NCBI RefSeq assembly: GCF_947503415.1
Contig: NZ_CANNDS010000001.1
Location: forward strand, 372,001 to 436,000
Direction: 5' to 3'
Origin: an uncultured Tateyamaria sp.
GTDB lineage: Bacteria > Pseudomonadota > Alphaproteobacteria > Rhodobacterales > Rhodobacteraceae
DNA: 64,000 bases
Under the pieces are notes generated by a model that searched no databases, was not told the origin of the DNA, and was given only the letters and a program-made list of their open reading frames with translations. How positions within the stretch are numbered: the first letter of the stretch is position 1; every line of letters starts with the position of its first letter. This document shows positions 1 to 64,000 of the stretch, in pieces. A program made the position numbers and the translations under genes.

Positions 1-2224
1 CGAGCGCGTCACGCGCGGCATCACCTTCGGGGGTGCCCTCACCGGGCAAGCTGCGCTGCTGGCGGTTCAACTCGTCGCGCAAGGCCTGCTGGCGGTCGGC
101 AAGCGATCCCTCGCCTTGCCCTTCGGCCTGCTGGTCGCCTTCGCCACCTTCCTGACTGTCGCCCTGTTCGCCCTGACCTTCACCGCCCTGGCTGTGCTGA
201 TCGCCCCGGCCCTGACCACCACTGCGACCCTCGTTGCCCTGGCTTTCACCGGCCTGAGCATCGGGGTTGAACTGTTCCTGCAAGTCACGGAATGCCTGAT
301 CGCTCAGCCCTTGCTGTTCGCGCAACGTCTCTGCCAACCCTTCCATGGCCTGCTCACCCGGGCTTTGGCCATCGCCGCCTTGCCCCTGGGTGACTTGCAT
401 GTTCTCCAGCATCTCCTGCAACTCACGCAGGGCCTGTTCGGCCTCGGCCATGCGGCCCTGTTCCATCAGTTCCTGAATACGGTCCATCATGCGCTGGATG
501 TCGTCCTGCGACATCTGCATCTGATTTTGCGATTGCTGCTGGTTTTGCTGGTTTTCTTCGCCGTTTTCACGGTCCCGCTGCGCCTGCCGAGACAATTGCT
601 GCATATAATCGTCGGTCGCCCGGCGCAGCTCTTGCATCAGCTCTTCGATTTCGGCGGGGCTGGCGCCATCGCGCATTGCCTGTTCCAGCCGTTCGCGGGC
701 GCGGCGCAACCGTTCCAACGCATCCGACAGGTCCCCTTCCTCAATCCCGAGGGCAAGGTCCCACATGTCGCGTGACAGGTCTTCTTGTTGCTCATCCGTC
801 AGACCGTAGCTGGCCAGCGTCTCAAGCCGTTCGATGACACGGCCCAGGCGCAGTTGATCGACCTCGCGGCGGAACACGTCATCAGGGCGATGGGCCACTG
901 CGCGCAGGATCTGGGCCACGCGTCTGCTGTTGTCCTTTGACCAAAGCAGGTCCCGACGCTGTTCGATGATCGACGCGGCCATCGGATCAAAGAAACGCCG
1001 CCCCGGCAGGATCATCTGGACCGGTTCGGTTTCCGATTGCTGCTCAGCCGCATCAAGCGCCGTCATCACAACGGTGACAGGCAAGTTCGCCCATGGATGT
1101 TCTGAGAAGTCTTCGACAAGCGCTTCCTCGAACTCCGTCCGGTCGCCGGTAAAGGGCATGGGCAGGGACACGGTGATTTCCGGGCGCCGTTCGGGTGCAA
1201 TTTCCAGACCGTGGCGGCGATCGACTTCTGTCAGATCAAGCGCGAACCGCGCCTCGCCCGCCTCGACGCCGTAATCGTCGGAGGCCGTGAAGGGGAGCGT
1301 CATCTCGCCCAGCGCTGTCGCTTCGGGGCCGTCCAGCACCGCGATGTTGGGGGCGGCGTCAGGCAAGACTGCGACCGACCATGTGCGACCGCCCGGGCCA
1401 TTTATCGCAATCTCGCCTGATTGAATGACGGTGAAATCCTGTTCGGGATCAGAGGCCGGGGGCACTTCGCCGATCCGGCCAGACACCGTTTCAGCAATGG
1501 TCAACGCGCCCACCTCACCATAAAGCCGCAGCGTGATCAGCGACCCTGCAGGCACTTCCAAGGGTCCTTCGGCAATGTCGTTGAGATAGATGGTGGGCCG
1601 TCCGGTGTAGCGCGGGCTTTCGGCCCAGCCTTCCCACACAGGGCCAGTGGCCAAGCCGTCGCCCGCGCCGGGGGCCATGTCGGCCACCGACCCTACGCGC
1701 CAGATCGAACCGAAAATCAAAGCCACCGCAAAGACCAGTACCGCCACATAGCGCAGCGCATAGGGATCGCGGCGGGCAATGCGCAGGTCTGCCGGCACCG
1801 CTTGGGCCTGTGCCGCCCGTTCGGCCATGCGCGCCTGATGCGCGCGCCAGACGGCGGTCGAGGCTGCATCGCCATCCCCCACGGCCTGTTCATCCATAAG
1901 CGCCTGAATGGGACGACCGGGCAGCGTTTCATCCAGCCGAACCAGCGCCGCATCACGTGTCGGAATGCGGAACCGGCGGAGCGCGTAGATCAATGTGCCC
2001 GCGACCGCCAAGGCCGCCACGACACCCAAGCCCCAGACCAGTTCGACCATCACACTGTCTTGCAGGCCCAGCATCAGCACCGCGAGAACAGCCAGAACAA
2101 CCGTCGCAAGGGGCCAGGTGGCCTGCCAGAACGCCTCTGCAAACATGCCTGCGCGTGTGAGCGCCAGCGGCCAGCGCAATGCTTTCAGCCCACGTCGCAC
2201 GTCATGTCTGGAGAAACTGGCCAT
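1..2224 (-). CDS. DUF4175 / TIGR02302 family membrane protein (3' end off the window)
   Basis: Open minus-strand frame of 741 codons running off the left edge, so the C-terminus is missing. The start is the ATG at 2224-2222 (MASFSRHDVRRG), with AAGGGA about 11 bases upstream. I read membrane segments near residues 37-54, 60-80 and 156-175, then a long periplasmic-looking region, then a glutamine/glutamate/glycine-rich low-complexity part (about residues 550-565 and 645-711) preceding a new charged helical stretch. This order matches the TIGR02302 (DUF4175) family of alphaproteobacteria, whose function is not established. It lies just downstream of lysA on the same strand, 85 bases away. The family call is from recognition of the architecture; no catalytic motif is visible. 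Confidence 0.85.
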   Translation of the reverse strand, partial: MASFSRHDVRRGLKALRWPLALTRAGMFAEAFWQATWPLATVVLAVLAVLMLGLQDSVMVELVWGLGVVAALAVAGTLIYALRRFRIPTRDAALVRLDETLPGRPIQALMDEQAVGDGDAASTAVWRAHQARMAERAAQAQAVPADLRIARRDPYALRYVAVLVFAVALIFGSIWRVGSVADMAPGAGDGLATGPVWEGWAESPRYTGRPTIYLNDIAEGPLEVPAGSLITLRLYGEVGALTIAETVSGRIGEVPPASDPEQDFTVIQSGEIAINGPGGRTWSVAVLPDAAPNIAVLDGPEATALGEMTLPFTASDDYGVEAGEARFALDLTEVDRRHGLEIAPERRPEITVSLPMPFTGDRTEFEEALVEDFSEHPWANLPVTVVMTALDAAEQQSETEPVQMILPGRRFFDPMAASIIEQRRDLLWSKDNSRRVAQILRAVAHRPDDVFRREVDQLRLGRVIERLETLASYGLTDEQQEDLSRDMWDLALGIEEGDLSDALERLRRARERLEQAMRDGASPAEIEELMQELRRATDDYMQQLSRQAQRDRENGEENQQNQQQSQNQMQMSQDDIQRMMDRIQELMEQGRMAEAEQALRELQEMLENMQVTQGQGGDGQSPGEQAMEGLAETLREQQGLSDQAFRDLQEQFNPDAQAGESQGNEGRSGGQGRGDQHSQGGEGQGEQGDSQEGGEGDQQAEGQGEGSLADRQQALRDELNRQQRSLPGEGTPEGDAARDAL

Positions 2225-2309
2225 TCATCGCGTCCCTTGCCGGAGGCTGAGCCACTGCCGGTGGCGCGGCGCACCATAGCGCCTGTACCTTATATAGGCG
2301 CTGAACGGG

Positions 2310-3575
2310 TCAGAGCCACTCCGGGATGGTATCGCGATTTATCATTTCGTCAAAGGTCGGACGTGCGCGGATCACCGCGTATTGATCGCCATTGACGAGA
2401 ACCTCGGGGATCAGGGGCCGCGTGTTGTATTCGCTGCTCATCACTGCGCCATAGGCTCCGGCCGAGCGGAACGCGACAAGGTCCCCGGCGGCAAGCGGCG
2501 GCATCATGCGCTGTTTGGCAAAGGTATCCCCGGATTCGCAGACCGGGCCCACGATATCGTAAGGTGCCTGTTCCGTGCCCGGTGCGGGTTCGATCACCGG
2601 AACGATGTCGTGGTGTGCTTCGTACATGGCGGGCCGGATCAGGTCGTTCATGGCCCCGTCGAGGATCAGGAAATCGCGTCCCTCGCCCGACTTCACATAG
2701 ATCACTTCAGACACCATGAGCCCGGCATTGCCTGAAATGAGGCGACCGGGCTCGATCTCGATCTCGCAGCCCAGATGGCCGACGGTGCGCTTGATCAGCG
2801 CGCCATAGTCGGTGGGCAGCGGGGGCGCTTCGTTCGAGCGGGCGTAGGGGATGCCAAGGCCACCGCCCAGATCGAGGCGGCGAATGTCGTGGCCATCTTC
2901 GCGCAGTTGCACGGTCAGTTCGGCCACTTTCTGGTAGGCCAGTTCGAACGGGGCAAGGTCCGTCAATTGGCTGCCGATATGCACGTCGATGCCGATGACT
3001 TCGATATGATCCATGGCACCCGCCATGGCATAGACCTCGCGCGCGCGGGCGATCGGAATGCCGAACTTGTTTTCGGATTTCCCGGTCGCGATCTTGGCGT
3101 GGGTCTTGGCATCCACATCCGGGTTCACGCGGATGGTAATTGGGGCACGCGCGCCCACCTCGCCCGCGACACGGTTCAGCACCTCCATCTCCGGCTCGGA
3201 TTCCACGTTGAACTGGCGGATACCGCCGTTCAGCGCCATGCGAATTTCATCTGCGGTCTTGCCGACGCCCGAGAACACGATCTTTTCGCCGGGCACGCCT
3301 GCGGCCTTGGCCCGCGCGTATTCGCCGCCCGACACCACGTCCATGCCTGCGCCCGCTTGGGCCAGCGTCTTGAGGATCGCCTGATTGCTGGCCGCCTTCA
3401 TCGCGTAGCAGACCAGATGGTCCATACCGTCGAGTGCATCGTCAAACAGCGTGAAGTGGCGCAGCAGCGTGGCCGTGGAATAAACATAGAACGGCGTGCC
3501 CACGGTGGCGGCAATGTCAGCCACCGGGACGTCCTCGGCGTGCAGAACGCCATCGCGGTACAGAAAATGATCCAT
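2310..3575 (-). CDS. lysA: Diaminopimelate decarboxylase
   Basis: 421 residues, the usual length for LysA, which converts meso-diaminopimelate to L-lysine with pyridoxal phosphate in the cytoplasm. The PLP lysine sits in YAMKAASN (K60), HIGSQ follows in the alpha/beta barrel, and the C-terminal beta domain carries the cysteine of the CESGD motif that completes the active site across the dimer. The glycine-rich GGGLGIPY phosphate-binding loop is present. It begins MDHFLYRDGVLHAEDVP, a typical alphaproteobacterial LysA N-terminus. It is followed downstream by the DUF4175 gene and preceded by a DUF2834 gene and argH on the same strand, a lys/arg arrangement common in Rhodobacterales. Function is certain at family level. 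Confidence 0.97.
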   Translation of the reverse strand: MDHFLYRDGVLHAEDVPVADIAATVGTPFYVYSTATLLRHFTLFDDALDGMDHLVCYAMKAASNQAILKTLAQAGAGMDVVSGGEYARAKAAGVPGEKIVFSGVGKTADEIRMALNGGIRQFNVESEPEMEVLNRVAGEVGARAPITIRVNPDVDAKTHAKIATGKSENKFGIPIARAREVYAMAGAMDHIEVIGIDVHIGSQLTDLAPFELAYQKVAELTVQLREDGHDIRRLDLGGGLGIPYARSNEAPPLPTDYGALIKRTVGHLGCEIEIEPGRLISGNAGLMVSEVIYVKSGEGRDFLILDGAMNDLIRPAMYEAHHDIVPVIEPAPGTEQAPYDIVGPVCESGDTFAKQRMMPPLAAGDLVAFRSAGAYGAVMSSEYNTRPLIPEVLVNGDQYAVIRARPTFDEMINRDTIPEWL

Positions 3576-3612
3576 GACAAGCGCCTTTAGCGGTGCTGCG
3601 CGTCAGGATCAA

Positions 3613-3930
3613 TCAGGTGACGGGGCGGGACCGTAAAAACAGGTACAAAGGCAGGCCGCAGCTGACGCCGATGCAGAATGTTGCAGGAATGGCGATCAGC
3701 GCGGACCAGTTCTGGCGCACTGAGACTTCGGAGATGATCCAGATCGTCAGCGCCAGCGCCGCAATGGTCAGGTCCCAGACCAGACCGCTGGTGGCCGTGT
3801 TCACATGCCACGCATCCACCATCGCCATGATGTCCCAGGTGTTGGCCTGAAACCAGCTGATGAAATAGTACATCGGATGGATGGCCCCCCAGATGGCAAG
3901 GCCAAGATAGATCATGCGCACCGGAGCCAT
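3613..3930 (-). CDS. DUF2834 family small membrane protein
   Basis: 105 residues with three hydrophobic segments (about 4-24, 46-66 and 77-97) and a basic C-terminus (LRSRPVT), so a small inner-membrane protein. The short loop with WFQANTWDI between segments one and two and the overall size fit the DUF2834 family, which has no known function. It lies between the small lipoprotein gene (3 bases upstream) and lysA (37 bases downstream), all on the minus strand, so it is probably cotranscribed with argH and lysA. Nothing in the sequence points to a substrate. Family assignment is from memory of its composition and length and is moderately secure. Confidence 0.7.
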   Translation of the reverse strand: MAPVRMIYLGLAIWGAIHPMYYFISWFQANTWDIMAMVDAWHVNTATSGLVWDLTIAALALTIWIISEVSVRQNWSALIAIPATFCIGVSCGLPLYLFLRSRPVT

Positions 3931-3933
3931 GGA

Positions 3934-4110
3934 TCAGAACAGGCTCACACCGACGGCCAGCGGTCCACGGCTGACACCCACCGTGCCCCCCGCGTGCACA
4001 CCGCCAGACCCGATCCCGATGCTCACACCGCCATGGGGTTGCACCGGCTCACCATCAGCACCGCAGGCGGCCAGAGCCATCAGCGACAAGACACAAATGA
4101 TACGGATCAT
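3934..4110 (-). CDS. Small glycine-rich lipoprotein
   Basis: 58 residues starting at ATG 4110-4108, which overlaps the argH stop as ATGA, so the two are translationally coupled. A short signal peptide ends in the lipobox LAAC with the lipidated cysteine at residue 16. The mature part of about 43 residues is glycine and valine rich with alternating small residues ([11 protein letters not shown]), with no recognisable domain. An in-frame codon six residues further upstream (4128) would put charged residues before the signal peptide and is less likely. In Roseobacters a tiny lipoprotein gene after argH is common, often overlooked. Role unknown. Confidence 0.7.
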
Positions 4111-5498
4111 GCGATCACCTCTCTCCACCGGGCGACCTGCGCGCGCACCTGGGTTGGCGCAGTGCCGCCATAACTTGTACGCGATGCGACGGAATTTTCC
4201 ACGGTCAAAACGTCAAACACGCCTTCGGTGATGCCCTCATGGGCGGTTTTCATCTGATCCAGCGACAGATCGGGCAGATCGCAACCCTCGGTTTCGGCCA
4301 GCGCAACGAGGCTGCCGGTGATGTGATGCGCATCGCGGAAAGGCAAGCCCAGCACCCGCACCAGCCAGTCCGCCAGGTCAGTTGCAGTGGAAAAGCCAGA
4401 CCCCGCCGCAGCGGCAAGGCTCTCGCGGTTGGCGGTCATGTCGCGCACCATCCCGTCCATGGCCGCCAGCGCCAGCATCCAGTTGTCAGCCGCATCAAAG
4501 ACCTGTTCCTTGTCTTCCTGCATGTCCTTGGAATAGGCCAACGGCAGCCCCTTCATCACCATCATGAGCGCGGTGTTGGCACCATAAATCCGGCCCACCT
4601 TGGCGCGGATCAACTCTGCCGCGTCGGGGTTTTTCTTTTGCGGCATGATGGACGATCCGGTCGAAAAGCGATCCGACAAGGTGACAAAGCGGAACTGGGC
4701 CGAGGACCAGATCACCAGCTCTTCCGCGAAGCGGCTCAGGTGCATGGCGCAGATGCTGGCTGTGCTCAGAAACTCCAGCGCAAAGTCGCGGTCACTCACG
4801 GCATCGAGCGAGTTGGCGGACGGACGGTCAAACCCCAGCGCCCCTGCCGTCATCTGACGGTCAATGGGGAAAGACGTGCCTGCCAGCGCGGCAGCGCCAA
4901 GTGGGCTTTCGTTCATCCGGGACCGGGCATCTCGTACTCGGGAAAGGTCGCGCCCGAACATCTCGACATAAGCCATCATGTGGTGGCCCCATGTGACAGG
5001 CTGCGCGGTTTGCAAATGGGTGAAGCCGGGCATGACCCAATCGGCGCCCGCCTCTGCCTGATCCAACAGGGCTGCGATCAGGGACAACAGCGCGCCTTCA
5101 GCGGCATCGAATTGGTCGCGGACCCACAGTTTGAAATCGGTCGCCACCTGATCATTGCGCGACCGGCCAGTGTGCAAGCGCCCTGCCGGCTCGCCAATCA
5201 GGTCCTTCAACCGCGCCTCCACATTCATGTGGATGTCTTCAAGGGCGGTCGAAAACGCGAACGTCCCGCCCTCGATTTCTGACAAGACCGTGAGAAGCCC
5301 TTCCCGGATCGCCTCAACGTCCTTATCGTCCAGAATGCCGGTGGCGCCCAACATGGCGGCATGGGCACGCGAGCCTGCGATGTCCTGGGACGCCATGCGC
5401 TGGTCAAATCCGATCGAGGCATTAATTGCCTCCATGATCGCATCTGGCCCTGCCGCAAAACGGCCACCCCACATTGCATTCGCGGTTTTGTCGGACAT
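4107..5498 (-). CDS. argH: Argininosuccinate lyase
   Basis: 463 residues, standard for ArgH, the last step of arginine synthesis: argininosuccinate to arginine and fumarate, as a cytoplasmic tetramer. The fumarase/aspartase superfamily signature [12 protein letters not shown] is intact, as are [12 protein letters not shown] and the [13 protein letters not shown] segment that holds the catalytic histidine. I chose the ATG at 5498 ([14 protein letters not shown]) because AAGGTGG lies at correct spacing and the family starts there; the frame stays open for 49 more codons into the divergent gene but those residues are not ArgH-like. Only 21 bases separate this start from the divergent thioredoxin start. 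The stop overlaps the lipoprotein start. Confidence 0.97.
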
Positions 5499-5519
5499 GA
5501 ACGTGCCACCTTGAGGAAT

Positions 5520-6089
5520 ATGATGAATAAGCTTGTTACCGCAGCCCTCTACATGGCCCTGAGCGTGGGCGCAATTCCCGGGCATGCCGACACGGACGCT
5601 GCCGCCGCCCTGCGCGACGGCGACATGAAAAAGCTGATTTTCCACGGCACGCCCGAAGCCGTGTCAAAACAAGCCTTTGATCTGGCCGATGGCGCGGGCG
5701 AAGGCACATTGGCCGATTACGAAGGCAAGCATATTCTGGTGAACTTTTGGGCCACGTGGTGCGCCCCCTGCCGGCACGAAATGCCGATGCTGTCCGAATT
5801 GCAGACCCAGTTCGGCGGCGATGATTTCGAAGTTGTGACCATCGCAACGGGCCGCAACAACCCGGCCGCCATCGTGAAGTTTCTGGAAGAGATCGACGCC
5901 ACCAACCTGCCCCGCCATCAGGACCCCAAACAGAAGCTGGCCGCCCAAATGGGCATCTTTGGCCTGCCCATAACCGTGATAATCGACCCCGAAGGCCGCG
6001 AGATTGCGCGCCTGCGTGGCGATGCGGACTGGTCGTCGGACAGTGCAAAAGCAATCATTGCGAAGCTGATAGCGGACGAAAGCAGTTAG
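5520..6089 (+). CDS. TlpA-like periplasmic thioredoxin (disulfide reductase family)
   Basis: 189 residues with an N-terminal signal peptide or anchor (about 1-23) and a thioredoxin fold. The redox motif is [11 protein letters not shown] with C81 and C84, and the cis-proline loop is FGLPITVII. This is the TlpA/ResA pattern: membrane-linked or periplasmic thiol reductases that keep cysteines of cytochrome c, cytochrome oxidase or other exported proteins reduced. Two adjacent ATGs (5520 and 5523) follow GAGGA at 5513-5517; the second has slightly better spacing. It diverges from argH with almost no spacer, a pairing seen widely in Rhodobacterales. The natural substrate cannot be told from the sequence. 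Confidence 0.9.
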
Positions 6090-6150
6090 GCAGCAGCAGA
6101 AGCGGCGCTCACCCCGCGCACGTAAGATTAACACTTATTAACAAAGAGTT

Positions 6151-6172
6151 GCGGTTACCATTTGGTAACCGC
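6151..6172. promoter_or_regulatory. Perfect inverted repeat in the 171-bp gap after the thioredoxin gene
   Basis: Nine-base arms GCGGTTACC and GGTAACCGC around a 4-base ATTT centre, following an AT-rich stretch with TTAACAC and TTATTAAC. No T-run follows on plus. It could be an operator for the gene at 6261 or a weak terminator for the gene ending at 6089. Confidence 0.4.
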
Positions 6173-6260
6173 CTCCAGCCTCCTGCCCCAAGCTGACGCA
6201 ACGCCACGCTTGACCCTGTGCCGCTCTCACCGCTGAACTGCGGACAGGGAGGATCAGGCC

Positions 6261-6650
6261 GTGCCCTTGCACATCCTGTTGATTTTGGTTGTCGGTGGTA
6301 TCGCGGGCATTGCCCTTGCGCTGCACCTGCTTGGCTTGTCAAAGGCCTCGCCCTTCACAACCCAAACGGCCCATGCGGCATGGCTGCGCGCTCATCCGGA
6401 TGACGCGATCAAAGACCTCCAGATCACCCAAGACGGACGCACGGCGCGTATCACCTCGGGGCACGGCAACGGCATTATATGGCAGATGGGGGCAGACACC
6501 TGTGCCCGCCGCCTGAGCGGTGCGGAGAGATTGCAGACCAAGGGCACCAAAACCATTCTGCACCTCAACGACTATGCTGCACCCAAGGTGCGGCTCACTC
6601 TGAGTGCGGACGAGCAACAAGACTGGCAAAACTGGATCACTCAAACATGA
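6261..6650 (+). CDS. Hypothetical membrane-anchored protein upstream of sterol desaturase
   Basis: 129 residues: one N-terminal hydrophobic segment (about 3-24, rich in I, L, V, G, A) followed by a soluble part of about 100 residues with no motif I recognise. The soluble part has alternating strands (LQITQDGRTARITS, GIIWQMGADTCARRL, KVRLTLSADEQQDW), suggesting a small beta-rich domain facing the periplasm. GGGAGGATC ends about 8 bases before the ATG, supporting this start. Its stop TGA overlaps the ATG of the next gene, so it is coupled to the sterol-desaturase-family gene and may act with it. No function is assigned. Confidence 0.7.
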   Translation: MPLHILLILVVGGIAGIALALHLLGLSKASPFTTQTAHAAWLRAHPDDAIKDLQITQDGRTARITSGHGNGIIWQMGADTCARRLSGAERLQTKGTKTILHLNDYAAPKVRLTLSADEQQDWQNWITQT

Positions 6651-7576
6651 TGGCCGACCTCACCTATCCAGACGTCGTGCAACTCGCCGTGCCGTTCTTC
6701 ATCGCGGCCATCGCCATCGAACTGGCATGGATCGTGATCAAGGGCCGCGGTGGGCGGTACGAGACGCGCGATGCCGTCACCTCCCTGATCATGGGTGCGG
6801 GCAATGTGGCCTCCGGGATCCTTCTGGGCTTCATCGCGTGGGGCTTCTTCATGTGGCTGTGGGCCCTGACACCGCTCGATCTGGGCACAAGCGTATGGAT
6901 TGTCCTGCTTTGCTTTGTCCTCGACGATTTGCGATACTACTGGGTCCACCGGTTCGGGCACCGCATCCGCTGGGTCTGGGCCAGCCACGTGAACCACCAC
7001 TCATCCCAGCACTACAACCTGACCACCGCCTTGCGTCAGACCTGGACAGGCACGTTCACCTTCATGATGGTCGTGCGCGCACCCCTGATCCTGCTGGGCT
7101 TTCACCCGGCCATGGTGCTGTTCGTCGGCGGGCTGAACCTGATCTACCAATTCTGGATCCATACCGAAGCCATCGGCAAGCTGCCCCGCTGGGTCGAGGC
7201 CATCATGAACACGCCCAGCCACCACCGGGTGCATCACGGCCGCAATGCGCGCTATCTCGACGCAAACTATGCGGGCGTCTTCATCATCTGGGACAAGATG
7301 TTCGGCACCTTCGTACCCGAACTCGACAGCGAAAAGCCGGACTACGGGCTGGTCCAAAATCTGGGCACATTCAATCCGGTCCGCGTGGCCTTCCATGAAT
7401 GGGTCGGCATCTGGAAAGACGTCACGGCAAAGGGTCTGACACTCAGACAGCGCATATTATATGCCATCGCCCCACCGGGTTGGAGCCATGACGGATCACG
7501 AGAGACATCCGAACAGATCAAGGCCAGGCACCTTGCCCGCACCCCCGGGGACACGGGCACCACCGGCTTCACCTAG
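6647..7576 (+). CDS. Sterol desaturase / fatty acid hydroxylase superfamily protein
   Basis: 309 residues, an integral membrane di-iron hydroxylase of the family that includes C-5 sterol desaturase, C-4 methyl oxidase and alkylglycerol monooxygenase. The three histidine clusters are intact: HRFGH (H101, H105), HVNHHSSQH (H114-H122) and HHRVHH near residue 200. Four or so hydrophobic segments surround them. The ATG at 6647 overlaps the preceding stop; a second ATG follows directly. Bacteria with this gene usually do not make sterols, so a lipid, carotenoid or hopanoid-like substrate is plausible, but the sequence does not say which. It ends with a charged tail after about residue 270. Confidence 0.9.
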   Translation: MMADLTYPDVVQLAVPFFIAAIAIELAWIVIKGRGGRYETRDAVTSLIMGAGNVASGILLGFIAWGFFMWLWALTPLDLGTSVWIVLLCFVLDDLRYYWVHRFGHRIRWVWASHVNHHSSQHYNLTTALRQTWTGTFTFMMVVRAPLILLGFHPAMVLFVGGLNLIYQFWIHTEAIGKLPRWVEAIMNTPSHHRVHHGRNARYLDANYAGVFIIWDKMFGTFVPELDSEKPDYGLVQNLGTFNPVRVAFHEWVGIWKDVTAKGLTLRQRILYAIAPPGWSHDGSRETSEQIKARHLARTPGDTGTTGFT

Positions 7577-7611
7577 CGTCTTTCTTTCGGCCAGAAATAT
7601 CCCGGGGGTTT

Positions 7612-7626
7612 GGGGGCAGAGCCCCC
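7612..7626. repeat. Rhodobacterales-type intergenic hairpin (GGGGGC-AGA-GCCCCC)
   Basis: Six-base perfect stem with a 3-base AGA loop, preceded at 7597 by AATATCCCGGGGGTTTG. This pattern (an AATATCC/CCCGGGGG lead followed by a G-run/C-run hairpin) is a widely scattered intergenic element in Rhodobacteraceae and probably ends transcription of the convergent genes on both sides (stops at 7576 and 7659). Confidence 0.6.
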
Positions 7627-7658
7627 TTGGAAAATAGCGTCGCGCAGCGTCCTTTGGA

Positions 7659-8723
7659 TTACGCTGCGTGGTTCAGGATCGCGGCCTCGCTCGCACTGAG
7701 GTTGCGGCGGGCATAGCTGCCATAGGTGTGCGGATCGTGTTCGAGGTTGGGCATCGCCGACACCAGCCGCGACCGATCTTCATCGTTCAACATGGACAGG
7801 GCGGTGTTGGCCGGGTGGAAGCTTTCCGTCTCGACCCCGTTGGCGCGCAGCACTTCGTGCCGAGGCAACAGCAGGTGGACGTAAGTGACCTCACGCGCCT
7901 TCAGATCCACGGTGATGGTCGAGCCGTTGATCAAATCCTTGGCGGCCACCAACACTTCCGGCGTGTTAAAAAGATCGCGAGCAACATCGCCTTTGACCAG
8001 CATCCGATGTTCGGGCGACACCAGCAATTCCTGATCCGGCCTCTCTACGCCAAGGGCCCCGGTCGCGATACGGATAGGGCGCAGGCGGGGCATCGCAAAA
8101 AGGCGGGCGCCCGTCATGCGACGGCTGCCCGTCCACAGGATTTCCTGTGCACCGTTGTCCTGCGTCTGCACCTTGTCACCCTCACGCAGATCTTCGATGC
8201 GGCGCGGGCCGTCCGGTGTGTCGATACATGTTCCGGGTGTAAAGCAAATCACGCCGCCCGACCCGTCCGGGGTCGGATCACCCTGGGCCGTGTTGATCGT
8301 GTGATGCACCACCCACAGGTCCGTCTTGCGCGGCGGAATATCATCAAGAAACATCAAAAGCGGAGGCGCTCCGCGCCCTACTTCAATCACTGTGACAGTG
8401 TAACTCTTGGCACCGTCGGTGACCACGAAACTGCTGTCCGTCATCAGGGGATCGGCATCCGCCGGGTCTGATATCAGTGGCTTGTTGTCGATGGCCGCAC
8501 CCACCAGGCGGTGAACCATCCGTGCCGCTTTGCGGCGAATTGCGTCTTCTCCGTTTGCCCTGTCCAAGCGCAATACATCTTGTGGTCCGTCCACACGAAC
8601 AGCGTCCCCACGCCAAGCCCAAGCAGCACCCACCGCCAATGACGGCAAAGGTGCGGCCTCAAGACCGTCCACTTCAGTTTGCGACCAGGAGATGACAAAC
8701 GTGCCTCGAAAGCCCGTTTCCAT
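7659..8723 (-). CDS. Stand-alone Hint-domain protein (Hint_2 type)
   Basis: 354 residues. Residues from about 158 form a Hedgehog/intein fold of the Hint_2 type common in Rhodobacterales: it starts GVICFTPGTCIDTPDGPRRIEDL with the self-processing cysteine at C160, and contains the SPEHRML block B-like histidine motif. The first 157 residues include a beta-rich part with no known domain. There is no C-terminal extein beyond about 50 residues, so any reaction would be N-terminal cleavage rather than splicing. No signal peptide is obvious. Such proteins often accompany type I secreted calcium-binding proteins, but none is next to it here. Biological role unknown. Confidence 0.85.
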   Translation of the reverse strand: METGFRGTFVISWSQTEVDGLEAAPLPSLAVGAAWAWRGDAVRVDGPQDVLRLDRANGEDAIRRKAARMVHRLVGAAIDNKPLISDPADADPLMTDSSFVVTDGAKSYTVTVIEVGRGAPPLLMFLDDIPPRKTDLWVVHHTINTAQGDPTPDGSGGVICFTPGTCIDTPDGPRRIEDLREGDKVQTQDNGAQEILWTGSRRMTGARLFAMPRLRPIRIATGALGVERPDQELLVSPEHRMLVKGDVARDLFNTPEVLVAAKDLINGSTITVDLKAREVTYVHLLLPRHEVLRANGVETESFHPANTALSMLNDEDRSRLVSAMPNLEHDPHTYGSYARRNLSASEAAILNHAA

Positions 8724-8878
8724 TGCCTGTATGCCTGCCTTGTCTTTTTTTTATTGATCTGAGGTTAACAAAGCGGATTCTGTCTGTGAAGTCCGGTTTT
8801 GTGACATATTCCAGTGTGTTGCGCGATAAACATCATGTTGCCGGTCAATTCGCTTGACCTGACCCGTTTCAACGTAAG

Positions 8879-9796
8879 CTAGAACGGCACACGCCAACGG
8901 ATGGCACCGACAATCTGGCCTTCGTCCTGTCCCTCGAATTCCTCGCCCAAATACGTCAGCCCGTAAAAGCCTGAGATGCCCGTCTCGCTGCGCCACATGA
9001 CACCGGCGCGCACCCGTTCGCGCGTCTCTTCCAGCCCGATGCCACGCTCGGACGGCAGAAACTCACTGTCGCTTACACGGGCAATGTCCGCACCGACGAC
9101 AAAGCTGAACCCAGTCCAGTCCGCCTGAACAACGCGGTATCGTTGTCCGCTGACCCCGTCGCGCACCAGAAGTTCGCCCTGCCCGAGCCCGCCATAAGTG
9201 AAATCGACACCTGCCCGCACAAGCGTCTCCACGCCTGCGCGCGCCTCGACAAAGGGGCGGAGGGACGACGCCTTTCCAACTTGAAAGCTGCGCCCGGCCT
9301 CGGCCACCAGATTGGGTCGGATGTCATTTTCAATCTGTGCGTCCCGCACAGCGTCGGACGGTGGGACGATGTTGAACGTGTCGTGAAAGGCGTCCTGAAA
9401 TTCATCAAGCCGGGTCTGGGGACCAAGAAACACGACGTCGCCGCCCACGGAATACTCCATCGGACCGCGCGCGAAATGGGTGTGCAAACCGATGGACAAA
9501 GCACCCGCATACGGCCTGTCGCTTGGATCGGGTGTGCGGATGTCATCAGGTGCCAGAATCTCGGCCGCGAGCCGCAGTTCAAGCAATTGGCCAAAGCCTG
9601 ACGGTGCCATCCCCTCCCACGCAGGCCCCCAAACACGCGACGACTGAAAGCCCCCGGTGCGCCAGCGGTCTTCGCCATCGCCAAAGAAATCATTGGTCAG
9701 CAGGCGCCCGTACCCAAGGCGTTGGCGGTCCTGCGCTTCGGCCAAACCCGAAAGGCAGATCGTCGCGCAAAGCGCGGCGGTCAGAAGTTTCAGCAT
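8879..9796 (-). CDS. LpxR-like outer-membrane lipid A 3'-O-deacylase (DUF2219)
   Basis: 305 residues with a clear signal peptide (cleavage near AEA-Q, residue 21) and a beta-barrel-like mature part ending in the aromatic IRWRVPF, the usual outer-membrane C-terminal signature. The LpxR pattern is present: N35-D36 in TNDFFG, D43-R44 and T47, then DRPYAG and the LHTHF histidines. In Salmonella these residues surround calcium and the substrate acyl chain; LpxR removes the 3'-acyloxyacyl group of lipid A. It is therefore likely to trim lipopolysaccharide at the cell surface. It sits as a single gene between the Hint gene and a di-haem peroxidase, both on the same strand with gaps over 150 bases. 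Confidence 0.85.
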   Translation of the reverse strand: MLKLLTAALCATICLSGLAEAQDRQRLGYGRLLTNDFFGDGEDRWRTGGFQSSRVWGPAWEGMAPSGFGQLLELRLAAEILAPDDIRTPDPSDRPYAGALSIGLHTHFARGPMEYSVGGDVVFLGPQTRLDEFQDAFHDTFNIVPPSDAVRDAQIENDIRPNLVAEAGRSFQVGKASSLRPFVEARAGVETLVRAGVDFTYGGLGQGELLVRDGVSGQRYRVVQADWTGFSFVVGADIARVSDSEFLPSERGIGLEETRERVRAGVMWRSETGISGFYGLTYLGEEFEGQDEGQIVGAIRWRVPF

Positions 9797-9831
9797 CAGG
9801 ATGCCCCGATCAACGTGCCCCCCCGGGCAAA

Positions 9832-9848
9832 AACACGCATAGCGTGTT
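9832..9848. promoter_or_regulatory. Inverted repeat upstream of the LpxR-like gene
   Basis: Seven-base arms AACACGC and GCGTGTT around ATA, 35 bases upstream of the LpxR-like start codon on the minus strand. The position suits an operator, but there is no independent support. Confidence 0.3.
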
Positions 9849-9975
9849 CGGCAATAGTTTGCCTAGTGTGAATGCGCCACAGTTACGGAAAGTCAGCCTG
9901 CTTGGCCGCCGCATGGCAGGAGTTGGGGTCACAGACGGCAAATTCCCGATCAGCTTTCAAACATCTCAAATTTCC

Positions 9976-11472
9976 TTATCCCTCTGGCAAAGCCCGTGGT
10001 TGCGGGGGGAGGCCCGACGGCACGTCCAACGGCACGACATCTGATGGATTTTCTGCTGTCTGATCGGTCAGTGTCTTCAGAAATGCCACCAAATCCCTGA
10101 CTTCAGTGTCCGTCAGGTCAATAGGCGCAAGCTGGTTCGCTGTCAAAATTCGATCCCGCAGCTTCGGCGTTTCCATGACGCGTCTGTCACGCATATCAAA
10201 CTCCGCACGCCGTGATGAATCGACCGCAACAAAACCCAGTTGGGTTCCGCGACCGGACATGCGCAGCACATCGTCCAGCTTTGGCAGTTCGACCCGCGAT
10301 GCATTGAACGCAGTCAGACTCGCCTCTGGATGCAGATGGTGCCTGATCACCCCTTCGAGCGTGTCAAAGGCACCGCTATGACCCCACGGACCCGTCAACG
10401 CGACATTGCGCAAGGACGGTGTGCGAAAGGCAAACAGATCATCTTGGTCCAACGTGACGCGATACCGCCCTTCATCTTCCTGCCGCCCCGGGAAACCAGT
10501 GTCCCGCCAATAACTTAAATCGTCGCCATGGCCTTTGCCCGGCCCAATCTGCGGAACGGCGATTGCATGAAACCCGTGATCGGTCAGGAAGGGGCCGCTG
10601 TGGCACGTGGCACACCGGGCCTTGCCATAGAACAACGAAAGTCCCGCTTGGGCCATTGGCGACAGGTGCGAGGTATCGCCCGTTCGCAGAACCCGGTCGA
10701 ACGGCGCGTTGTCTGACCGGAATGCAGTGGACTGAAATGCAGCCAGAGCTTCGGCAATATGCGCGAATGTCGCGTCCTTGGGTGTGTGCAAATCCTGGAA
10801 CGCGGTCTGCATCATCGCGAAATACGCTGGTATGTCGGCCACGCGCGCCGCAAGCAAATCCCAGACTTTGGCCCGATTTTCGGTTGCTGCGGCATCGGCC
10901 ACCGGGTTTTCACCGAACTGACCAGCCATTTCGATGGGGGAAGCCACGGGAAAGAAAGCCTGCGCCGTCAGGAGGTTCGGCAGGTCATCTGGTAACTCCT
11001 GCTCAGCCGGACTGCGGAACCTTCGTCCACCGCCGCCTTGGATTGAAACCTCCACCCGTCCGTCGTGGAAGAGGCTCACATATTCTTTTGCGCCGACATT
11101 CCACAATGCCTGCGCATTGCGCGGCACGCGGCCAGTCACCGGATCGCGCGTCACGCGATGCGTGCCTGCACCGTCGCCACCCTCACCAATACCAAGGGCC
11201 AACCCATCCCCAGACGCCAACTGAGGGTCATGGCATGTCCCACACGATATGTTCCGGTTCCCCGACAGGATCGGGTCGAAGAACAAGTTGCGCCCCAACT
11301 CGACCAACGCGCCGGGCGGTGCACCATCGTAGAGGTAATCGCTGTCTTTCACCGGGGCCGGAAGCGGGAGGGATGTGTCGGATCCCGCAGTTGCGAGACC
11401 AACGGCAGCCATGGCCAACGCCGCGAAAGAGACGGCCGCAATGAAATGTCTGTTCGGGTATATTCGTGGCAT
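9976..11472 (-). CDS. Di-haem cytochrome c peroxidase / MauG-family protein
   Basis: 498 residues with an N-terminal signal peptide (about 1-29) and two c-type haem sites: CGTCH at 77-81 and CATCH at 287-291, the two-domain arrangement of bacterial cytochrome c peroxidases and MauG-like enzymes in the periplasm. At nearly 500 residues it is longer than classical CcpA (about 340), with insertions that resemble the larger YhjA/MauG-like subgroup, so peroxide reduction is likely but not certain. I chose the ATG at 11472 because it directly precedes the signal peptide and has GGAG nearby; the frame is open upstream without family resemblance. No partner gene is adjacent; a GNAT gene lies upstream on the same strand. 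Confidence 0.85.
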   Translation of the reverse strand: MPRIYPNRHFIAAVSFAALAMAAVGLATAGSDTSLPLPAPVKDSDYLYDGAPPGALVELGRNLFFDPILSGNRNISCGTCHDPQLASGDGLALGIGEGGDGAGTHRVTRDPVTGRVPRNAQALWNVGAKEYVSLFHDGRVEVSIQGGGGRRFRSPAEQELPDDLPNLLTAQAFFPVASPIEMAGQFGENPVADAAATENRAKVWDLLAARVADIPAYFAMMQTAFQDLHTPKDATFAHIAEALAAFQSTAFRSDNAPFDRVLRTGDTSHLSPMAQAGLSLFYGKARCATCHSGPFLTDHGFHAIAVPQIGPGKGHGDDLSYWRDTGFPGRQEDEGRYRVTLDQDDLFAFRTPSLRNVALTGPWGHSGAFDTLEGVIRHHLHPEASLTAFNASRVELPKLDDVLRMSGRGTQLGFVAVDSSRRAEFDMRDRRVMETPKLRDRILTANQLAPIDLTDTEVRDLVAFLKTLTDQTAENPSDVVPLDVPSGLPPQPRALPEG

Positions 11473-11560
11473 AAGAAGCTCCGAAGGATGGGGGGCGTCT
11501 GTCAATTGAGTGGTCCACGCTGTTCTGGTCATGCGATAGCGGCCCGTAGGGAGCAGCGCT

Positions 11561-12157
11561 TCAGGCCAGTGTCTTTTCAAGCATGAGGACATCGCCGGTG
11601 TAGTACGGGGCGCACGGGTGGCTAAGAACGGGTGAACGCGCAGCCAGTGAATACCCCAGCCTTTCGTACAGCCGGACCGCACCGCTGTTCTGCTCGTACA
11701 CCTGAATGCTGAGCCAGTCGTAGCCATTGCAGCGCGCCGCCTGTTCGGCATCTGCCATCAATGCGGTTCCGATCCCCAGACCGCGCGCATGTGGTAAAAC
11801 GGCCAAGGCATTGACGTACCAGGTTCCGACCGACAGCTGTTCCAGCTCGACAAATGGGACAATCGGTTGCGGCAGTTCGTCAACATCTGCGTCCGGCATC
11901 GTCGCGATCGGGTACATCAGCACCATGCCGACGATGTCGCCGAAACGCTCGGCGACGCGTGCATTTGTGTATGAAAATCCACCGGTGGTGCGCCGGGCGC
12001 GATTGACGCCCACATCAAGTGCGGATTGCCCGGCTTCTGCGGAGTGCGACCAGAGCCAGTTTGGAATGCCCTCGCCGGCGATATCTATGAGTTTGGCCAA
12101 AGACAGGGCGTCGCCCGTCTCTGCTGGTCGAAAATTCAATTCTGTAAAGTCTTTCAT
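11561..12157 (-). CDS. GNAT-family N-acetyltransferase
   Basis: 198 residues. The acetyl-CoA binding signature is complete: YVNALAVLPHARGLGIGTALM (R125 then GLGIG) followed by the alpha/beta segment ending in YERLGYS, where the acceptor-side tyrosine usually lies. The first 60 residues, with an aromatic-rich IPNWLW stretch, form the variable acceptor side. The ATG at 12157 was chosen because MKDFTELNFRPAETGDA is a typical GNAT start; the open frame extends further but without family character. Substrate cannot be predicted. It is on the same strand as the peroxidase gene, 88 bases upstream of it, and separated by a strong hairpin from the gene behind it. Confidence 0.9.
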   Translation of the reverse strand: MKDFTELNFRPAETGDALSLAKLIDIAGEGIPNWLWSHSAEAGQSALDVGVNRARRTTGGFSYTNARVAERFGDIVGMVLMYPIATMPDADVDELPQPIVPFVELEQLSVGTWYVNALAVLPHARGLGIGTALMADAEQAARCNGYDWLSIQVYEQNSGAVRLYERLGYSLAARSPVLSHPCAPYYTGDVLMLEKTLA

Positions 12158-12195
12158 GTGATCACTCGTGGAAATTGGAGATGGCGTATGACTGC

Positions 12196-12229
12196 GCCCC
12201 CCTGATCCGCCGGTGCGGACAAGGGGGGC
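12196..12229 (-). terminator. Strong stem-loop after the secreted-protein gene
   Basis: Outer arms GCCCCCCT and AGGGGGGC (8 bases) enclose an inner hairpin TCCGC-CGGT-GCGGA, 9 bases after the stop at 12238. There is no U-run, so it is either a factor-dependent terminator or an mRNA 3'-end stabiliser. Confidence 0.5.
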
Positions 12230-12237
12230 ACGCGTGG

Positions 12238-12897
12238 TTAGAAGAACTTGTTCAATCGCGGTTCCACCGGGCCCACTGGGAAACCGGAGTCCCACTCAAG
12301 ATGGTCGTCTTCCGATGGCAGATGGTCCGACGACGCGGGGTCCACCCGGTGCGCATGGTCTTCGATCGGACGTTCAAATTCGAACGTGGCGCTGATCGCC
12401 ATGAACTCGTTGAAGCCCAGCGTGGTCTGCACGAGGCCACCTTCGATCTCGGCATAGTGACCCGTTGCACCGGTGATCGGGCGCAGGTTCTTCTGACCGA
12501 TATCCGCGATCTCGGTGCCTTGCGTGATGATCTGATCGCCGTCTTCGAAGGCAAAGACCTGTCGGGAGATCACCCACACGCCAGAGGTCGCGTTGCCAGC
12601 TTCACCGACAAAGTAGCCATCGCAGGTCCATGTCCCCAGCACGAGGTCGGGGAAGGCCGCGCTGCCATCTTTCAGGACACCGGCGGTCCCGTCCTTCAGC
12701 GTACCAGCGGGGTAGATGTACCCCTGGCTGAGGAAAGCGTTGCCGTGGGCAGGCATTCCGTTTTCGTGCAGCGGCGTTGCGGCCATGAAGATCCGCGTGT
12801 GATCTTCTGCGATGTCAAAGGACATCAAGGCCCCCTCGGCGAGGGCAAAGCCAGTGGTGGCGAGGAGGGCCAGGGTAGACAGTGTTGATTTAAGCAT
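12238..12897 (-). CDS. Secreted hypothetical protein, possibly allene-oxide-cyclase-like barrel
   Basis: 219 residues with a signal peptide (cleavage near ALA-E, residue 20). The mature protein has the run TWTCDGYFV, GVWVISRQVFAF, ITGATGHYAEIEGG and a strand with TLGFNE, the spacing of strand-rich small barrels of the allene oxide cyclase/dirigent type; such domains in bacteria have no settled role. The last 40 residues are acidic and histidine-rich (DHAHRVDPASSDHLPSEDDH), which could bind metal or simply be a flexible tail. Its stop is followed by a strong stem-loop. The fold proposal is an inference from sequence pattern only. Confidence 0.65.
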   Translation of the reverse strand: MLKSTLSTLALLATTGFALAEGALMSFDIAEDHTRIFMAATPLHENGMPAHGNAFLSQGYIYPAGTLKDGTAGVLKDGSAAFPDLVLGTWTCDGYFVGEAGNATSGVWVISRQVFAFEDGDQIITQGTEIADIGQKNLRPITGATGHYAEIEGGLVQTTLGFNEFMAISATFEFERPIEDHAHRVDPASSDHLPSEDDHLEWDSGFPVGPVEPRLNKFF

Positions 12898-13002
12898 TTG
12901 AAATTCCTTGAGTTTGATTGTGTCAGATAGAGTTCACAGAGCGCGTTGCACCGGGCCACGCACGACTGTTGGGTGAGAGCCTCGGAAAGGCCCGAAAGTT
13001 CG

Positions 13003-13932
13003 TCAGGTGGATGCGCAGATCGCGGCCACGTGGCGGTGATCTGTTCCGCAACATCCGCCCAAGACGGTGAGATTGGGCAGCAGATGCGCCAGCTGTGCAT
13101 ACAGATCGCCCAATTCCTGCGGGTCGCCATCATCCAGCGTGTCCGCCACATCCAGTTCTGCGTGACTAAGGCGGGACGCATTCGCGCGGAGGCCCATGAT
13201 CCGCCTCGTCCAGTCGCCGTTCAAAACGTGCGAGAAGTGGTCCGGATGTGCGCAATTGATCATGTAGTAAGCAGGGTAGCCGCCGGTCGCATCGTCCACC
13301 GTTTGGATCGCATCCCGCAGGCTTTGGCCCGACGGCAGGGCGCCGTCGATTTCGACCGTGAACGCAATGGAGACAGGCATGTTTCGCGACTTTGCTGCAG
13401 ATGCGATGCCAATGGCTTCGTCGACATAGGTCATCGTGATCCCCGACACCATGTCCGCCCCGAATTCTTCGAACCAGCCCACTTGCACGCAATGATAGGC
13501 TTCCGCCTGATCCGCTGTCAGGGTGCTGCTGGGCGCATAGCCATCGTCTTGTGGTCCGATCACCCCATTGACCACAAAGGGACTTGTCTGAGGGTGCTCG
13601 AACCGCTCTCTGAGACGGATCAGAGTACAGACGGTTTCCTGATGCACTGCGCGCAGCGTCTCTTGGGTCATACCGAGTTCGGCAGCCCACCGGGCGCTTG
13701 CCCGCCACGTGGGGGTGTCCATGACAAACCCGCGCCGTTCGCGGCATGCAAGGTCGGCAAAGCGCGTCATGTAGGCATCAATCGCCGCAAGCCCCTTGTC
13801 GGATTCGAGTGCTTTGAACGCAGCGAATAGGGGAAGCTCAAGCCCATCATGGAAGATGAGTGTTGTTTCGAGACCGCCATCTGTGATCATCTGCGTGCCG
13901 TTCATTTGCGGCAGTGCATTGCGGTATTTCAT
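13003..13932 (-). CDS. Homocysteine S-methyltransferase family protein
   Basis: 309 residues, the length of the zinc-dependent HMT/MmuM/BHMT-like domain. The three zinc-binding cysteines are present: C227 in INCAHPDHF and C294-C295 in LGGCCGT. The N-terminus (ITDGGLETTLIF) fits the barrel strand one pattern of this family. Such enzymes move a methyl group from S-methylmethionine, betaine, dimethylsulfoniopropionate-type or other donors to homocysteine, giving methionine. The ATG at 13932 follows GGGACGACC; the longer upstream frame lacks family features. It is a single gene divergent from a winged-helix/TPR regulator, with a three-fold direct repeat in the shared gap, so it is probably that regulator's target. 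Confidence 0.9.
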   Translation of the reverse strand: MKYRNALPQMNGTQMITDGGLETTLIFHDGLELPLFAAFKALESDKGLAAIDAYMTRFADLACRERRGFVMDTPTWRASARWAAELGMTQETLRAVHQETVCTLIRLRERFEHPQTSPFVVNGVIGPQDDGYAPSSTLTADQAEAYHCVQVGWFEEFGADMVSGITMTYVDEAIGIASAAKSRNMPVSIAFTVEIDGALPSGQSLRDAIQTVDDATGGYPAYYMINCAHPDHFSHVLNGDWTRRIMGLRANASRLSHAELDVADTLDDGDPQELGDLYAQLAHLLPNLTVLGGCCGTDHRHVAAICAST

Positions 13933-14016
13933 GGTCGTCCCCTTCTGCGGCTTTTCTAAGCGTTGGTGTCGTGGCAGAGAGTTAGGGGGCATCGTGCGCC
14001 GATGCTTGAGGCAAAC

Positions 14017-14043
14017 CTGAGAAGACTCTGAGAATGTCTGAGA
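14017..14043. promoter_or_regulatory. Triple CTGAGA direct repeat, candidate operator
   Basis: CTGAGA occurs at 14017-14022, 14028-14033 and 14038-14043, spaced 11 and 10 bases start to start, i.e. on one face of the helix. OmpR/CadC-type winged helices bind tandem direct half-sites at this spacing. It lies between the divergent methyltransferase and regulator genes. Confidence 0.55.
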
Positions 14044-14080
14044 GTTGGGATCAAATGACGTACAAACCGGTGGACGCCGC

Positions 14081-15637
14081 ATGAAAGTTCGCATTGCCGA
14101 CGCGGAAATCGATTTCGACAAGATGACGGTGCGCGACGGCGACGCTGTCCGGAAACTCACCCGCCAACCGCTCGGCATCCTGCGCGTTCTCGTCGACGCG
14201 GGCGGCAATGTCGTGACCAAGGATCAGTTGGTCGACAAAGTCTGGGATGGACGCATCGTCACGGAAGCCACCCTGTCCACCGCGATCAAGGAGGCGCGCC
14301 GGGCTGTCGGCGACACCGGTGCGGCACAGCGGATCATCAAGACGGTACATGGCGTCGGGTTTCAGCTTGCCCTGGATGTCGACGATGCACCGACGCAAAC
14401 GCGCAGCGCGATGCCGTGCCTGCTGGTCCTGCCCTTTCGGAACACCAGCCGCGCCCCCGATGTGGAATATGTCTGCGACGGGCTGACCGATGAGATCATC
14501 ACAAGCCTGTCCTGCTTCCGCGGGCTGAGCGTGCTGTCCCGCACGACGTCCGATGTCATTCAGGCAGCCAAGCTGGACCCCACAACCATCCACAGCCGCT
14601 ATGATGTCAATTTCGTCGTGGAGGGCAGCGTTCGCATGACACCCGAACGCATCCGCGTTTCCGTTCAGTTGATGTCGACAGAAAACGGGACGGTGGTTGT
14701 GACCGAGCAGTTTGACCGCGACGCAACCGTTGCATCCGTGTTTGACGTCCAAGACCAGATTGCCCAGATGTGCGCGGGTCGGCTTGCCGGGCCCCATGGC
14801 CCGGTTGCACAAGCCACGGCCGAGACTGCACACCGTCAGGATCAGCACTCCAGTTGGCAGATGTTTCGTCTCGTGGCCGACTTTCGAAGGTTCTACCGCA
14901 CCTATGATCCCGTACTTCACGCGGAGTTGCGCGCGGCCTTTCCATCCGCATTGGAACGTGACCCGCAGTCGGCCAGTGGTTGGGCCGCCTACGCGGTTCT
15001 GCTGCTGGAAGAGCACCGGTACCATGTGAACGAGCGCGCAGGCGTTGATGCGCTGTCTCTGGCCACATCCGCTGCGGAACATGCGGTGCAGGCGGACAAT
15101 CGAAACGCTTTTGCACAAGTGGCGCTGGCCATGTGTCGCCTGTTTGCCATGGACGTGCCCGGTTTTGACGCAGCCGCAGACAAGGCTTTGCAGTTGAACC
15201 CGGGAAACTCGGATGTCCTGTCGGAGATCGGACATTGCTATGCGTTTCTGGGCCGCGAAGATGATGCGATCCGCCTTTTGGACCGAGCAATGGAGATCAG
15301 CCCCGAGCATCCGGGATGGTATCACTTTGCAAAGACTTGGCGGTATGCGCGCCTTGATATGTTTGAAGCAGCGCTTGTGGAGGTGCAGAAGGTCCCGATG
15401 CCCGGGTTTTACTGGTATCATGCGCACTTGATCTGGCTGCATTCGGCACTTGGGCATCATGACAGGGCAGCCGCCGAAGTGGTTGCCTTGCGCGCCGTTT
15501 TTCCGGAATTCGAACACCGCGTTCATGAAGAGTTGGGCATGTGGGATGCCAATGCAGACCTTGCTGCATCAGCCCTCGCCCATTGGCGCGCCGCTGGTCT
15601 GGTTATTTCGGAACCAGCCGCCGCCGCGCTGGATTGA
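14081..15637 (+). CDS. CadC-like winged-helix regulator with TolB-like and TPR domains
   Basis: 518 residues. Residues 1-100 are an OmpR-type winged helix (recognition region around TEATLSTAIKEARRAVGD, wing IKTVHGVGFQL). Residues 115-240 have the TolB/FlgO-like pattern found in adenylate-cyclase-linked regulators (LLVLPFRNTS, YVCDGLTDEIITSLS, YDVNFVVEGSVR). The rest is TPR-like helical repeats (for example NSDVLSEIGHCYAFLGREDDAIRLLDRAMEISPEHPG). There is no membrane segment, unlike CadC, so it is cytoplasmic. I use ATG 14081; a TTG at 14045 in the same frame would run through the repeat operator. It diverges from the homocysteine methyltransferase gene. Its stop overlaps the convergent MFS gene by 35 bases. 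Confidence 0.85.
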   Translation: MKVRIADAEIDFDKMTVRDGDAVRKLTRQPLGILRVLVDAGGNVVTKDQLVDKVWDGRIVTEATLSTAIKEARRAVGDTGAAQRIIKTVHGVGFQLALDVDDAPTQTRSAMPCLLVLPFRNTSRAPDVEYVCDGLTDEIITSLSCFRGLSVLSRTTSDVIQAAKLDPTTIHSRYDVNFVVEGSVRMTPERIRVSVQLMSTENGTVVVTEQFDRDATVASVFDVQDQIAQMCAGRLAGPHGPVAQATAETAHRQDQHSSWQMFRLVADFRRFYRTYDPVLHAELRAAFPSALERDPQSASGWAAYAVLLLEEHRYHVNERAGVDALSLATSAAEHAVQADNRNAFAQVALAMCRLFAMDVPGFDAAADKALQLNPGNSDVLSEIGHCYAFLGREDDAIRLLDRAMEISPEHPGWYHFAKTWRYARLDMFEAALVEVQKVPMPGFYWYHAHLIWLHSALGHHDRAAAEVVALRAVFPEFEHRVHEELGMWDANADLAASALAHWRAAGLVISEPAAAALD

Positions 15638-16688
15638 GACCGAGCAGCCCCGACAGCAGGATGACCACGGCCAAGGTCTGGTATCCGCCCATTTGGATCA
15701 CCACCGCACCGACGGCCCCTCCGGTCGCGAAACCCAACAGGTAACCGGCCATGGCCTGTGGCATCTGTTTGCCCGCACCTTGCAGATAAAGCGGAAAGAA
15801 CATGAACAAGGCAAAACCATTGGCGATGATCGTGACCCCAAAGATCGACAGATCGGCGGCGACATAGCTTGCAGCACCCGTCGTCGCCGCGATCAGCACG
15901 CCGATGATCTGCATACGTGGGCGCAACCTTTCAGGTATCCTTGCCGCAAGCAGTGACCCACAAGCGCCGGACAAGAGGCTTCCCAGGAGCCAAAGGTTGA
16001 CAGCGTCGGCGTCATTGAACCGGCCACCGAAAAGGTCAAGAAACGTCCAATACGCACCCATCATCACGAAAAACCCGATATATCTGAGTGGCAAGGCCAG
16101 CATATGGGTAAATGCCGGATTGCCGAGATCGGATGGGACCGCGTCGCCCGGCAAAAGCACCAGCGGCAGCGATAGGACCAGCAGCAGAACCAAGGGCGAC
16201 GCATCTAAAGAAGGAACCAGCAGATACAACAGCAGCGATACGACCAGACCAAGTGACAACGCTGTGCTGATGGCTTTCAGACCCTCTGTAGACGCCTGAA
16301 TTGCCCCGAGGGCTTGCCGCGTCAAATGGCCTATCGCGCCTCCTAGCCCCACACAGCCGACTGCAAGGACAATCGCTGGAGCGTCCTGTCCGAAGGCAAT
16401 CAGCGCGAGCGCAAGCACAACGAGAAACCGTGCCAAGCGCGACAGCATCGCAGCGCCAACGCCTGCGCAGGTCAGCGCCGCAGACACCAGAACAAGACTT
16501 GCGAATGCTCCGGCCATACGTTTGGTCAGAGCCGGGTAGCTGCCAAGAACCCCAACCCAGATTGGCAAAGTGTTGATCAGCACGGCACCAAAGCACAGTA
16601 CCGCAATCCCGACAAAGCGACTCAAACTGCCCCCTCCTGCAAGCGGAGAGCACACCATTACAGTCCGAACCTCAAGCATTCGCATCAA
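15603..16688 (-). CDS. MFS-type transporter
   Basis: 361 residues with roughly ten to eleven strongly hydrophobic segments throughout and short loops, including the loop ARIPERLRPRMQ between the halves; a small major-facilitator protein. Conserved glycines occur in the fourth and fifth segments, but the classical signature motif A is not clear and no substrate can be read. Compared with the usual twelve-segment MFS (about 400 residues) it is short, and the first segment begins only after a 20-residue polar-to-neutral lead, so the true start may be a later methionine. It overlaps the convergent regulator gene at its 3' end and is 39 bases downstream of the metallo-hydrolase gene on the same strand. 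Confidence 0.75.
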   Translation of the reverse strand: MMRMLEVRTVMVCSPLAGGGSLSRFVGIAVLCFGAVLINTLPIWVGVLGSYPALTKRMAGAFASLVLVSAALTCAGVGAAMLSRLARFLVVLALALIAFGQDAPAIVLAVGCVGLGGAIGHLTRQALGAIQASTEGLKAISTALSLGLVVSLLLYLLVPSLDASPLVLLLVLSLPLVLLPGDAVPSDLGNPAFTHMLALPLRYIGFFVMMGAYWTFLDLFGGRFNDADAVNLWLLGSLLSGACGSLLAARIPERLRPRMQIIGVLIAATTGAASYVAADLSIFGVTIIANGFALFMFFPLYLQGAGKQMPQAMAGYLLGFATGGAVGAVVIQMGGYQTLAVVILLSGLLGLNPARRRLVPK

Positions 16689-16727
16689 CAGGCGTGTTGT
16701 GCGCCGGATCGATTGGCACCGCTATGC

Positions 16728-17642
16728 TTATGCGTCAGCCTGATATCCCTGATAGCTATCGCCCGCACGTTCCAGGCGCATTTTGCCCAGACCGTTCAAG
16801 TGAGTGGCGCAGAATGCAACTTCGTCGGCGACTATTCGTTCGAATAGCGCAAGCCGCGTTTGCAGCGCGAGCTCCGGATCGCTGTCCAGAACATAAGTCA
16901 CTTGCGGCCGTTCAAATTGCAGCGGACCTGCGATCATAGCGTCACCTAGCAGCAAGAGCTGATCAGCACCCGATGACAGGTGCACCATTGCGTGGCCCGG
17001 GGTGTGACCCGGTGCAGGCACCAGCCGCACCCCCTCCCCCAAATCCGCAGCACCGGCATGCAATTGTCGCGCGTACGGCAGACCATTGGCGATGGATTGG
17101 ATCAATCCGGCAAGTGGCTTTTGTCCTGCAGGCACATTTGATGGGCGGTCTTCGGCGGTCCAATAGGTCCATTCGACTTCGGACATATGCAGCACCGCAT
17201 TCGGGAAGACTGGTTGCCCATCCTTCATGAGACCACCGATATGGTCAGCGTGCATGTGCGTGACGATGATGTCCGATACAGTCTTCGGGTTGATCCCAGC
17301 AGCAGTCAACCGTTCAACCATCTGGCCTGTCGCCGGGTATTTCGCCTTGAGGAAGTCGCCCGACCCGGCATCCACCAGGATCGACCGGGTGCCGGTCGAA
17401 ATGGCCCAAAGCGTCGCGCCCGCGCGCAGGCTTGATGCAAGAGAATGCGTGCCCACATTCTGGAACGCCTCCGCAGGCAGATCGAAGTGGCCGTCAGACA
17501 GGGCTGTCACGGTAAGGTCACCCACCGTCATCCGCTGGGTAAAGGCTGTTTCGGCATAAGACATGATTGGAATCCCGGACAATAAGGTTGATGCGGCAAT
17601 GCTTTGCACAACGGCTCGGCGCGATACGGGGTCGTCAGACAT
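16728..17642 (-). CDS. Exported MBL-fold metallo-hydrolase
   Basis: 304 residues. A twin-arginine-like N-terminus (SRRAVVQSIAAS, cleavage near YAE) suggests export through Tat or Sec. The metal motif THMHADHIGG (HxHxDH) is intact, and later histidines occur in PGHTPGH, LLGDAM and CATHLNG, so a binuclear zinc site is expected. The order fits the AHL-lactonase/PNGM-type branch of the beta-lactamase fold. Substrate unknown: lactones, organophosphates and beta-lactams are all possible for this branch. Start ATG 17642 was chosen because the signal sequence begins there. It overlaps by 8 bases the small membrane-protein gene upstream, so they are coupled. Confidence 0.87.
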   Translation of the reverse strand: MSDDPVSRRAVVQSIAASTLLSGIPIMSYAETAFTQRMTVGDLTVTALSDGHFDLPAEAFQNVGTHSLASSLRAGATLWAISTGTRSILVDAGSGDFLKAKYPATGQMVERLTAAGINPKTVSDIIVTHMHADHIGGLMKDGQPVFPNAVLHMSEVEWTYWTAEDRPSNVPAGQKPLAGLIQSIANGLPYARQLHAGAADLGEGVRLVPAPGHTPGHAMVHLSSGADQLLLLGDAMIAGPLQFERPQVTYVLDSDPELALQTRLALFERIVADEVAFCATHLNGLGKMRLERAGDSYQGYQADA

Positions 17643-17868
17643 GGCGACCTCCACTTGCATCTCCTGCCGCGCCCGGTGACGTATGACCGTGCGGCAGGAA
17701 AACGGCCAACGATGCTGCAATGAGAAAGACAGGATACTGCCAGCCGTTGGCTGCGTGATCGAACAGCATGGCTCCGAACAGGATCGGGAACAGCGATCCC
17801 ACGAGCCTCACCAGGTTGGGCTGCACAGGAATGCCGGCGTCATGATCGAGGTTGTGATATGTCATCAT
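17635..17868 (-). CDS. Small membrane protein coupled to the metallo-hydrolase
   Basis: 77 residues with two hydrophobic segments (about 21-38 and 44-58) between a polar N-terminus with histidines and an acidic/glycine-rich tail. It resembles small DUF-type inner-membrane proteins but I do not recognise a family. The 8-base overlap with the following metallo-hydrolase start argues that it is translated. Start could be the first or second of two consecutive ATGs. Confidence 0.6.
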   Translation of the reverse strand: MMTYHNLDHDAGIPVQPNLVRLVGSLFPILFGAMLFDHAANGWQYPVFLIAASLAVFLPHGHTSPGAAGDASGGRHV

Positions 17869-18507
17869 ACGCTCCTTCAGATCGTTCCACCTTTGAACGC
17901 ACGCCGATCAGATGATACAAATTCTGTCGTTTTCCTTTTCAGAATACCGCGTATCTGCGCGCAAACAGGCGTTACGGCTTGCGTCAACGTTCGTGAGAAC
18001 CGCCACGCGATACTTAGCGTCTCACGCAAAGTCATTGAGCGGTAACTGTTTCGCCTTCATGGGGAAATGGTCATGCCCGAATGGATTTCTTTTTAGGAAA
18101 CCTGTGCAGGACCAGAGTGTAACGCACTGCGCGGCTGCATTCCGAAAGGTAGCGATTAGCATTTGCAAGGCTTTGGTTCCGTTGCCGGGACGTGCAGAAA
18201 TTTCACGCCCCGACGCGTTCCAGCTCCCCAAAAAAGGTCACCACTCACGGAACGAAAGAAGTCTTCGACGTTGCGTTCCGCAGAGTCAATCGGAGTCAAC
18301 CAATGCGAGAGATCGTTTTTTGGGCACATTGTTAAAAAGGCCCGAAGCGGACGCATGCGGTAAGTTCGGGCGAAGCACTGTGACAATTGCAGGAAAGGAC
18401 ACGGAATTTTTTTCGGGACCTCCTTTGATCCCGGTTGGAGCGAAACGGACTTACATGCAGGTCAAACAATCAAACGATCAACTTACGCGGCATGGCTTTG
18501 CGCGTTT
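17869..18507. other. 639-bp stretch without a convincing gene
   Basis: Less G+C rich than the neighbours. A plus-strand frame of 199 codons (17912-18511) is open but has no signal, motif or protein-like composition, so I do not call it a gene. The stretch between about 18120 and 18270 (around ATTCCGAAAGGTAGCGATTAGC and onward) has the look of a dispersed Roseobacter non-coding sequence or degraded gene. No hairpin with a T-run found. Confidence 0.5.
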
Positions 18508-21500
18508 CTAAGGGCTCAGAACAACTCTCAAAGTGACAATCTCAAAAGGCCGCAATTTTAGTTCTACCCGGTGTTCATCATGCGAAATCGGCGACACGTC
18601 CTGTTCCCAGAAATCGACGATTGAGGCAGTCAGGATTTGCGGGACAAACGTGATACTGGCCACTGCCTCTTGGCCTGCCGCCTCGAACATGCGGAGCACA
18701 ATGCCATTTCCATCTCCAGCTGGTTTGAGCGTTTCGACAATCACATTGCGCGTTTCAATGGATCGAAAGAGAGAATGAGCATCGCTTGCGCCGCTATCGG
18801 CGGGCAGGAAACGCGCATTAGAGTTCAGGTCATAGGCTTCGCGATCAAGGCTGTGCCGATCATTTCCTGTAAATGGCAACAGGCTGTACGTGAACGTATG
18901 CGGGCCTTGATCCGCATTGGGATCCGGAGCGGTTGAGGACTTGATGAGGGTGATCCTGATCGTGTCATCATGGACGTCATAGCCGTATTTGCAGTCATTC
19001 AGGACAGCGACGGAAAGCTCAGATGTCGTGAGCATTGCCCATTTTTGAGCCGGAACCTCAAAGCGCGCGGCGTCGAAGGAACTCTCACGCGAGGTTGCCC
19101 GCTCGACATGACCCCATTGAATATCAAATTGTGCATAGGGTGCCTGGACGGCGGTTGGGAAGGCGGCTTTGAGCAACGTGTGCTGTTCGTGCCAATCAAC
19201 ATCTGTAACGAAATCGATCCGGTTGGAATGGGCGCACAGAGTGATCTTTTGCGTTATGACACTCGACCGCCACCGCGTCGTGACGCGAACGCTCGCCCTG
19301 ATCGGACCTCGCTCCACGATTTCAAATGTGGTTGCGCCTGAAAAGATCTCCATCCGATCTTCGAAATGCGGGTCTATGTCCCACGCGTCCCAGCAAATCG
19401 GACGATCCTCGAAGGTTTGTAGTTGATTACCGGTGCAACCGGATTTCAGAAAGTCGCATCCGGTTGTCTTATCAAATACGCGGGTCAGCTGTCCGTTCGG
19501 CGCGATCTCTACCCGCAAGTATGCGTTTTCCAAAGCGACGCTTGCGTCGTTTTGCTCAACGCAAACAGGTTTTGCAGGCAGCATGGCATTCGAAGTCGGC
19601 GTCACGGAATACGCTGGTAGCATCTCGAAGAACAGCAGCGTGCCATCTTCAACCGCCTGCCCGTCCTCAGAGCCGGGCCCGTCCTGCAAGATCACCCGCG
19701 CGCCCGAGATAGGTGACGTGTTTGCAATTGCGGGGCTGGACGCGCGCAATGCAGTGGCGGCCTGCGCTGCGGCGCGCTCTGCAATCTCCATGATCTTTGC
19801 AAAGTCACGACGTGCATCCTTAAAAACCGATGGAACCGAGGTGCCTGTGACGATGTCGTGGAACTGGTTGAGGCACAGCAAGCGCCAGGCTTCGGACAAA
19901 TCTGGTGTCGAACCGGCCATAGCAGACAAGGCTTCGGCCTCGTGAAGCGCTTGCTCGGCCCGTCTGTTCGCTCTCTTGATCCAGCCCTGCGACGTCAGAA
20001 CGCCGCGATGGCCTTCCATGTAGTGCTCGCCGGTCCATACGGGCAAATCGGCAGCGCTTGCCTCAATGTGCTCAAATGTCTCCCGGACCGTGCTCATCTT
20101 GAGTTTCGGCATGCCGGGCATGTCTCCATATGCACGCGCCTTGGCCAGCAAATCCTCGGTCGGTCCGCCCCCGCCATCGCCATACCCGTAGCAGATCGGC
20201 AGCGTGTTGATCTGAGCGGGAATTGTCGGGTCATTTGACGTGCCCAGAACCTCGGCGGCGCTCAGATCGCTTTTGTAATTTGTCGGGAATGGCAGGTATT
20301 GCACGTCTCTGGGCGTCGTCAGGATATGGGCGAGCACGCGGCTTCCATCCAGACCTTCCCAATGATGGGTGGACCATGGAACCTTGTTCTTCTGGTTCCA
20401 GTTCAGCTTGTTCGTCACAAACCACTTGAGCCCGGCAAGTTGCATAAGCTGCGGAATTTGGGCCGGAAATCCAAACGTGTCGGGAAGCCACAGAACCGGT
20501 GTTTCCACGTCCCCGAACGTGTCACGGAAGTATTGGCGCCCCAATGTGAGTTGGCGGACCAAAGCTTCGGGTCCGGGAATGTTAAGATCCGGTTCGACCC
20601 ACATGCCGCCCATGACCTCCCATCTGCCCTCCGCCACGCGGGCTTTGATTTGCTCAAACAGCACCGGATAGTCCTCGGCAGTCATCGCGTAGAGTTGTGG
20701 TTGCGAATGGGAGAATTTGAAGTCAGGCTCCTCCTCCATCAATCTCAGAACGTTGGAGTAGGTCCGGGCATTTTTTAGACGGATTTGAGAGATCGGCCAC
20801 AGGTAGGCAATATCCATATGTGCGTGACCGATCCCATGCAGGGTCACGTCAAGGGGTTGGCCCGCAGCCGCTATGCCTGCATCAAGGGCGGCATGTGCTG
20901 CGGCGACCGAATTGTATAGATCATCGCCAATCGGATCGCGGGTATCGAGCACTTTGAACGCTTGATCGAGCGCTGCCAAAAGAGATTGGCGCTCCTCGCG
21001 CTCTGGCTCCAAGACCGAAACTGTGTCGAGCGCAGCATTTGCCAGTTGATGAAATGCCAAGAGCCCCTCGTCCCGTTCAACCAACGAAGGCGTTCCCATG
21101 AACAGTTTTGCCTTGCTCGCAGGAGCGGGTGGCCATCCTGCCAACCCGGTCCATCCGTGAAGTGACAGGACATGTTCTGCGCCATCGGACACTGCAGCGC
21201 TCAGCGGCAGCGTGTGGTGATACCGATCTGCCGATCCAATAGGAACCTGATCGATGTGAACAAGAGCTTCGGGATGGTTGAAGATATCACCCAGTTCCCC
21301 AAGCGGCAGATGCAATGCCAGATGTTTTGCATTCCAATCCTGCGGAACCCGGAAACTGCTTTTGAGAACGAAATTCAGATCGGTTTGACCCCAATAGCTT
21401 TCATGCGGAACCTCCTCCCAATTGGTGGGGTCAGCGCAGATCGGCGCATCGATCATCGCCCCGGTGAGCGGCATCAGCCTGAAAGGCGGCAAAGGTCGTT

Positions 21501-21579
21501 TTCGTCGGAAGATATAAGGCGCGATCAATGCCAGCCGCGAGGCGATCTTCTCTTCGGTGAAGGGCCAGCGCCCGCCCAT
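18508..21579 (-). CDS. GH38 alpha-mannosidase
   Basis: 1023 residues, normal for bacterial family GH38 enzymes. The zinc and catalytic pattern is intact: GHAHMDIAYLWP with H252, H254 and D256, and the nucleophile in LPDTFGF (D367). After the catalytic barrel come the alpha-mannosidase middle domain (about 500-600) and the C-terminal beta domains, including VDWHEQHTLLKAAFP. No signal peptide, so it acts in the cytoplasm on imported mannosides, releasing mannose with retention. It is the last gene of the minus-strand transporter operon, 6 bases after the ATPase stop, which makes the transporter's ligand probably a mannose-containing oligosaccharide or glycoside. Confidence 0.95.
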   Translation of the reverse strand: MGGRWPFTEEKIASRLALIAPYIFRRKRPLPPFRLMPLTGAMIDAPICADPTNWEEVPHESYWGQTDLNFVLKSSFRVPQDWNAKHLALHLPLGELGDIFNHPEALVHIDQVPIGSADRYHHTLPLSAAVSDGAEHVLSLHGWTGLAGWPPAPASKAKLFMGTPSLVERDEGLLAFHQLANAALDTVSVLEPEREERQSLLAALDQAFKVLDTRDPIGDDLYNSVAAAHAALDAGIAAAGQPLDVTLHGIGHAHMDIAYLWPISQIRLKNARTYSNVLRLMEEEPDFKFSHSQPQLYAMTAEDYPVLFEQIKARVAEGRWEVMGGMWVEPDLNIPGPEALVRQLTLGRQYFRDTFGDVETPVLWLPDTFGFPAQIPQLMQLAGLKWFVTNKLNWNQKNKVPWSTHHWEGLDGSRVLAHILTTPRDVQYLPFPTNYKSDLSAAEVLGTSNDPTIPAQINTLPICYGYGDGGGGPTEDLLAKARAYGDMPGMPKLKMSTVRETFEHIEASAADLPVWTGEHYMEGHRGVLTSQGWIKRANRRAEQALHEAEALSAMAGSTPDLSEAWRLLCLNQFHDIVTGTSVPSVFKDARRDFAKIMEIAERAAAQAATALRASSPAIANTSPISGARVILQDGPGSEDGQAVEDGTLLFFEMLPAYSVTPTSNAMLPAKPVCVEQNDASVALENAYLRVEIAPNGQLTRVFDKTTGCDFLKSGCTGNQLQTFEDRPICWDAWDIDPHFEDRMEIFSGATTFEIVERGPIRASVRVTTRWRSSVITQKITLCAHSNRIDFVTDVDWHEQHTLLKAAFPTAVQAPYAQFDIQWGHVERATSRESSFDAARFEVPAQKWAMLTTSELSVAVLNDCKYGYDVHDDTIRITLIKSSTAPDPNADQGPHTFTYSLLPFTGNDRHSLDREAYDLNSNARFLPADSGASDAHSLFRSIETRNVIVETLKPAGDGNGIVLRMFEAAGQEAVASITFVPQILTASIVDFWEQDVSPISHDEHRVELKLRPFEIVTLRVVLSP

Positions 21580-21585
21580 CCCGTG

Positions 21586-23316
21586 TTAGACCTGTGCCAG
21601 TTCGAAGCCGGCGACATCGCCACGATATACAGCGCCTGCGCGTTCGGCTTCGGCCTCCAGCGAGGCTGGGTCCCAATCGTCGCGGCCACCACCCCAGGCG
21701 CGGTTCAGATCAGGCCACGGGATCGAGTCGATCAACAGTTGCGTGTATGGATGCTGCGGCTGACCAATCACCTCTTTTGGCGGACCGGCTTCGACCACGT
21801 GTCCCTTGTACAGAACCATCACATAGTCGCTCACATGGTAGGCCGTGGCCAGATCATGGGTGATATAGAGGATCGAGATGCCGTATTTGTCCTTCAGATC
21901 GTAGATGTTGCTCAGGATGGTCGCGCGCAGACTGGCATCGACCATGGACACAGGCTCATCCGCGATCAGCAACTTCGGAGAAAGCATCAAAGCGCGCGCC
22001 ACGATGAGACGCTGGCGCTGGCCGCCCGACAATTGGTGCGGATAGCGGGAAAGAACCAGATCGGGATCAAGCCCCACCGCATCACAAGCCGCCTCCATCG
22101 CCTTTTGCGTATGTGCTTCGGACTGCGCCAATCCGAACTGCTTGAACGGGAATTTCAAAGCATGATTGACCCGGTAGAACGGGTTGAAACAGGAATACGG
22201 GTCCTGAAACACCGCCTGCACATTTTTGCGAAACTCGAGGCTTTGCGCAGCACTCATGGTGGCAACGTCCTGCCCTTCGAAGAGCACCCTGCCCTGACTT
22301 GGCGGATTGAAGCCAAGCATGATCGAGCCCATCGTGGACTTGCCCGAACCGGATTGCCCCACGATAGAAATAATCTGCGGCGTGTCGCCTTGCAGCGCGA
22401 AGGACATCGGGTGCAGGGCCGTTACGGGCCCATAGTCCTTGCGCACATTTTCAAAGCGCAGCAACGGCTCATTGCTGGCGCGTTTCGGCGCTTGGGCATT
22501 GCGCTCAGGATTGAGAAAACTCTCACCGCCAACCAGAGGCACCGAAGAAATCAGGTCCTGAGTATAGGGATGCTTCGGCGCTTCGATGATCTGCTTTACG
22601 GTGCCGTGTTCGACCAGTTCGCCATCTTTCAGAACGGCAAGCTCATCCACCGATTGTGCCATCAGACCCATATCGTGACCAATCAGAATAAGACCTGACC
22701 CGATCTGCGCCTGAATGTCATTGAGCGTTTGCATCACCTGCCTTTGCGTCACCACATCCAGCGCAGATGTGGGTTCATCGGCAATGATCAGATCGGGGTT
22801 CAGAATGATCCCAAGCGCGATGCAAACCCGTTGCTTCATCCCGCCTGACAACTCGTGCGGATAAAGGGTACCCGTATGCGCGGGCAGCCCGACGCTGGTC
22901 AGCGCCTCGTCAGACCGACGCTTTAGCTCTGCGCGGTCCATATTGCCTTCGTGTGCGATGATGCCATCCCAAAGTTGCGGTTCGATCCGCATCACGGGGT
23001 TCAGCGAATTCATGGCGCCCTGTGGAATATACGCAATCCGCGACAGGCGGGCCTTCCGAATCTCCTCTTCGGAGAGCGCCAGGACATCTGTACCTGACAG
23101 ATCAATAGTACCGGATGCGACACGCCCCGGTTCGGCCAGCATCTGCATCACGGCAAGCGCGGTCGTCGTCTTGCCCGAGCCGCTTTCACCGATAAAGCCC
23201 ACGCGGCGGCCTTTCTGGATCGTCAGGTTCAGGTGTTTGACCGCTTTCACGACACCTTTCGGTGTCGGGAACTCGATGGAGAGATCGCGCAAGGTGAGGA
23301 CAGGTTTGTCGGTCAT
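21586..23316 (-). CDS. ABC transporter ATPase, two fused nucleotide-binding domains (peptide/oligosaccharide type)
   Basis: 576 residues with two complete ABC ATPase domains. The first has Walker A GESGSGKTT, signature LSGGMKQR and Walker B LIIADEP; the second has [17 protein letters not shown] and LLIADEP. This is the DppD-DppF pair in one chain, as is common for alphaproteobacterial peptide/opine/nickel-family importers. Both ends carry the oligopeptide-transporter C-terminal region after each domain (P-rich HPYTQDL and HPYTQLL). The ATG at 23316 overlaps the upstream permease stop as ATGA. It powers import through the two adjacent permeases. It lies inside the inner membrane complex, cytoplasmic side. 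Confidence 0.95.
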   Translation of the reverse strand: MTDKPVLTLRDLSIEFPTPKGVVKAVKHLNLTIQKGRRVGFIGESGSGKTTTALAVMQMLAEPGRVASGTIDLSGTDVLALSEEEIRKARLSRIAYIPQGAMNSLNPVMRIEPQLWDGIIAHEGNMDRAELKRRSDEALTSVGLPAHTGTLYPHELSGGMKQRVCIALGIILNPDLIIADEPTSALDVVTQRQVMQTLNDIQAQIGSGLILIGHDMGLMAQSVDELAVLKDGELVEHGTVKQIIEAPKHPYTQDLISSVPLVGGESFLNPERNAQAPKRASNEPLLRFENVRKDYGPVTALHPMSFALQGDTPQIISIVGQSGSGKSTMGSIMLGFNPPSQGRVLFEGQDVATMSAAQSLEFRKNVQAVFQDPYSCFNPFYRVNHALKFPFKQFGLAQSEAHTQKAMEAACDAVGLDPDLVLSRYPHQLSGGQRQRLIVARALMLSPKLLIADEPVSMVDASLRATILSNIYDLKDKYGISILYITHDLATAYHVSDYVMVLYKGHVVEAGPPKEVIGQPQHPYTQLLIDSIPWPDLNRAWGGGRDDWDPASLEAEAERAGAVYRGDVAGFELAQV

Positions 23317-24236
23317 GACAGTTTCCTCAGGCGTGGGTTCGACACCTCGTCCAGACCCAGATTGATGAGCAATAGCCCGATGAACATCGTGGCAAGCAGC
23401 AAGGTCGGAATGCCCCACCACCACCACAGGTTCTGGATCAGCGCGCCCGCATTGATCGCCTCGTAAATCGTCCGCCCGAGGGTCGGGATGCGTTGTGGGC
23501 CAAGCCCAAGGACCTCAAGCCCCACCGCTGTCACGATGGAGGTGGTGACCGACGCAATGAAGGACCCGAACAGATACGGCACAAGGTTGGGCATCATCTC
23601 CCGAAACATGATGTGGCTGGTCGAGGCCCCGGACAGTTGCGCCATCTGCACGTATCCTGATTGCTTCATCGAAAGCACTTGCGCCCGGATCAGCCGCGTT
23701 GGCGATTGCCAGACAAACCCCGCGATCAGAAGCGCCATCATGGTCAGCGTCACGTCGCCAAAGGCTGACTGGAATACGACGAGGATCAGAAGCGGCGGAA
23801 TAGTGATCATCACATCCGCCAGCACGCGGATCGTATCGTCGGTGCGGCCACCCACAAACCCGGCTGAAAAACCCAGAAAGATGCCGATGGACATGCCGAT
23901 CAGCGACGCCAGAAGTCCCACGAACAAGGTGTTTGGCGCACCGATGATGATGAGGGCCAGCATGTCCCGCCCGCCGCCATCCGTTCCAAGCGGATTGCTC
24001 CAGACACCCGGTTGCTTGCGAAGGTTTTCGAAGCCGACAGGCGGAAGCTTAAGCGTTGCAGATCCGGTGAAGACCAGCTCCGGGTCCCAAAGAACGCGCC
24101 CGATGAGCCCCAACGCGATGATGCCCAGAAGCAGGCCTGCACCCCAGATCAGTTTCGGGTTCATCCACGGGTTATCGAAGCGCTTCAGGCGCTTTTGCTG
24201 CCGTCTTTCACTGCGGGTTATCGGTGCATCGGTCAT
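23313..24236 (-). CDS. ABC transporter permease (DppC-like)
   Basis: 307 residues with six hydrophobic segments, the first after a basic N-terminus (SERRQQKRLKRF), and a periplasmic loop between segments one and two typical of DppC/OppC. The EAA-type coupling loop is visible near ASTSHIMFREMMPNL. Forms the heterodimeric channel with the DppB-like protein encoded upstream, with which it overlaps by one base (TGATG); its own stop overlaps the ATPase start by four. The start is well fixed by this overlap and by family length. Confidence 0.93.
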   Translation of the reverse strand: MTDAPITRSERRQQKRLKRFDNPWMNPKLIWGAGLLLGIIALGLIGRVLWDPELVFTGSATLKLPPVGFENLRKQPGVWSNPLGTDGGGRDMLALIIIGAPNTLFVGLLASLIGMSIGIFLGFSAGFVGGRTDDTIRVLADVMITIPPLLILVVFQSAFGDVTLTMMALLIAGFVWQSPTRLIRAQVLSMKQSGYVQMAQLSGASTSHIMFREMMPNLVPYLFGSFIASVTTSIVTAVGLEVLGLGPQRIPTLGRTIYEAINAGALIQNLWWWWGIPTLLLATMFIGLLLINLGLDEVSNPRLRKLS

Positions 24237-25246
24237 CAGGTGACCCCGTGTCTGATTCTGGGATCGATGAACGGATACAAGAGGTCCACAAGAAACACGG
24301 ATACCGCCGTCATCAGAATGATCACGTACGACACACCCTGAATGACCGGGAAATCCTGATTGAGGATCGCGTCATAAAGAAGCTTGCCCATGCCGTTGTA
24401 GGCAAAGATGCGTTCCACCAGCACTTGCCCCGCGATCAGCAACCCGACCTTCAGCGCAAAGGCCGTGATCTGCGGCAGGATCGCATTGCGGATCATGTAT
24501 CGGTACAGGATGTATCGCGGACGCAGACCCTTGGCCTCGGCCAGTTTCACATAGTCCTCGCCCTGCACCGTGATCATCAAACCGCGCATGCCCAGGGCCC
24601 AGAAACCGAAGGTCACAATGACGATGGACAGCGCAGGCAGGAAGCCGTGATAAAGCACTGAAGAGACGAACTCCCACGTCCAGCCCGGTTCCACGAAAAT
24701 CGAGTAGGCCCCGGTCAGGGGAAACCATTGGAGTTTGGCCGCGAAGATCCACATCAGGAGGAGACCGGAGAGGATCGGTGGAATTGATGTAAAGACCATC
24801 GCGGCCGGGATCGCCACACGCACCAGCTTTGGCGATCTGTCCCAAACCATCAACGCCCCCAATAGGTTACCGATGAAAAACGTGATGATAAGCGAAAGGA
24901 TCATTAGCCCCAATGTCCACGGCAGCGCGTTTAGGATCAGGGTCGACACCGGCGTGGGAAAGGCCGCAGTCGAAAGGCCGAAATCAAAAACCAAAGCGCC
25001 CGACAGGTATTTGATGTACTGAACAATCAGCGGCTGATCGATGCCCATGTTGGCCCGCAACTGCGCAAGGATCTCCTCGGAATTCGCAACCGCCCCTGCG
25101 CCTGCCGCCATCCGGCCAAGCGCGATCTCTGCCGGGTCGACCGGCGAAAGGCGCGGGATGATCCATATGATCGTCGCCGCGATCAGGATCGTCAGCACAA
25201 GCGTCACAAGACGGTTGATCAGGTAGTCCCTGGGGATGCGTCCCAT
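24236..25246 (-). CDS. ABC transporter permease (DppB-like)
   Basis: 336 residues with a first segment near 11-31 (RLVTLVLTILIAATIIWIIP), a large periplasmic loop to about residue 95 and five further segments: the DppB/OppB pattern. The coupling loop occurs around KLAEAKGLRPRYILYRYMIRNAILP, which is the standard EAA region. It lies 114 bases downstream of the binding-protein gene, with a stem-loop in that gap, and is coupled to the DppC-like gene downstream. Confidence 0.93.
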   Translation of the reverse strand: MGRIPRDYLINRLVTLVLTILIAATIIWIIPRLSPVDPAEIALGRMAAGAGAVANSEEILAQLRANMGIDQPLIVQYIKYLSGALVFDFGLSTAAFPTPVSTLILNALPWTLGLMILSLIITFFIGNLLGALMVWDRSPKLVRVAIPAAMVFTSIPPILSGLLLMWIFAAKLQWFPLTGAYSIFVEPGWTWEFVSSVLYHGFLPALSIVIVTFGFWALGMRGLMITVQGEDYVKLAEAKGLRPRYILYRYMIRNAILPQITAFALKVGLLIAGQVLVERIFAYNGMGKLLYDAILNQDFPVIQGVSYVIILMTAVSVFLVDLLYPFIDPRIRHGVT

Positions 25247-25310
25247 GTCTCAGACCTCGTCAAATCGGCGGCATTGAGCCTCGGCAAGAATTTCTGCAAT
25301 GGCTCGCTGT

Positions 25311-25346
25311 TGCGCGCGATGTGCCAGACATGGGCCACCGCGCGCA
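25311..25346 (-). terminator. Stem-loop between binding-protein and permease genes
   Basis: Arms TGCGCGCG and CGCGCGCA (8 bases) with a 20-base loop that can pair further (GTG/CAC ends). It sits 14 bases after the binding-protein stop. No U-run. It may protect the upstream mRNA end, giving more binding protein than permease. Confidence 0.45.
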
Positions 25347-25360
25347 GCAACGATTTCGGA

Positions 25361-27091
25361 TCACCCGGCAGGTTCGAGATTGTGGATGATCTGGTGGGTA
25401 TGGTTCCACCAGAAGAACGGGTGGTTGTAGTAGTTCTCGGCGCTTGGCCAACCAGTCCAGTAAGTGGTGTTCATCGGCAGCAATTTTGCGGCCTGCACCA
25501 GTGGAATGAACGGCATCTCGGCATCAAGATGGGCATAGGCTTCGGCCACCATTCCCGGGATCGCCTCATCCCCAAGCGGCATGGTGCCAATCTTGTCCAC
25601 GATTTGCGAATACAGCTCTGCCGCGTCACCATCCCAGCGGGCGGTGTTGTTAAAGCCCGGAGACCGCTCACCCACCGGAACCACATCCTTCACCGTATAG
25701 CGCCCCATGGAGGCCCAAGGCTCGTTCACCGAACCGCAGGACAGCCACGAATAGCTCATCTCGTAGGTGCCAAATGGCAGTACTTCACCCCAGAACACAC
25801 CATTCTCGACCGGCACCGCCTTGGCGTCGATGCCTGCGCGCTGCAACTGCTCAACGATCACATCGATGGTGCGCGTGTATTCCGTTGACGCGGAATTGAC
25901 ATGAATGTTCACCGACAGCGTCTCGCCATCCTTTGCATAGTAATCGCCGTCCCTGACCCAACCATCGCCTTCGATCAGCGCCTGACCCGCCGCCACATCA
26001 GCTGACGCTGGAAGGCCATGGCCCGCATCCACGATCGCGTCGATAAAGGGCGCCATCGAGCCATATTGAGCAAACATGGTCCGCGAGGCTTCTGTCGTGC
26101 CTTCATAGGCCACATTCACGATCTGGTTCCGGTCAATGATATGAGCCACCGCCTTGCGCATGGCCGCACTGTCCCACGGGGCCATTGTGGTGTTGATCTC
26201 AAGCTGTCGCGCGCACGGGTCCGAAGCGGCGAATGGGTAATCCTGATGCCAGGCGATGACGTTTGGGTTTTGCGCCTGCACGGCTTCGAACGTGCCGATG
26301 CTGACGTTCTGGGCGGCGTCTATCTGATTGGATGCCATAAGCTGCGCGCGGCTTTCTTCGCCACCCGTTTCAAGGAAGATCACGCGCTTCGGCGCGGGCA
26401 AATCCTGAAAGCCTGCCTTGGCGCCCCACCACTCATCATTGCGATCCCAAATCGCGCGGTTGGAGGACGCGGAGGTGAAGGTGTACGGCCCGGTGCCAAT
26501 CGGTGGGTTGAACGCGAACGTCGCTGCATCCTGACCGTTCCAGATATGTTCCGGCATGATCAGGAAGGATCCGAAGATGCGCACCCCAAAGTTTTCAACG
26601 ACGAAGCGCGGATTGGCATCCGCCAGCGTGAACTTGACCGTCAGGTCATCCACTTTCTCCACCGAAGCCACTTGCGCCCGGATCGTAGAAGCCTCCCGCG
26701 AAGAAATGTCTTCATTCGTCAACGCCATGTTGACCGTGAATATCACATCATCAGCGTTGAAGGCTTCCCCGTCGGACCACTCCACGCCGTCGCGCAGGGC
26801 CACCGTGAATTCCGTGCTGTCGCCGTTCGATTCAAAGCCCGTTGCCAGCCATGGATCAAGATCACCCGTGCCGTAATTCAGAATAAAGAGCGGCTCCCAC
26901 ATCGTTTGGTGCGCGCCATGCATCCGCTTGGTGCCGGGGGTCATCCAGTTGAAGTTCTCGGGGTCCTGTATCGTGCGGTCGAGGTCGAAGATGACCGTCT
27001 CTTCGCGGCTGATATCCTGAGCGAAAGCACTGCCGGAGAATGCCGCAAAGGCAAGTGTAGAAACTGTTAAAAGCAGTTTTGAAACTCTCAT
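25361..27091 (-). CDS. Periplasmic substrate-binding protein (family 5, peptide/oligosaccharide type)
   Basis: 576 residues with a signal peptide (cleavage near AFA-Q, residue 24). The family 5 solute-binding pattern follows: WEPLFI, DPWLATGFE, FTVALRDGVEWSDGEAFNADDVIFT. This is the DppA/OppA fold, which in alphaproteobacteria also binds cello-, manno- and other oligosaccharides. Aromatic residues are plentiful (WWGAKAGF, WLSCGSVNEPWASM, FFWWNHTHQ), which is usual for sugar-binding members. With the GH38 enzyme as last gene of the operon, I infer a mannoside ligand. The N-terminal ATG follows GGGAGGA-like sequence. Confidence 0.92.
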   Translation of the reverse strand: MRVSKLLLTVSTLAFAAFSGSAFAQDISREETVIFDLDRTIQDPENFNWMTPGTKRMHGAHQTMWEPLFILNYGTGDLDPWLATGFESNGDSTEFTVALRDGVEWSDGEAFNADDVIFTVNMALTNEDISSREASTIRAQVASVEKVDDLTVKFTLADANPRFVVENFGVRIFGSFLIMPEHIWNGQDAATFAFNPPIGTGPYTFTSASSNRAIWDRNDEWWGAKAGFQDLPAPKRVIFLETGGEESRAQLMASNQIDAAQNVSIGTFEAVQAQNPNVIAWHQDYPFAASDPCARQLEINTTMAPWDSAAMRKAVAHIIDRNQIVNVAYEGTTEASRTMFAQYGSMAPFIDAIVDAGHGLPASADVAAGQALIEGDGWVRDGDYYAKDGETLSVNIHVNSASTEYTRTIDVIVEQLQRAGIDAKAVPVENGVFWGEVLPFGTYEMSYSWLSCGSVNEPWASMGRYTVKDVVPVGERSPGFNNTARWDGDAAELYSQIVDKIGTMPLGDEAIPGMVAEAYAHLDAEMPFIPLVQAAKLLPMNTTYWTGWPSAENYYNHPFFWWNHTHQIIHNLEPAG

Positions 27092-27135
27092 ATTTTCCTC
27101 CCAATTGGTCCGACGGGTCGTTGCCCGCTTGTCCG

Positions 27136-27816
27136 TTATCGAACGTAATCCAGCACCAGAACACGCGTGCGTTCAGGTAGAGTTGCATGTGCCAGTTCAG
27201 TTGTCGCGCCAAAGGCGAAATCGACATCTTCGTCCTTGAAATGGCTCAGGAAACTTTCAATCCACACCGTATTGCGCGGCTTGTAGGTCAGCGTGCGGAA
27301 ATGCATCGGTATGACCAGCTTTGGCCGCGTGCGATGGATCATTTCCATCAGATCTGGCAACTCCAACGTCAGGTAGCCGCCCGCCAGTGCAAATAGCACA
27401 TCCGTATCTTCAAAAAACGCCTGTTGTGCGTCCGTCAGCGGATTGCCAACATCCCCCATATGGGCGAATTTGATACCATCCAGCGTGAACCGATACATGC
27501 CGTTTTGTCCCGGCACTTCATGCTCTGGATGATGGTCCCACTCCGCCGCTTCAATAGCAGTAACTTCAACCCCTTCGGCTGTGGTGGATCCGCCATTCTG
27601 CGCCACGGTTAGGGCATTCACCACCGTAGGGTTGCCAGCAATCAGATCAGACCGGCAATGTGCACTGTCGTCGTCGGAAGAGATCAAGACGAGATCGGCG
27701 GCGTCTGCGATAGGCGCGTAACCAACACCGTCGGGGGTGTACGGATCCGTGATGATGCGCGGTCCGTCTGTTGGATCAAGTCCAAACGCCGCGTGTCCGT
27801 ACCACGTCACTCTCAT
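27136..27816 (-). CDS. UlaG-like MBL-fold protein with an altered metal motif
   Basis: 226 residues of the UlaG/RomA-type metallo-beta-lactamase fold: start MRVTWYGHAAF, later IKFAHMGDVG and LVIPMHFRT, in the right order. However, the HxHxDH motif that should follow strand LVLIS is replaced by SSDDDSAH (residues 46-53), so only the downstream histidines are kept and metal binding would be incomplete or unusual. It starts directly after the dioxygenase stop (no gap) and precedes the binding-protein gene by 44 bases, so it is cotranscribed with the mannoside transporter. Substrate unknown. A role in processing the aglycone or lactone product is possible. Confidence 0.75.
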   Translation of the reverse strand: MRVTWYGHAAFGLDPTDGPRIITDPYTPDGVGYAPIADAADLVLISSDDDSAHCRSDLIAGNPTVVNALTVAQNGGSTTAEGVEVTAIEAAEWDHHPEHEVPGQNGMYRFTLDGIKFAHMGDVGNPLTDAQQAFFEDTDVLFALAGGYLTLELPDLMEMIHRTRPKLVIPMHFRTLTYKPRNTVWIESFLSHFKDEDVDFAFGATTELAHATLPERTRVLVLDYVR

Positions 27817-28644
27817 CTAGTTATTCCCCACAACATGGGGAGAACTGGTCTTGGTGATATCATCATTGTCGGGCCGCGGATGGGTTTGCCAATTCCCCGC
27901 CTCTCCCCGACAAAGGATTGCCTCGACGCCGCGCGCCCAGGTTTCGTCGGTGATTTGTACGTCAGGCGGGCAATACCGCAGGGTCAGCCCGCAGCGACGA
28001 CGGTTGCTGGTATTGGCCAGCGAGCCGTGCACCAGCATGTCAGCGTGCATTGATATCTGACCGGCGTTCAGAGAATTGGTAAAGGGGTTGCCCAAAGCGT
28101 CCGCATTCGCAGTTTCCTTGTGAAACACAGCACTGCCGTCGGTTTGCTGCACCCTCATCGCGCCTTGATCATGCGTACCGGGAAGAAAACGCATTGCCGA
28201 ATTGCTCTCGTCCGCGTCATCAATCGCCAGCCACACCGTGACTGTGCGCGCAGGCGCAAGCGACCAGAACGTGGCGTCCTGATGCCATGGAACGACCTTT
28301 GGATCATGTGGCTTTTTCGATAGAATTGCGCTGGCCCAGCACAGCACATTTGGGCCAATCAGGTCGGCCACGTGATCAAGTATCCGGGGGTCGGTCGTTA
28401 TATCATAAAGACCGCGCAGGCGCGCTTGATAGCAGTTGATCCCATAGGCACCTTGCGGTCCCATCTCGTGCATCAGTTGATCAACATACGAGCGAATGTC
28501 GGTAATCTCTGCCACTGAGAAAATGTCGAACGGTTGGACAAAGCCCCGCAAATTGTATTGAGCGATCTGTTCAACGCTCAACGTCTTTGGGGTTGTATTT
28601 TGCACACTCTGAAAGCTCAGATTGTGCGGTTCATCCAACATCAC
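27817..28644 (-). CDS. Phytanoyl-CoA dioxygenase (PhyH) family oxygenase
   Basis: 275 residues. The iron ligands are visible: H121 and D123 in WHQDATFW and distal H206 in MLVHGS, with arginines in NTSNRRRCGL that bind 2-oxoglutarate. This is the Fe(II)/2-oxoglutarate-dependent PhyH family, which hydroxylates small molecules as diverse as fatty acyl-CoA, ectoine and polyol natural products. It is the first gene of the minus-strand operon reading toward the mannosidase, diverging from the AraC regulator gene; this suggests hydroxylation of the imported compound. The residues around WSLAP and LPGTHDQGAMRV are typical for the family. No signal peptide. Confidence 0.9.
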   Translation of the reverse strand: MMLDEPHNLSFQSVQNTTPKTLSVEQIAQYNLRGFVQPFDIFSVAEITDIRSYVDQLMHEMGPQGAYGINCYQARLRGLYDITTDPRILDHVADLIGPNVLCWASAILSKKPHDPKVVPWHQDATFWSLAPARTVTVWLAIDDADESNSAMRFLPGTHDQGAMRVQQTDGSAVFHKETANADALGNPFTNSLNAGQISMHADMLVHGSLANTSNRRRCGLTLRYCPPDVQITDETWARGVEAILCRGEAGNWQTHPRPDNDDITKTSSPHVVGNN

Positions 28645-28771
28645 GACACACTCCCTTGCCAGGTCAGCTTACTTCAGGGGGGCGTATAGTCAGCGACGCA
28701 AATTGACTTTTTGTTGTACTATGTTGATCTTTTGACTGTCTGGAGTTTGATTTATTGGCTTGAGTTGCTGC

Positions 28772-29632
28772 ATGCGAAGAACACACTTCCACATCGAAAG
28801 CTACCTGAGGGAGGATGAGGCATTCCACTTCGCCCGTAAGAAACTGGCGACACGCTATCCGGGTGCTGCCCATGACCACGACTATTTCGAAGTCTTTCTG
28901 ATCGAGAACGGGCGCACCGCACATTGGGTAAATGGCGTCACTCAGACGTTGGAACCCGGACATCTGGCCTTTATCCGCCCCGGCGACGTGCATGCATTTT
29001 CGGCGGATCGAAAATCCGGATGCCAGATCATCAACGTCATGTTTCGCATCGAAACAGCCGAACATCTCGCAAAGCGGTATCAAGATACTATCGCAGGGCG
29101 CTTCTTTGATGCACGTGGCGCGCTACCGGAGTTACACACTCTGGGGCCTGCGCGTTTCTCGCGCGCTGTTAACGTCGCTGATCAATTGCAGACCGCGCGG
29201 CGGTCCCTCGCAGGCATCGAAGAATTTCTGTTGGTCCTTGTGAACCGTGTCGTGCACGCGTCAAGCAATCTAAACGCGTCAACGCCGCGTTGGTTTGCGG
29301 AAGCCTGCAGCGCGGCATTGGCGCCGGATGTCTTTCGCCTTGGCGCCGCTGGATTGATCTCGGCCGCTGGACGCAGCCACGAACACGTCTGCCGCACATG
29401 CAAGGTCGTCACCGGAATGACCCCATCGGAATATATCAATCGCATCCGGATCGAACATGCAGGGCAACTGTTACGCAGCACCGAAGAACCGATCGAAGAT
29501 GTCATTGAAGCCTGTGGCTTTCAAAACACCAGCTATTTCTACCGGCTGTTTCGAAGCCAAACCGGATCAACACCGCGCGCCTACAGGCTTGCCGGTCAGC
29601 GGGATCCTTTCCAGCCTGTTGGTCAATCTTAG
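28772..29632 (+). CDS. AraC-family transcriptional regulator with cupin-like sensor domain
   Basis: 286 residues. Residues 1-160 form the AraC-type sensor (strand-rich, with HDHDYFEVFLIENG and PGHLAFIRPGDVHAF, the cupin signature). Residues 185-286 contain the two helix-turn-helix units, with ISAAGRSHEHVCRTCKVVTGMTPSEYINRIRIEHA and the second IEDVIEACGFQNTSYFYRLFR near the end. The ATG at 28772 was chosen over the in-frame TTG at 28760. It diverges from the PhyH operon (127-base gap) and is also followed on the same strand by the TRAP operon, so it could control either; the divergent arrangement makes the PhyH/mannoside operon the likelier target. Confidence 0.93.
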   Translation: MRRTHFHIESYLREDEAFHFARKKLATRYPGAAHDHDYFEVFLIENGRTAHWVNGVTQTLEPGHLAFIRPGDVHAFSADRKSGCQIINVMFRIETAEHLAKRYQDTIAGRFFDARGALPELHTLGPARFSRAVNVADQLQTARRSLAGIEEFLLVLVNRVVHASSNLNASTPRWFAEACSAALAPDVFRLGAAGLISAAGRSHEHVCRTCKVVTGMTPSEYINRIRIEHAGQLLRSTEEPIEDVIEACGFQNTSYFYRLFRSQTGSTPRAYRLAGQRDPFQPVGQS

Positions 29633-29794
29633 CGTGAATTGGCTGGCAGGGTTGATCCCAGGCACTCGCCAGACATCGCAGCCGTGTCACCATGTCCAGC
29701 CAGCCGACCGCATCGGACGCCCGCAGCACCGGTACTCTTGGGGAGGATAATCCTGTTGCCAAACGCAGGCCACTCGGGAATCCTGTTGGTCAAT
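29614..29794 (+). repeat. Direct repeats around CCTGTTGGTCAAT before the TRAP operon
   Basis: CCTGTTGGTCAAT occurs at 29615-29627, inside the end of the AraC gene, and at 29782-29794, with a partial copy CCTGTTGCCAAA at 29752-29763. Near the partial copy, AGGATAATCCT is an 11-base palindrome. Candidate regulator sites for the TRAP operon starting at 29812. Confidence 0.35.
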
Positions 29795-29811
29795 GTCTCT
29801 GGGAGGATTCA

Positions 29812-30804
29812 ATGTTTCACAAAGCCATCATCGCTGCCGCCAGCCTGTCACTGCTCGGCTCTGCTGCCGTTGCTCAGGAGAAGATGCGGATTTCGCTGCA
29901 ACTGCCGCTGACCAGCCATCTGGGTGAAAACCTCACGCTTTTCGAAAAGGAAGTCGAAGAACGCACCGGCGGCGCCATTGATGTCGAAATCTATGACAGC
30001 GCGACGCTTTACAAAGACAAGGAAGTGCCCGCGGCCGTCGGCTCCGGCGCGATTGAGGCCGGGGTTGCCTCACTGACACGCTACGTTGGCGACGCGCCGG
30101 TGGTCGACGTGTTCTACATGCCGTTCCTGTTCAACACCGAAGACAAGGTGCGCACCGCAGTTGCCGAAGGCTCCCCCGTGCGCGAGGTTCTGGAAACCGA
30201 AATTGCCAAGACCGGCGGCGAGGTTCTCTATTGGCAGGCCTACGGTGGCGCGATCCTGTTGTCGCAGGATGAGCCGATCCTCACACCTGAGGACATGAAG
30301 GGCAAAAAGGCGCGCGTTTTCGGGAAAACACTGGGTGATTTCGTCACCGCTGCGGGCGGTGCACCAACTCTTATTTCCGGCTCGGAGCAATACCTCGCGT
30401 ACCAACGCGGCACGGTTGATGTGGGCATGACGGGCGTGTCCGGCGTCAAATCCCGCAAGCTGTGGGAAGTGATGGACACCATCACCAAGACCAACCACGC
30501 GAACATCGAATTCGTTGTGGTGGTCAACAGTGACTGGTGGGCTGGACTGGACGCGGAAGTCCAGGGTCAGATCCGCGAGGCGGCCAAGATTGCGCAGGAC
30601 GATGTACGCGATCGGATGAGCCAGATTGAGGCCGATGCCTATGCCGCAGCCGAAGAAAACGGCATGACAATCGTTGAACTGAATGACCAACAGCTTGCCG
30701 CATGGCAGGAAGTGTCCCAGCCAGTGATTGACGAATACCTCGAAGCGACGGGCGAGGCTGGTCAAAAGGTCCTGGACGCGCTCGGCGTTGATTCAGGGTC
30801 CTGA
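29812..30804 (+). CDS. dctP: TRAP transporter substrate-binding protein
   Basis: 330 residues with a signal peptide (cleavage near VAQ-E, residue 22) and the DctP fold: FEKEVEERTGGAIDVEIY, then a TRAP signature near GGAILLSQDEPILTPEDMKGKKARVFG, with the conserved arginine in KARVFG that binds the ligand carboxylate. Binds an organic acid in the periplasm and passes it to the DctQM membrane unit. GGGAGGA at 29801-29807 sets the start at 29812. First gene of the operon; an attenuator-like hairpin follows before dctQ. Ligand not determinable, but the enzyme at 32636 suggests a dicarboxylate or related acid. Confidence 0.93.
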   Translation: MFHKAIIAAASLSLLGSAAVAQEKMRISLQLPLTSHLGENLTLFEKEVEERTGGAIDVEIYDSATLYKDKEVPAAVGSGAIEAGVASLTRYVGDAPVVDVFYMPFLFNTEDKVRTAVAEGSPVREVLETEIAKTGGEVLYWQAYGGAILLSQDEPILTPEDMKGKKARVFGKTLGDFVTAAGGAPTLISGSEQYLAYQRGTVDVGMTGVSGVKSRKLWEVMDTITKTNHANIEFVVVVNSDWWAGLDAEVQGQIREAAKIAQDDVRDRMSQIEADAYAAAEENGMTIVELNDQQLAAWQEVSQPVIDEYLEATGEAGQKVLDALGVDSGS

Positions 30805-30827
30805 TAGACATGCCCTTACAGTCTGAG

Positions 30828-30851
30828 ACAGACGGCCTGCGGGTCGTCTGT
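30828..30851 (+). terminator. Terminator-like attenuator between dctP and dctQ
   Basis: Seven-base arms ACAGACG and CGTCTGT around a 10-base loop, followed by TCTTTTG. A leaky rho-independent terminator here would make more binding protein than membrane subunits, as in other binding-protein operons. Confidence 0.55.
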
Positions 30852-30862
30852 TCTTTTGCGCC

Positions 30863-31360
30863 ATGAAGGCAATCACGTCCCTTTCGCGCGCAGCATGCAC
30901 AATCGGTTCCGTACTGTTGGCAGCGACCGGAGTGATGCTGACCTATGAGGTCGTTGCACGCTACTTCTTCATACGGCCAACGATCTGGGCGGCGGAGTTG
31001 AGCCAGCTTTGCCTGATCTGGGGATGCCTCTTGTCGATGGCGTATCTATTGACCCTCAGACGCCACATAACCGTGAATGCGGTCACAACCCTTCTGCCGC
31101 AACCTGCACAACGGTTCTGTGCCTTTATCGCACTGGCCGTTGTTGTGGCGTTCTCTGCCATCGTCGCGTTCTGGGGCTATGACATCTTCCACGACAGCTT
31201 CGTCCGCGGCAGGACAACCGGATCGCTGCTGAATTTGCCGGTCTGGATCGCGGAGGCTTCGGTGCCTATCGGCTTTGGTCTGCTTGCAGTGCAGGGTGTG
31301 GTTGAGTTGATTGGCTTGCGCGGCTCCGGCACGACCAGCCTTGGGGCGACGCACGAATGA
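30863..31360 (+). CDS. dctQ: TRAP transporter small permease
   Basis: 165 residues with four hydrophobic segments, the pattern of the small TRAP subunit: a first segment after the N-terminus (IGSVLLAATGVMLTYEVVARYFF), the WAAELSQLCLIWGCLLSMAYLL segment, VNAVTTLLP in a loop and two further helices. It ends with ATGA overlap into dctM. The conserved WxxEL motif of the small subunit appears as WAAEL. The start at 30863 has little Shine-Dalgarno support, and the small gap after the attenuator hairpin suits reinitiation from readthrough transcripts. Confidence 0.9.
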   Translation: MKAITSLSRAACTIGSVLLAATGVMLTYEVVARYFFIRPTIWAAELSQLCLIWGCLLSMAYLLTLRRHITVNAVTTLLPQPAQRFCAFIALAVVVAFSAIVAFWGYDIFHDSFVRGRTTGSLLNLPVWIAEASVPIGFGLLAVQGVVELIGLRGSGTTSLGATHE

Positions 31361-32631
31361 CCATAATCCTGATCCTCGTCTGCCTTTTCGCGCTTCTGCT
31401 TCTGGGTGTGCCTGTGGCCTTCGCGCTCGGTGGAATGGGTCTGGGCATGCTTCTGCTGGGCGGGTTTTCCCCGCTCATGGCACCGCAATCCATCCTGTCG
31501 ACACTGGATGGGTTCATCCTTTTAGCGGTACCCTTGTTTTTGTTGATGTCAAACCTGCTGCTGAAGGGCGGTGTGGGACGTGATCTGTTTGCTGCGGTGC
31601 AGGCTTGGGTTGGTCACTGGCCCGGCGGGCTGGCAGTGGCCACAATCATCAGCTGCGGCCTCTTCGCTGCGATCTCCGGGTCATCGGTGGCGACGGCTGC
31701 AACCATCGGAACGGTCGCAATTCCGGAAATGATCAACCGTGGGTACGACAAACGCTTCGTCTACGGGCTTTTGGCGGCCGGAGGCACACTTGGTATTCTG
31801 ATTCCGCCCTCTATCCCGATGATCGTCTACGGCTTCGTCACCGAGCAATCGGTGATTGCCCTGTTTCTTGCGGGCATTGCCCCCGGCCTGCTTCTGATCA
31901 CGCTTTTTATCGTCTTTGCGATGCTGCACGCCCGTTTGTCCGGCAATTTCGAGAACGTGCCAAAGGCAAGCATGTCCGAACGGATCGATGCGTCGAAACG
32001 TGCGTTTCCTTCTGTGGCGCTTGCTGCGCTGGTGATCGTCGGTTTGTATTCCGGCGCGTTTACTCCGACGGAAGCGGCCGCTGTTGGCGCAACTGCAGCA
32101 CTTTTCATCGTTGCGTTCTGGCTGCGGACGCTGACATGGGCAACGCTTTGGGAAGCCGTACGCGAGTCCGCCATAACAACGGCCGCAATCCTGTTGATCG
32201 TCGCGGGAGCCAAGGTGTTTGGGAAGGCAATCGCGCTCTACCGCATCCCGCAGGACATCTCGGCCTTTCTGGCATCCACCATCGACGGGCCGATCATGTT
32301 CATCATCGTGGTTTCGGTTGTGCTTTTGCTCATGGGACTGGTGTTCGAAGCGCTTTCGATGATCCTGATCATGACACCTGTGCTTCTGCCGGCCGCTTTG
32401 GGTTTGGGTTTCGATCCGATTTGGTTCGGTATCTACATGGTCATCATGGTCGAATGTGCGCTGATCACACCGCCGGTGGGCCTGAACCTCTACGTTATCC
32501 AATCGGTGGCGCGAACTACGCTCGGGAACGTCGCCCGGGGGGTCTGGCCCTTTCTGGCGCTGATGTTGTTCACCGTGGCACTGCTATACGCTTTCCCTGA
32601 CCTCGCCCTCTACATCCCGTTCAAATGGTAA
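31357..32631 (+). CDS. dctM: TRAP transporter large permease
   Basis: 424 residues, twelve hydrophobic segments, matching the DctM/SiaM large subunit. The typical motifs appear: ISGSSVATAATIGTVAIPEM, PPSIPMIVYGFVTEQS, GAFTPTEAAAVGA and TPPVGLNLYVIQ. It is the Na+-coupled conduit that moves the acid delivered by the binding protein across the inner membrane. Overlaps dctQ by four bases. No fused DctQ part at the N-terminus. The next gene starts 4 bases after its stop, so the transporter and the lyase-family enzyme are made together. Confidence 0.95.
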   Translation: MTIILILVCLFALLLLGVPVAFALGGMGLGMLLLGGFSPLMAPQSILSTLDGFILLAVPLFLLMSNLLLKGGVGRDLFAAVQAWVGHWPGGLAVATIISCGLFAAISGSSVATAATIGTVAIPEMINRGYDKRFVYGLLAAGGTLGILIPPSIPMIVYGFVTEQSVIALFLAGIAPGLLLITLFIVFAMLHARLSGNFENVPKASMSERIDASKRAFPSVALAALVIVGLYSGAFTPTEAAAVGATAALFIVAFWLRTLTWATLWEAVRESAITTAAILLIVAGAKVFGKAIALYRIPQDISAFLASTIDGPIMFIIVVSVVLLLMGLVFEALSMILIMTPVLLPAALGLGFDPIWFGIYMVIMVECALITPPVGLNLYVIQSVARTTLGNVARGVWPFLALMLFTVALLYAFPDLALYIPFKW

Positions 32632-32635
32632 TCCA

Positions 32636-33523
32636 ATGACATCAGCCGAAACCCTGCGTGCCCTCTTGGCGGAAGATACCTGCCACATCATGCCCTGCTG
32701 CTTCGATGCGCTGTCGGCCAAGTTGATCGCGCAGGAAGGCTATGCGCTTACGTTCATGTCAGGCTTTGCGGCATCAGCCAGCCGGATTGGCGCACCCGAT
32801 CTGGGCCTGATGAGCTACGGCGAAGTTTTGGATCAGGTGCGCAACATTACCGATGCCACCAACATTCCGCTGATCGGCGATGGCGATACAGGGTACGGGA
32901 ACGCCATGAATGTGCGTCGCACCGTGGCTGGCTTTGCCAAGGCCGGGGCCGCGTCAATCATGATCGAGGATCAGCTGGCGCCCAAACGCTGCGGTCATAC
33001 GCCTGGCAAAGCCGTGGTGTCACGCGACGAGGCTTTCGACCGTGTCCGCGCGGCCGTAGACGAACGGGAGGCGCTGCGCGCGCGTGGGGGTGATATCCTT
33101 ATCTTGGCGCGCACCGACGCACGCCACGAGCATGGCCTTGGTGAAGCCATTGAGCGTGCCGCGAAATTCTCTGGGATCGGCGCGGACATTCTCTTTGTGG
33201 AAGCGCCCCGCTCCGAAGGAGAGATGCGCGAGATTTGTCGGTCACTGCCGGGACCGAAGATGGCAAACATTGTTGAAGGTGGGGATACCCCCGATCTACC
33301 GAACGCAGCACTGCACGACATCGGCTACACGATCGCGGCGTATCCCCTGTCACTTATGGCGGCCGCAATGCAGGCGATGGTCACAACCCTGCGTGCTATG
33401 CGCCAAGACCAGCGCCCCAACCAGATGGATTTCGGCAATCTCCGGTCTCGGATTGGCTTTGACGACTATTACGCAGCATCCGCACGCTACGCGTCTTCAC
33501 TTCGATTGCGGTCCGACGACTGA
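32636..33523 (+). CDS. Isocitrate lyase / PEP mutase family enzyme
   Basis: 295 residues, the short form of the family (shorter than isocitrate lyase). The catalytic loop KRCGH is at 117-121 and the metal-binding GDGDTGYG at 81-88 gives D82 and D84. Members include 2-methylisocitrate lyase, oxaloacetate decarboxylase, dimethylmalate lyase and carboxyphosphonoenolpyruvate mutase; motifs do not decide among them. It starts 4 bases after dctM, so it probably splits or converts the organic acid imported by the TRAP system, releasing a 2-oxo acid or pyruvate. No phosphonate-biosynthesis partner is adjacent, so a PEP mutase role is less likely. Confidence 0.9.
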   Translation: MTSAETLRALLAEDTCHIMPCCFDALSAKLIAQEGYALTFMSGFAASASRIGAPDLGLMSYGEVLDQVRNITDATNIPLIGDGDTGYGNAMNVRRTVAGFAKAGAASIMIEDQLAPKRCGHTPGKAVVSRDEAFDRVRAAVDEREALRARGGDILILARTDARHEHGLGEAIERAAKFSGIGADILFVEAPRSEGEMREICRSLPGPKMANIVEGGDTPDLPNAALHDIGYTIAAYPLSLMAAAMQAMVTTLRAMRQDQRPNQMDFGNLRSRIGFDDYYAASARYASSLRLRSDD

Positions 33524-33683
33524 CGCATTGGACATTGCTCAATAAGGCGCCGGACGCCGAGTATGTTCCAGCGGCTTTGCAATAACGTCCAAGTCCTTCC
33601 CGATCAGGCTCTGACGGCCAGTGGTACGTTGAGACGCGAACCGACCCGTGTGCGTGGCCGGTTTCGAAATTGCGCCTGTCCCA

Positions 33684-34337
33684 TCAAAGCTGACGGATGT
33701 GGGTTTCGACCAACTCTGGCAAGTCTTCGAAATTACCAAAGGCCACATCATGGTGCATCGTGTCCACGGATTGCTTGCGGTATCCTTCGGTGAACAGAAA
33801 GAACGGGATCGAAGCGCGGCGAGCCGTTTCTGCATCAACTTCACTGTCGCCCACATAGATCGGCGGCCCGTCCCCAAGCGCCTCAAAGGCAGCCAGCAAA
33901 GCCGACGGATCCGGCTTTCGGCCAAGAGGATTGTCGCCGCCCCATACCGAAGCAAAAAAGCCATCCAACTCAAGATGTTTCAATACCGCGGCACAGGGCC
34001 GGTACAGCTTGTTGGTGCAGATCCCAAGGCGGTGGGTGCGCGCAAGCGTTTCCAGCGCATCGCGCACGCCGGGATATAGAACTGTTAGTGTCACCGCCTC
34101 GTCGTATCGCGCAATAAACGCGTCCAGCATCACTTCTTGCGCACTGTCCGGGATGTCACGCGCAGCGCGCACCTTGGAGACAAGAACGTGTATGCCTTCA
34201 CCGATGAAACTACGGGTGTCGTTGAGCGAAATCGGTTCCACGCCCATATCCTGCAACACCGCATTGGCCACGCCCTGAATATCGGGCGCGCTGTCAATGA
34301 GTGTGCCGTCCAGATCAAAGACAATTCTCGCCGTCAT
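33684..34337 (-). CDS. gph: HAD-IA phosphatase, phosphoglycolate-phosphatase-like
   Basis: 217 residues of the HAD subfamily IA. Motif I is FDLDGTLID with D8 and D10, motif II lies at ICTNK, motif III is GRKPDP and motif IV GDSEVDAETA. The cap domain of about 60 residues after motif I is helical, typical of Gph. These enzymes release phosphate from small phosphoesters such as phosphoglycolate or sugar phosphates. It is the last gene of the DeoR-phn operon, its start overlapping the upstream HAD gene as ATGA. In this context I infer that it dephosphorylates an imported compound rather than doing photorespiratory salvage only. Confidence 0.88.
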   Translation of the reverse strand: MTARIVFDLDGTLIDSAPDIQGVANAVLQDMGVEPISLNDTRSFIGEGIHVLVSKVRAARDIPDSAQEVMLDAFIARYDEAVTLTVLYPGVRDALETLARTHRLGICTNKLYRPCAAVLKHLELDGFFASVWGGDNPLGRKPDPSALLAAFEALGDGPPIYVGDSEVDAETARRASIPFFLFTEGYRKQSVDTMHHDVAFGNFEDLPELVETHIRQL

Positions 34338-35272
34338 GGGCGGCTTACAACGAAGCTTGGCGTGATCCCAGCCTGCGCAATCGCCGCTTTCACATCCTGA
34401 CCGGCAAAAAAGCCGTAGCCAGAGATCAACGCCGATGCGACACCGGCAGTCTGCGCGCCCAGAATGTCGGTGTGCAAGCTATCCCCCACCATGAGCACCC
34501 GCGACTTGTCGACCGCTCCCAGCCGTTTGAAGGCCAGATCAAAGATGTTGGCGAACGGCTTTCCAAAGAATGTGGGCGCAACATTGGTCCGATCGGCAAG
34601 GCGGTGTGCGAAGTGGCCGGGCTCCGTCGAGAAGCCTGTTTCGCGGGGGGCGACGATATCCGGGTTTCCGACGAGAACGGGACGTGGGTTGTCCATCAGC
34701 GCGGCCTCCAACAGGGTCTGCCGCGCGTCGGTCCAAGCCGCCGATCCGATCATTAGAAAACCGTCGACGGTGGCATAGGGTGCCGGATCTTCCTCCAGAT
34801 AGGTCAGGTTCAGCCCTTCCAGATCACGCAGGCCGGTGCTGCGCGTCGCCATCAGGCCCCAGTGCATTCCGCGATGGCCGTTCAACCCTGCCAGCAACGT
34901 TGCGCGGCTGGTGACGACGTCCTCCGGCGCAAAGTCGTACCCAAGCCTTGCGTATTTCTCCATCAGCGCCGCATGGGGGAACCCCGCCGCGTTCGAGACA
35001 ACCAGAACGCGTTTGCCTGCCGCCTTCAATGCCTTGACCCGTTCGGGCGTGCCCGCAATGGCCGTCTCTCCGATATTGAGAACGCCAAATGCGTCCAGAA
35101 GGAACGCGTCGAATTCATCGGCAAGGTCTTCAAGCGTTTCAACGCTGCGATATGAACCGTCTGTCCGTACGGCGTCAGGCAAGCGATGCCGGACCGCTTC
35201 GTAGGCGAGAAACGCTTCTTCTGCTGAGATTGCGCTCAAATAATCGCTCCACGCACCTTTGCCGACACCCAT
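34334..35272 (-). CDS. HAD class IIA hydrolase, TIGR01459-type
   Basis: 312 residues, or 301 if a TTG at 35239 is used. The latter start forms a TTGA overlap with the upstream permease stop and is plausible; I give the ATG start. Class IIA motifs: LLDAFGVLNIGETAIAG (nucleophile D, but the second aspartate of DxD is a phenylalanine, usual for this subgroup), VVSNAAG, then FGKPFANIFDLAFKRLG and MVGDSLHTDILGA. NagD-type cap between them. Members are phosphatases of sugar phosphates or glycerol phosphate. Its place inside a phn-like importer operon suggests that its substrate is the imported phosphorylated molecule. Cytoplasmic. Confidence 0.85.
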   Translation of the reverse strand: MGVGKGAWSDYLSAISAEEAFLAYEAVRHRLPDAVRTDGSYRSVETLEDLADEFDAFLLDAFGVLNIGETAIAGTPERVKALKAAGKRVLVVSNAAGFPHAALMEKYARLGYDFAPEDVVTSRATLLAGLNGHRGMHWGLMATRSTGLRDLEGLNLTYLEEDPAPYATVDGFLMIGSAAWTDARQTLLEAALMDNPRPVLVGNPDIVAPRETGFSTEPGHFAHRLADRTNVAPTFFGKPFANIFDLAFKRLGAVDKSRVLMVGDSLHTDILGAQTAGVASALISGYGFFAGQDVKAAIAQAGITPSFVVSRP

Positions 35273-36051
35273 TCACTGATGACAACGGCAAACAGGATCA
35301 CGACAAGGATCAGACTGACCTGCGGCCACGCCAGCACATTGAGCGACGCCGAAAGCTGCAGCCCAATCCCGCCCGCGCCGACAAGCCCCAGCACGGTGGA
35401 TTCGCGAATGTTGATGTCCCACCGGAAGACGGCGATGCCCGCGAAAGCGGGAAGGATTTGCGGTACGATACCATACGCCATGACCTGCCAACGGCTGGCG
35501 CCTGTGGCTGTGATGGCTTCGACCTGGGTGTGGTCGATCTCCTCGATCGCCTCGTACAGCAGCTTGGCGCAAAATCCGATGGACCGGATGGCGATGGCGA
35601 CAACACCTGCAAAGACACCAGGACCGATGATGGCAATCAAAAGAAGTGCCCAGATCAGTGAATTGATCGACCGGGTGGACACGATGATCAACAAGGCAAT
35701 GGGCCTGACGAAAAGGGCAGACGGCGTGGTGTTGCGGGCGGCAAGGAATGCAACCGGCACCGCAAGGCACAGCGAGATCATTGTCCCGAGCGTCGCGATG
35801 TTCAGCGTGTCCCAGATCGGGCGGCCCAATTGGGTGATGTACTCCCATTTGGGCGGCGTTGCGCGCGTCCAGATGTCGTTTGCGATGCGCGGGGCATCCC
35901 AGACAAAGAACCACGTTGTGGATTCTGAAATGATTTGCCAGCAGTAGACAAACACCGCCACACCCAACAGCCACCCGACCCAGCGGATCAGGCTTTCACC
36001 ACTGGTCCGACGCCGCCATATCTGCGCACCTTCACGCTCCAGAACCGGCAT
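35236..36051 (-). CDS. phnE: Phosphonate-type ABC transporter permease (second PhnE)
   Basis: 271 residues with six hydrophobic segments and the binding-protein-dependent coupling loop around HTQVEAITATGASRWQVMAYGIVPQILP. Second of two PhnE copies in the operon: it differs from the other in much of its sequence but has the same signature [17 protein letters not shown]. Two separate permeases suggest a heterodimeric channel. A one-base overlap (TAATG) joins it to the upstream copy. The N-terminal tail is long and polar. Confidence 0.92.
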   Translation of the reverse strand: MPVLEREGAQIWRRRTSGESLIRWVGWLLGVAVFVYCWQIISESTTWFFVWDAPRIANDIWTRATPPKWEYITQLGRPIWDTLNIATLGTMISLCLAVPVAFLAARNTTPSALFVRPIALLIIVSTRSINSLIWALLLIAIIGPGVFAGVVAIAIRSIGFCAKLLYEAIEEIDHTQVEAITATGASRWQVMAYGIVPQILPAFAGIAVFRWDINIRESTVLGLVGAGGIGLQLSASLNVLAWPQVSLILVVILFAVVISEWVSAKVRGAII

Positions 36052-36866
36052 TACTGAACCCTCGCGCGGATGACGCCGGACAAGTATTCAAGCGCCATGA
36101 CAATCCCGATGATAAGCAGAAGGATGGCCGCCGCAGTGTCGTATTCATACCGATCAAAGGCGGTGTTCAGCGTCGCCCCGATGCCACCGGCACCGACAAG
36201 ACCAAGGATCGCGCTTTCGCGAAAATTGATGTCGATCCGGTACATCGACAGTCCCACAAGCCGCGGCATGACCTGCGGCTGCACACCGTAGTTGATCCAC
36301 TGCGTCCAACGTGCGCCGCTGGCCTTGATCGCTTCGGCCTGCACCTTGTCCATGGCTTCGATGTCTTCGGCCAGCAGTTTCGACAGAAAGCCGATCGTGG
36401 CAAAGGACAGCGTCAGGAAACCGGCCAGCGGACCAAAGCCAAAGATCGCAACAAGCAGGATCGCGACAATGATTTCCTGCAACGCACGGCTGATGGCCAC
36501 GATGCCCCGACAAATGACATAGACCGGTAGCGGCGCTATGTTGCGGGCGGCGCCCAAACCGATGGGGATTGAAATCAGGATGCCCACAACCGACGCCGCC
36601 ACGGTCATGACGATGCTTTCGACAAGGCCGCTCCAGATGTCCGACCAGCGCGACAGGAAATCCGGGTTGGTAAAGGCAAGGACAAAAGCCCAGCCCCGAT
36701 CCAGCCCGTCATAGACGCGGCCCCAATCGACCTCGATGGTCATGAAAGCGGCAATGAGGTACGCGACGAACCCCACAATCAGGGTCCAGCGCAGTGCTGT
36801 ATTCTTGATAAAGGCCGGCTTCCGCCAACCGCGCCCCAGCATATCGTCCAACTCGCGATGGCTCAT
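36051..36866 (-). CDS. phnE: Phosphonate-type ABC transporter permease (first PhnE)
   Basis: 271 residues with a long N-terminal lead ([12 protein letters not shown]), six hydrophobic segments, and the coupling loop around [45 protein letters not shown] near the C-terminus is the PhnE signature. It pairs with the second PhnE copy and the PhnC ATPase. Its ATG overlaps the phnC stop by four bases, so these genes are translationally coupled. Confidence 0.92.
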
Positions 36867-37660
36867 TCCGCGGCCTCTATGCCGGTCTCATCGTCCTCGA
36901 CCTTTTCGATGGTCGCTTCCCAGTCTTCCTCGCCGTAGATTTCAGTCAATTTGTCTGGGGTCAAACCAGTGGGCAGACCGTCATAGACGATCTCGCCGAA
37001 CCGCAAACCGACGACGCGTGGAACGAACATCTGTGCCAGCGCCACATCGTGGATATTGATGATCGCGGCCAGCCCCCGTTCCTGACACAGCTCGGTGATC
37101 AATCGCATGATCTGTCGGCTGGTCTTGGGGTCAAGCGACGCCGTGGGTTCGTCCACGAGCATAAGCTTTGGGTTTTGGATCAGTGCGCGGCAGATACCGA
37201 CCCGCTGGCGCTGACCGCCCGAAAGTTCATCGGCGCGTTTGTCAGCCATGTGCAACAGACCAACCCGGTCCAGTAGGCGGAACGCTTCATCAACGTCAGA
37301 TTGCGGGTAGCGCCGCAGAAAGCTGCGCCAGAAACCAACATAGCCAAGCCGCCCGGACAGAACGTTCTCCATCACTGTCAGGCGTTCGATCAATGCGTAT
37401 TCCTGAAAGATCATCCCCATTTCGCGGCGCGCCTTGCGCAACGCGCCAGAGCTGAGTTTGACGAGATCCACATCGTCTAGCATCACCGCGCCGCTGGTGG
37501 GTTCGACCAGCCGGTTGATGCAGCGGATCATGGTCGACTTGCCCGCGCCCGACGGCCCGATCAACGCCAGAACCTGCCCTTTCGGTACGTCCAAGTCGAT
37601 TGACTTCAGCGCTTGATCGCCAGTCTTGTATGTCTTTGTCAGTTTTTGAAGGCGCAGCAT
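36863..37660 (-). CDS. phnC: Phosphonate-type ABC transporter ATPase
   Basis: 265 residues, one ABC domain: Walker [11 protein letters not shown]-loop FQEYALI, signature LSGGQRQR, Walker [13 protein letters not shown] and the H-loop in NIHDV. Length and order match PhnC. The C-terminal 30 residues are acidic ([14 protein letters not shown]), which is longer than usual and has no known role. It hydrolyses ATP to import the ligand captured by the PhnD-like protein. In the same operon as deoR, phnD and the two phnE copies. Confidence 0.93.
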
Positions 37661-37684
37661 AAAATTTCCCTAGCACGGGGTATG

Positions 37685-37707
37685 GGCGGGCCCTGATCAG
37701 GCCCGCC
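37685..37707 (-). terminator. Stem-loop between phnD and phnC
   Basis: Arms GGCGGGCC and GGCCCGCC (8 bases, G+C only) around a 7-base loop, 14 bases after the phnD stop. No U-run, so more likely an mRNA stabiliser that favours the binding protein than a full terminator. Confidence 0.5.
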
Positions 37708-37721
37708 GGATCAGCGAAGAC

Positions 37722-38696
37722 CTATTCGCAGGCGTAGGACACGCCATTCGCCGCGTCGATCTTGCGGATGACTTCCCAGAACTCCTGATAGGTCATCTCA
37801 AGGAACTGGCCCTCGTTCGACTTCGAGAACTCGGCCTCGAGCGATGTGCCTTCCCATTCGAAGCTGAAAAAGGCGTCACGGATGCTGTCCTGCAATTCAG
37901 GTTTCAGGTTGTGAACCGTGCCAAAACCCGTCGTCGGGAACGTCTGGGACTTGTAGATGACTTTGACGTCATCCTCCTTGATCACATCACGCAAGATCAT
38001 CCGCGACTTGACCGAGTTCGCAATAGAGGCGGCCATGTAGTCCTGATTGGCGACACCAAGGATCGAATTATCATGCTTGCCCGAGAACACCGGCTCAAAG
38101 TCGCGTTCGGGCAGCATATCGAAATCGCCCTTCAGGATGGCAGATGGTGCCTTGAAGCCCGAATTCGACGTGGGTGAGGTAAAGGCAAGCTGCTTGCCCT
38201 TGATATCTTCCACGCTTTCGATGCCCGAGCCGGGATATGTGATGATCTCCATCTCATAGCCGAAATTACCATCCTTCGACGCCATGATCGTAAAGGGCCG
38301 GAAGCCAGCGCAGTTGACCGCCAAAGGGTTCGAGCCCGTATTGAAGCCCGCGATATGCAAGCGACCCGACCGCATCGCCTCGATCTGGGCGGCGTTGTTC
38401 TGCACTGGGAAGAACACGACGTCCTTGCCGGTTTCAGCCTCCAGATGCTCGAGGAAATCCGACCATGCGGTTTTGTAGACGGCAGGGTCTTCGACCGGAG
38501 TATAGGCGAAGATCAATGTGTCGGGGTCAATCTGGTCGGCGGCATCGGTGGGGATGTCCGCGATCAGGTCGCCATCCGCATCGCAGAAGCGTGCGTCCAG
38601 ATCTCCGCGCGGGCAATCCTGGGCCGAGGCCGAGGTGCCTAGCGCCATCAACGCTAGGGCCGATGCACCTATCAGCAGTTTTATGTCCAGTTTCAT
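37722..38696 (-). CDS. phnD: PhnD-like phosphonate/phosphate-ester binding protein
   Basis: 324 residues with a signal peptide (cleavage near ASA-Q, residue 25). Matches the PhnD/PtxB-type family 12 solute-binding fold: FFPVQNNAAQIEAMRSGRLHIAGFNTG, then SPTSNSGFKAPSAIL (phosphate/phosphonate-binding loop with small hydroxyl residues) and a later GKHDNSILGVANQDYMAA. The mature start has C28 and C38 flanking a charged loop followed by DADGDLIAD (residues 39-47), which looks like a calcium-binding loop and is absent from E. coli PhnD as I recall it. GGGAGGA precedes the ATG at 38696. Ligand uncertain: phosphonate, phosphite or phosphate ester. Confidence 0.9.
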   Translation of the reverse strand: MKLDIKLLIGASALALMALGTSASAQDCPRGDLDARFCDADGDLIADIPTDAADQIDPDTLIFAYTPVEDPAVYKTAWSDFLEHLEAETGKDVVFFPVQNNAAQIEAMRSGRLHIAGFNTGSNPLAVNCAGFRPFTIMASKDGNFGYEMEIITYPGSGIESVEDIKGKQLAFTSPTSNSGFKAPSAILKGDFDMLPERDFEPVFSGKHDNSILGVANQDYMAASIANSVKSRMILRDVIKEDDVKVIYKSQTFPTTGFGTVHNLKPELQDSIRDAFFSFEWEGTSLEAEFSKSNEGQFLEMTYQEFWEVIRKIDAANGVSYACE

Positions 38697-38737
38697 GTGT
38701 GTCCTCCCTGACATGCGGCGTTTTTTGCCGCGATTGA

Positions 38738-39535
38738 TTATGTGTCGTCCGTTGAAATGATGTCTACGTTCGCCGCGACCAGCGCACCAAGCAGCGCGTC
38801 TTTTGGTCGGCTATCAACAACAATAGATTGCAGGCCCGTCAAGTCTCCTACGTGGGCCAACCCCTTGCGCCCGAACTTTTGCGAGTCGATCAGAAGGTGC
38901 CGATATTCGGCCCTCTGCAGCATCATCCGCTTTACTGCAGCGAACCCACGCACCGATTCCGACGGCCCCTCGGTCGAAAAACCGGACGATCCGATCACGC
39001 AACGGTCGACGTTGAACCGCGACAGGAATTCCAGTGTTTCGGTCCCGATCACGGCTGACTCGGCGGCGAGATATTCACCCGGACAAAGCAGCACTTCGGG
39101 GGCACCGTGGCCAAGTGTCATTGCCACGGGGATCGAATTGGTGATGACGGTGCAGGGCGTACCCAGATAGGCCAGCGCGCGCGCCATCTCGATGGTGGTA
39201 GACCCGGAATCGATCATCACCGTCTCGCCCTCGCGAACCAGCTTGGCGGCACGCCGACCGATGCGTTCGCGTTCGTCGATCCGTGAATTTGCCCGCTCGT
39301 CCAGATTTGGATAATGCCCCTGCGACGGGGCTGATGCGCCGCCGTGGGCGCGGGCGATCAGCCCTTCGCCAGACAGCGCATCGAAATCCCGACGCACGGT
39401 TTCGGTCGAGACATTGAAGCGTTGCGCCAGCTCACTGATCCGCACATGCGGACGCAATTTGAGCTCCAGCAAGATCTGACGGCGCCGCTCCTTTTTCTTC
39501 AAGCGCGCCCTGTCCTTGATCTCCGCTTTCGACAT
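38738..39535 (-). CDS. DeoR/GlpR-family transcriptional regulator
   Basis: 265 residues. The N-terminal winged helix has HVRISELAQRFNVSTETVRRDFDAL, and the DeoR C-terminal sensor has VMIDSGSTTIEMA and the GSSGFSTEGPSESV region, which in the family binds a phosphorylated sugar or glycerol phosphate. Start: ATG 39535 (MSKAEIKDRARLKKK), with GGGGCGG nearby; a TTG at 39592 in frame is less likely. First gene of the minus-strand operon with phnD, phnC, phnE, phnE, HAD and gph, so it controls its own operon, and it diverges from the Na/Pi cotransporter gene. An inverted repeat for it lies in that gap. Confidence 0.9.
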   Translation of the reverse strand: MSKAEIKDRARLKKKERRRQILLELKLRPHVRISELAQRFNVSTETVRRDFDALSGEGLIARAHGGASAPSQGHYPNLDERANSRIDERERIGRRAAKLVREGETVMIDSGSTTIEMARALAYLGTPCTVITNSIPVAMTLGHGAPEVLLCPGEYLAAESAVIGTETLEFLSRFNVDRCVIGSSGFSTEGPSESVRGFAAVKRMMLQRAEYRHLLIDSQKFGRKGLAHVGDLTGLQSIVVDSRPKDALLGALVAANVDIISTDDT

Positions 39536-39627
39536 CTGCCGCCCCGTTACGTCCCCTGAGGGCAGAGTGTGGCCTTTCCGACGGATTTTCAATTATTTTG
39601 TTGCATAAGCCACGTTTCAGTGTGAGA

Positions 39628-39649
39628 TTTTCAAAATTACCTTTGAAAA
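39628..39649. promoter_or_regulatory. Candidate DeoR operator in the divergent promoter region
   Basis: Perfect 8-base arms TTTTCAAA and TTTGAAAA with a 6-base spacer, 22 bases in all, plus a third half-site ATTTTCAA at 39585-39592. It lies 93 bases upstream of the regulator start and 68 bases from the Na/Pi gene start, so it can serve both directions. Confidence 0.6.
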
Positions 39650-39716
39650 CAACAAGGAAACCAGATTTGACCCGGGACGCATCATACCAGCGGACCAAGA
39701 CGACGCGACTGCACCC

Positions 39717-41378
39717 ATGATCTTGCTGGCCGGGCACCTCGCCGCGGCGGTGGCATTGCTACTGTGGTCCGTGCGCCTGATCCGAACCGGGGTCGAACGG
39801 GCTTTCATGCCAGAACTCAAGCGCCGGCTGCGCGCTTTGTCGGGGCGCACTGTGTCGGCTGCGAGCGGCGGGATACTGGCCGCGATGGTGATGCAAAGCG
39901 CCACGGCGGTCGCGCTAATCGGCGCTGGCTTTGCAGTCTCGGGCATGCTGGCAGTCCCAGCGGCTTTGGCGCTTGTCCTTGGCGCAGATCTGGGTTCGGC
40001 CCTGATGGCGCAGGTCCTCTTCTTACCGGTTCAGGCCGCGATCCCGTTTGTTCTGCTGGCCGGAATTCTGACGTTCTTCAAGGCGCGAAGCCGAAAGACA
40101 AAACAGGTCGGGCGCATCACAATCGGCTTTGCCCTCGTGCTGATTGCGCTGGACATGATCAGACAGGCCACAGCGCCGATGGGCGAAAATGACATTGTCC
40201 AGTCCATTGCCACATACTTCCAAAGCGATCTGGTCAGCGCCTTCGTCATCGCGGCACTTTTGACATGGGTCATGCACTCCAGCCTTGCCGCCGTGCTGAC
40301 CTTTGCCACCTTCGCGGCGACAGGTCTTGTCAGCGCACCCGTCGCCGCAGCATTGGTGATCGGCGCAAACCTGGGCGGCGCGTTCATTCCGTTCGTCTTG
40401 CTGATAGGAGACGACAGGCCCGCGCGCCTTGTCGCCGTTGGCAACCTTTTGGCCCGCGGTGTCGTGACACTGGTATTTTTCGCCGCGCTGCACCTTGGGG
40501 TATTTCAGCCGCTCTTTGCCATTCCAAACGCAGGTCAGCAGGCCATCGTGCTGCATATCGCCCTGAATACAGCCGTCGTTGTCCTGGCGCTCCCTTTCAT
40601 CGGCCTTCTGGTGCGGTTGGCTGAGGCACTCGTCCCTGAACGTGCCGAAAACAGCGCAGCTACCGTCACGGCGTTGGACAAGACAGCGCTTGAACACACG
40701 CCGCTTGCCCTTGCCTGCGCCCAGCGCGAATTGCTCACGATGGCGGAAACGGTGCAGACCACCTTGGTTCCTATCATGAGCCTGTTTCGCGATTGGAATG
40801 CGGACACCGCGCGGATGATCGACCTGTGCGAAGACAAAATCGACCACATGCATTTCGAAACCAAGATCTACATCTCTCAATTGCGGGAGCGCACGCTGAC
40901 CGAGGCTGAAGAAAAGAAAACGCTTGAGATCGTCGCGATGGCAAACAGCCTCGAAGAGGCCGGAGATCGCATTGCCGTCAACCTCGCCACGCTGGCGAAA
41001 AAGTTGCGTGACGACGCCCTCGCCTTTTCCGAACAAGGCACAAACGATCTTGAGCATTTTCACGATCAAGTCGTCACCAACGGTCAATTGGCGTTACAGG
41101 TGCTGACGACCGGCGATGCCGAAGCCGCCCGTCAACTGGTGGCGGAAAAGGACCGCATCCGGGTCGAGGAGCAGCGGCTGCAGGAATGCCACCTCAAACG
41201 TCTGCAACAAGGTGGCACGGCCAGCATCGAGACGACGAACATCCATCAAGAAGTCCTGTGCCTGCTGAAACAGATCAACGCAGCCCTCAGCTATGTCGCC
41301 TATCCGATTGCCGAAGAGACCGGGGATTTGCTGGGCAGTCGTCTGGCGAAACCGAAACGCTCCATGGGTCTGGCATGA
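39717..41378 (+). CDS. Na/Pi cotransporter family protein with PhoU-like domain
   Basis: 553 residues. The first 330 contain the two inverted Na/Pi-cotransporter repeats, each with a hydrophobic segment and the QSATA / HSSLAA-type signatures (QSATAVALIGAGF and HSSLAAVLTFATFAATGL). Residues about 350-530 are a soluble helical, PhoU-like domain (long charged helices such as LEIVAMANSLEEAGDRIAVN), common in bacterial NptA-type proteins. It exports or imports phosphate with sodium. In this island it may keep free phosphate in balance after phosphatases release it. The ATG overlaps nothing upstream; the stop overlaps the Nudix start (ATGA). Confidence 0.9.
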   Translation: MILLAGHLAAAVALLLWSVRLIRTGVERAFMPELKRRLRALSGRTVSAASGGILAAMVMQSATAVALIGAGFAVSGMLAVPAALALVLGADLGSALMAQVLFLPVQAAIPFVLLAGILTFFKARSRKTKQVGRITIGFALVLIALDMIRQATAPMGENDIVQSIATYFQSDLVSAFVIAALLTWVMHSSLAAVLTFATFAATGLVSAPVAAALVIGANLGGAFIPFVLLIGDDRPARLVAVGNLLARGVVTLVFFAALHLGVFQPLFAIPNAGQQAIVLHIALNTAVVVLALPFIGLLVRLAEALVPERAENSAATVTALDKTALEHTPLALACAQRELLTMAETVQTTLVPIMSLFRDWNADTARMIDLCEDKIDHMHFETKIYISQLRERTLTEAEEKKTLEIVAMANSLEEAGDRIAVNLATLAKKLRDDALAFSEQGTNDLEHFHDQVVTNGQLALQVLTTGDAEAARQLVAEKDRIRVEEQRLQECHLKRLQQGGTASIETTNIHQEVLCLLKQINAALSYVAYPIAEETGDLLGSRLAKPKRSMGLA

Positions 41379-41842
41379 GCACGAAACGCGACATGGCCGT
41401 ACAGATCGCCGCCCTGCCCGTCCGTTGGGACAAAAAGGGCAAGCTGCGGGTCCTTATGGTTACCTCGCGCGACCGCGGCCGGTGGGTCATGCCCAAGGGT
41501 TGGACGATGGATGGAAAGAAGCCGTGGCAGGCGGCCAAGATCGAAGCGCTGGAAGAAGCGGGCGCCGTTGGCTTCGTGTCGGACCAGGCAATTGGCATCT
41601 ATCACTATCACAAAAGACTGGCGAAGAATCGTTCGGTCCTTTGCCGGGTGACGGTCTATCCGATGATCGTGGACAGGTTGAAACGGCGTTGGAAAGAACG
41701 CAAGGAACGCAAAAGGCACTGGTTTTCTTTGGGAAAAGCCGCAAAGCTGGTGGACGAACCTGAATTGACGCATTTGCTTCGGGACTTGGCAAAGAACCCG
41801 AAAAAACTGATTGAACTCGAAGAATTGCGCCCGGCGGCCTAA
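41375..41842 (+). CDS. Nudix-fold protein (DIPP-like) with atypical box
   Basis: 155 residues. The Nudix region GWTMDGKKPWQAAKIEALEEAGAVG keeps the final EE and G but differs from the classical box (GX5EX7REUXEEXGU): the first glutamate position is lysine and the box arginine is isoleucine. This resembles the diphosphoinositol-polyphosphate and ADP-ribose-type branch. It would cleave diphosphate bonds of a nucleotide-sugar, dinucleotide or inositol pyrophosphate. The C-terminal basic part (RLKRRWKERKERKR) is unusually charged. Coupled by ATGA to the Na/Pi gene and followed after 57 bases by the second ABC transporter. Confidence 0.8.
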   Translation: MSTKRDMAVQIAALPVRWDKKGKLRVLMVTSRDRGRWVMPKGWTMDGKKPWQAAKIEALEEAGAVGFVSDQAIGIYHYHKRLAKNRSVLCRVTVYPMIVDRLKRRWKERKERKRHWFSLGKAAKLVDEPELTHLLRDLAKNPKKLIELEELRPAA

Positions 41843-41857
41843 CGTCGAGCGGATAGA

Positions 41858-41874
41858 ATCCGGAAATACCGGAT
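41858..41874 (+). repeat. Inverted repeat before the second binding-protein gene
   Basis: Six-base arms ATCCGG and CCGGAT around AAATA in the 57-base gap after the Nudix gene. Probably an intercistronic hairpin; it could also be an operator for an internal promoter. Confidence 0.35.
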
Positions 41875-41899
41875 CGTTTGAACCCTAGGGAGGACCAAA

Positions 41900-42925
41900 A
41901 TGAACAAACTGAAACTCACGGGCGCGAGCGCGTTGGTCGCACTTGCCGCGTCGGTCAGCATGGCGCAGGCGGACAAGCTGACGTTCTATTGCTCGGCACA
42001 GGAAGACTGGTGCCAGTTGATGGCCCGCAGCTTTGAGGATGCGACCGGCATTGATGTCGACATGACGCGTAAATCCTCGGGCGAAACATTTGCCCAAATC
42101 CGCGCCGAGGCGTCCAACCCCAAGGGTGACGTCTGGTGGGGCGGCACCGGTGATCCGCATTTGCAGGCCGCCGAAGAAGGGCTGACGATGGAATACATGT
42201 CGCCCATGCGCGACCAGCTGCACGATTGGGCGATTTCCCAAGCCGAGAGCGCTGGCAACAAGACCATCGGCATTTATTCGGGTGCGTTGGGCTACGGCTA
42301 CAACACCGATCTGCTGGCCGCGAACAATCTGCCAGAACCCGCGTGTTGGAAAGATCTGCTGAAGCCTGAATACAAGGGTCACGTGCAGATGGCGAACCCG
42401 AACTCTTCGGGCACGGCCTACACAACGCTTGCCTCGATGGTGCAAATCTTCGGCGAAGACGAAGGCTTTGAGTTCATGAAAGGCCTTCATGCAAACGTGA
42501 ACCAGTATACCAAATCGGGCTCGGCTCCGATCAAGGCTGCGGGCCGCGGTGAAAACACCATCGGCATCGTCTTCATGCATGATGCTGTGAAACAGGCGGT
42601 GTCTGGGTTCCCGGTCAAGGTCGTCGCACCATGCGAGGGCACCGGATACGAGATCGGGTCGATGTCGATCATCGACGGCGCGCGCAACGAGGACGAGGCC
42701 AAGCAGTTCTACGACTGGGCGCTGAGCACCGACGCGCAAAACCTTGCCCTTGAGGTCAACGCCTTTCAGGTGCCGTCGAACACAGGCGCACAGACATCCG
42801 ACAGCGCCCCTGACATGTCGACGATCAAGCTGATCGATTATGACTTCAAAAAGTATGGCTCGTCTGATGAACGCAAGCGCCTGCTTCAGAAGTGGGACGA
42901 AGAGGTGTCAGTTCTGCCTCAGTAA
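41900..42925 (+). CDS. ABC transporter binding protein, ferric/hexose-phosphate (AfuA-like) type
   Basis: 341 residues with a signal peptide (cleavage near AQA-D, residue 24). Follows the FbpA/AfuA family: TFYCSAQEDWCQLMARSFE, MANPNSSGTAYT, and PCEGTGYEIGSMSI. The NSSGTAYT and PCEGTGYEIGSM patches resemble those of AfuA, which in pathogens binds hexose 6-phosphates rather than iron, and the classical iron-binding tyrosine pair is not obvious. With the phosphatases around it I favour a sugar phosphate or other phosphorylated ligand. GGGAGGA precedes the ATG. First gene of a three-gene transporter followed by a phosphatase-like gene. Confidence 0.85.
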   Translation: MNKLKLTGASALVALAASVSMAQADKLTFYCSAQEDWCQLMARSFEDATGIDVDMTRKSSGETFAQIRAEASNPKGDVWWGGTGDPHLQAAEEGLTMEYMSPMRDQLHDWAISQAESAGNKTIGIYSGALGYGYNTDLLAANNLPEPACWKDLLKPEYKGHVQMANPNSSGTAYTTLASMVQIFGEDEGFEFMKGLHANVNQYTKSGSAPIKAAGRGENTIGIVFMHDAVKQAVSGFPVKVVAPCEGTGYEIGSMSIIDGARNEDEAKQFYDWALSTDAQNLALEVNAFQVPSNTGAQTSDSAPDMSTIKLIDYDFKKYGSSDERKRLLQKWDEEVSVLPQ

Positions 42926-42928
42926 TCC

Positions 42929-45145
42929 ATGCGTTCCGTCTCAAGTCTACGGACCGCCCGCCCGGTTTTGATCTTCTGGATCATTGCCGGGTGGGTCGGG
43001 TATCTTCTTTTGCCATGGTATATGGTCGAGGATGGCATTTGGTCATTCTTGTGGCTGGTCGATGGCTATCCTTTTGATGAGGATTTCGCGCCAGCTGCGT
43101 TTCTGATCGGTCAGGGCGAAAAACTGTGGCTCACGCCACTTCTGATCCCACTTGCCATGCCGCTTCTGGTGCTTGGGCGTGCCAAATCCGACCCGCTTTA
43201 CGCCCGCATCCTGATCCTGTCCGGAGCCCTCGGGTTTGGTTGGCTGATTGCCCAGGGCTTCGGCATCGGCATCCGTGGCTTCAACTATGACTGGCTGGAA
43301 GCCCTGTTCGGAGACCTGCGGATCCGCCAGTTCGGTATGGGCTACGGCGCGATGATCTGCGCCTCGTCTTTCCTGTTTATTCTGACACAGGGCATCGCCG
43401 CACGTGGTGCAATCAACGGTGATGTCTTTGTCGTCAGCGCCATCGGCGGCGTTATCACGATTGTCACGGCCTTTGTGTTCTACCCGATTGCCAACATGCT
43501 GTTTTCGGCCTTCGTCACCGAAGACGGAGCATATTCGCTGGCCGTTTTCGCCGCGAAGTTCTTTGATGACCGGCTGTGGGGGCTTGGGTGCCTTTGGGGC
43601 GCGCGCTGTGGCGTCGCCTGGAATTCGCTGTTCCTTGCCATCGCAGTTGGTTTCATCACAACCATACTCGGGCTCTGCTTCGCTCTTGTCGTCACCCGCT
43701 CGGGCTTTCGCTACAAACGCGCCATTCGTGCATTGACGGTCCTGCCGATCATCACGCCACCCTTCGTGATCGGGTTGGCGCTGATCCTGCTCTTTGGCCT
43801 GTCGGGTTCAATCACAGTTTTCTTTGCCGATCTCTTCGGCACGCAACCCACCCGCTGGCTCTATGGCTGGCCCGGTGTGCTGATCGCGCAGACGCTCGCC
43901 TTCACCCCGATTGCCTTCCTTGTGCTAATCGGTGTGGTCGAAGGCGTCTCTCCCTCGATGGAGGAGGCCGCGCAGACGCTGCGCGCCAACCGCTGGCAGA
44001 CGTTCCGCACAGTCTCGCTGCCGTTGATGCGGCCCGGCCTCGCCAATGCGTTTCTCTTGGGCTTCATCGAGTCGATGGCCGACTTCGGCAATCCGCTGGT
44101 GCTTGGCGGCAACTTCGACGTGCTTTCGACCGAGATATTCTTTGCCATTGTGGGCGCACAATACGATCAAGGCCGCGCCGCTGTTCTGGCCATGGTGCTG
44201 TTGTTCTTCACTCTCTCGGCCTTCTATGCCCAGCGCGCTTGGCTGGGCAAAAGAAGCTATACCACTGTCACCGGCAAGGGTGACGCAGGCGTTCATCCGT
44301 TGATGCCAACCGCATTTGCCGTTCCCGTCCTCGCGATTGCCCTGACATGGGCGCTGTTCACTGCGGTGGTTTATGCCATGATCATCTACGGCAGCGTGGT
44401 CGAATTGTGGGGCGTCAACAACACGCTCACCTTCAAGCACTACGTCACCGCCTTCAGCGTCCGGTTCGAGGCCGAAGGCATCCGCTGGACTGGGGCCGCG
44501 TGGGACAGTTTCTGGACCACGATCACCATCGCCGCCATCGCCGCCCCCCTTACGGCGGCGGTGGGGCTGGTCACCGCCTATCTGCTCACGCGCCAGTCCT
44601 TTGCGGGCAAGAATGCCTTCGAGTTCGGTACGATGCTGTCCTTTGCCATTCCCGGCACGGTGATCGGTGTCAGCTACATCCTTGCGTTCAACGTGCCGCC
44701 TATCGAAATCACCGGCACGGGCGTCATTCTGGTTGTCAGCTTTATCTTCCGAAATATGCCCGTCGGCGTGCGCGCAGGTATCGCGTCAATGAGCCAATTG
44801 GACAAGTCACTGGACGAGTCGTCCCTCACCCTTGGCGCGAATTCATGGCAAACATTCCGCCGGATCATATTGCCGCTGTTGCGCCCTGCAATCCTTGCGG
44901 CACTTGTCTACAGTTTCGTCCGGGCCATGACGGCGATCTCGGCGGTGATCTTCCTTGTGTCGGCCAAGTACGACATGGCAACCAGCTACATCATCGGGCG
45001 GGTCGAGAATAACGACTATGGCCTTGCCATCGCTTATTCGACCACGCTGATCTTCGTGATGCTGTCGGTTGTGGCCGTCATGCAGTTGATCGTTGGGCGC
45101 ACCCGGATCGGGCGCCGCATGACGCAGTCGCGCACCAATGTGTAA
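42929..45145 (+). CDS. ABC transporter permease, fused double type (FbpB/AfuB-like)
   Basis: 738 residues, a single chain with both permease halves. The coupling loops are SMEEAAQTLRANRWQTFRTVSLPLMRP and LDESSLTLGANSWQTFRRIILPLLRP, one per half. About fourteen hydrophobic segments, with extra ones at the N-terminus (first near 11-31, then several before residue 200). This is the FbpB/AfuB arrangement. Three bases separate it from the binding-protein gene and 12 from the ATPase gene, so all are in one operon. It forms the path through the inner membrane. Confidence 0.93.
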   Translation: MRSVSSLRTARPVLIFWIIAGWVGYLLLPWYMVEDGIWSFLWLVDGYPFDEDFAPAAFLIGQGEKLWLTPLLIPLAMPLLVLGRAKSDPLYARILILSGALGFGWLIAQGFGIGIRGFNYDWLEALFGDLRIRQFGMGYGAMICASSFLFILTQGIAARGAINGDVFVVSAIGGVITIVTAFVFYPIANMLFSAFVTEDGAYSLAVFAAKFFDDRLWGLGCLWGARCGVAWNSLFLAIAVGFITTILGLCFALVVTRSGFRYKRAIRALTVLPIITPPFVIGLALILLFGLSGSITVFFADLFGTQPTRWLYGWPGVLIAQTLAFTPIAFLVLIGVVEGVSPSMEEAAQTLRANRWQTFRTVSLPLMRPGLANAFLLGFIESMADFGNPLVLGGNFDVLSTEIFFAIVGAQYDQGRAAVLAMVLLFFTLSAFYAQRAWLGKRSYTTVTGKGDAGVHPLMPTAFAVPVLAIALTWALFTAVVYAMIIYGSVVELWGVNNTLTFKHYVTAFSVRFEAEGIRWTGAAWDSFWTTITIAAIAAPLTAAVGLVTAYLLTRQSFAGKNAFEFGTMLSFAIPGTVIGVSYILAFNVPPIEITGTGVILVVSFIFRNMPVGVRAGIASMSQLDKSLDESSLTLGANSWQTFRRIILPLLRPAILAALVYSFVRAMTAISAVIFLVSAKYDMATSYIIGRVENNDYGLAIAYSTTLIFVMLSVVAVMQLIVGRTRIGRRMTQSRTNV

Positions 45146-45157
45146 GGAACCCCGACC

Positions 45158-46225
45158 ATGAGCATTCAATCCAAGGCCGCTCCCGTCCGGTTCGAGGGCG
45201 TGTCGAAAGTCTTTGGCAAAGACGTGGTCGCCGTCGACAGCATCGACCTGCATGTCGAGGCCGGCAAACTCGTCACGCTGCTGGGGCCATCGGGCTGCGG
45301 CAAGACAACGACACTGCGCATGATCGCTGGACTGGAGATGGCCAGTTCGGGCCGCATTCTGATCGGCGATCGCGATGTAACCCGCCTGCCCGCCACTGAC
45401 CGCGACGTATCCATGGTGTTTCAATCCTACGCACTGTTCCCCCACATGAGCGTGCTGGAAAATGTGATGTACGGTCTGACCTTTTCGGGCTTTTCGAAGG
45501 ACGAGTCACGAACCCGCGCGCTTCACGGTCTGGACTTGGTCGGCCTGAAGGGCTTTGACGACCGCCTGCCATCCGAGCTGTCGGGTGGACAGCAACAGCG
45601 TGTCGCCGTGGCCCGTGCACTGGTTCTTGAGCCGCAAGTGCTCTTGTTCGACGAACCCCTGTCGAACCTCGATGCAAAATTGCGCCGGCAGGTGCGCGAA
45701 GACATTCGGGCGATCCAGCAGGACCTCGGCCTCACCGTCGTCTACGTCACCCACGATCAGGAAGAAGCACTGGCGGTTTCGGACGAAATTGTTGTGATGC
45801 GCAACGCGTCCATTGCCCAGATCGGCACACCACGGCAACTGTACGACGCCCCCAATGACCGCTTTGTTGCCGATTTCATCGGCGAGGCGAACCTGCTGAC
45901 ATGCCAGATCGTATCGGTCGACGGCGGCACAGCCACGATCGAGATCGACGGCTATCAACACAGCTTGCCAGCGCGCGGGCTTGGGCTTGGTCCGGCCACC
46001 CTTGCCGTGCGCCCCTCGCGGCTTCTCATCGGGCATGACACCGGTATCGCCGCCACGGTTGCAAAGGCCACTTATGTTGGCGTGCACATGGAATATACGC
46101 TGACGGGCGAATTCGGTCAGGTCTTTGCCGTGCTTGATGACGTGGACGACCCGCTGGAACCGGGAACAGAGGTCAGGATGGCCTTTGCAGCCAAAGGGCC
46201 GGTGCTGTTGCCCGAAGAAACCTAG
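45158..46225 (+). CDS. ABC transporter ATPase (FbpC/AfuC-like)
   Basis: 355 residues: an ABC domain (Walker A GPSGCGKTT, signature LSGGQQQR, Walker B LLFDEPLSNLD, H-loop YVTHDQEEALAVSD) followed by a C-terminal OB-like regulatory domain typical of Fbp/Pot/Ugp-type ATPases (PSRLLIGHDTGIAATV region). It energises the fused permease. The stop TAG overlaps the GTG start of the next gene by one base. The family is used for iron, spermidine, sugars and phosphate esters; ligand preference is set by the binding protein. Confidence 0.93.
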   Translation: MSIQSKAAPVRFEGVSKVFGKDVVAVDSIDLHVEAGKLVTLLGPSGCGKTTTLRMIAGLEMASSGRILIGDRDVTRLPATDRDVSMVFQSYALFPHMSVLENVMYGLTFSGFSKDESRTRALHGLDLVGLKGFDDRLPSELSGGQQQRVAVARALVLEPQVLLFDEPLSNLDAKLRRQVREDIRAIQQDLGLTVVYVTHDQEEALAVSDEIVVMRNASIAQIGTPRQLYDAPNDRFVADFIGEANLLTCQIVSVDGGTATIEIDGYQHSLPARGLGLGPATLAVRPSRLLIGHDTGIAATVAKATYVGVHMEYTLTGEFGQVFAVLDDVDDPLEPGTEVRMAFAAKGPVLLPEET

Positions 46226-46791
46226 TGCCAAAGCTTCTGGTCGTCACGCATCCCGAAGTGGTGGTCGAGCCAGATCGCCCGATCCCCGATTGGCGGCTGA
46301 GCGAAACCGGACGGAACCGCGCAACTGCCTTTGCCACCAGCGCGCATATGGCGCACGTCTCTGATATCTGGTGCAGCACTGAACGAAAGGCGCACGACAC
46401 AGCCGCGATCCTTGCCGTACCATGCACATTACCTGTCAATGTCGACCCGGCCCTTGGCGAAAACGACCGCAGCGCCACCGGTTTCCTGCCGCCCGCAGAG
46501 TTCGAAGCTGCGGCAGATGAGTTCTTTGCCAACCCGTCGAACAGCTTCCGGGGATGGGAACCGGCCGTGGACGCACAAGCGCGCATTTGCCAAGCTATAC
46601 AAAGAATTGCGTCGCAACATTCTGGTGGTGATCTTGCCATCGTCACCCACGGCGCGGTTGGAACGCTGCTTTGGTGTCACTTGATGCACCGGCCCATCGA
46701 CCGGACACATGATCAGCCTTCACAGGGGCATTTCTGGCAGGCAGACCTGTCGACGCTACGTCCGCAAACCGGTTGGCTGCCTATCGCCTGA
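46225..46791 (+). CDS. Histidine-phosphatase-like protein lacking the RHG arginine
   Basis: 188 residues starting with GTG at 46225. The fold matches the phosphoglycerate-mutase-like histidine phosphatase superfamily: strand and VTHPEVVV near the start, WRLSETGRNRATAFA, ERKAHDTAA, GENDRSATG and IVTHGAVGTLLW near the end. The phosphohistidine (H) of RHG is present as THP, so the flanking arginine that helps bind phosphate is a threonine; this THPEV form may be a recurrent alphaproteobacterial subgroup. Last gene after the AfuABC-like transporter, sharing a stop/start with the ATPase gene. Suggests cleavage of phosphate from an imported compound, if active. Confidence 0.75.
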   Translation: MPKLLVVTHPEVVVEPDRPIPDWRLSETGRNRATAFATSAHMAHVSDIWCSTERKAHDTAAILAVPCTLPVNVDPALGENDRSATGFLPPAEFEAAADEFFANPSNSFRGWEPAVDAQARICQAIQRIASQHSGGDLAIVTHGAVGTLLWCHLMHRPIDRTHDQPSQGHFWQADLSTLRPQTGWLPIA

Positions 46792-46804
46792 GCCGCGCCA
46801 AACG

Positions 46805-47596
46805 TCAGTCGTTCCACGCCTCATCAGCGATGGCCACCAGCGTTCCGAATACGTCCTGACTGCCTGCAATGACCCGCCCACCTGTCCGGATCATCTGGTC
46901 CGCGTCCTGTTCTTCGACCATGCCGCCGGCTTCCTCGATCATCAACTGACCCGCCAGACAATCCCACGCGTTCATATGCTCTTCGATGTAGCCCAGCAGC
47001 CGTCCGGCCGCGACATAGGCAAGCGACAACGCACCGCTGGCGTTCCGGTGATACAGCGCGCCCCGCTCGACCAGCGCCGCAAGGACAGGTATGACATGCG
47101 CCGCCTCAACCCGGTTTGAATAGCCGACAGACACTGTCCCGCTGTCCAGCGCGACACCGGACGCCACCCGCATCTCGGCGCCGTTCAACGTTGCCCCACC
47201 GCCACGTCGCGCCACATAGGTCTCATCGACATTCGGCTCATGGATCACGCCGATCTGGGTCTGCCCCTCCGAAACCCCCGCCAACACGATTGTCCACGCG
47301 GGGATGCCGTTGACGAAGTTCGTGGTGCCGTCGATGGGGTCGATCACCCAGTCAAATCCGCTCTGCCCCACTTTGGGCGCATGCTCTTCCCCGACGATAC
47401 CATCGTCGGGCCAAGCCTCTTCGATCCGTTCGCGGATATAGATTTCAACGTTTCTATCCGCCTCGCTGACCCAGTCCTGCGCGCCCTTTTGATCGATCAC
47501 AAGCGCACTTCTGTCTGCAAAATACCGAGCGGCTTTTGTACCTGCATCCCTGCACACGGCGATAGCAAACTCTTGGCGGGTTGAAAGGCTATCCAT
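46805..47596 (-). CDS. Inositol-monophosphatase-family phosphatase
   Basis: 263 residues. Contains the metal-binding motif WVIDPIDGTTNFVNGIP and the second signature MNAWDCLAGQLMIEEAGG, and the glutamates at EEHA, as in IMPase/SuhB/CysQ enzymes (Mg2+-dependent). It removes phosphate from inositol monophosphate, histidinol phosphate, PAP or related compounds; length is normal. The ATG at 47596 (MDSLSTRQEF) begins the family region; the upstream frame is open but unlike it. It converges on the histidine-phosphatase-like gene (14 bases apart), forming the end of the island. Confidence 0.92.
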   Translation of the reverse strand: MDSLSTRQEFAIAVCRDAGTKAARYFADRSALVIDQKGAQDWVSEADRNVEIYIRERIEEAWPDDGIVGEEHAPKVGQSGFDWVIDPIDGTTNFVNGIPAWTIVLAGVSEGQTQIGVIHEPNVDETYVARRGGGATLNGAEMRVASGVALDSGTVSVGYSNRVEAAHVIPVLAALVERGALYHRNASGALSLAYVAAGRLLGYIEEHMNAWDCLAGQLMIEEAGGMVEEQDADQMIRTGGRVIAGSQDVFGTLVAIADEAWND

Positions 47597-47978
47597 GGGC
47601 ACTCCGATTTCACATTGGCATCTGTTTGAACTTAGAGGACCGACGACCGGCATCGCAAATGCTGAGTTGAATATACCTTCGACCGGGGCAAACTGTGGAC
47701 GATGTGGCGCATTTTGATGGCCGCGTTACAAAAACAGAAAATCAGCACATGGACGCATGTCTCAGGCGCGCTCAACATGTCGAAAGGCGGGTAGCACTAT
47801 GGTTGCGCCTGTCTCCGTTCATCCGCCTCTCAAAGGGTGGCGCACTGGCAACGGAGGGTCCTTTTTGCACGCAACGGCTGCAAAATGTCTCAACATTGCC
47901 ATCACGTTGCGGTACTGTTCGCTTTAATAATTCCGAACCTATTATCAAAGCACTCCATTACCAGGGAACGCACGACCG
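47597..47978. other. 382-bp divergent intergenic region
   Basis: Between the IMPase (minus) and the 2OG oxygenase (plus). A T/A-rich stretch near 47930-47960 (TTTAATAATTCCGAACC) may hold the oxygenase promoter. No repeat, hairpin or gene is clear. Confidence 0.5.
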
Positions 47979-48815
47979 ATGACCGCTTATTACACCATCG
48001 ACCCCGACACGCTTCTGATTGAAAATGATGTGGCCAAGGCTGCCGGAGCCGCAAAAGCCGAAGCCTATCAATCTGCAGAGCCCTACCATCACGGCTGCAT
48101 CGACAACTTCCTGCCAGAGGCTGTGTTGGACCGCGTGCTTGAAGAACTGGGAACGATGCCCGAGGCGGAAACAAGCTTTTCCCGTGCACAGGAAAACCTG
48201 AAATCGTCCTTCATCCCGGAGCGTCTGCCCAACTACACCAAGAACCTGTTTTACGCCTTCAATGCGCGCCCTTTCATTCTGTTTCTGGAACAGATGACGG
48301 GCATCAAGGGATTGATCCCCGATCCCTACTTCATGGGCGCAGGCATCCACAAAACGCTCAATGGTGGGCACCTCGACATCCATGCCGATTTCAACTTCCA
48401 TGGCCAAATGCGGGTAGAACGTCGGCTTAACGTGCTGATCTACCTCAACCGGGACTGGAAGGAGGAATATGGCGGCTCCTTCGAGGTTTGGGACAAGGGC
48501 ATGACCACGAAAATGGCGAGCTTCGTGCCGACCTATAACCGTATGGTATGCTTTTCGACCGGCTCGGACACGTTCCATGGCAACCCCGAACCCGTGAACC
48601 ACCCTGATGGTGAGCCGCGCCAGTCGATCGCGCTTTATTACTACACTGCGACCTGGGATGCGTCGCGGAAAGGGCATGGGACGCTCTTCAAGCCGCGACC
48701 GGGTACCGTGGATCAGGCAGACAAGCTTGAAGCGCGCCGCGCTGTCATTCAGGATATCTTGCCACCTATCGTCTATCGCAGATTGGCAGGACCGCTCAGA
48801 CGCCTCGGGCTTTGA
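47979..48815 (+). CDS. 2OG-Fe(II) oxygenase (prolyl 4-hydroxylase-like)
   Basis: 278 residues. Contains the iron ligand motif in LDIHADFNF (H and D), the distal histidine in TFHGNPEPV, and arginine in EPRQSIALYYY that anchors 2-oxoglutarate: the P4H/2OG-Fe(II) double-stranded beta helix. N-terminal region contains YHHGCIDNFLPEAVLDRVL, which is typical of 2OG enzymes fused with or linked to sugar or polysaccharide loci in bacteria. No signal peptide. Upstream gap of 382 bases; AGGGA lies near the start. It is followed by a 470-base gap before the beta-helix gene and lies close to the polysaccharide locus. Confidence 0.85.
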   Translation: MTAYYTIDPDTLLIENDVAKAAGAAKAEAYQSAEPYHHGCIDNFLPEAVLDRVLEELGTMPEAETSFSRAQENLKSSFIPERLPNYTKNLFYAFNARPFILFLEQMTGIKGLIPDPYFMGAGIHKTLNGGHLDIHADFNFHGQMRVERRLNVLIYLNRDWKEEYGGSFEVWDKGMTTKMASFVPTYNRMVCFSTGSDTFHGNPEPVNHPDGEPRQSIALYYYTATWDASRKGHGTLFKPRPGTVDQADKLEARRAVIQDILPPIVYRRLAGPLRRLGL

Positions 48816-49285
48816 ACCACATATGACCGAAAGAGCATGAATATGGAAGGCGAAGGGTTTCGACTCTCCGCCACACCACTCGACCACGACATCCTGCATT
48901 TGAGGAACGATCAGAAACTGTCCAATCGCTTGGCGGCAGTCGGAGCTTGTGGGTGAGCCGGGATGTCCAGCTAACATCCTGCCCTTTTCAAGCAGAGGCA
49001 CTGCCCTGGCGTACTCGGGCGCGTCATACCTCCTGTTCGCAGAAACTGGAGCGCTGATGTTTTGGGAGCCGACATGCGCGCGCTGTACGTGGCTTCGCAC
49101 AAGACGGAACATAGCTAAGGTCAGCTGATCGCTCTCAACGCTGTATTGTCGCTCTTTCGGCTGAAGGCACACGCGTGCCGACACAAAATAAAACGGACAA
49201 AGTGCGTGCGCGCCTTGTCCGTTTTGGTTTTGTCAGAAGGATGGAAGGGAGAGGGCTGCGCTGGCGATGCCCTCCCCTTAGGATT
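48816..49285. other. 470-bp gap between oxygenase and beta-helix genes
   Basis: Convergent genes end at 48815 and 49286. The right part holds the terminator at 49190-49225. The left 360 bases have no convincing reading frame, repeat or RNA gene. Confidence 0.5.
49190..49225 (-). terminator. Rho-independent terminator for the beta-helix gene
   Basis: Eleven-base perfect arms AAAACGGACAA and TTGTCCGTTTT with a 14-base loop, 61 bases after the stop at 49286. Read on minus the stem ends in a U-rich TTTTATTTTG. Confidence 0.75.
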
Positions 49286-52200
49286 TTACCAGTATGCCCA
49301 GGCTTCAGCGCCGGACATGCAACCCATCGAAGACATTGCGCTTGCCATGGCCCCGTCATCCTCTTTGTCGAACGACGCGAATTTGCCGGCCGACATAACT
49401 GGCGCGTTGTCCGACCTTTCATCTTCCACCAGAACGACGTCACCGGCAGCAGAAGCGGCTGGCTCGTTGCCTATGTCGATCAGTACGTCGTCGGGTTGGA
49501 CATCAAACGTGCTGGCTGGGGGGGCGGATGCAAATACGAAGCTGTCAGCACCCGATGAACGATCACCGCCGGACGATTCTTCACGCCCTTCGCCACCATT
49601 GCTCTGGTCTGCGCCGTCGCGATCCCAATTGGCAGTCACGTCGTCGTCAACGGTGTTGTCGTCGCCAACAGTCCGCACTGAGGTGCCGGAGCCGGTGCCA
49701 AGGTCAAGCCACACCTCATCGGTGTTGTAGTTCACGGTGACAGTCGCGCCGCGCCCACCGAGGCCCAAAACATCGAAGCTGCCGATGTCGCCTGTGACTT
49801 GATCCGCGCTGATCAGAAGGTAGCTGCCGTTTCCAAGGTAGGACTGGCTCAGATCAACGGTCAGATCAACGTCACCCAGTTCGACACGGGACGAGACATT
49901 GCTGTTGTCACCAAATGCGCCGGACCGGAATTCGGAGATGCTGCCCAGACCGCTTGCGTCGTTGGCAATGGTCAGGTCAGCGCCCGCAAGGAAGCGAATG
50001 ATACCCTGCGCGCCGCCATCACCATCAAACCCTGTGCGTGCATCGGCACCGATGATGGTCAGCTCATCGTTGCTGCCCACGGTGAACGTCCCGCCATCGG
50101 CACTGAGGATCGCTTGTCCACTGTCGATAACAAGATCGACATTGCGGGACACCGAACCTGTATTGGCAAATCGTCCGCCGTCCTGTGTGATGCTGAGAAC
50201 TCCGGGGCCGCTGTACCCGTTCAGCCAAGCCTGACCAGCGTTGGTGATGTCGATTTGACCACCTGACACACCAGTCGTTGTCTGACCGGCGACGTTGAGC
50301 CGTCCATGCGACACGTCAAGCTGACCGCCGTCGCCAAAGTTGAGCCCATAGATGGTGTGCGTGCCGCCATAGATCACATGGTTGCCACCCAGATTGACAC
50401 GGTCGCCTGCCACACTGCCGGCCACATCGTCCGTGTCCCAGTTCATGCGGTTGTCCCAGCGCACGCCATCGCCCAATTCGTTGGGAATGAAGCGCACTTC
50501 ACGCGACTCCGTACGGGTCTCGTTCAGGATGCCAAAGGCTGCTTGGAAATAGGCGTTGAGCGTATCTGCTTCAACTTCATTCTGACCGATCCAAGCGACA
50601 AGATCTTCAAGGCTGGCATTCGGGTTGTTCAGGACAATTCTGGCCAGGTTGTCAGCCGTTGCCTGATCCAGAACACTGCGGTCCAGACCCTCGATGTTCT
50701 GGTTTTCACCTTCTTCGATGCCGCGCTCTGTGTGCCAGGTGCCATACCAGCGATAGACCATTGTATCGTCGAAATACGGGCTGTGCTCGTGGTTCAGACC
50801 GCCTTCGTTGATTGAACGTTCGGCCACTTCCTGTGGATCGTTAGGATCGGCCAGATGCGCGACAATGTTGCCCGTCAGAGTGGTGTCGTTGCCTCCGTTA
50901 TAGATGCCCATGGCATGGTAGCCTTGGCCTTCGTTTGCGGCGCGGTACCCAGCGGCCGTGATGACGTTGCCGGACACAAGTGTGAAGTTCCCGATGGGGC
51001 CCTCGCCCCAGAATTCACCACCGCGGAAGATCAGTCCGCCGCCGCTGTCCATCAGCAGGTTGTCTTCCACAAATGCGCCGCTGCGCAACTGTGCCGCCAT
51101 GGACGCCGCCGAGGCAGAGATGTTGTCGCGGAAGGTCGCGTCCAGCACGTCATGCTGAAAATAGATGCTGTGGGAATAGGTGCTGGCCGGTTGCGGACGG
51201 TCGCCGCTCCCGTAGTAGTCATAGCCTTCGTCCCAACCGATGCCGGTGAACCGCGTGCCTTCAATCAGAAGGCCTTCTGTGTCAGAGAAGTATGAGCCCG
51301 AGAAGCGCTCGACATGAGGGCTCCAGTTGTCGCCATAGCGCGGCGCGTCCGGCCCCGTATCCAGCATATTGGAATCGCGCAGCGTAAAGCTGTCTGCGCC
51401 TTCGACAACAACCCATCCCAGGTCCGTTGCCGTGATTGAATCAACGAGGATGTTTCCGCTGCCATCGGTTGAACCACGGAAAAGCAATTCGTCCGTGATA
51501 TTAAGATCATGGAGGACGATGTTGGTGAAGGTCTCACCATTGTACCCGGCCACCCAGTGGTTGCTGGCCAGAACCGGTTGTTCGCCTTCTCCGTAGGAGG
51601 TGATCACGACCGGATGCAGTGGGCTTTCACCATGGATCCCCGCTGGCATAAGCGCGTTGTCCGCGATCTGGTCGTAGGTATAGCCACTTTCCAGACGCAG
51701 CCAGTGCGAGCTGGCGACTGCATCTTCGCCGGTGGCAAAGTTACGTCCCGTCAGTTCCCACCACAGCATCATGCCGGCGTCTTGGGCCAAGGCCGTGTCC
51801 GCGCTCGAACCGTAGTTGGGATGCTCAGCGAGCCATTCGCCGGTGATTTGCCAGGTCTGCAACCCTTCCTGGGCCGCAATATCGGAGATGGTCAGGGCAT
51901 CTGACGACGCAGAGACATAGACCTCACGGTGGTTCTCACCGGTTTCAATGACCAGTTCACCATCGTCATCGGTCTCCAGCATATAGTGGTTGGCGCCGGT
52001 GCCCCACCCGCCCTGTTGGCTGGGGGCTGTGACGTTGAAATTGAAGGTCTGCTGTGAGGTGTTCCCGTTCGCGTCCGTGATTTCTACTGTGAAATCAAGC
52101 GCTCCCGTATGGTCGGACTCTGTCATGACGAGTGCGAGCGAATTGTCAGGGTTGACCGTCAGAGTGCCGTGGTCGGGTCCATCAATAATCGTAATATTGC

Positions 52201-52288
52201 GCGCGGTTTCGTACCCATCCGTCTGGAGAGTTGTGACCCGAGCGCCGGATACTTGTGCAGTTGTGGAGGTATTCAGTGTGAGTGGCAT
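49286..52288 (-). CDS. Large parallel beta-helix-type extracellular protein
   Basis: 1000 residues from ATG 52288, with AAAAAGG seven bases upstream; another ATG at 52309 adds seven residues. Residues 1-95 form an Ig/cadherin-like strand-rich part (ITIIDGPDHGTLTVNPDNS). About 130-480 carry repeated short strands with N, G and D turns typical of a right-handed beta-helix (for example LFRGSTDGSGNILVDSITATD and NTLTGNIVAHL-like steps), and 560-800 a second strand-rich set (LNVAGQTTTGVSGGQIDITNAG). The C-terminus is acidic and flexible, ending SGAEAWAYW. No classical signal peptide is visible, so it may use a type I-like or other route. It could be a surface adhesin or a polysaccharide lyase near the polysaccharide locus; no catalytic motif identified. 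Confidence 0.8.
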   Translation of the reverse strand: MPLTLNTSTTAQVSGARVTTLQTDGYETARNITIIDGPDHGTLTVNPDNSLALVMTESDHTGALDFTVEITDANGNTSQQTFNFNVTAPSQQGGWGTGANHYMLETDDDGELVIETGENHREVYVSASSDALTISDIAAQEGLQTWQITGEWLAEHPNYGSSADTALAQDAGMMLWWELTGRNFATGEDAVASSHWLRLESGYTYDQIADNALMPAGIHGESPLHPVVITSYGEGEQPVLASNHWVAGYNGETFTNIVLHDLNITDELLFRGSTDGSGNILVDSITATDLGWVVVEGADSFTLRDSNMLDTGPDAPRYGDNWSPHVERFSGSYFSDTEGLLIEGTRFTGIGWDEGYDYYGSGDRPQPASTYSHSIYFQHDVLDATFRDNISASAASMAAQLRSGAFVEDNLLMDSGGGLIFRGGEFWGEGPIGNFTLVSGNVITAAGYRAANEGQGYHAMGIYNGGNDTTLTGNIVAHLADPNDPQEVAERSINEGGLNHEHSPYFDDTMVYRWYGTWHTERGIEEGENQNIEGLDRSVLDQATADNLARIVLNNPNASLEDLVAWIGQNEVEADTLNAYFQAAFGILNETRTESREVRFIPNELGDGVRWDNRMNWDTDDVAGSVAGDRVNLGGNHVIYGGTHTIYGLNFGDGGQLDVSHGRLNVAGQTTTGVSGGQIDITNAGQAWLNGYSGPGVLSITQDGGRFANTGSVSRNVDLVIDSGQAILSADGGTFTVGSNDELTIIGADARTGFDGDGGAQGIIRFLAGADLTIANDASGLGSISEFRSGAFGDNSNVSSRVELGDVDLTVDLSQSYLGNGSYLLISADQVTGDIGSFDVLGLGGRGATVTVNYNTDEVWLDLGTGSGTSVRTVGDDNTVDDDVTANWDRDGADQSNGGEGREESSGGDRSSGADSFVFASAPPASTFDVQPDDVLIDIGNEPAASAAGDVVLVEDERSDNAPVMSAGKFASFDKEDDGAMASAMSSMGCMSGAEAWAYW

Positions 52289-52669
52289 GAGTGCGCCTTT
52301 TTCATTCATTCCTTGGCGGTGGCAGGCCACCGGCAATACTTCTCCAGAGGCTTCCCATAGGGAAAGCCACCATTGATCGCGCATGCTTGCTCTGCGCGTT
52401 ATTTCACTTCAGCGGGTTACCTACTCGACTTCCTGCGTTAATTATTACTACCGAAACGTGCAGGAATTGGCCCCTCATTAAGGCGGTTTTACGGCAAGAA
52501 GGTAAACAGACAAGCCACCTGACCGGAAATTTTGAGAACTGTGGGAAATCTGCGCAGGAACTCGCCGACCGACCTAAGGTAGAGTGCAAGTCTTTGCTGC
52601 AAATGGAAGCGGACGGATGCGTTTGCGTCCAGTGCGCATATCCTTGCCGGTGTCTTGGCAAAGAGGCGC
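52289..52669. other. 381-bp region upstream of the beta-helix gene
   Basis: Holds the promoter region of the beta-helix gene (minus); AT-rich tracts occur around 52430-52450 (GCGTTAATTATTACTACC). Next to the asnB stop there is a weak hairpin (TTGCC/GGCAA, near 52643-52662). No gene found. Confidence 0.5.
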
Positions 52670-54619
52670 TTAGGAATCCAGGCTCTCCAGCCAGGCTTGG
52701 ACCATCAGCACGTTCCAGAGCTGCGGGCCCCAATTGAATCGCCCCGACAGGTGCTGCTGCCACAGCTTATCGATCAGGTCCGCATCGAAGTAGCCTTCGC
52801 GATTCAGACGCGTACGGTCCAGAAGGGCGGCGGCCCAGTCCTTGAGGCTGTCGCGCAACCACAGCCCGATGGGCACTTCGAACCCCATCTTGGGCCGTTC
52901 AATCAGGTCTTTGGGCACATGGCGGTACAGAACCTGCCGTAGGGCCCATTTGGTCGCGTCTCCACGTAGTTTCTGGTCCTCGGGCAGGCCCAGCGCAAAT
53001 TCCACAACCCGGTGATCAAGCAGCGGCGCACGGCTTTCGAGGGCGACAGCCATGGTTGCGCGGTCCACCTTGGCCAGAATGTCATCCACCATGTAGGTCA
53101 GCATATCGAGCTGCATCATGCGTTCTATATCACTCAAGGCACCCTGCGGCGGCAGATGCTCTGCCAGCATGGATTGCGGGTGCGACGCCCCCGGCACGGC
53201 AGCGTCTGGAAACCGCCAGACAGACACCATGGCACGGTGCAGGGTCTCCAGATCAGGTTGGCGCGCATAGTTGGCCAGACGGTGCAGACGCTGCCCGATG
53301 GGTTCCTTGCCCTGTGGCGTCGGGATGAGGCCCTGCAGCGCAGCAGTCAGCGTGGCGGCAGGAATGGCCCGAATGGCGCTCGCCCCCAAGTTGCGCAATG
53401 GCTGGGGCATTGATTTCAGTCGAGTGCGCAGTTTGCCCGCATGCGCATAGCGGCCGTAACCGCAGAACAACTCATCCCCGCCATCACCAGACAGGGACAC
53501 CGTCACATGCTCCCGTGCCAGCTTGGAGACGAGATAGGTGGGAATTTGCGAGCTGTCGGAGAAGGGCTCGTCATACATTGTGGGCAGCAGCGGCACGACG
53601 TCCCGCAATTCCTGATCCGTCACGTAAAGATCTGTGTGGTGGGTGCCCAGATGCCCGGCAACGGCCCGGGCAAACTCGGCTTCATTATAACGTGCTTCCT
53701 GAAACCCGATGGAGAAGGTGTGCACGGGCCGGTCTGACAGATGCTGCATGATGCCAACGATGGCGGAACTGTCGATCCCGCCCGACAGGAATGCACCCAG
53801 AGGCACATCCGACATCATCTGTTGGCCGACCGCATCCATCAGGAGGGCCTCCAGATCGTCTACAACCTGATCATCAGGGCGACGCACAGGCTTGGGCGCC
53901 GCAGCAACTTCTGCGCCATTCCAATAGAACTCCGTCTCTATTGCGCCGGTCGACGCCTCGATGGTCACCATTTCCCCAGGTCGGACCTTGCCGATCCCGC
54001 GATAGACGGAGCGGTCTTCACCCACATTGCCGTGGCGCAAGACTTCGACAAGGCTGTCGCGCGCGATCTCTCCCTCGAACGAAGGATGGGTACGCAGCGC
54101 CTTGAGCTCTGAACCAAAGAGCAATGCGCGAGCGTCCTCTGCGCCCTGCCAGCCATAGTAAAGCGGCTTTTCCCCCATACGGTCGCGGATCAGATACAGG
54201 GTCCGTGTTTCCCGGTCCCACAGCGAAATGGCGAACATGCCGATGGTCCGCTCCAGCGTGTCCCGCAGGCCCCAAATGTCGATCCCCGCCAGCAAGGTTT
54301 CGGTATCGGAGGTACCGCGCCACTCCGGAGCCTTTCCGGTGTCTTCCAACTCACGCCGCAAGATTTGGTGGTTGTAGATTTCACCGTTGAAACACAGCAC
54401 CCAACGCCCCGAAGCCGACGTCATGGGTTGCGTGCCCGCCGGGCTCAAATCAACAATAGCCAACCGCAGATGGCCAAGTGCCAATCCGGCATCGGCATCG
54501 CACCACTGGCCCTGACTGTCCGGTCCACGGTGGGCGATAGCCCGCATCATTGGCAGCAGGACTTCGTCGCGGGCCTGCCCGGGGGACGTCGTACACAGAA
54601 AACCGGTAATGCCGCACAT
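52670..54619 (-). CDS. asnB: Asparagine synthase (glutamine-hydrolysing)
   Basis: 649 residues. It begins MCGITGF with the nucleophile cysteine C2 of the class II glutaminase, and has the ATP-pyrophosphatase loop SGGIDSSAIVG in the C-terminal synthetase half. Length is that of the AsnB/WbpS-type subgroup, often found in surface-polysaccharide loci where it amidates a uronic acid or aspartate-like group rather than making free asparagine. The 1-base gap to the glycosyltransferase gene upstream supports this. First half ends around residue 210. It is the most downstream gene of the minus-strand polysaccharide operon. Confidence 0.93.
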   Translation of the reverse strand: MCGITGFLCTTSPGQARDEVLLPMMRAIAHRGPDSQGQWCDADAGLALGHLRLAIVDLSPAGTQPMTSASGRWVLCFNGEIYNHQILRRELEDTGKAPEWRGTSDTETLLAGIDIWGLRDTLERTIGMFAISLWDRETRTLYLIRDRMGEKPLYYGWQGAEDARALLFGSELKALRTHPSFEGEIARDSLVEVLRHGNVGEDRSVYRGIGKVRPGEMVTIEASTGAIETEFYWNGAEVAAAPKPVRRPDDQVVDDLEALLMDAVGQQMMSDVPLGAFLSGGIDSSAIVGIMQHLSDRPVHTFSIGFQEARYNEAEFARAVAGHLGTHHTDLYVTDQELRDVVPLLPTMYDEPFSDSSQIPTYLVSKLAREHVTVSLSGDGGDELFCGYGRYAHAGKLRTRLKSMPQPLRNLGASAIRAIPAATLTAALQGLIPTPQGKEPIGQRLHRLANYARQPDLETLHRAMVSVWRFPDAAVPGASHPQSMLAEHLPPQGALSDIERMMQLDMLTYMVDDILAKVDRATMAVALESRAPLLDHRVVEFALGLPEDQKLRGDATKWALRQVLYRHVPKDLIERPKMGFEVPIGLWLRDSLKDWAAALLDRTRLNREGYFDADLIDKLWQQHLSGRFNWGPQLWNVLMVQAWLESLDS

Positions 54620-54620
54620 A

Positions 54621-55874
54621 TCAGGAAGGTCTCTTCAACGGGTCAGGACGTATCTTGCCGTCATGTGTACCGGCAAAAAGCGCCCCTATTCGGGCGGCTT
54701 CATGGCGCACATCGAATTCGGCGCGCACTTTTTCACGGCCACGTGCGCCCATTTCGGCCCGTCGTGCAGGATCTTCGGCCATATCGTGGATGCGCGCGGT
54801 CAGCGCCTCGGCGTCGCTGGCGGGCACGATAAAGCCTGATACCCCGTCTTCGACCAACTCACCGACACCGGCAAGCTGCGTGCAGATCACCGGTTTGCCA
54901 GCGGCCAAGGCCTCCATCAGCACAACGGGCAAGCCTTCAGCGAAAGAGGGCAACACCAATGCATCCGCGGCAGCCAATGCGTCGGCCACGCCCTGTTGGC
55001 TTTGAAAGCCCAGAAATTGCACCGCATCGCCCAAAGGCGCAGCCATTGCCTCCAGATGTGCCCGGTCATCACCATCACCCACCAGCGTGAGCGTCAGGTC
55101 AGGCCGCGTGGCATGGGCGGCGGCAAAGGCCTCTATCAGGACCCGAAGTCCCTTGATCGGGGTCAGGCGACCCACAAAAACAAGGTTGGTCCCTGGTGCC
55201 TTCGATTTTGGCGGGTCACTTTCGTAGCGCTCGGGGATAACGCCGCAATGAATGATATGCAGCTTGTCCCAATGGGCGGGGTCGGAAAAATACATCGCCT
55301 GTGAGCGGCAGAAATGGCTGATGCAGGCGACGAAAGTGGCCTCGGCCGTCTTTTCGCGCAGGCACCATGTGTTGGGTTCGTAGATTTCGGCGGGGCCATG
55401 CAGCGTGTAGCTGAAGGGGATGCCCGACAGCGCGGCAGTCAACATCGCCACATGGGCAGGCGGGTCGGCGAAATGGGTGTGCAGGTGCTGAACACCTTGC
55501 GCGTGCAAGTGCCGGGACAACACAAGGCCTTCGGCAAAATAGGCGAGCTGTTTAAGTGCCCCTTTCAACCCCGGCGGTGCGGTGCGGCGGGCCAACTTAA
55601 GGGCCTTGAGAAAGCGGGCGGGTGATGCGAGCCCCCCTGCAATCGCTTGCAGCATCCGAACCGGGTTCTTGCCAGCCTCAATGACATAAAAGGTGCTGTC
55701 GTGGGCGGCTTCTTCTTCGGGACCGATCAGGTGTGTGGGTCCGGGACGGCGGACGGAACAGGTCACAACCTCAAAACCCAAATCGCGCAAGGCGGTCACT
55801 TCGCGCAGAATAAAAGTGTGAGATGCAGCCGGATAAAGCGATGTCAGATAGGCCACGCGGGGCAGGTCAGACAT
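54621..55874 (-). CDS. GT4-type glycosyltransferase
   Basis: 417 residues of the GT-B fold. The C-terminal nucleotide-sugar domain has LVFVGRLTPIKGLRVLIEAF and the acidic pair in LPSFAEGLPVVLMEALAAGKPVI, the GT4 signature EX7E. The N-terminal half binds the acceptor (HTHFADPPAHVA). Uses a nucleotide-activated sugar to extend a surface glycan at the cytoplasmic face of the membrane. The ATG at 55874 begins MSDLPRVAYLTS; a TTG nine bases upstream is possible. One base from asnB. Confidence 0.92.
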   Translation of the reverse strand: MSDLPRVAYLTSLYPAASHTFILREVTALRDLGFEVVTCSVRRPGPTHLIGPEEEAAHDSTFYVIEAGKNPVRMLQAIAGGLASPARFLKALKLARRTAPPGLKGALKQLAYFAEGLVLSRHLHAQGVQHLHTHFADPPAHVAMLTAALSGIPFSYTLHGPAEIYEPNTWCLREKTAEATFVACISHFCRSQAMYFSDPAHWDKLHIIHCGVIPERYESDPPKSKAPGTNLVFVGRLTPIKGLRVLIEAFAAAHATRPDLTLTLVGDGDDRAHLEAMAAPLGDAVQFLGFQSQQGVADALAAADALVLPSFAEGLPVVLMEALAAGKPVICTQLAGVGELVEDGVSGFIVPASDAEALTARIHDMAEDPARRAEMGARGREKVRAEFDVRHEAARIGALFAGTHDGKIRPDPLKRPS

Positions 55875-56034
55875 GTAAATCAAGTTCCTTAATCAACTGG
55901 GGCTTTATGCCGAAAGGCGGCTGTCGAGTAAACCGCGACCCGCATACCTGCGGTTTGGAATGGAGACGGTTGGTGATTTCCAAGGCACACACATCCTCAC
56001 ATGTGTCCCGCTGCGCCGATGGATGAACATCATT

Positions 56035-56949
56035 CTACAAGCCAAGCGCGTTTCGGCGTTGCTGAAACGCCCATTCGGCGGCCTCTGCCTTGCCGCTGCG
56101 CAGGGCGCGCATTTGATAGGCACGAATGAAGGCCGTGATGTCACGGTCACCGAAGCGCTTTTCGCCCTGCAGCCAGGCCTTCATGTAGCCATAGATGGAG
56201 AACAGGGTGCCCGTCACATAGGGTCGCTGCCGCACCGAGCGGTAGAGCGAACTCAACATGAAAAACAGCGGATGCGCGCCCAGATGGAACTGCCCTTTGC
56301 CATGGCGGATGCGCCCGCGATAGATGCTTTTCTGGCTCGACCCCATGGGGCGCAGGTGGATGAATTGCAGTTCCGGATCATTCCAGCTGACGGCGCGCCA
56401 CCCAAACCAGCGCGCACGGTGGCAGTCATAGCCGTCCCAGCCCACTTCGGCGACAAAGCCGCCAATCTCTTCAAAGCAGGTACGGCGGTAGAATTTCGTC
56501 ATCCCGACCGAGGCTTCATCACCACACAGCTCGCTTTTGCGCTCGTTCGTGGTGGGATGCATATAGTACGCCTTGCCCGAGGCCGTTCCAAGGCGCGGGT
56601 CCTCAGCCATGCGGTCCAGAAGGGTCTCGAAATAGCGTGGCGGCAGGTCCAGATCGACATCGAGCTTGCACAAGTAGTCGTAGTCGGTCACGTCAACGGC
56701 CGCGAGGCCAGTATTGAACGCCTCGATCACGCCACCACCCACCCGCCGGTCACCCTGCGGCCGGTTCACGACCTTGATATATGGCATGTCCGGCAGGTAT
56801 TTTTCGATAATCTGAACACTGTCGTCGGTAGAGCCATCGTCGACAATGACCCATTGTACCGGTGGCACCGACTGGTCCCGGATCGAGATAAGCGTCTTTT
56901 CAATAAAAGCCCCTTCGTTCTTGCAGGGCGAGATCAGGATATAAGTCAT
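56035..56949 (-). CDS. GT2-type glycosyltransferase
   Basis: 304 residues with the GT-A fold: TYILISPCKNEGAFIEKTL at the N-terminus, the nucleotide-binding VDDGSTDDS, the DxD-like KLDVDLDLP, and a long C-terminal region with WRAVSWNDPELQFIHLRPM. Probably adds a sugar to a lipid-linked intermediate of the polysaccharide. It has its own 160-base upstream-of-neighbour gap, so it may be a separate transcription unit divergent from the WecG/TagA-type gene. Confidence 0.92.
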   Translation of the reverse strand: MTYILISPCKNEGAFIEKTLISIRDQSVPPVQWVIVDDGSTDDSVQIIEKYLPDMPYIKVVNRPQGDRRVGGGVIEAFNTGLAAVDVTDYDYLCKLDVDLDLPPRYFETLLDRMAEDPRLGTASGKAYYMHPTTNERKSELCGDEASVGMTKFYRRTCFEEIGGFVAEVGWDGYDCHRARWFGWRAVSWNDPELQFIHLRPMGSSQKSIYRGRIRHGKGQFHLGAHPLFFMLSSLYRSVRQRPYVTGTLFSIYGYMKAWLQGEKRFGDRDITAFIRAYQMRALRSGKAEAAEWAFQQRRNALGL

Positions 56950-57088
56950 GGAATCCGGGTTATGTTTGCGGCAAAATTGTATTTTCAGCGTGTATATATA
57001 GTTGGGTTGCTACAAGATCGGGCGGACAAAACAAATTCTATTCCGCCCCTTTGGTACGCATATTCTTGAAAGATGGTGATTTCACGAC

Positions 57089-57808
57089 ATGACGCAGGCA
57101 GATGCAGAGCTTTTGGAGGTCCTCCGAAAGGTGGAACGGGACTCTTTGGCCTGGTCTCTGGACCAGCTTCACCCCGGCAAGGGCGCGCAGCGGCTGATGT
57201 TTCTCAACGCGCATGGCGTCAACTGCGCGGCTGAGAACACCGGTTTTCGTCAGCAGGTGTTGCACAGTGAGTTTCTGCTGCGCGACGGGGTCGGGCTTGC
57301 CAAAGGGATGCAGCGACTGGGGCTGCAGGAGACCGAGAACCTGAATGGCACTGACCTGATCCCCAAGGTGCTGGCGCACCACAGGTCTGCGCGTCTGGCG
57401 GTCTGGGGATCCTCCGAGGAAGCCTTGGAGAAACTGGGCGTGCGGTTGCGTGAAGACGGGCATGATGCGCTTGTGTCGCTGGAGCACGGGTTTCATGAGG
57501 ACGCGTTCTATGTCGAGAAGTACCGGACGCTTCAGCCTGATATTCTGGTCCTGTGCATGGGGATGCCCCGGCAAGAATTGTTGGCAGGCAAGCTTTTGTC
57601 GGACAAAGGCGACGGTCTGATCATCTGTGGAGGCGGCTGGGCCAACTTTCATTCCGGCCACATTCCCCGCGCACCTCTGTGGGTACAACGAATGCGGTTG
57701 GAATGGCTGCATCGACTCAGCCGCGAACCGCTTCGGTTGGGGCGGCGATATACAATCGATATTGTGAGATACTTCATGCACATCAGGCGGCTGTCGCAAC
57801 GCGCCTGA
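57089..57808 (+). CDS. WecG/TagA/CpsF-family glycosyltransferase (GT26)
   Basis: 239 residues. Carries the family's MFLNAHGVNCAAE, DGVGLAKGMQ, NGTDL (catalytic aspartate), ILVLCMGMPRQE and GGGWANFHSGHIPRAP motifs. Members transfer ManNAc(A), GlcNAc or glucose onto a lipid-linked primer at the inner face of the membrane. The gene is plus-strand while most of the locus is minus, and diverges from the GT2 gene with 139 bases between them. The start at 57089 is MTQADAELLEV; no strong ribosome-binding sequence. Confidence 0.92.
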   Translation: MTQADAELLEVLRKVERDSLAWSLDQLHPGKGAQRLMFLNAHGVNCAAENTGFRQQVLHSEFLLRDGVGLAKGMQRLGLQETENLNGTDLIPKVLAHHRSARLAVWGSSEEALEKLGVRLREDGHDALVSLEHGFHEDAFYVEKYRTLQPDILVLCMGMPRQELLAGKLLSDKGDGLIICGGGWANFHSGHIPRAPLWVQRMRLEWLHRLSREPLRLGRRYTIDIVRYFMHIRRLSQRA

Positions 57809-57823
57809 TCCCTTGCAATGGCG

Positions 57824-58603
57824 CTATGGTGCCGGGAAATAGGTTTGGGTCTTGCCCTGCATGCGATAGAGCAACATGCCGAGCCATTCCTTGGCGGCCG
57901 TATCCGTCATCGCCAGCCCTTCGGTCAGGGGATATGTATAGAGAGGGTCAAAGGGCGGTATCCAGCGAAAATCGACCGGGTATGGGATTGGCTCAAGCCC
58001 TTGAGCGCGAAACACACCGATCGCACGCGGCATCCGGTGAGCTGACGTGACCAGCCACCATGTCTTGTCCCGATCCGCACCGATCACGCCCATGGCGTTG
58101 GTCACCCGTTCATGCGTGCTCAGCGAGTCCGCATCGATGGTGATCCGATCCTCGTCCACTCCAAATTCCATCAATATACGCCGCATTCCGTCCGCAGGCC
58201 GTGTCGGTCTGGGATGACCGCTGCCGCCGATCAGGATCAGCTGCGCATTAGGATATCGCAGGGCCAGCAAAGCCGAGATTGGCACGCTGTCGCCTGCTTC
58301 GGTCAGTTCCATCAAGGCACCGGTTGTTCTGGACGAAACTTCGTTGACGCCGTCGCCGGTCACGATGATACCAAAAGGGGCCGAGACCGTTTCAAGGTCC
58401 GGCGGAGCAAACCGGGACACAAGGGGCGCCATCAGCAATTCCCCGGCAGAGCTATAGCCAAAGGTCAACAGCCCCACGGTTCCCAACAGGGCCGCACTCA
58501 TCCCCAATCGCCGCCAGCGCAGCAGCATGAGGCCAAGCCCCAGAACAATCAGCAAGACGAGTGCATTGGACGGGGTTGTCAGAAAGACAAATACCGTCCG
58601 CAT
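57824..58603 (-). CDS. YdcF/SanA/ElyC-type DUF218 protein
   Basis: 259 residues. Two hydrophobic segments at the N-terminus (about 10-29 and 34-52) followed by a DUF218 domain: FGIIVTGDGVN, LILIGGSGHP, DRITIDADSLSTHERVTNA and LVTSAHRMPRAIGVF. The ElyC/SanA/YdcF group has been tied to cell-envelope and peptidoglycan or lipid-carrier handling. Lies 3 bases after the GT4-type gene, so transcribed with the polysaccharide genes on the minus strand. Converges on the WecG/TagA-type gene, 15 bases apart. Confidence 0.87.
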   Translation of the reverse strand: MRTVFVFLTTPSNALVLLIVLGLGLMLLRWRRLGMSAALLGTVGLLTFGYSSAGELLMAPLVSRFAPPDLETVSAPFGIIVTGDGVNEVSSRTTGALMELTEAGDSVPISALLALRYPNAQLILIGGSGHPRPTRPADGMRRILMEFGVDEDRITIDADSLSTHERVTNAMGVIGADRDKTWWLVTSAHRMPRAIGVFRAQGLEPIPYPVDFRWIPPFDPLYTYPLTEGLAMTDTAAKEWLGMLLYRMQGKTQTYFPAP

Positions 58604-58606
58604 GGT

Positions 58607-59824
58607 TCAGTTCCGCCCGTTCTTGAGGTCCGCAGGCAACCGGCTGACCGAGATCAGATGATCGACACGGCGGGCAAACGTCGCTTCAAAGCAATGTGTC
58701 CGGGCAAAATCGCGCCCCTGCCAAGCGGCGGCCTGCAGGGCCGAACGATCCGCGTGTAGCGTTGCAATGCGCGCAGCCAGCGCATCCGTGTCATGGATCG
58801 GCACAGCCCAACCGGTGCCCGACTCCCGCACGATCCCGGCAAAGGCTTCGTTGTCATAGCCGACAATGGGCACGCCGCAGGACATGACTTCGGGATAGGT
58901 GCTGGACGGATCACCCTGCGGATGGCAGCAGATGAAAATGTCCGCTTGCTCTTTCAAGTAGGGGATCCAGCCGGTGTTGAAGTCCACAGGGGGATGCAGC
59001 GTGACCCGGTCTGTCAGCCCGCCGGTGGCGATTTGACTGCGCAACGTGTCTTCCAAATCGCCGCTGCCATAGATTTCCATACTGTAGGGCACGCCCAGCC
59101 GATCCAAGGCTTGTGCGATCGGCGGCAAGTCCAGCACACCCTTCATGGCAATCAACCGTCCGCCGAAAACCAGACGCAGCGGGCGATCTTGCGCCAAGCT
59201 CGCGCATTTGGCCTCAAGTGCCGCGTCGTCCAGAATATCGTCTGCGTGCACACGATTGTCGAAGAACAAAAAAGGATTGGGCGCCATAGGACCATAGAGA
59301 TCGAATGTAGGTGTCCCACTGCATTGCAACCCGGCGGCATGGCTTTTCAGGATCGTCTGGCGCGTGCGTTCGGCCCCAGAAATCCAGAGCTTGCGGCGCA
59401 GCCGCAACAGCGGGTTCCGGGTCCCTGCATCGACGATCTGTCGTTCGGTCTTTGGCGCATATTCGCTGACCATGACGATCGGCAGTCCGATCTTGTGGCA
59501 AAGAGCGGCGGTCTCGGCTTCGTCCGGTGCGAGATGGGCGAGAGCAACCGCGCCCCGTGACAGCCGCTCGGCCAAGGCCTCGGGGTCCGTCGGACGGACT
59601 TCAAGCCCTGTGCGCAAGCTGTCAGGATCGGACTCCACCAGATCCATGTTTGAATTGGCCTCGGTTTCAAGATTGACCAGCGTTGTGACCGGGCCGGGCC
59701 AATAGTCGGCATAGATATCGACCCCATCAAGATATTTCTGCGTCAGGATCAACCCACCGCTTGGGCCGCGATGCGCCCGAAGACTGGGCAGGGCGATCAG
59801 CTCTGTGCAGGGCGCTGAGGTCAT
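58607..59824 (-). CDS. GT4-type glycosyltransferase (second)
   Basis: 405 residues of the GT-B fold. The acceptor domain occupies about 1-200 (starting MTSAPCTELIALPSLRAH); the donor domain has LRLVFGGRLIAMKGVLDLPP and CCHPQGDPSSTYPEVMSCGVPIVGY, the GT4 signature with E at the right place. The family adds sugars to surface polysaccharides. Four-base overlap with the GT61 gene upstream (ATGA) and a 3-base gap to ydcF-like downstream: one operon. Confidence 0.9.
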   Translation of the reverse strand: MTSAPCTELIALPSLRAHRGPSGGLILTQKYLDGVDIYADYWPGPVTTLVNLETEANSNMDLVESDPDSLRTGLEVRPTDPEALAERLSRGAVALAHLAPDEAETAALCHKIGLPIVMVSEYAPKTERQIVDAGTRNPLLRLRRKLWISGAERTRQTILKSHAAGLQCSGTPTFDLYGPMAPNPFLFFDNRVHADDILDDAALEAKCASLAQDRPLRLVFGGRLIAMKGVLDLPPIAQALDRLGVPYSMEIYGSGDLEDTLRSQIATGGLTDRVTLHPPVDFNTGWIPYLKEQADIFICCHPQGDPSSTYPEVMSCGVPIVGYDNEAFAGIVRESGTGWAVPIHDTDALAARIATLHADRSALQAAAWQGRDFARTHCFEATFARRVDHLISVSRLPADLKNGRN

Positions 59825-60879
59825 GAGATCAGATCCAATGTGCGCAGCAGGTCGTCAACATCAATTCGGAACCCGCCTTGCGCCGGACGGCCCACAGTGA
59901 ATGCAAATGTGATATTACGCCGATCCGTAAATTCCTTAAACGCCATGGCAAAGCGATCCGGCGGTTGCAGCACCAAAAAGGCGCCGTTGTCGGCAATGGA
60001 ATAAATTGCGTGGCCCAACTGACTGCCTTCAACGCTGACAACAATCGGCGTGTTCAGGCAGCGACGCGAGATCTCCTCGGGGCTCAGCCCCGCCGGTTCG
60101 ACCACGTCAAAGCCAAGTGCCGCCAAAGCGGCCTCGACCTCGGCCTCGTTGGTCACAACGCGCTGTTCGCCTGTCGCACCACGCTTCAGATAAACACCCG
60201 GTGGAGGTGCGGCTCCTGCGTCGGGCAGGTTGGCGCGCAGGCGGCGACGCAGCTCGGCATAGCGTTCGACTTTGGACGCGTTGTGCGCAAAATCCTTGTA
60301 GATCGTCAGCCGCTTGATCCGCCCACGGGTGATCTCCTGGGGGCGGGGCATGGACAGCAAATCGCGATACCCTTCTTCGTGGCCATAAGTCTTGGTGCGC
60401 ATCTGGATGACCTGATGGTCTTTGGCAGGCAACATCTCAAGCGGCAAGGACGCACGCATGAATAGCCCGAAGAAATTGCTGGACGCCCAATTGGAAACCA
60501 AATGCGCTTCGTCCAAGGATACGGACGGACCAGCGCCGCCCCCGGTCAGATGCTGAGGACCATATCCGGGATGCTCTTTTGCAGAACCGCAATACAGAAA
60601 TGCGCCGGAGATTTCGGCGTTTTCGATCAAAAAGGCTTCGGAAGCCGCGTGAACCGTTGGCCCACCTTCGAGAAATGGCCGTTCACTGTCCCAATCGCGC
60701 CATGGCGACAAGGATACGACGTGGTCCAGCGCGTCTTCTAGGTAAACCGCAGGCGGGCTGTTGATGGTTTCGGCAGGGCTAATTTCCCAGCGACGTGTGG
60801 CCAAGTCAAAAATATCGGCACGGCGTCCGGAAACAAGCCGCTTTATTCCCCATTTCATGAGTGCCGTGTTTACGGCCAT
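59821..60879 (-). CDS. GT61-type (DUF563) glycosyltransferase
   Basis: 352 residues. The C-terminal half has GVYLKRGATGEQRVVTNEAEVEAAL, then FDVVEPAGLSPEEISRR and VVSVEGSQLGHAIYSIADNGAFLVLQPPDRF, the DUF563/GT61 signature, whose relatives are xylosyl- or N-acetylglucosaminyltransferases. The first half is variable. It is the first gene of this minus-strand operon; a 264-base promoter region separates it from the divergent rhomboid gene. Confidence 0.88.
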   Translation of the reverse strand: MAVNTALMKWGIKRLVSGRRADIFDLATRRWEISPAETINSPPAVYLEDALDHVVSLSPWRDWDSERPFLEGGPTVHAASEAFLIENAEISGAFLYCGSAKEHPGYGPQHLTGGGAGPSVSLDEAHLVSNWASSNFFGLFMRASLPLEMLPAKDHQVIQMRTKTYGHEEGYRDLLSMPRPQEITRGRIKRLTIYKDFAHNASKVERYAELRRRLRANLPDAGAAPPPGVYLKRGATGEQRVVTNEAEVEAALAALGFDVVEPAGLSPEEISRRCLNTPIVVSVEGSQLGHAIYSIADNGAFLVLQPPDRFAMAFKEFTDRRNITFAFTVGRPAQGGFRIDVDDLLRTLDLIS

Positions 60880-61143
60880 TTCGGATATTCCATTAAAAAG
60901 GCAAACCTAATTTCGCGTCAAAGTAGTGTTTTATCGTCTATATTCGGTCAGTAATGCGCATTCTTGCGTTGGCCTTCTAACAAGGTGCCCAACAAACGCA
61001 ATTAAGCAGCATAGGGGCTCGATACCAAAATTGTAAATACAGGTTTCCCCTACCCACGGAGTTGTGTGGCACGGTGGAATTCTGCGCAAGTGTCTGTCCG
61101 TCCCATGGCTTGCCAATAGCCCGAAAACGGGGTTCTTGGGTGC

Positions 61144-61821
61144 ATGACAGGTACAAATGACACGTCGTATGGTCAGGCAGTTGCGGACAGATCAGGTCTG
61201 TGGCTGCCCATCTTGATCATCGTGTTGTGTTGCGGGGTAGAGATCTGTTTGCAGGTTGCCGCCCGTGCCGATCTTGCGCCGCGGCTGCGTGCCACGACCT
61301 TTGAAAACGGGGCATTCTGGGCAGGTCTGCTGTGGCGCTGGCAGCCTAACTACGAGCTGCAGCCATATATAATGTTTCTAAGCTATGGGTTCCTGCACGG
61401 TGGCATCATGCATCTTGCGGTGAACATGATCACACTTTGGTCGCTCAGCCTAGGCGTTCTGGATCGAGTGCGACCGAGCGGATTTGCGGTGCTGTATTTC
61501 GGCGCGATGATCGGAGGGGGCGCGGCCTATGCAGTACTGACCACGACACCTGCGCCGATGGTCGGGGCCTCGGGCGCATTGTTCGGCCTTGCCGGAGGGT
61601 TGTTGGCTTGGGACTATGTGGACCGATCCACGCGCAAAGATGCGCTTCGCCCCGTGGCCCGTACCGTGGGGATTCTGATTCTGCTGAATGTGGTGATGTG
61701 GTGGGCGCTGGACGGGCATCTGGCATGGCAGGCCCATCTGGGAGGCTTTGTCGCCGGCTGGATTTTGGCCCTTCTGATCAACCCGCATCCACTGGTGCCG
61801 GACTTGGACGACAACGGCTGA
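61144..61821 (+). CDS. Rhomboid-family intramembrane serine protease
   Basis: 225 residues with six membrane segments and the catalytic dyad: serine in GASGALFG (S143) and histidine in AHLGGFVAG (H198); LHGGIMHLAVNM in segment two gives H85, H90 and N94, the oxyanion site. It cleaves membrane proteins within their transmembrane helix. Its place beside a surface-polysaccharide locus suggests processing of an envelope protein, but the substrate is unknown. The start ATG has little Shine-Dalgarno support. It ends 2 bases before the convergent SDR gene. Confidence 0.92.
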   Translation: MTGTNDTSYGQAVADRSGLWLPILIIVLCCGVEICLQVAARADLAPRLRATTFENGAFWAGLLWRWQPNYELQPYIMFLSYGFLHGGIMHLAVNMITLWSLSLGVLDRVRPSGFAVLYFGAMIGGGAAYAVLTTTPAPMVGASGALFGLAGGLLAWDYVDRSTRKDALRPVARTVGILILLNVVMWWALDGHLAWQAHLGGFVAGWILALLINPHPLVPDLDDNG

Positions 61822-61823
61822 CG

Positions 61824-62645
61824 CTAAAGGCTCGGGATGCGGCGGGGTGCTTTCGTACGTCCGGTCAGCTTGTTGAACAGGCGCCGCTTGAGAGACAGAA
61901 CAGGCAGCTGTTCGCAATCTCGATCAAAGGTCACTCCGTTCAGATCCTGATCATGCCATAAGGCCAGCGCCACGCCCCATTTCGCGGCCACTGCGGGGTC
62001 AGTGCCATCGGGCAGCCCCATCTCGGTTTGCAATGCGCCGGGCACCCAGTCATTGATCAGGATGTCATGGAACCTGTCGCCCAAATCCCGCACCATGGAT
62101 TTGGTCAGAATGCGGCAAGCCCCCTTCGAGACCGAATAGGCAGAGGCCAGATAGGTGGGATCATTGCCTGCGAACGTGGCCACGTTGATGATCCGGCCCC
62201 GCCCGCGCGGGACCATGCGTTCAAGCGCCAACATGGCGCAGGTCAGTGTACCACCCAAATTGATGTCCATGACGTGCTGAAAGCTTTCCGGGGTCTCGTC
62301 CAGAAAATCGCGATGTGGATAGACGGCAGCGTTATTGAACAGGATGTCCACCGGTCCCAGCTCGGCATCGATCCGATCGAATGCCGCGCGCAAAGCAGCC
62401 ATATCACTTACGTCCGCAAGCACTGGCAAAACAGTGCCGCCGTTACTGGCCGTTTCGGTCGCCAAAGTCTCCAGGTCGACCATCTTTCGACCCAAGGCCG
62501 CAACGCTCAGTCCCTGTGCGGCCAGTTCCAAAGCCAAGTGTCGCCCAAGGCCGCGCCCAGCGCCCGTGACAACTGCGACCTCGGGAGCAGGCAACGCCTC
62601 GGGCGGCATCGCGGGCGAGGTCATGGCACTATTCTGCTGCGACAT
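61824..62645 (-). CDS. SDR-family oxidoreductase
   Basis: 273 residues. Rossmann motif VVTGAGRGLGRH, the NNAA of the cofactor site, then IINVATFAGN and the catalytic YSVSK. The usual catalytic serine (about 13 residues before the tyrosine) appears as threonine, which some active SDRs also have. NAD(P)-dependent alcohol/ketone conversion. ATG 62645 was chosen because AAGGA lies 8 bases upstream, although this start overlaps the GMC gene by 17 bases; a later ATG at 62624 lacks this. Coupled to the GMC gene, so the two likely act on one substrate. Confidence 0.9.
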   Translation of the reverse strand: MSQQNSAMTSPAMPPEALPAPEVAVVTGAGRGLGRHLALELAAQGLSVAALGRKMVDLETLATETASNGGTVLPVLADVSDMAALRAAFDRIDAELGPVDILFNNAAVYPHRDFLDETPESFQHVMDINLGGTLTCAMLALERMVPRGRGRIINVATFAGNDPTYLASAYSVSKGACRILTKSMVRDLGDRFHDILINDWVPGALQTEMGLPDGTDPAVAAKWGVALALWHDQDLNGVTFDRDCEQLPVLSLKRRLFNKLTGRTKAPRRIPSL

Positions 62646-64000
62646 CCGGTGCGTCCTTCTGATTGACAGCTTTCGCAATGAGATCCCCAACCCGCAGGGC
62701 ATTGGCGGCGATCGTCAGGCTCGGGTTGACCCCCATTGAGCTCGGCATGAACGATCCGTCAGCCACGTAGAGATTGTTGAGATCATGGGTGCGGCAGTCC
62801 GGTCGCAGCACGGACGTGGCCGGGTCTGAACCGAAGCGCAAAGTGCCCAAGGGGTGACCGAAATTGAGCACTGGCTGGAGTGATACAAGAAAAGACACGT
62901 GTTTTCGAAACGCTTTCCGAAGGGCACGGCGAAATGCTTTGCGGCGTTTGAGAAGCTCCGGGTGGTAACTGTATTCGAACGTCAGGACTTCCGGGTCTTC
63001 AGAATTCAGGACAACTCTGTTCTCCGGATAGGGGAAATCCTCCATCATGCCGACAAAGACTGCTGCTTTGCCGAAGACGCGGCTGGCGATGAAAGCTGGC
63101 ACCCGGATCAGCCCCCGCAAGCGGCGAAACCGGCGCAGGATCGACTGATCGAATATCCGTCCCATGTAAAAGACAATGTTGCCATAGCTCACATCCAGCC
63201 CGATCGACTGGACCAACCCGAACCGCTTGCCCGGGGCGGTGTAGAGATCACGCAGAGAGATGGCCTTGCCAAAGGGACCTGTTTTCGCGGACCGGGTCTT
63301 GGGCCACAGAACAAACACCTCGTCGACATGGAACATCAAGCCCCGCCCAACCCAATCGCTTGAGTTGGCGCAGCCTCCAGCGGAGTGACTTTGGGACGCG
63401 AGCATGAGCCGGGCCGACCCCAGAGATCCGGCACAGAGGGCATAGCGCGTGCCTTGCAGTGTTGCTTCCTCTCCGTTGCAGTTGACCCGCAGGCCGGTCA
63501 CCTGTGCCCCATCCTGCAAGATCTCGCGCACATCGCAATTGTCGAGAAGCGCCGCATGCCCGGTGTCCAGGGCTGGCACAACGCCAGCGGAACGGCCGTC
63601 CATCTTGCAACTCCACGGGCACTTCTTTCCAAAGCATTGCCGGCAAGTCTCCGGGTACTTGACTGCCACGTGTAACCGGTAGGGATGCAGGCCGCTCTCT
63701 TCCATCTCGCGCATAAGCGCGAGGTCTGCGTCCGACGCCGCGATAGGGGGCTTCAACCCTTTCGGAACAGGTTCGCGCGACAGGGGATCTGGTGTTCCGC
63801 ACAAATGCAAAAGCGCGCTGGCTTCATCAAAATAGGGTTGGAATGCGTCAAAGCAGACAGGCCATCCTCCGGTTGGGTGCGGCAGCTCGGAACTGTCATC
63901 CATGTCATGACGCTCGGGCCGTTCCAGAGCCGCGGCATAAAAAGTCGACGAGCCTCCGACGCCACTGCCGTATGGACCGAAAAACCGGGTGGCTATGCCG
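62629..64000 (-). CDS. GMC-family flavin oxidoreductase (5' end off the window)
   Basis: 457 codons visible; the frame stays open to the right edge, so the start and the FAD-binding GxGxxG are missing. The edge carries GIATRFFGPYGSGVGGSSTFYAAALERP, a GMC signature 1-like region; the C-terminal part has FGHPLGTLRFG and the closing NNLYVADGSFMPSSMGVNPSLTIAANALRVGD, the GMC C-domain with the catalytic histidine/asparagine region. A four-cysteine motif C-x2-C-x4-C-x3-C (CRQCFGKKCPWSC, 63607-63645) resembles that of long-chain alcohol and sterol oxidases of the family. An alcohol, sterol or sugar oxidase; substrate uncertain. Followed by the SDR gene. Confidence 0.9.
   Translation of the reverse strand, partial: GIATRFFGPYGSGVGGSSTFYAAALERPERHDMDDSSELPHPTGGWPVCFDAFQPYFDEASALLHLCGTPDPLSREPVPKGLKPPIAASDADLALMREMEESGLHPYRLHVAVKYPETCRQCFGKKCPWSCKMDGRSAGVVPALDTGHAALLDNCDVREILQDGAQVTGLRVNCNGEEATLQGTRYALCAGSLGSARLMLASQSHSAGGCANSSDWVGRGLMFHVDEVFVLWPKTRSAKTGPFGKAISLRDLYTAPGKRFGLVQSIGLDVSYGNIVFYMGRIFDQSILRRFRRLRGLIRVPAFIASRVFGKAAVFVGMMEDFPYPENRVVLNSEDPEVLTFEYSYHPELLKRRKAFRRALRKAFRKHVSFLVSLQPVLNFGHPLGTLRFGSDPATSVLRPDCRTHDLNNLYVADGSFMPSSMGVNPSLTIAANALRVGDLIAKAVNQKDAPDVAAE

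What the first reader, a model, noticed from the sequence alone, without database searches (positions are those of the whole stretch)
33684..47596. Bidirectional organophosphate import-and-dephosphorylate island
Two ABC importers (PhnDCEE-like and AfuABC-like), a Na/Pi cotransporter, a DeoR-type regulator, a Nudix protein and four phosphatase-fold proteins (HAD-IA, HAD-IIA, histidine-phosphatase-like, inositol-monophosphatase-like) are packed in 14 kb with mostly overlapping starts and stops. DeoR regulators typically sense phosphorylated sugars or glycerol phosphate, not phosphonates, and there is no C-P lyase or phosphonatase gene. Together they look like a system for taking up intact phosphate esters, splitting them inside the cell and balancing the phosphate. 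The AfuA-like protein resembles hexose-phosphate binders. This particular combination is not one I know described as a unit.
Basis: partly seen in the sequence, partly recalled or inferred. Interest (0 to 1): 0.78.

Follow-up and report, generated by a model that had tools for sequence, protein, structure and literature searches.

The report
Conserved sugar- and glycerol-phosphate import island
A marine bacterium keeps, side by side, two pumps that take in glycerol-phosphate and sugar-phosphate whole, several phosphatase-like enzymes, a regulator and a probable phosphate exporter, a set also found in many of its relatives, which may let them live on such compounds and return phosphate to seawater.

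Summary
The left-hand importer is not phosphonate-type in function: its binding protein is an orthologue of GpxB (glycerol-1-/3-phosphate; PNAS 2025), 495 bits to the crystal sequence, all nine ligand residues identical. The right-hand one keeps the five specificity residues of AfuA (hexose-6-phosphate). No C-P lyase gene (PhnJ) was found in the genome. The set is kept in relatives: 30 of 80 named gpxB loci carry afuA head-to-head; among 150 genera, gpxB and afuA lie within 10 kb in 6 of 14 genomes with both (0.07 expected). The Na/Pi protein aligns over its length with E. coli YjbB (31%), a reported Pi exporter; it and HAD-IIA recur beside gpx and beside a true ugp importer. The divergent control region holds a conserved element (core in 39 of 46 distinct regions). 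Two 'phosphatases' are doubtful: HAD-IIA lacks the second motif-I Asp in all 46 rows read, and the histidine-phosphatase has THP for RHG. Best reading: a carbon-type system that imports phosphorylated C3/C6 compounds and vents surplus Pi. Importer ligands are well supported; cleavage, Pi venting and joint control are inferred. The parts are known; my searches found no description of the unit.

The parts
33684..34337 (-). HAD-IA phosphatase, phosphoglycolate-phosphatase-like, canonical FDLDGTLID and GDSEVD motifs
   Evidence: NCBIfam TIGR01449 164.8 bits, below its cut-off of 180; motifs; HAD-IA relatives at 36% or more near gpx in 21 of 80 loci
34334..35272 (-). HAD-IIA protein, motif I DAFGVLN (nucleophile Asp kept, second Asp replaced by Phe)
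   Evidence: TIGR01460 103 bits, cut-off 100.15; Phe or Tyr at that place in 46 of 46 rows, window and 45 homologues; near gpx in 68 of 80 loci
35236..36051 (-). ABC permease, PhnE type (Gpx)
   Evidence: TIGR01097 271.1 bits, above cut-off
36051..36866 (-). ABC permease, PhnE type (Gpx)
   Evidence: TIGR01097 267 bits, above cut-off
36863..37660 (-). ABC ATPase, PhnC type (Gpx)
   Evidence: TIGR02315 325.7 bits, above cut-off
37722..38714 (-). GpxB, glycerol-1-/3-phosphate binding protein
   Evidence: PDB 9lf9/9lfb 495 bits against 85 for the next, PtxB; nine of nine ligand residues identical
38738..39535 (-). DeoR/GlpR-family regulator
   Evidence: PF00455 and PF08220; start taken at the ATG of MSKAEIKDR; relatives at 40% or more near gpx in 42 of 80 loci
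39568..39613 (.). conserved element in the shared divergent region, candidate DeoR operator or promoter
   Evidence: core pattern in 39 of 46 distinct divergent regions, mean 0.16 and at most 2 in 200 shuffles
39717..41378 (+). Na/Pi protein with PhoU domain, YjbB type, candidate Pi exporter
   Evidence: PF02690 and PF01895; 31% identity over 537 residues to E. coli YjbB
41375..41842 (+). Nudix protein, substrate unknown
   Evidence: PF00293 27.2 bits, cut-off 21.1
41900..42925 (+). AfuA, hexose-phosphate binding protein
   Evidence: PDB 4r72 318 bits; S60 T172 H227 D228 E251 match AfuA S37 T150 H205 D206 E229
42929..45145 (+). AfuB, fused ABC permease
   Evidence: TIGR03262 265.6 bits, below its cut-off; order afuABC
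45158..46225 (+). AfuC, ABC ATPase
   Evidence: NF008513 349.8 bits, below its cut-off; order afuABC
46225..46791 (+). histidine-phosphatase-like protein with THP in place of RHG
   Evidence: PF00300 78.1 bits; motif
46805..47596 (-). inositol-monophosphatase-family phosphatase with canonical motifs
   Evidence: PF00459 171 bits; motifs; within 10 kb of afuA in 12 of 18 genomes with both

Best explanation
The island is one DeoR-controlled unit for living on small phosphorylated compounds. [quoted passage not shown] the AfuABC pump brings in hexose-6-phosphates. Inside, glycerol-3-phosphate and hexose-6-phosphates can enter central metabolism directly (recalled). Glycerol-1-phosphate, and whatever the Nudix and IMPase proteins act on, must first lose phosphate, most likely by the canonical HAD-IA and IMPase; HAD-IIA is a dedicated glycerol-phosphate partner of unknown chemistry. 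Used as carbon sources, these compounds bring in far more phosphate than a cell needs, and ABC pumps, unlike the antiporters GlpT and UhpT, carry no Pi out in exchange. The YjbB-type protein is the vent for the surplus. The DeoR protein senses an imported phosphorylated compound and acts at the divergent region. Shown: gene set, ligand-residue identity, conservation, YjbB homology, shared conserved element. Inferred: cleavage steps, Pi export, the signal, DeoR binding.
For: GpxB identity and residues, with G1P/G3P binding of relatives and induction by both reported in PMC12718374. AfuA residues, with ligands reported in PMC4546632, which also notes that AfuABC needs no Pi efflux whereas UhpT does. 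No PhnJ in the genome; a glycerol kinase is present. Head-to-head order in 30 of 80 named loci and other joinings in L043, L021 and L077/L153. In the genus 6 of 6 gpxB genomes have afuA against 2 of 14 without gpxB (P 7e-4). NptA within 10 kb of HAD_IIA in 17 of 36 and of GpxB in 10 of 32 genomes with both. HAD_IIA with NptA in a true ugp operon (L081), HAD_IIA alone in another (L091), both with a Ugp-like importer and a phosphoesterase gene in L082. YjbB alignment and reported Pi export by YjbB. Pi export during growth of marine alphaproteobacteria on 2-aminoethylphosphonate, with no exporter named in the passages seen. GpxB is absent from the printed P-stress table of MED193, which holds UgpB and PhnD (the table highlights Pho-regulon proteins, its full supplement was not seen).
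Against: Nothing was measured in this organism. In the 150-genus set 43 of 49 gpxB genomes have no afuA within 10 kb and 39 of 49 no NptA (some contigs are short); gpxB and afuA co-occur only weakly (14 genomes, 9.1 expected, P 0.03). In 2 of the 6 gpxB genomes of the genus (G155, G157) afuA lies on another contig. NptA is missing from otherwise full islands such as L115 and the named Ruegeria loci; G038, whose island lacks it, has a 36% homologue elsewhere. YjbB export is stated to have been shown on overexpression. HAD-IIA and the histidine-phosphatase-like protein lack catalytic residues usual for phosphatases. The 80 named loci were the best of 169 by likeness to this GpxB.
Confidence: 0.6

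Rival explanations
1. A phosphorus-scavenging island used under Pi limitation: the esters are imported as P sources and the Na/Pi protein imports Pi.
For: UgpB, and a putative sugar importer listed next to a predicted phosphodiesterase, are P-stress proteins in Phaeobacter MED193.
Against: No CTGTCA (recalled as half of the Pho box) in the window's divergent region nor in 49 of the 53 regions listed, duplicates included; GpxB is not in the printed P-stress table of MED193 but is induced by G1P and G3P; the Na/Pi protein resembles the exporter YjbB.
Confidence: 0.2
2. Two unrelated operons that lie side by side by descent only, without joint function.
For: Both modules occur apart in many genomes; weak family-wide co-occurrence.
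Against: 30 of 80 named loci keep the head-to-head order; several different arrangements join gpx and afu, in two AfuA clades; a shared conserved element; 6 of 14 within 10 kb against 0.07 expected.
Confidence: 0.15
3. The HAD-IIA protein is itself the general G1P/G3P phosphatase, using another acid in place of the missing Asp.
For: Next gene after the gpx permeases in 26 of 48 gene-called loci and present in 68 of 80 named loci; in a ugp operon between a GDPD-family gene and NptA (L081); nucleophile Asp kept; PDB relatives include glycerol-3-phosphate phosphatases.
Against: Second motif-I Asp is Phe or Tyr in 46 of 46 rows. Not universal: 12 of 80 named loci show no HAD_IIA hit, some cut by contig ends, and 14 of 49 gpxB genomes have no homologue at E 1e-30.
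Confidence: 0.35
4. A phosphonate importer, as automatic annotation (phnCDE) implies.
For: Permeases and ATPase pass the NCBIfam PhnE and PhnC cut-offs.
Against: The binding protein falls below the PhnD cut-off (144.6 against 261.1) and matches GpxB; no PhnJ in the genome (other phosphonate routes were not searched genome-wide).
Confidence: 0.03

Closest known systems
Gpx glycerol-1-/3-phosphate ABC transporter of Phaeobacter sp. MED193 (PMC12718374)
   Same: Orthologous binding protein with the same nine ligand residues; PhnC/PhnE-type partners; marine Rhodobacterales.
   Different: In that paper's main text 'phosphatase', 'afu', 'DeoR', 'cotransporter', 'symporter' and 'YjbB' have no occurrence. 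Its neighbourhood figure and supplement were not seen.
AfuABC hexose-phosphate ABC transporter (PMC4546632)
   Same: Binding protein keeps the five specificity residues; afuABC order.
   Different: Here with a DeoR gene, a phosphate exporter candidate and gpx.
UgpBAECQ, GlpT and UhpT organophosphate uptake
   Same: Uptake of glycerol-phosphate or hexose-phosphate intact; UhpT and GlpT are Pi antiporters.
   Different: Here ATP-driven import, with Pi return assigned to a separate YjbB-type protein (inferred).
YjbB of E. coli
   Same: Full-length homology.
   Different: In E. coli K-12 it lies between metH and pepE.
AepXVW 2-aminoethylphosphonate transporter (PMC8316502)
   Same: Organophosphorus use with Pi export.
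   Different: Different substrate; the window protein falls below the cut-off of the related NCBIfam phnS2 model (231.8 against 392.75).

Membership tests
GpxB | Nine ligand residues T111 G112 Y138 S168 N169 S170 H199 R223 T247 | tested here: met
   Identical at all nine
GpxB | Binds G1P and G3P at micromolar Kd | not testable with these tools
   Reported for other GpxB proteins in PMC12718374
AfuA hexose-phosphate binder | S37 T150 H205 D206 E229 | tested here: met
   S60 T172 H227 D228 E251
AfuA hexose-phosphate binder | Nanomolar binding of G6P, F6P, S7P | not testable with these tools
   Reported for A. pleuropneumoniae AfuA in PMC4546632
P5PA vitamin B6 phosphate binder | Leu105 in place of Gly and loss of D206 and E229 | tested here: not met
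   Window has Gly, Asp and Glu there
Phosphonate (PhnD, C-P lyase) system | PhnD model cut-off and PhnJ in the genome | tested here: not met
   144.6 against cut-off 261.1; PhnJ no match, positive control E. coli
YjbB-type Na/Pi protein | Na_Pi_cotrans plus PhoU domain and end-to-end alignment with YjbB | tested here: met
YjbB-type Na/Pi protein | Exports Pi | not testable with these tools
   Reported for YjbB
HAD phosphatase (for HAD-IIA) | DxD in motif I, second Asp as general acid/base (role recalled) | tested here: not met
   Phe or Tyr in 46 of 46 rows
HAD phosphatase (for HAD-IA) | DxD in motif I and GDxxxD | tested here: met
   FDLDGTLID, GDSEVD
Histidine phosphatase | RHG motif (recalled) | tested here: not met
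   THP in 4 of 4 rows, window included
Inositol monophosphatase family | GEEH, DPIDGT and WDxxA motifs (recalled) | tested here: met

The most novel reading that the evidence does not exclude
Marine alphaproteobacteria use a recurring, modular import-and-vent cassette in which ATP-driven importers of three unrelated families (Gpx, AfuABC, Ugp) are paired with a YjbB-type Pi exporter. The pair does in two proteins what GlpT and UhpT do in one, so the bacteria can live on phosphate esters as carbon and release Pi. The HAD-IIA clade that travels with the glycerol-phosphate importers, lacking the usual second Asp, would be a new kind of glycerol-phosphate enzyme or a sensor.
Probability: 0.4. Interest if true: 0.7.

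Novelty: new variant of a known kind. Interest (0 to 1): 0.52.

Why it matters
Marine bacteria have been seen to release Pi while growing on an organophosphorus compound, and in the passages and word searches of that paper I saw no exporter named. A YjbB-type gene set into organophosphate import islands makes that question testable with one deletion. The island also joins glycerol-phosphate uptake, of the archaeal and the bacterial mirror form, with hexose-phosphate uptake in one unit, corrects the usual phnCDE and iron-transport labels, and points to a HAD-IIA clade worth assaying.

Tried and rejected
Phosphonate uptake: rejected by binding-site residues and the absence of PhnJ. Iron uptake by the AfuABC-like system: rejected by the AfuA residues. 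Vitamin B6 phosphate uptake (P5PA): rejected at three positions. A first mechanical gene caller chose antisense frames in this GC-rich DNA and was replaced by a codon-based one, whose starts are approximate and which missed some HAD_IA, Nudix, DeoR and HisPh genes that tblastn finds; counts rest on tblastn and on the genome-search tables. Ten genes next to gpxB on its upstream side, picked, were of unrelated families. A search of the window for further copies of the control element gave one match, the site itself; the genome search also gave only this site, but its reversed control pattern gave one hit too, so that count carries no weight. Rfam and tRNA scans of the window were empty. A PDB search for the Na/Pi protein gave nothing. 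Structure prediction was not run, since it could not decide catalytic competence. In one search I copied positions by hand and left out: second GpxB copies of G092 (46%) and G136 (42%), weaker PhnD-like hits, AfuA-like hits under 50% identity, and IMPase hits under 40% identity, which include the second, paralogous copies.
Full report
WHAT IS THERE. The 14-kb stretch holds two head-to-head gene groups. To the left of a 181-base divergent region (39536-39716) run a DeoR regulator, a PhnD-type binding protein, a PhnC-type ATPase, two PhnE-type permeases, a HAD-IIA and a HAD-IA protein. To the right run a Na/Pi protein with a PhoU domain, a Nudix protein, an AfuA/AfuB/AfuC importer and a histidine-phosphatase-like protein, then, on the opposite strand, an inositol-monophosphatase-family gene. 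The genome has 4.87 Mb in 18 contigs and one GpxB gene. Four genomes that the genome search places in its genus agree in contig length and place with public records titled Tateyamaria; that the window is a Tateyamaria-like member of the Roseobacter group is an inference.

THE FIRST IMPORTER IS GPX. The binding protein scores 495 bits against PDB 9lf9/9lfb and 85 or less against PtxB, PhnD and others. [quoted passage not shown] that 9lf9 is this protein follows from the residues falling in place at its numbering and was not read in the paper. All nine are identical in the window protein (T126 G127 Y153 S183 N184 S185 H214 R238 T262) and in 47 of 50 relatives aligned; two of the three exceptions differ at the last residue and one is cut by its contig end. 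The window protein falls below the PhnD cut-off (144.6 against 261.1), and the genome has no PhnJ. It also has a true ugpB (536.7 bits against 411) and a glycerol kinase (663.7 against 590.35) elsewhere.

THE SECOND IMPORTER IS AFUABC. The binding protein is nearest to AfuA (318 bits) and less near to the vitamin-B6-phosphate binder P5PA (250 bits). The five residues that PMC4546632 tested in AfuA (passages) are conserved (S60 T172 H227 D228 E251), and three positions where P5PA departs are AfuA-like (passages of PMC8427247).

IT IS KEPT TOGETHER. A scan of one genome per species gave 169 places encoding a GpxB relative, of which the best 80 were returned. Within about 10 kb, at the thresholds in the script, 68 of 80 have HAD_IIA, 42 DeoR, 31 AfuA, 28 IMPase, 26 NptA, 25 Nudix, 21 HisPh and 21 HAD_IA; many loci are cut by contig ends. 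In 30 of 80 AfuA lies head-to-head beyond the gpxB start as in the window, in one (L153) otherwise; 25 of 80 have DeoR, HAD_IIA, AfuA and IMPase together, among them loci titled Ruegeria, Marivita, Silicimonas, Boseongicola and Tateyamaria. Roseobacter insulae (L134) has the head-to-head order without a HAD_IIA hit. One locus, L120, has all eight partners. These 80 were chosen by likeness to this GpxB. A less biased view comes from 150 genomes of the family, one per genus. GpxB at 49% identity or more is in 49, AfuA at 55% or more in 28, both in 14 (9.1 expected, P 0.03), within 10 kb in 6 (0.07 expected). NptA-HAD_IIA are within 10 kb in 17 of 36 genomes with both, NptA-GpxB in 10 of 32, HAD_IIA-GpxB in 29 of 35, AfuA-IMPase in 12 of 18. 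In the genus 6 of 20 genomes have gpxB and all six have afuA, in two of them on another contig; 2 of the other 14 have afuA (P 7e-4). Shared ancestry is not corrected for. The order is not frozen: in L043 DeoR and AfuABC follow each other divergent from gpx, in L021 another gene lies between DeoR and AfuA, in L077/L153 AfuABC follows HAD_IIA in tandem. L021 and L043 belong to a different AfuA clade from the window. A quick tree of 62 AfuA rows needs 8 changes of the label 'next to gpx', at least 4 forced by starred branches (its adjacent rows are over-sampled by design, and gains cannot be told from losses).

A SHARED CASSETTE WITH OTHER IMPORTERS. In gpx-less genomes HAD_IIA homologues sit elsewhere. 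In L081 the order is ugpB, two further genes of permease size, an ATPase, a GDPD-family gene, HAD_IIA, NptA; UgpB passes its cut-off (513.7 against 411) and matches 9lff, a UgpB-type structure, at 780 bits. In L091 a ugpB operon (555.6 bits) ends with HAD_IIA, without NptA. In L082, L083, L085, L086, L096 and L099 a DeoR-type gene (29-32%), an ATPase and genes of the sizes of a CUT1 importer lie divergent from HAD_IIA. Only in L082 did I scan them: the binding protein scores 146 bits to UgpB (below cut-off), and a calcineurin-type phosphoesterase gene precedes NptA. NptA was called at the end of L082, L083, L085, L086 and, in pieces, L099, not in L096. L113 has a similar set with IMPase and no HAD_IIA. 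So HAD_IIA and NptA travel with more than one importer family. For AfuABC loci without IMPase, two of six nearby downstream genes that I picked were HAD sugar-phosphatase-like, one SpdA-like and three neither.

THE PI VENT. The Na/Pi protein aligns over 537 residues with E. coli YjbB (31%, E 2e-75). Passages of PMC11389368 and PMC11850910 call YjbB a Pi exporter, the second with the caution that this was shown on overexpression. Passages of PMC8316502 report Pi export during growth on 2-aminoethylphosphonate; 'cotransporter', 'symporter', 'NptA' and 'YjbB' do not occur in its main text. PMC4546632 points out that AfuABC, unlike UhpT, needs no Pi efflux. Against the vent: no NptA within 10 kb of gpxB in 39 of 49 genomes, nor in many Ruegeria islands.

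PHOSPHATASES. HAD-IA and IMPase keep their catalytic motifs. HAD-IIA has DAFGVLN: the nucleophile Asp is kept but the second Asp of DxD is Phe or Tyr in 46 of 46 rows read (window and 45 homologues, Ugp-linked ones included); the GKP and GD motifs are kept except that one row (L076) lacks the G of GD and one is cut. PDB entry 2hx1, labelled a predicted sugar phosphatase, shares DAFGVL. The histidine-phosphatase-like protein has THP where RHG is usual (4 of 4 rows). That the second Asp and RHG matter for activity is recalled knowledge.

CONTROL. The divergent region holds a conserved element (39568-39613). Its core, a CAA half-site 3 to 9 bases before TTGTTG, occurs in 39 of 46 distinct regions, against a mean of 0.16 and at most 2 in 200 mononucleotide shuffles; the regions come from related genomes and are not independent. 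CTGTCA, recalled as half of the Pho box, is absent from the window region and from 49 of 53 regions listed. In MED193, GpxB is not in the printed table of P-stress proteins, which does hold UgpB, UgpC and PhnD (section 7 of PMC10132767 read). This favours control by a phosphorylated carbon compound over Pi starvation. DeoR binding is not shown.

NOVELTY. The two importers are published singly. Searches of the paper library returned no description of the unit, of NptA as partner of ABC organophosphate importers, or of the HAD-IIA partner; I saw listings with titles and abstract starts, and the sections and passages cited; supplements, figures and most subscription papers were not available. It is a new variant of known kinds of uptake system.

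Noticed in passing
window 29692-33523: A TRAP transporter (three genes) followed by an isocitrate-lyase/PEP-mutase-family gene, convergent with HAD-IA; the latter falls below the cut-offs for methylisocitrate lyase, PEP mutase and phosphonopyruvate hydrolase.
   Followed up: partly
L065, L067, L068, L070, L071, L072 (beside AfuA): In a second AfuA clade a gene of 243-260 aa and one of 816-854 aa lie divergent from afuA; in L065, the only one scanned, these are an OmpR-type response regulator and a hybrid sensor kinase, so another control mode for afuABC.
   Followed up: partly
80 named gpxB loci: At the thresholds used, loci have either DeoR nearby (42) or a HAD-IA gene directly upstream of gpxB (14), never both.
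   Followed up: partly
L105: A NptA-DeoR divergent pair (47% and 59% identity) with the conserved control element but no gpx importer in the stretch; a TonB-dependent receptor gene, below the B12-receptor cut-off, lies close by.
   Followed up: no
window 47979-48815: A 2OG-Fe(II) oxygenase-family gene next to the island; no homologue at half length in the 74 loci searched.
   Followed up: no
window 49286-52384: A 1032-residue open frame with no Pfam match at E 1e-8.
   Followed up: no
window 18508-27091: Alpha-mannosidase (GH38) next to an oligopeptide-type ABC importer.
   Followed up: no
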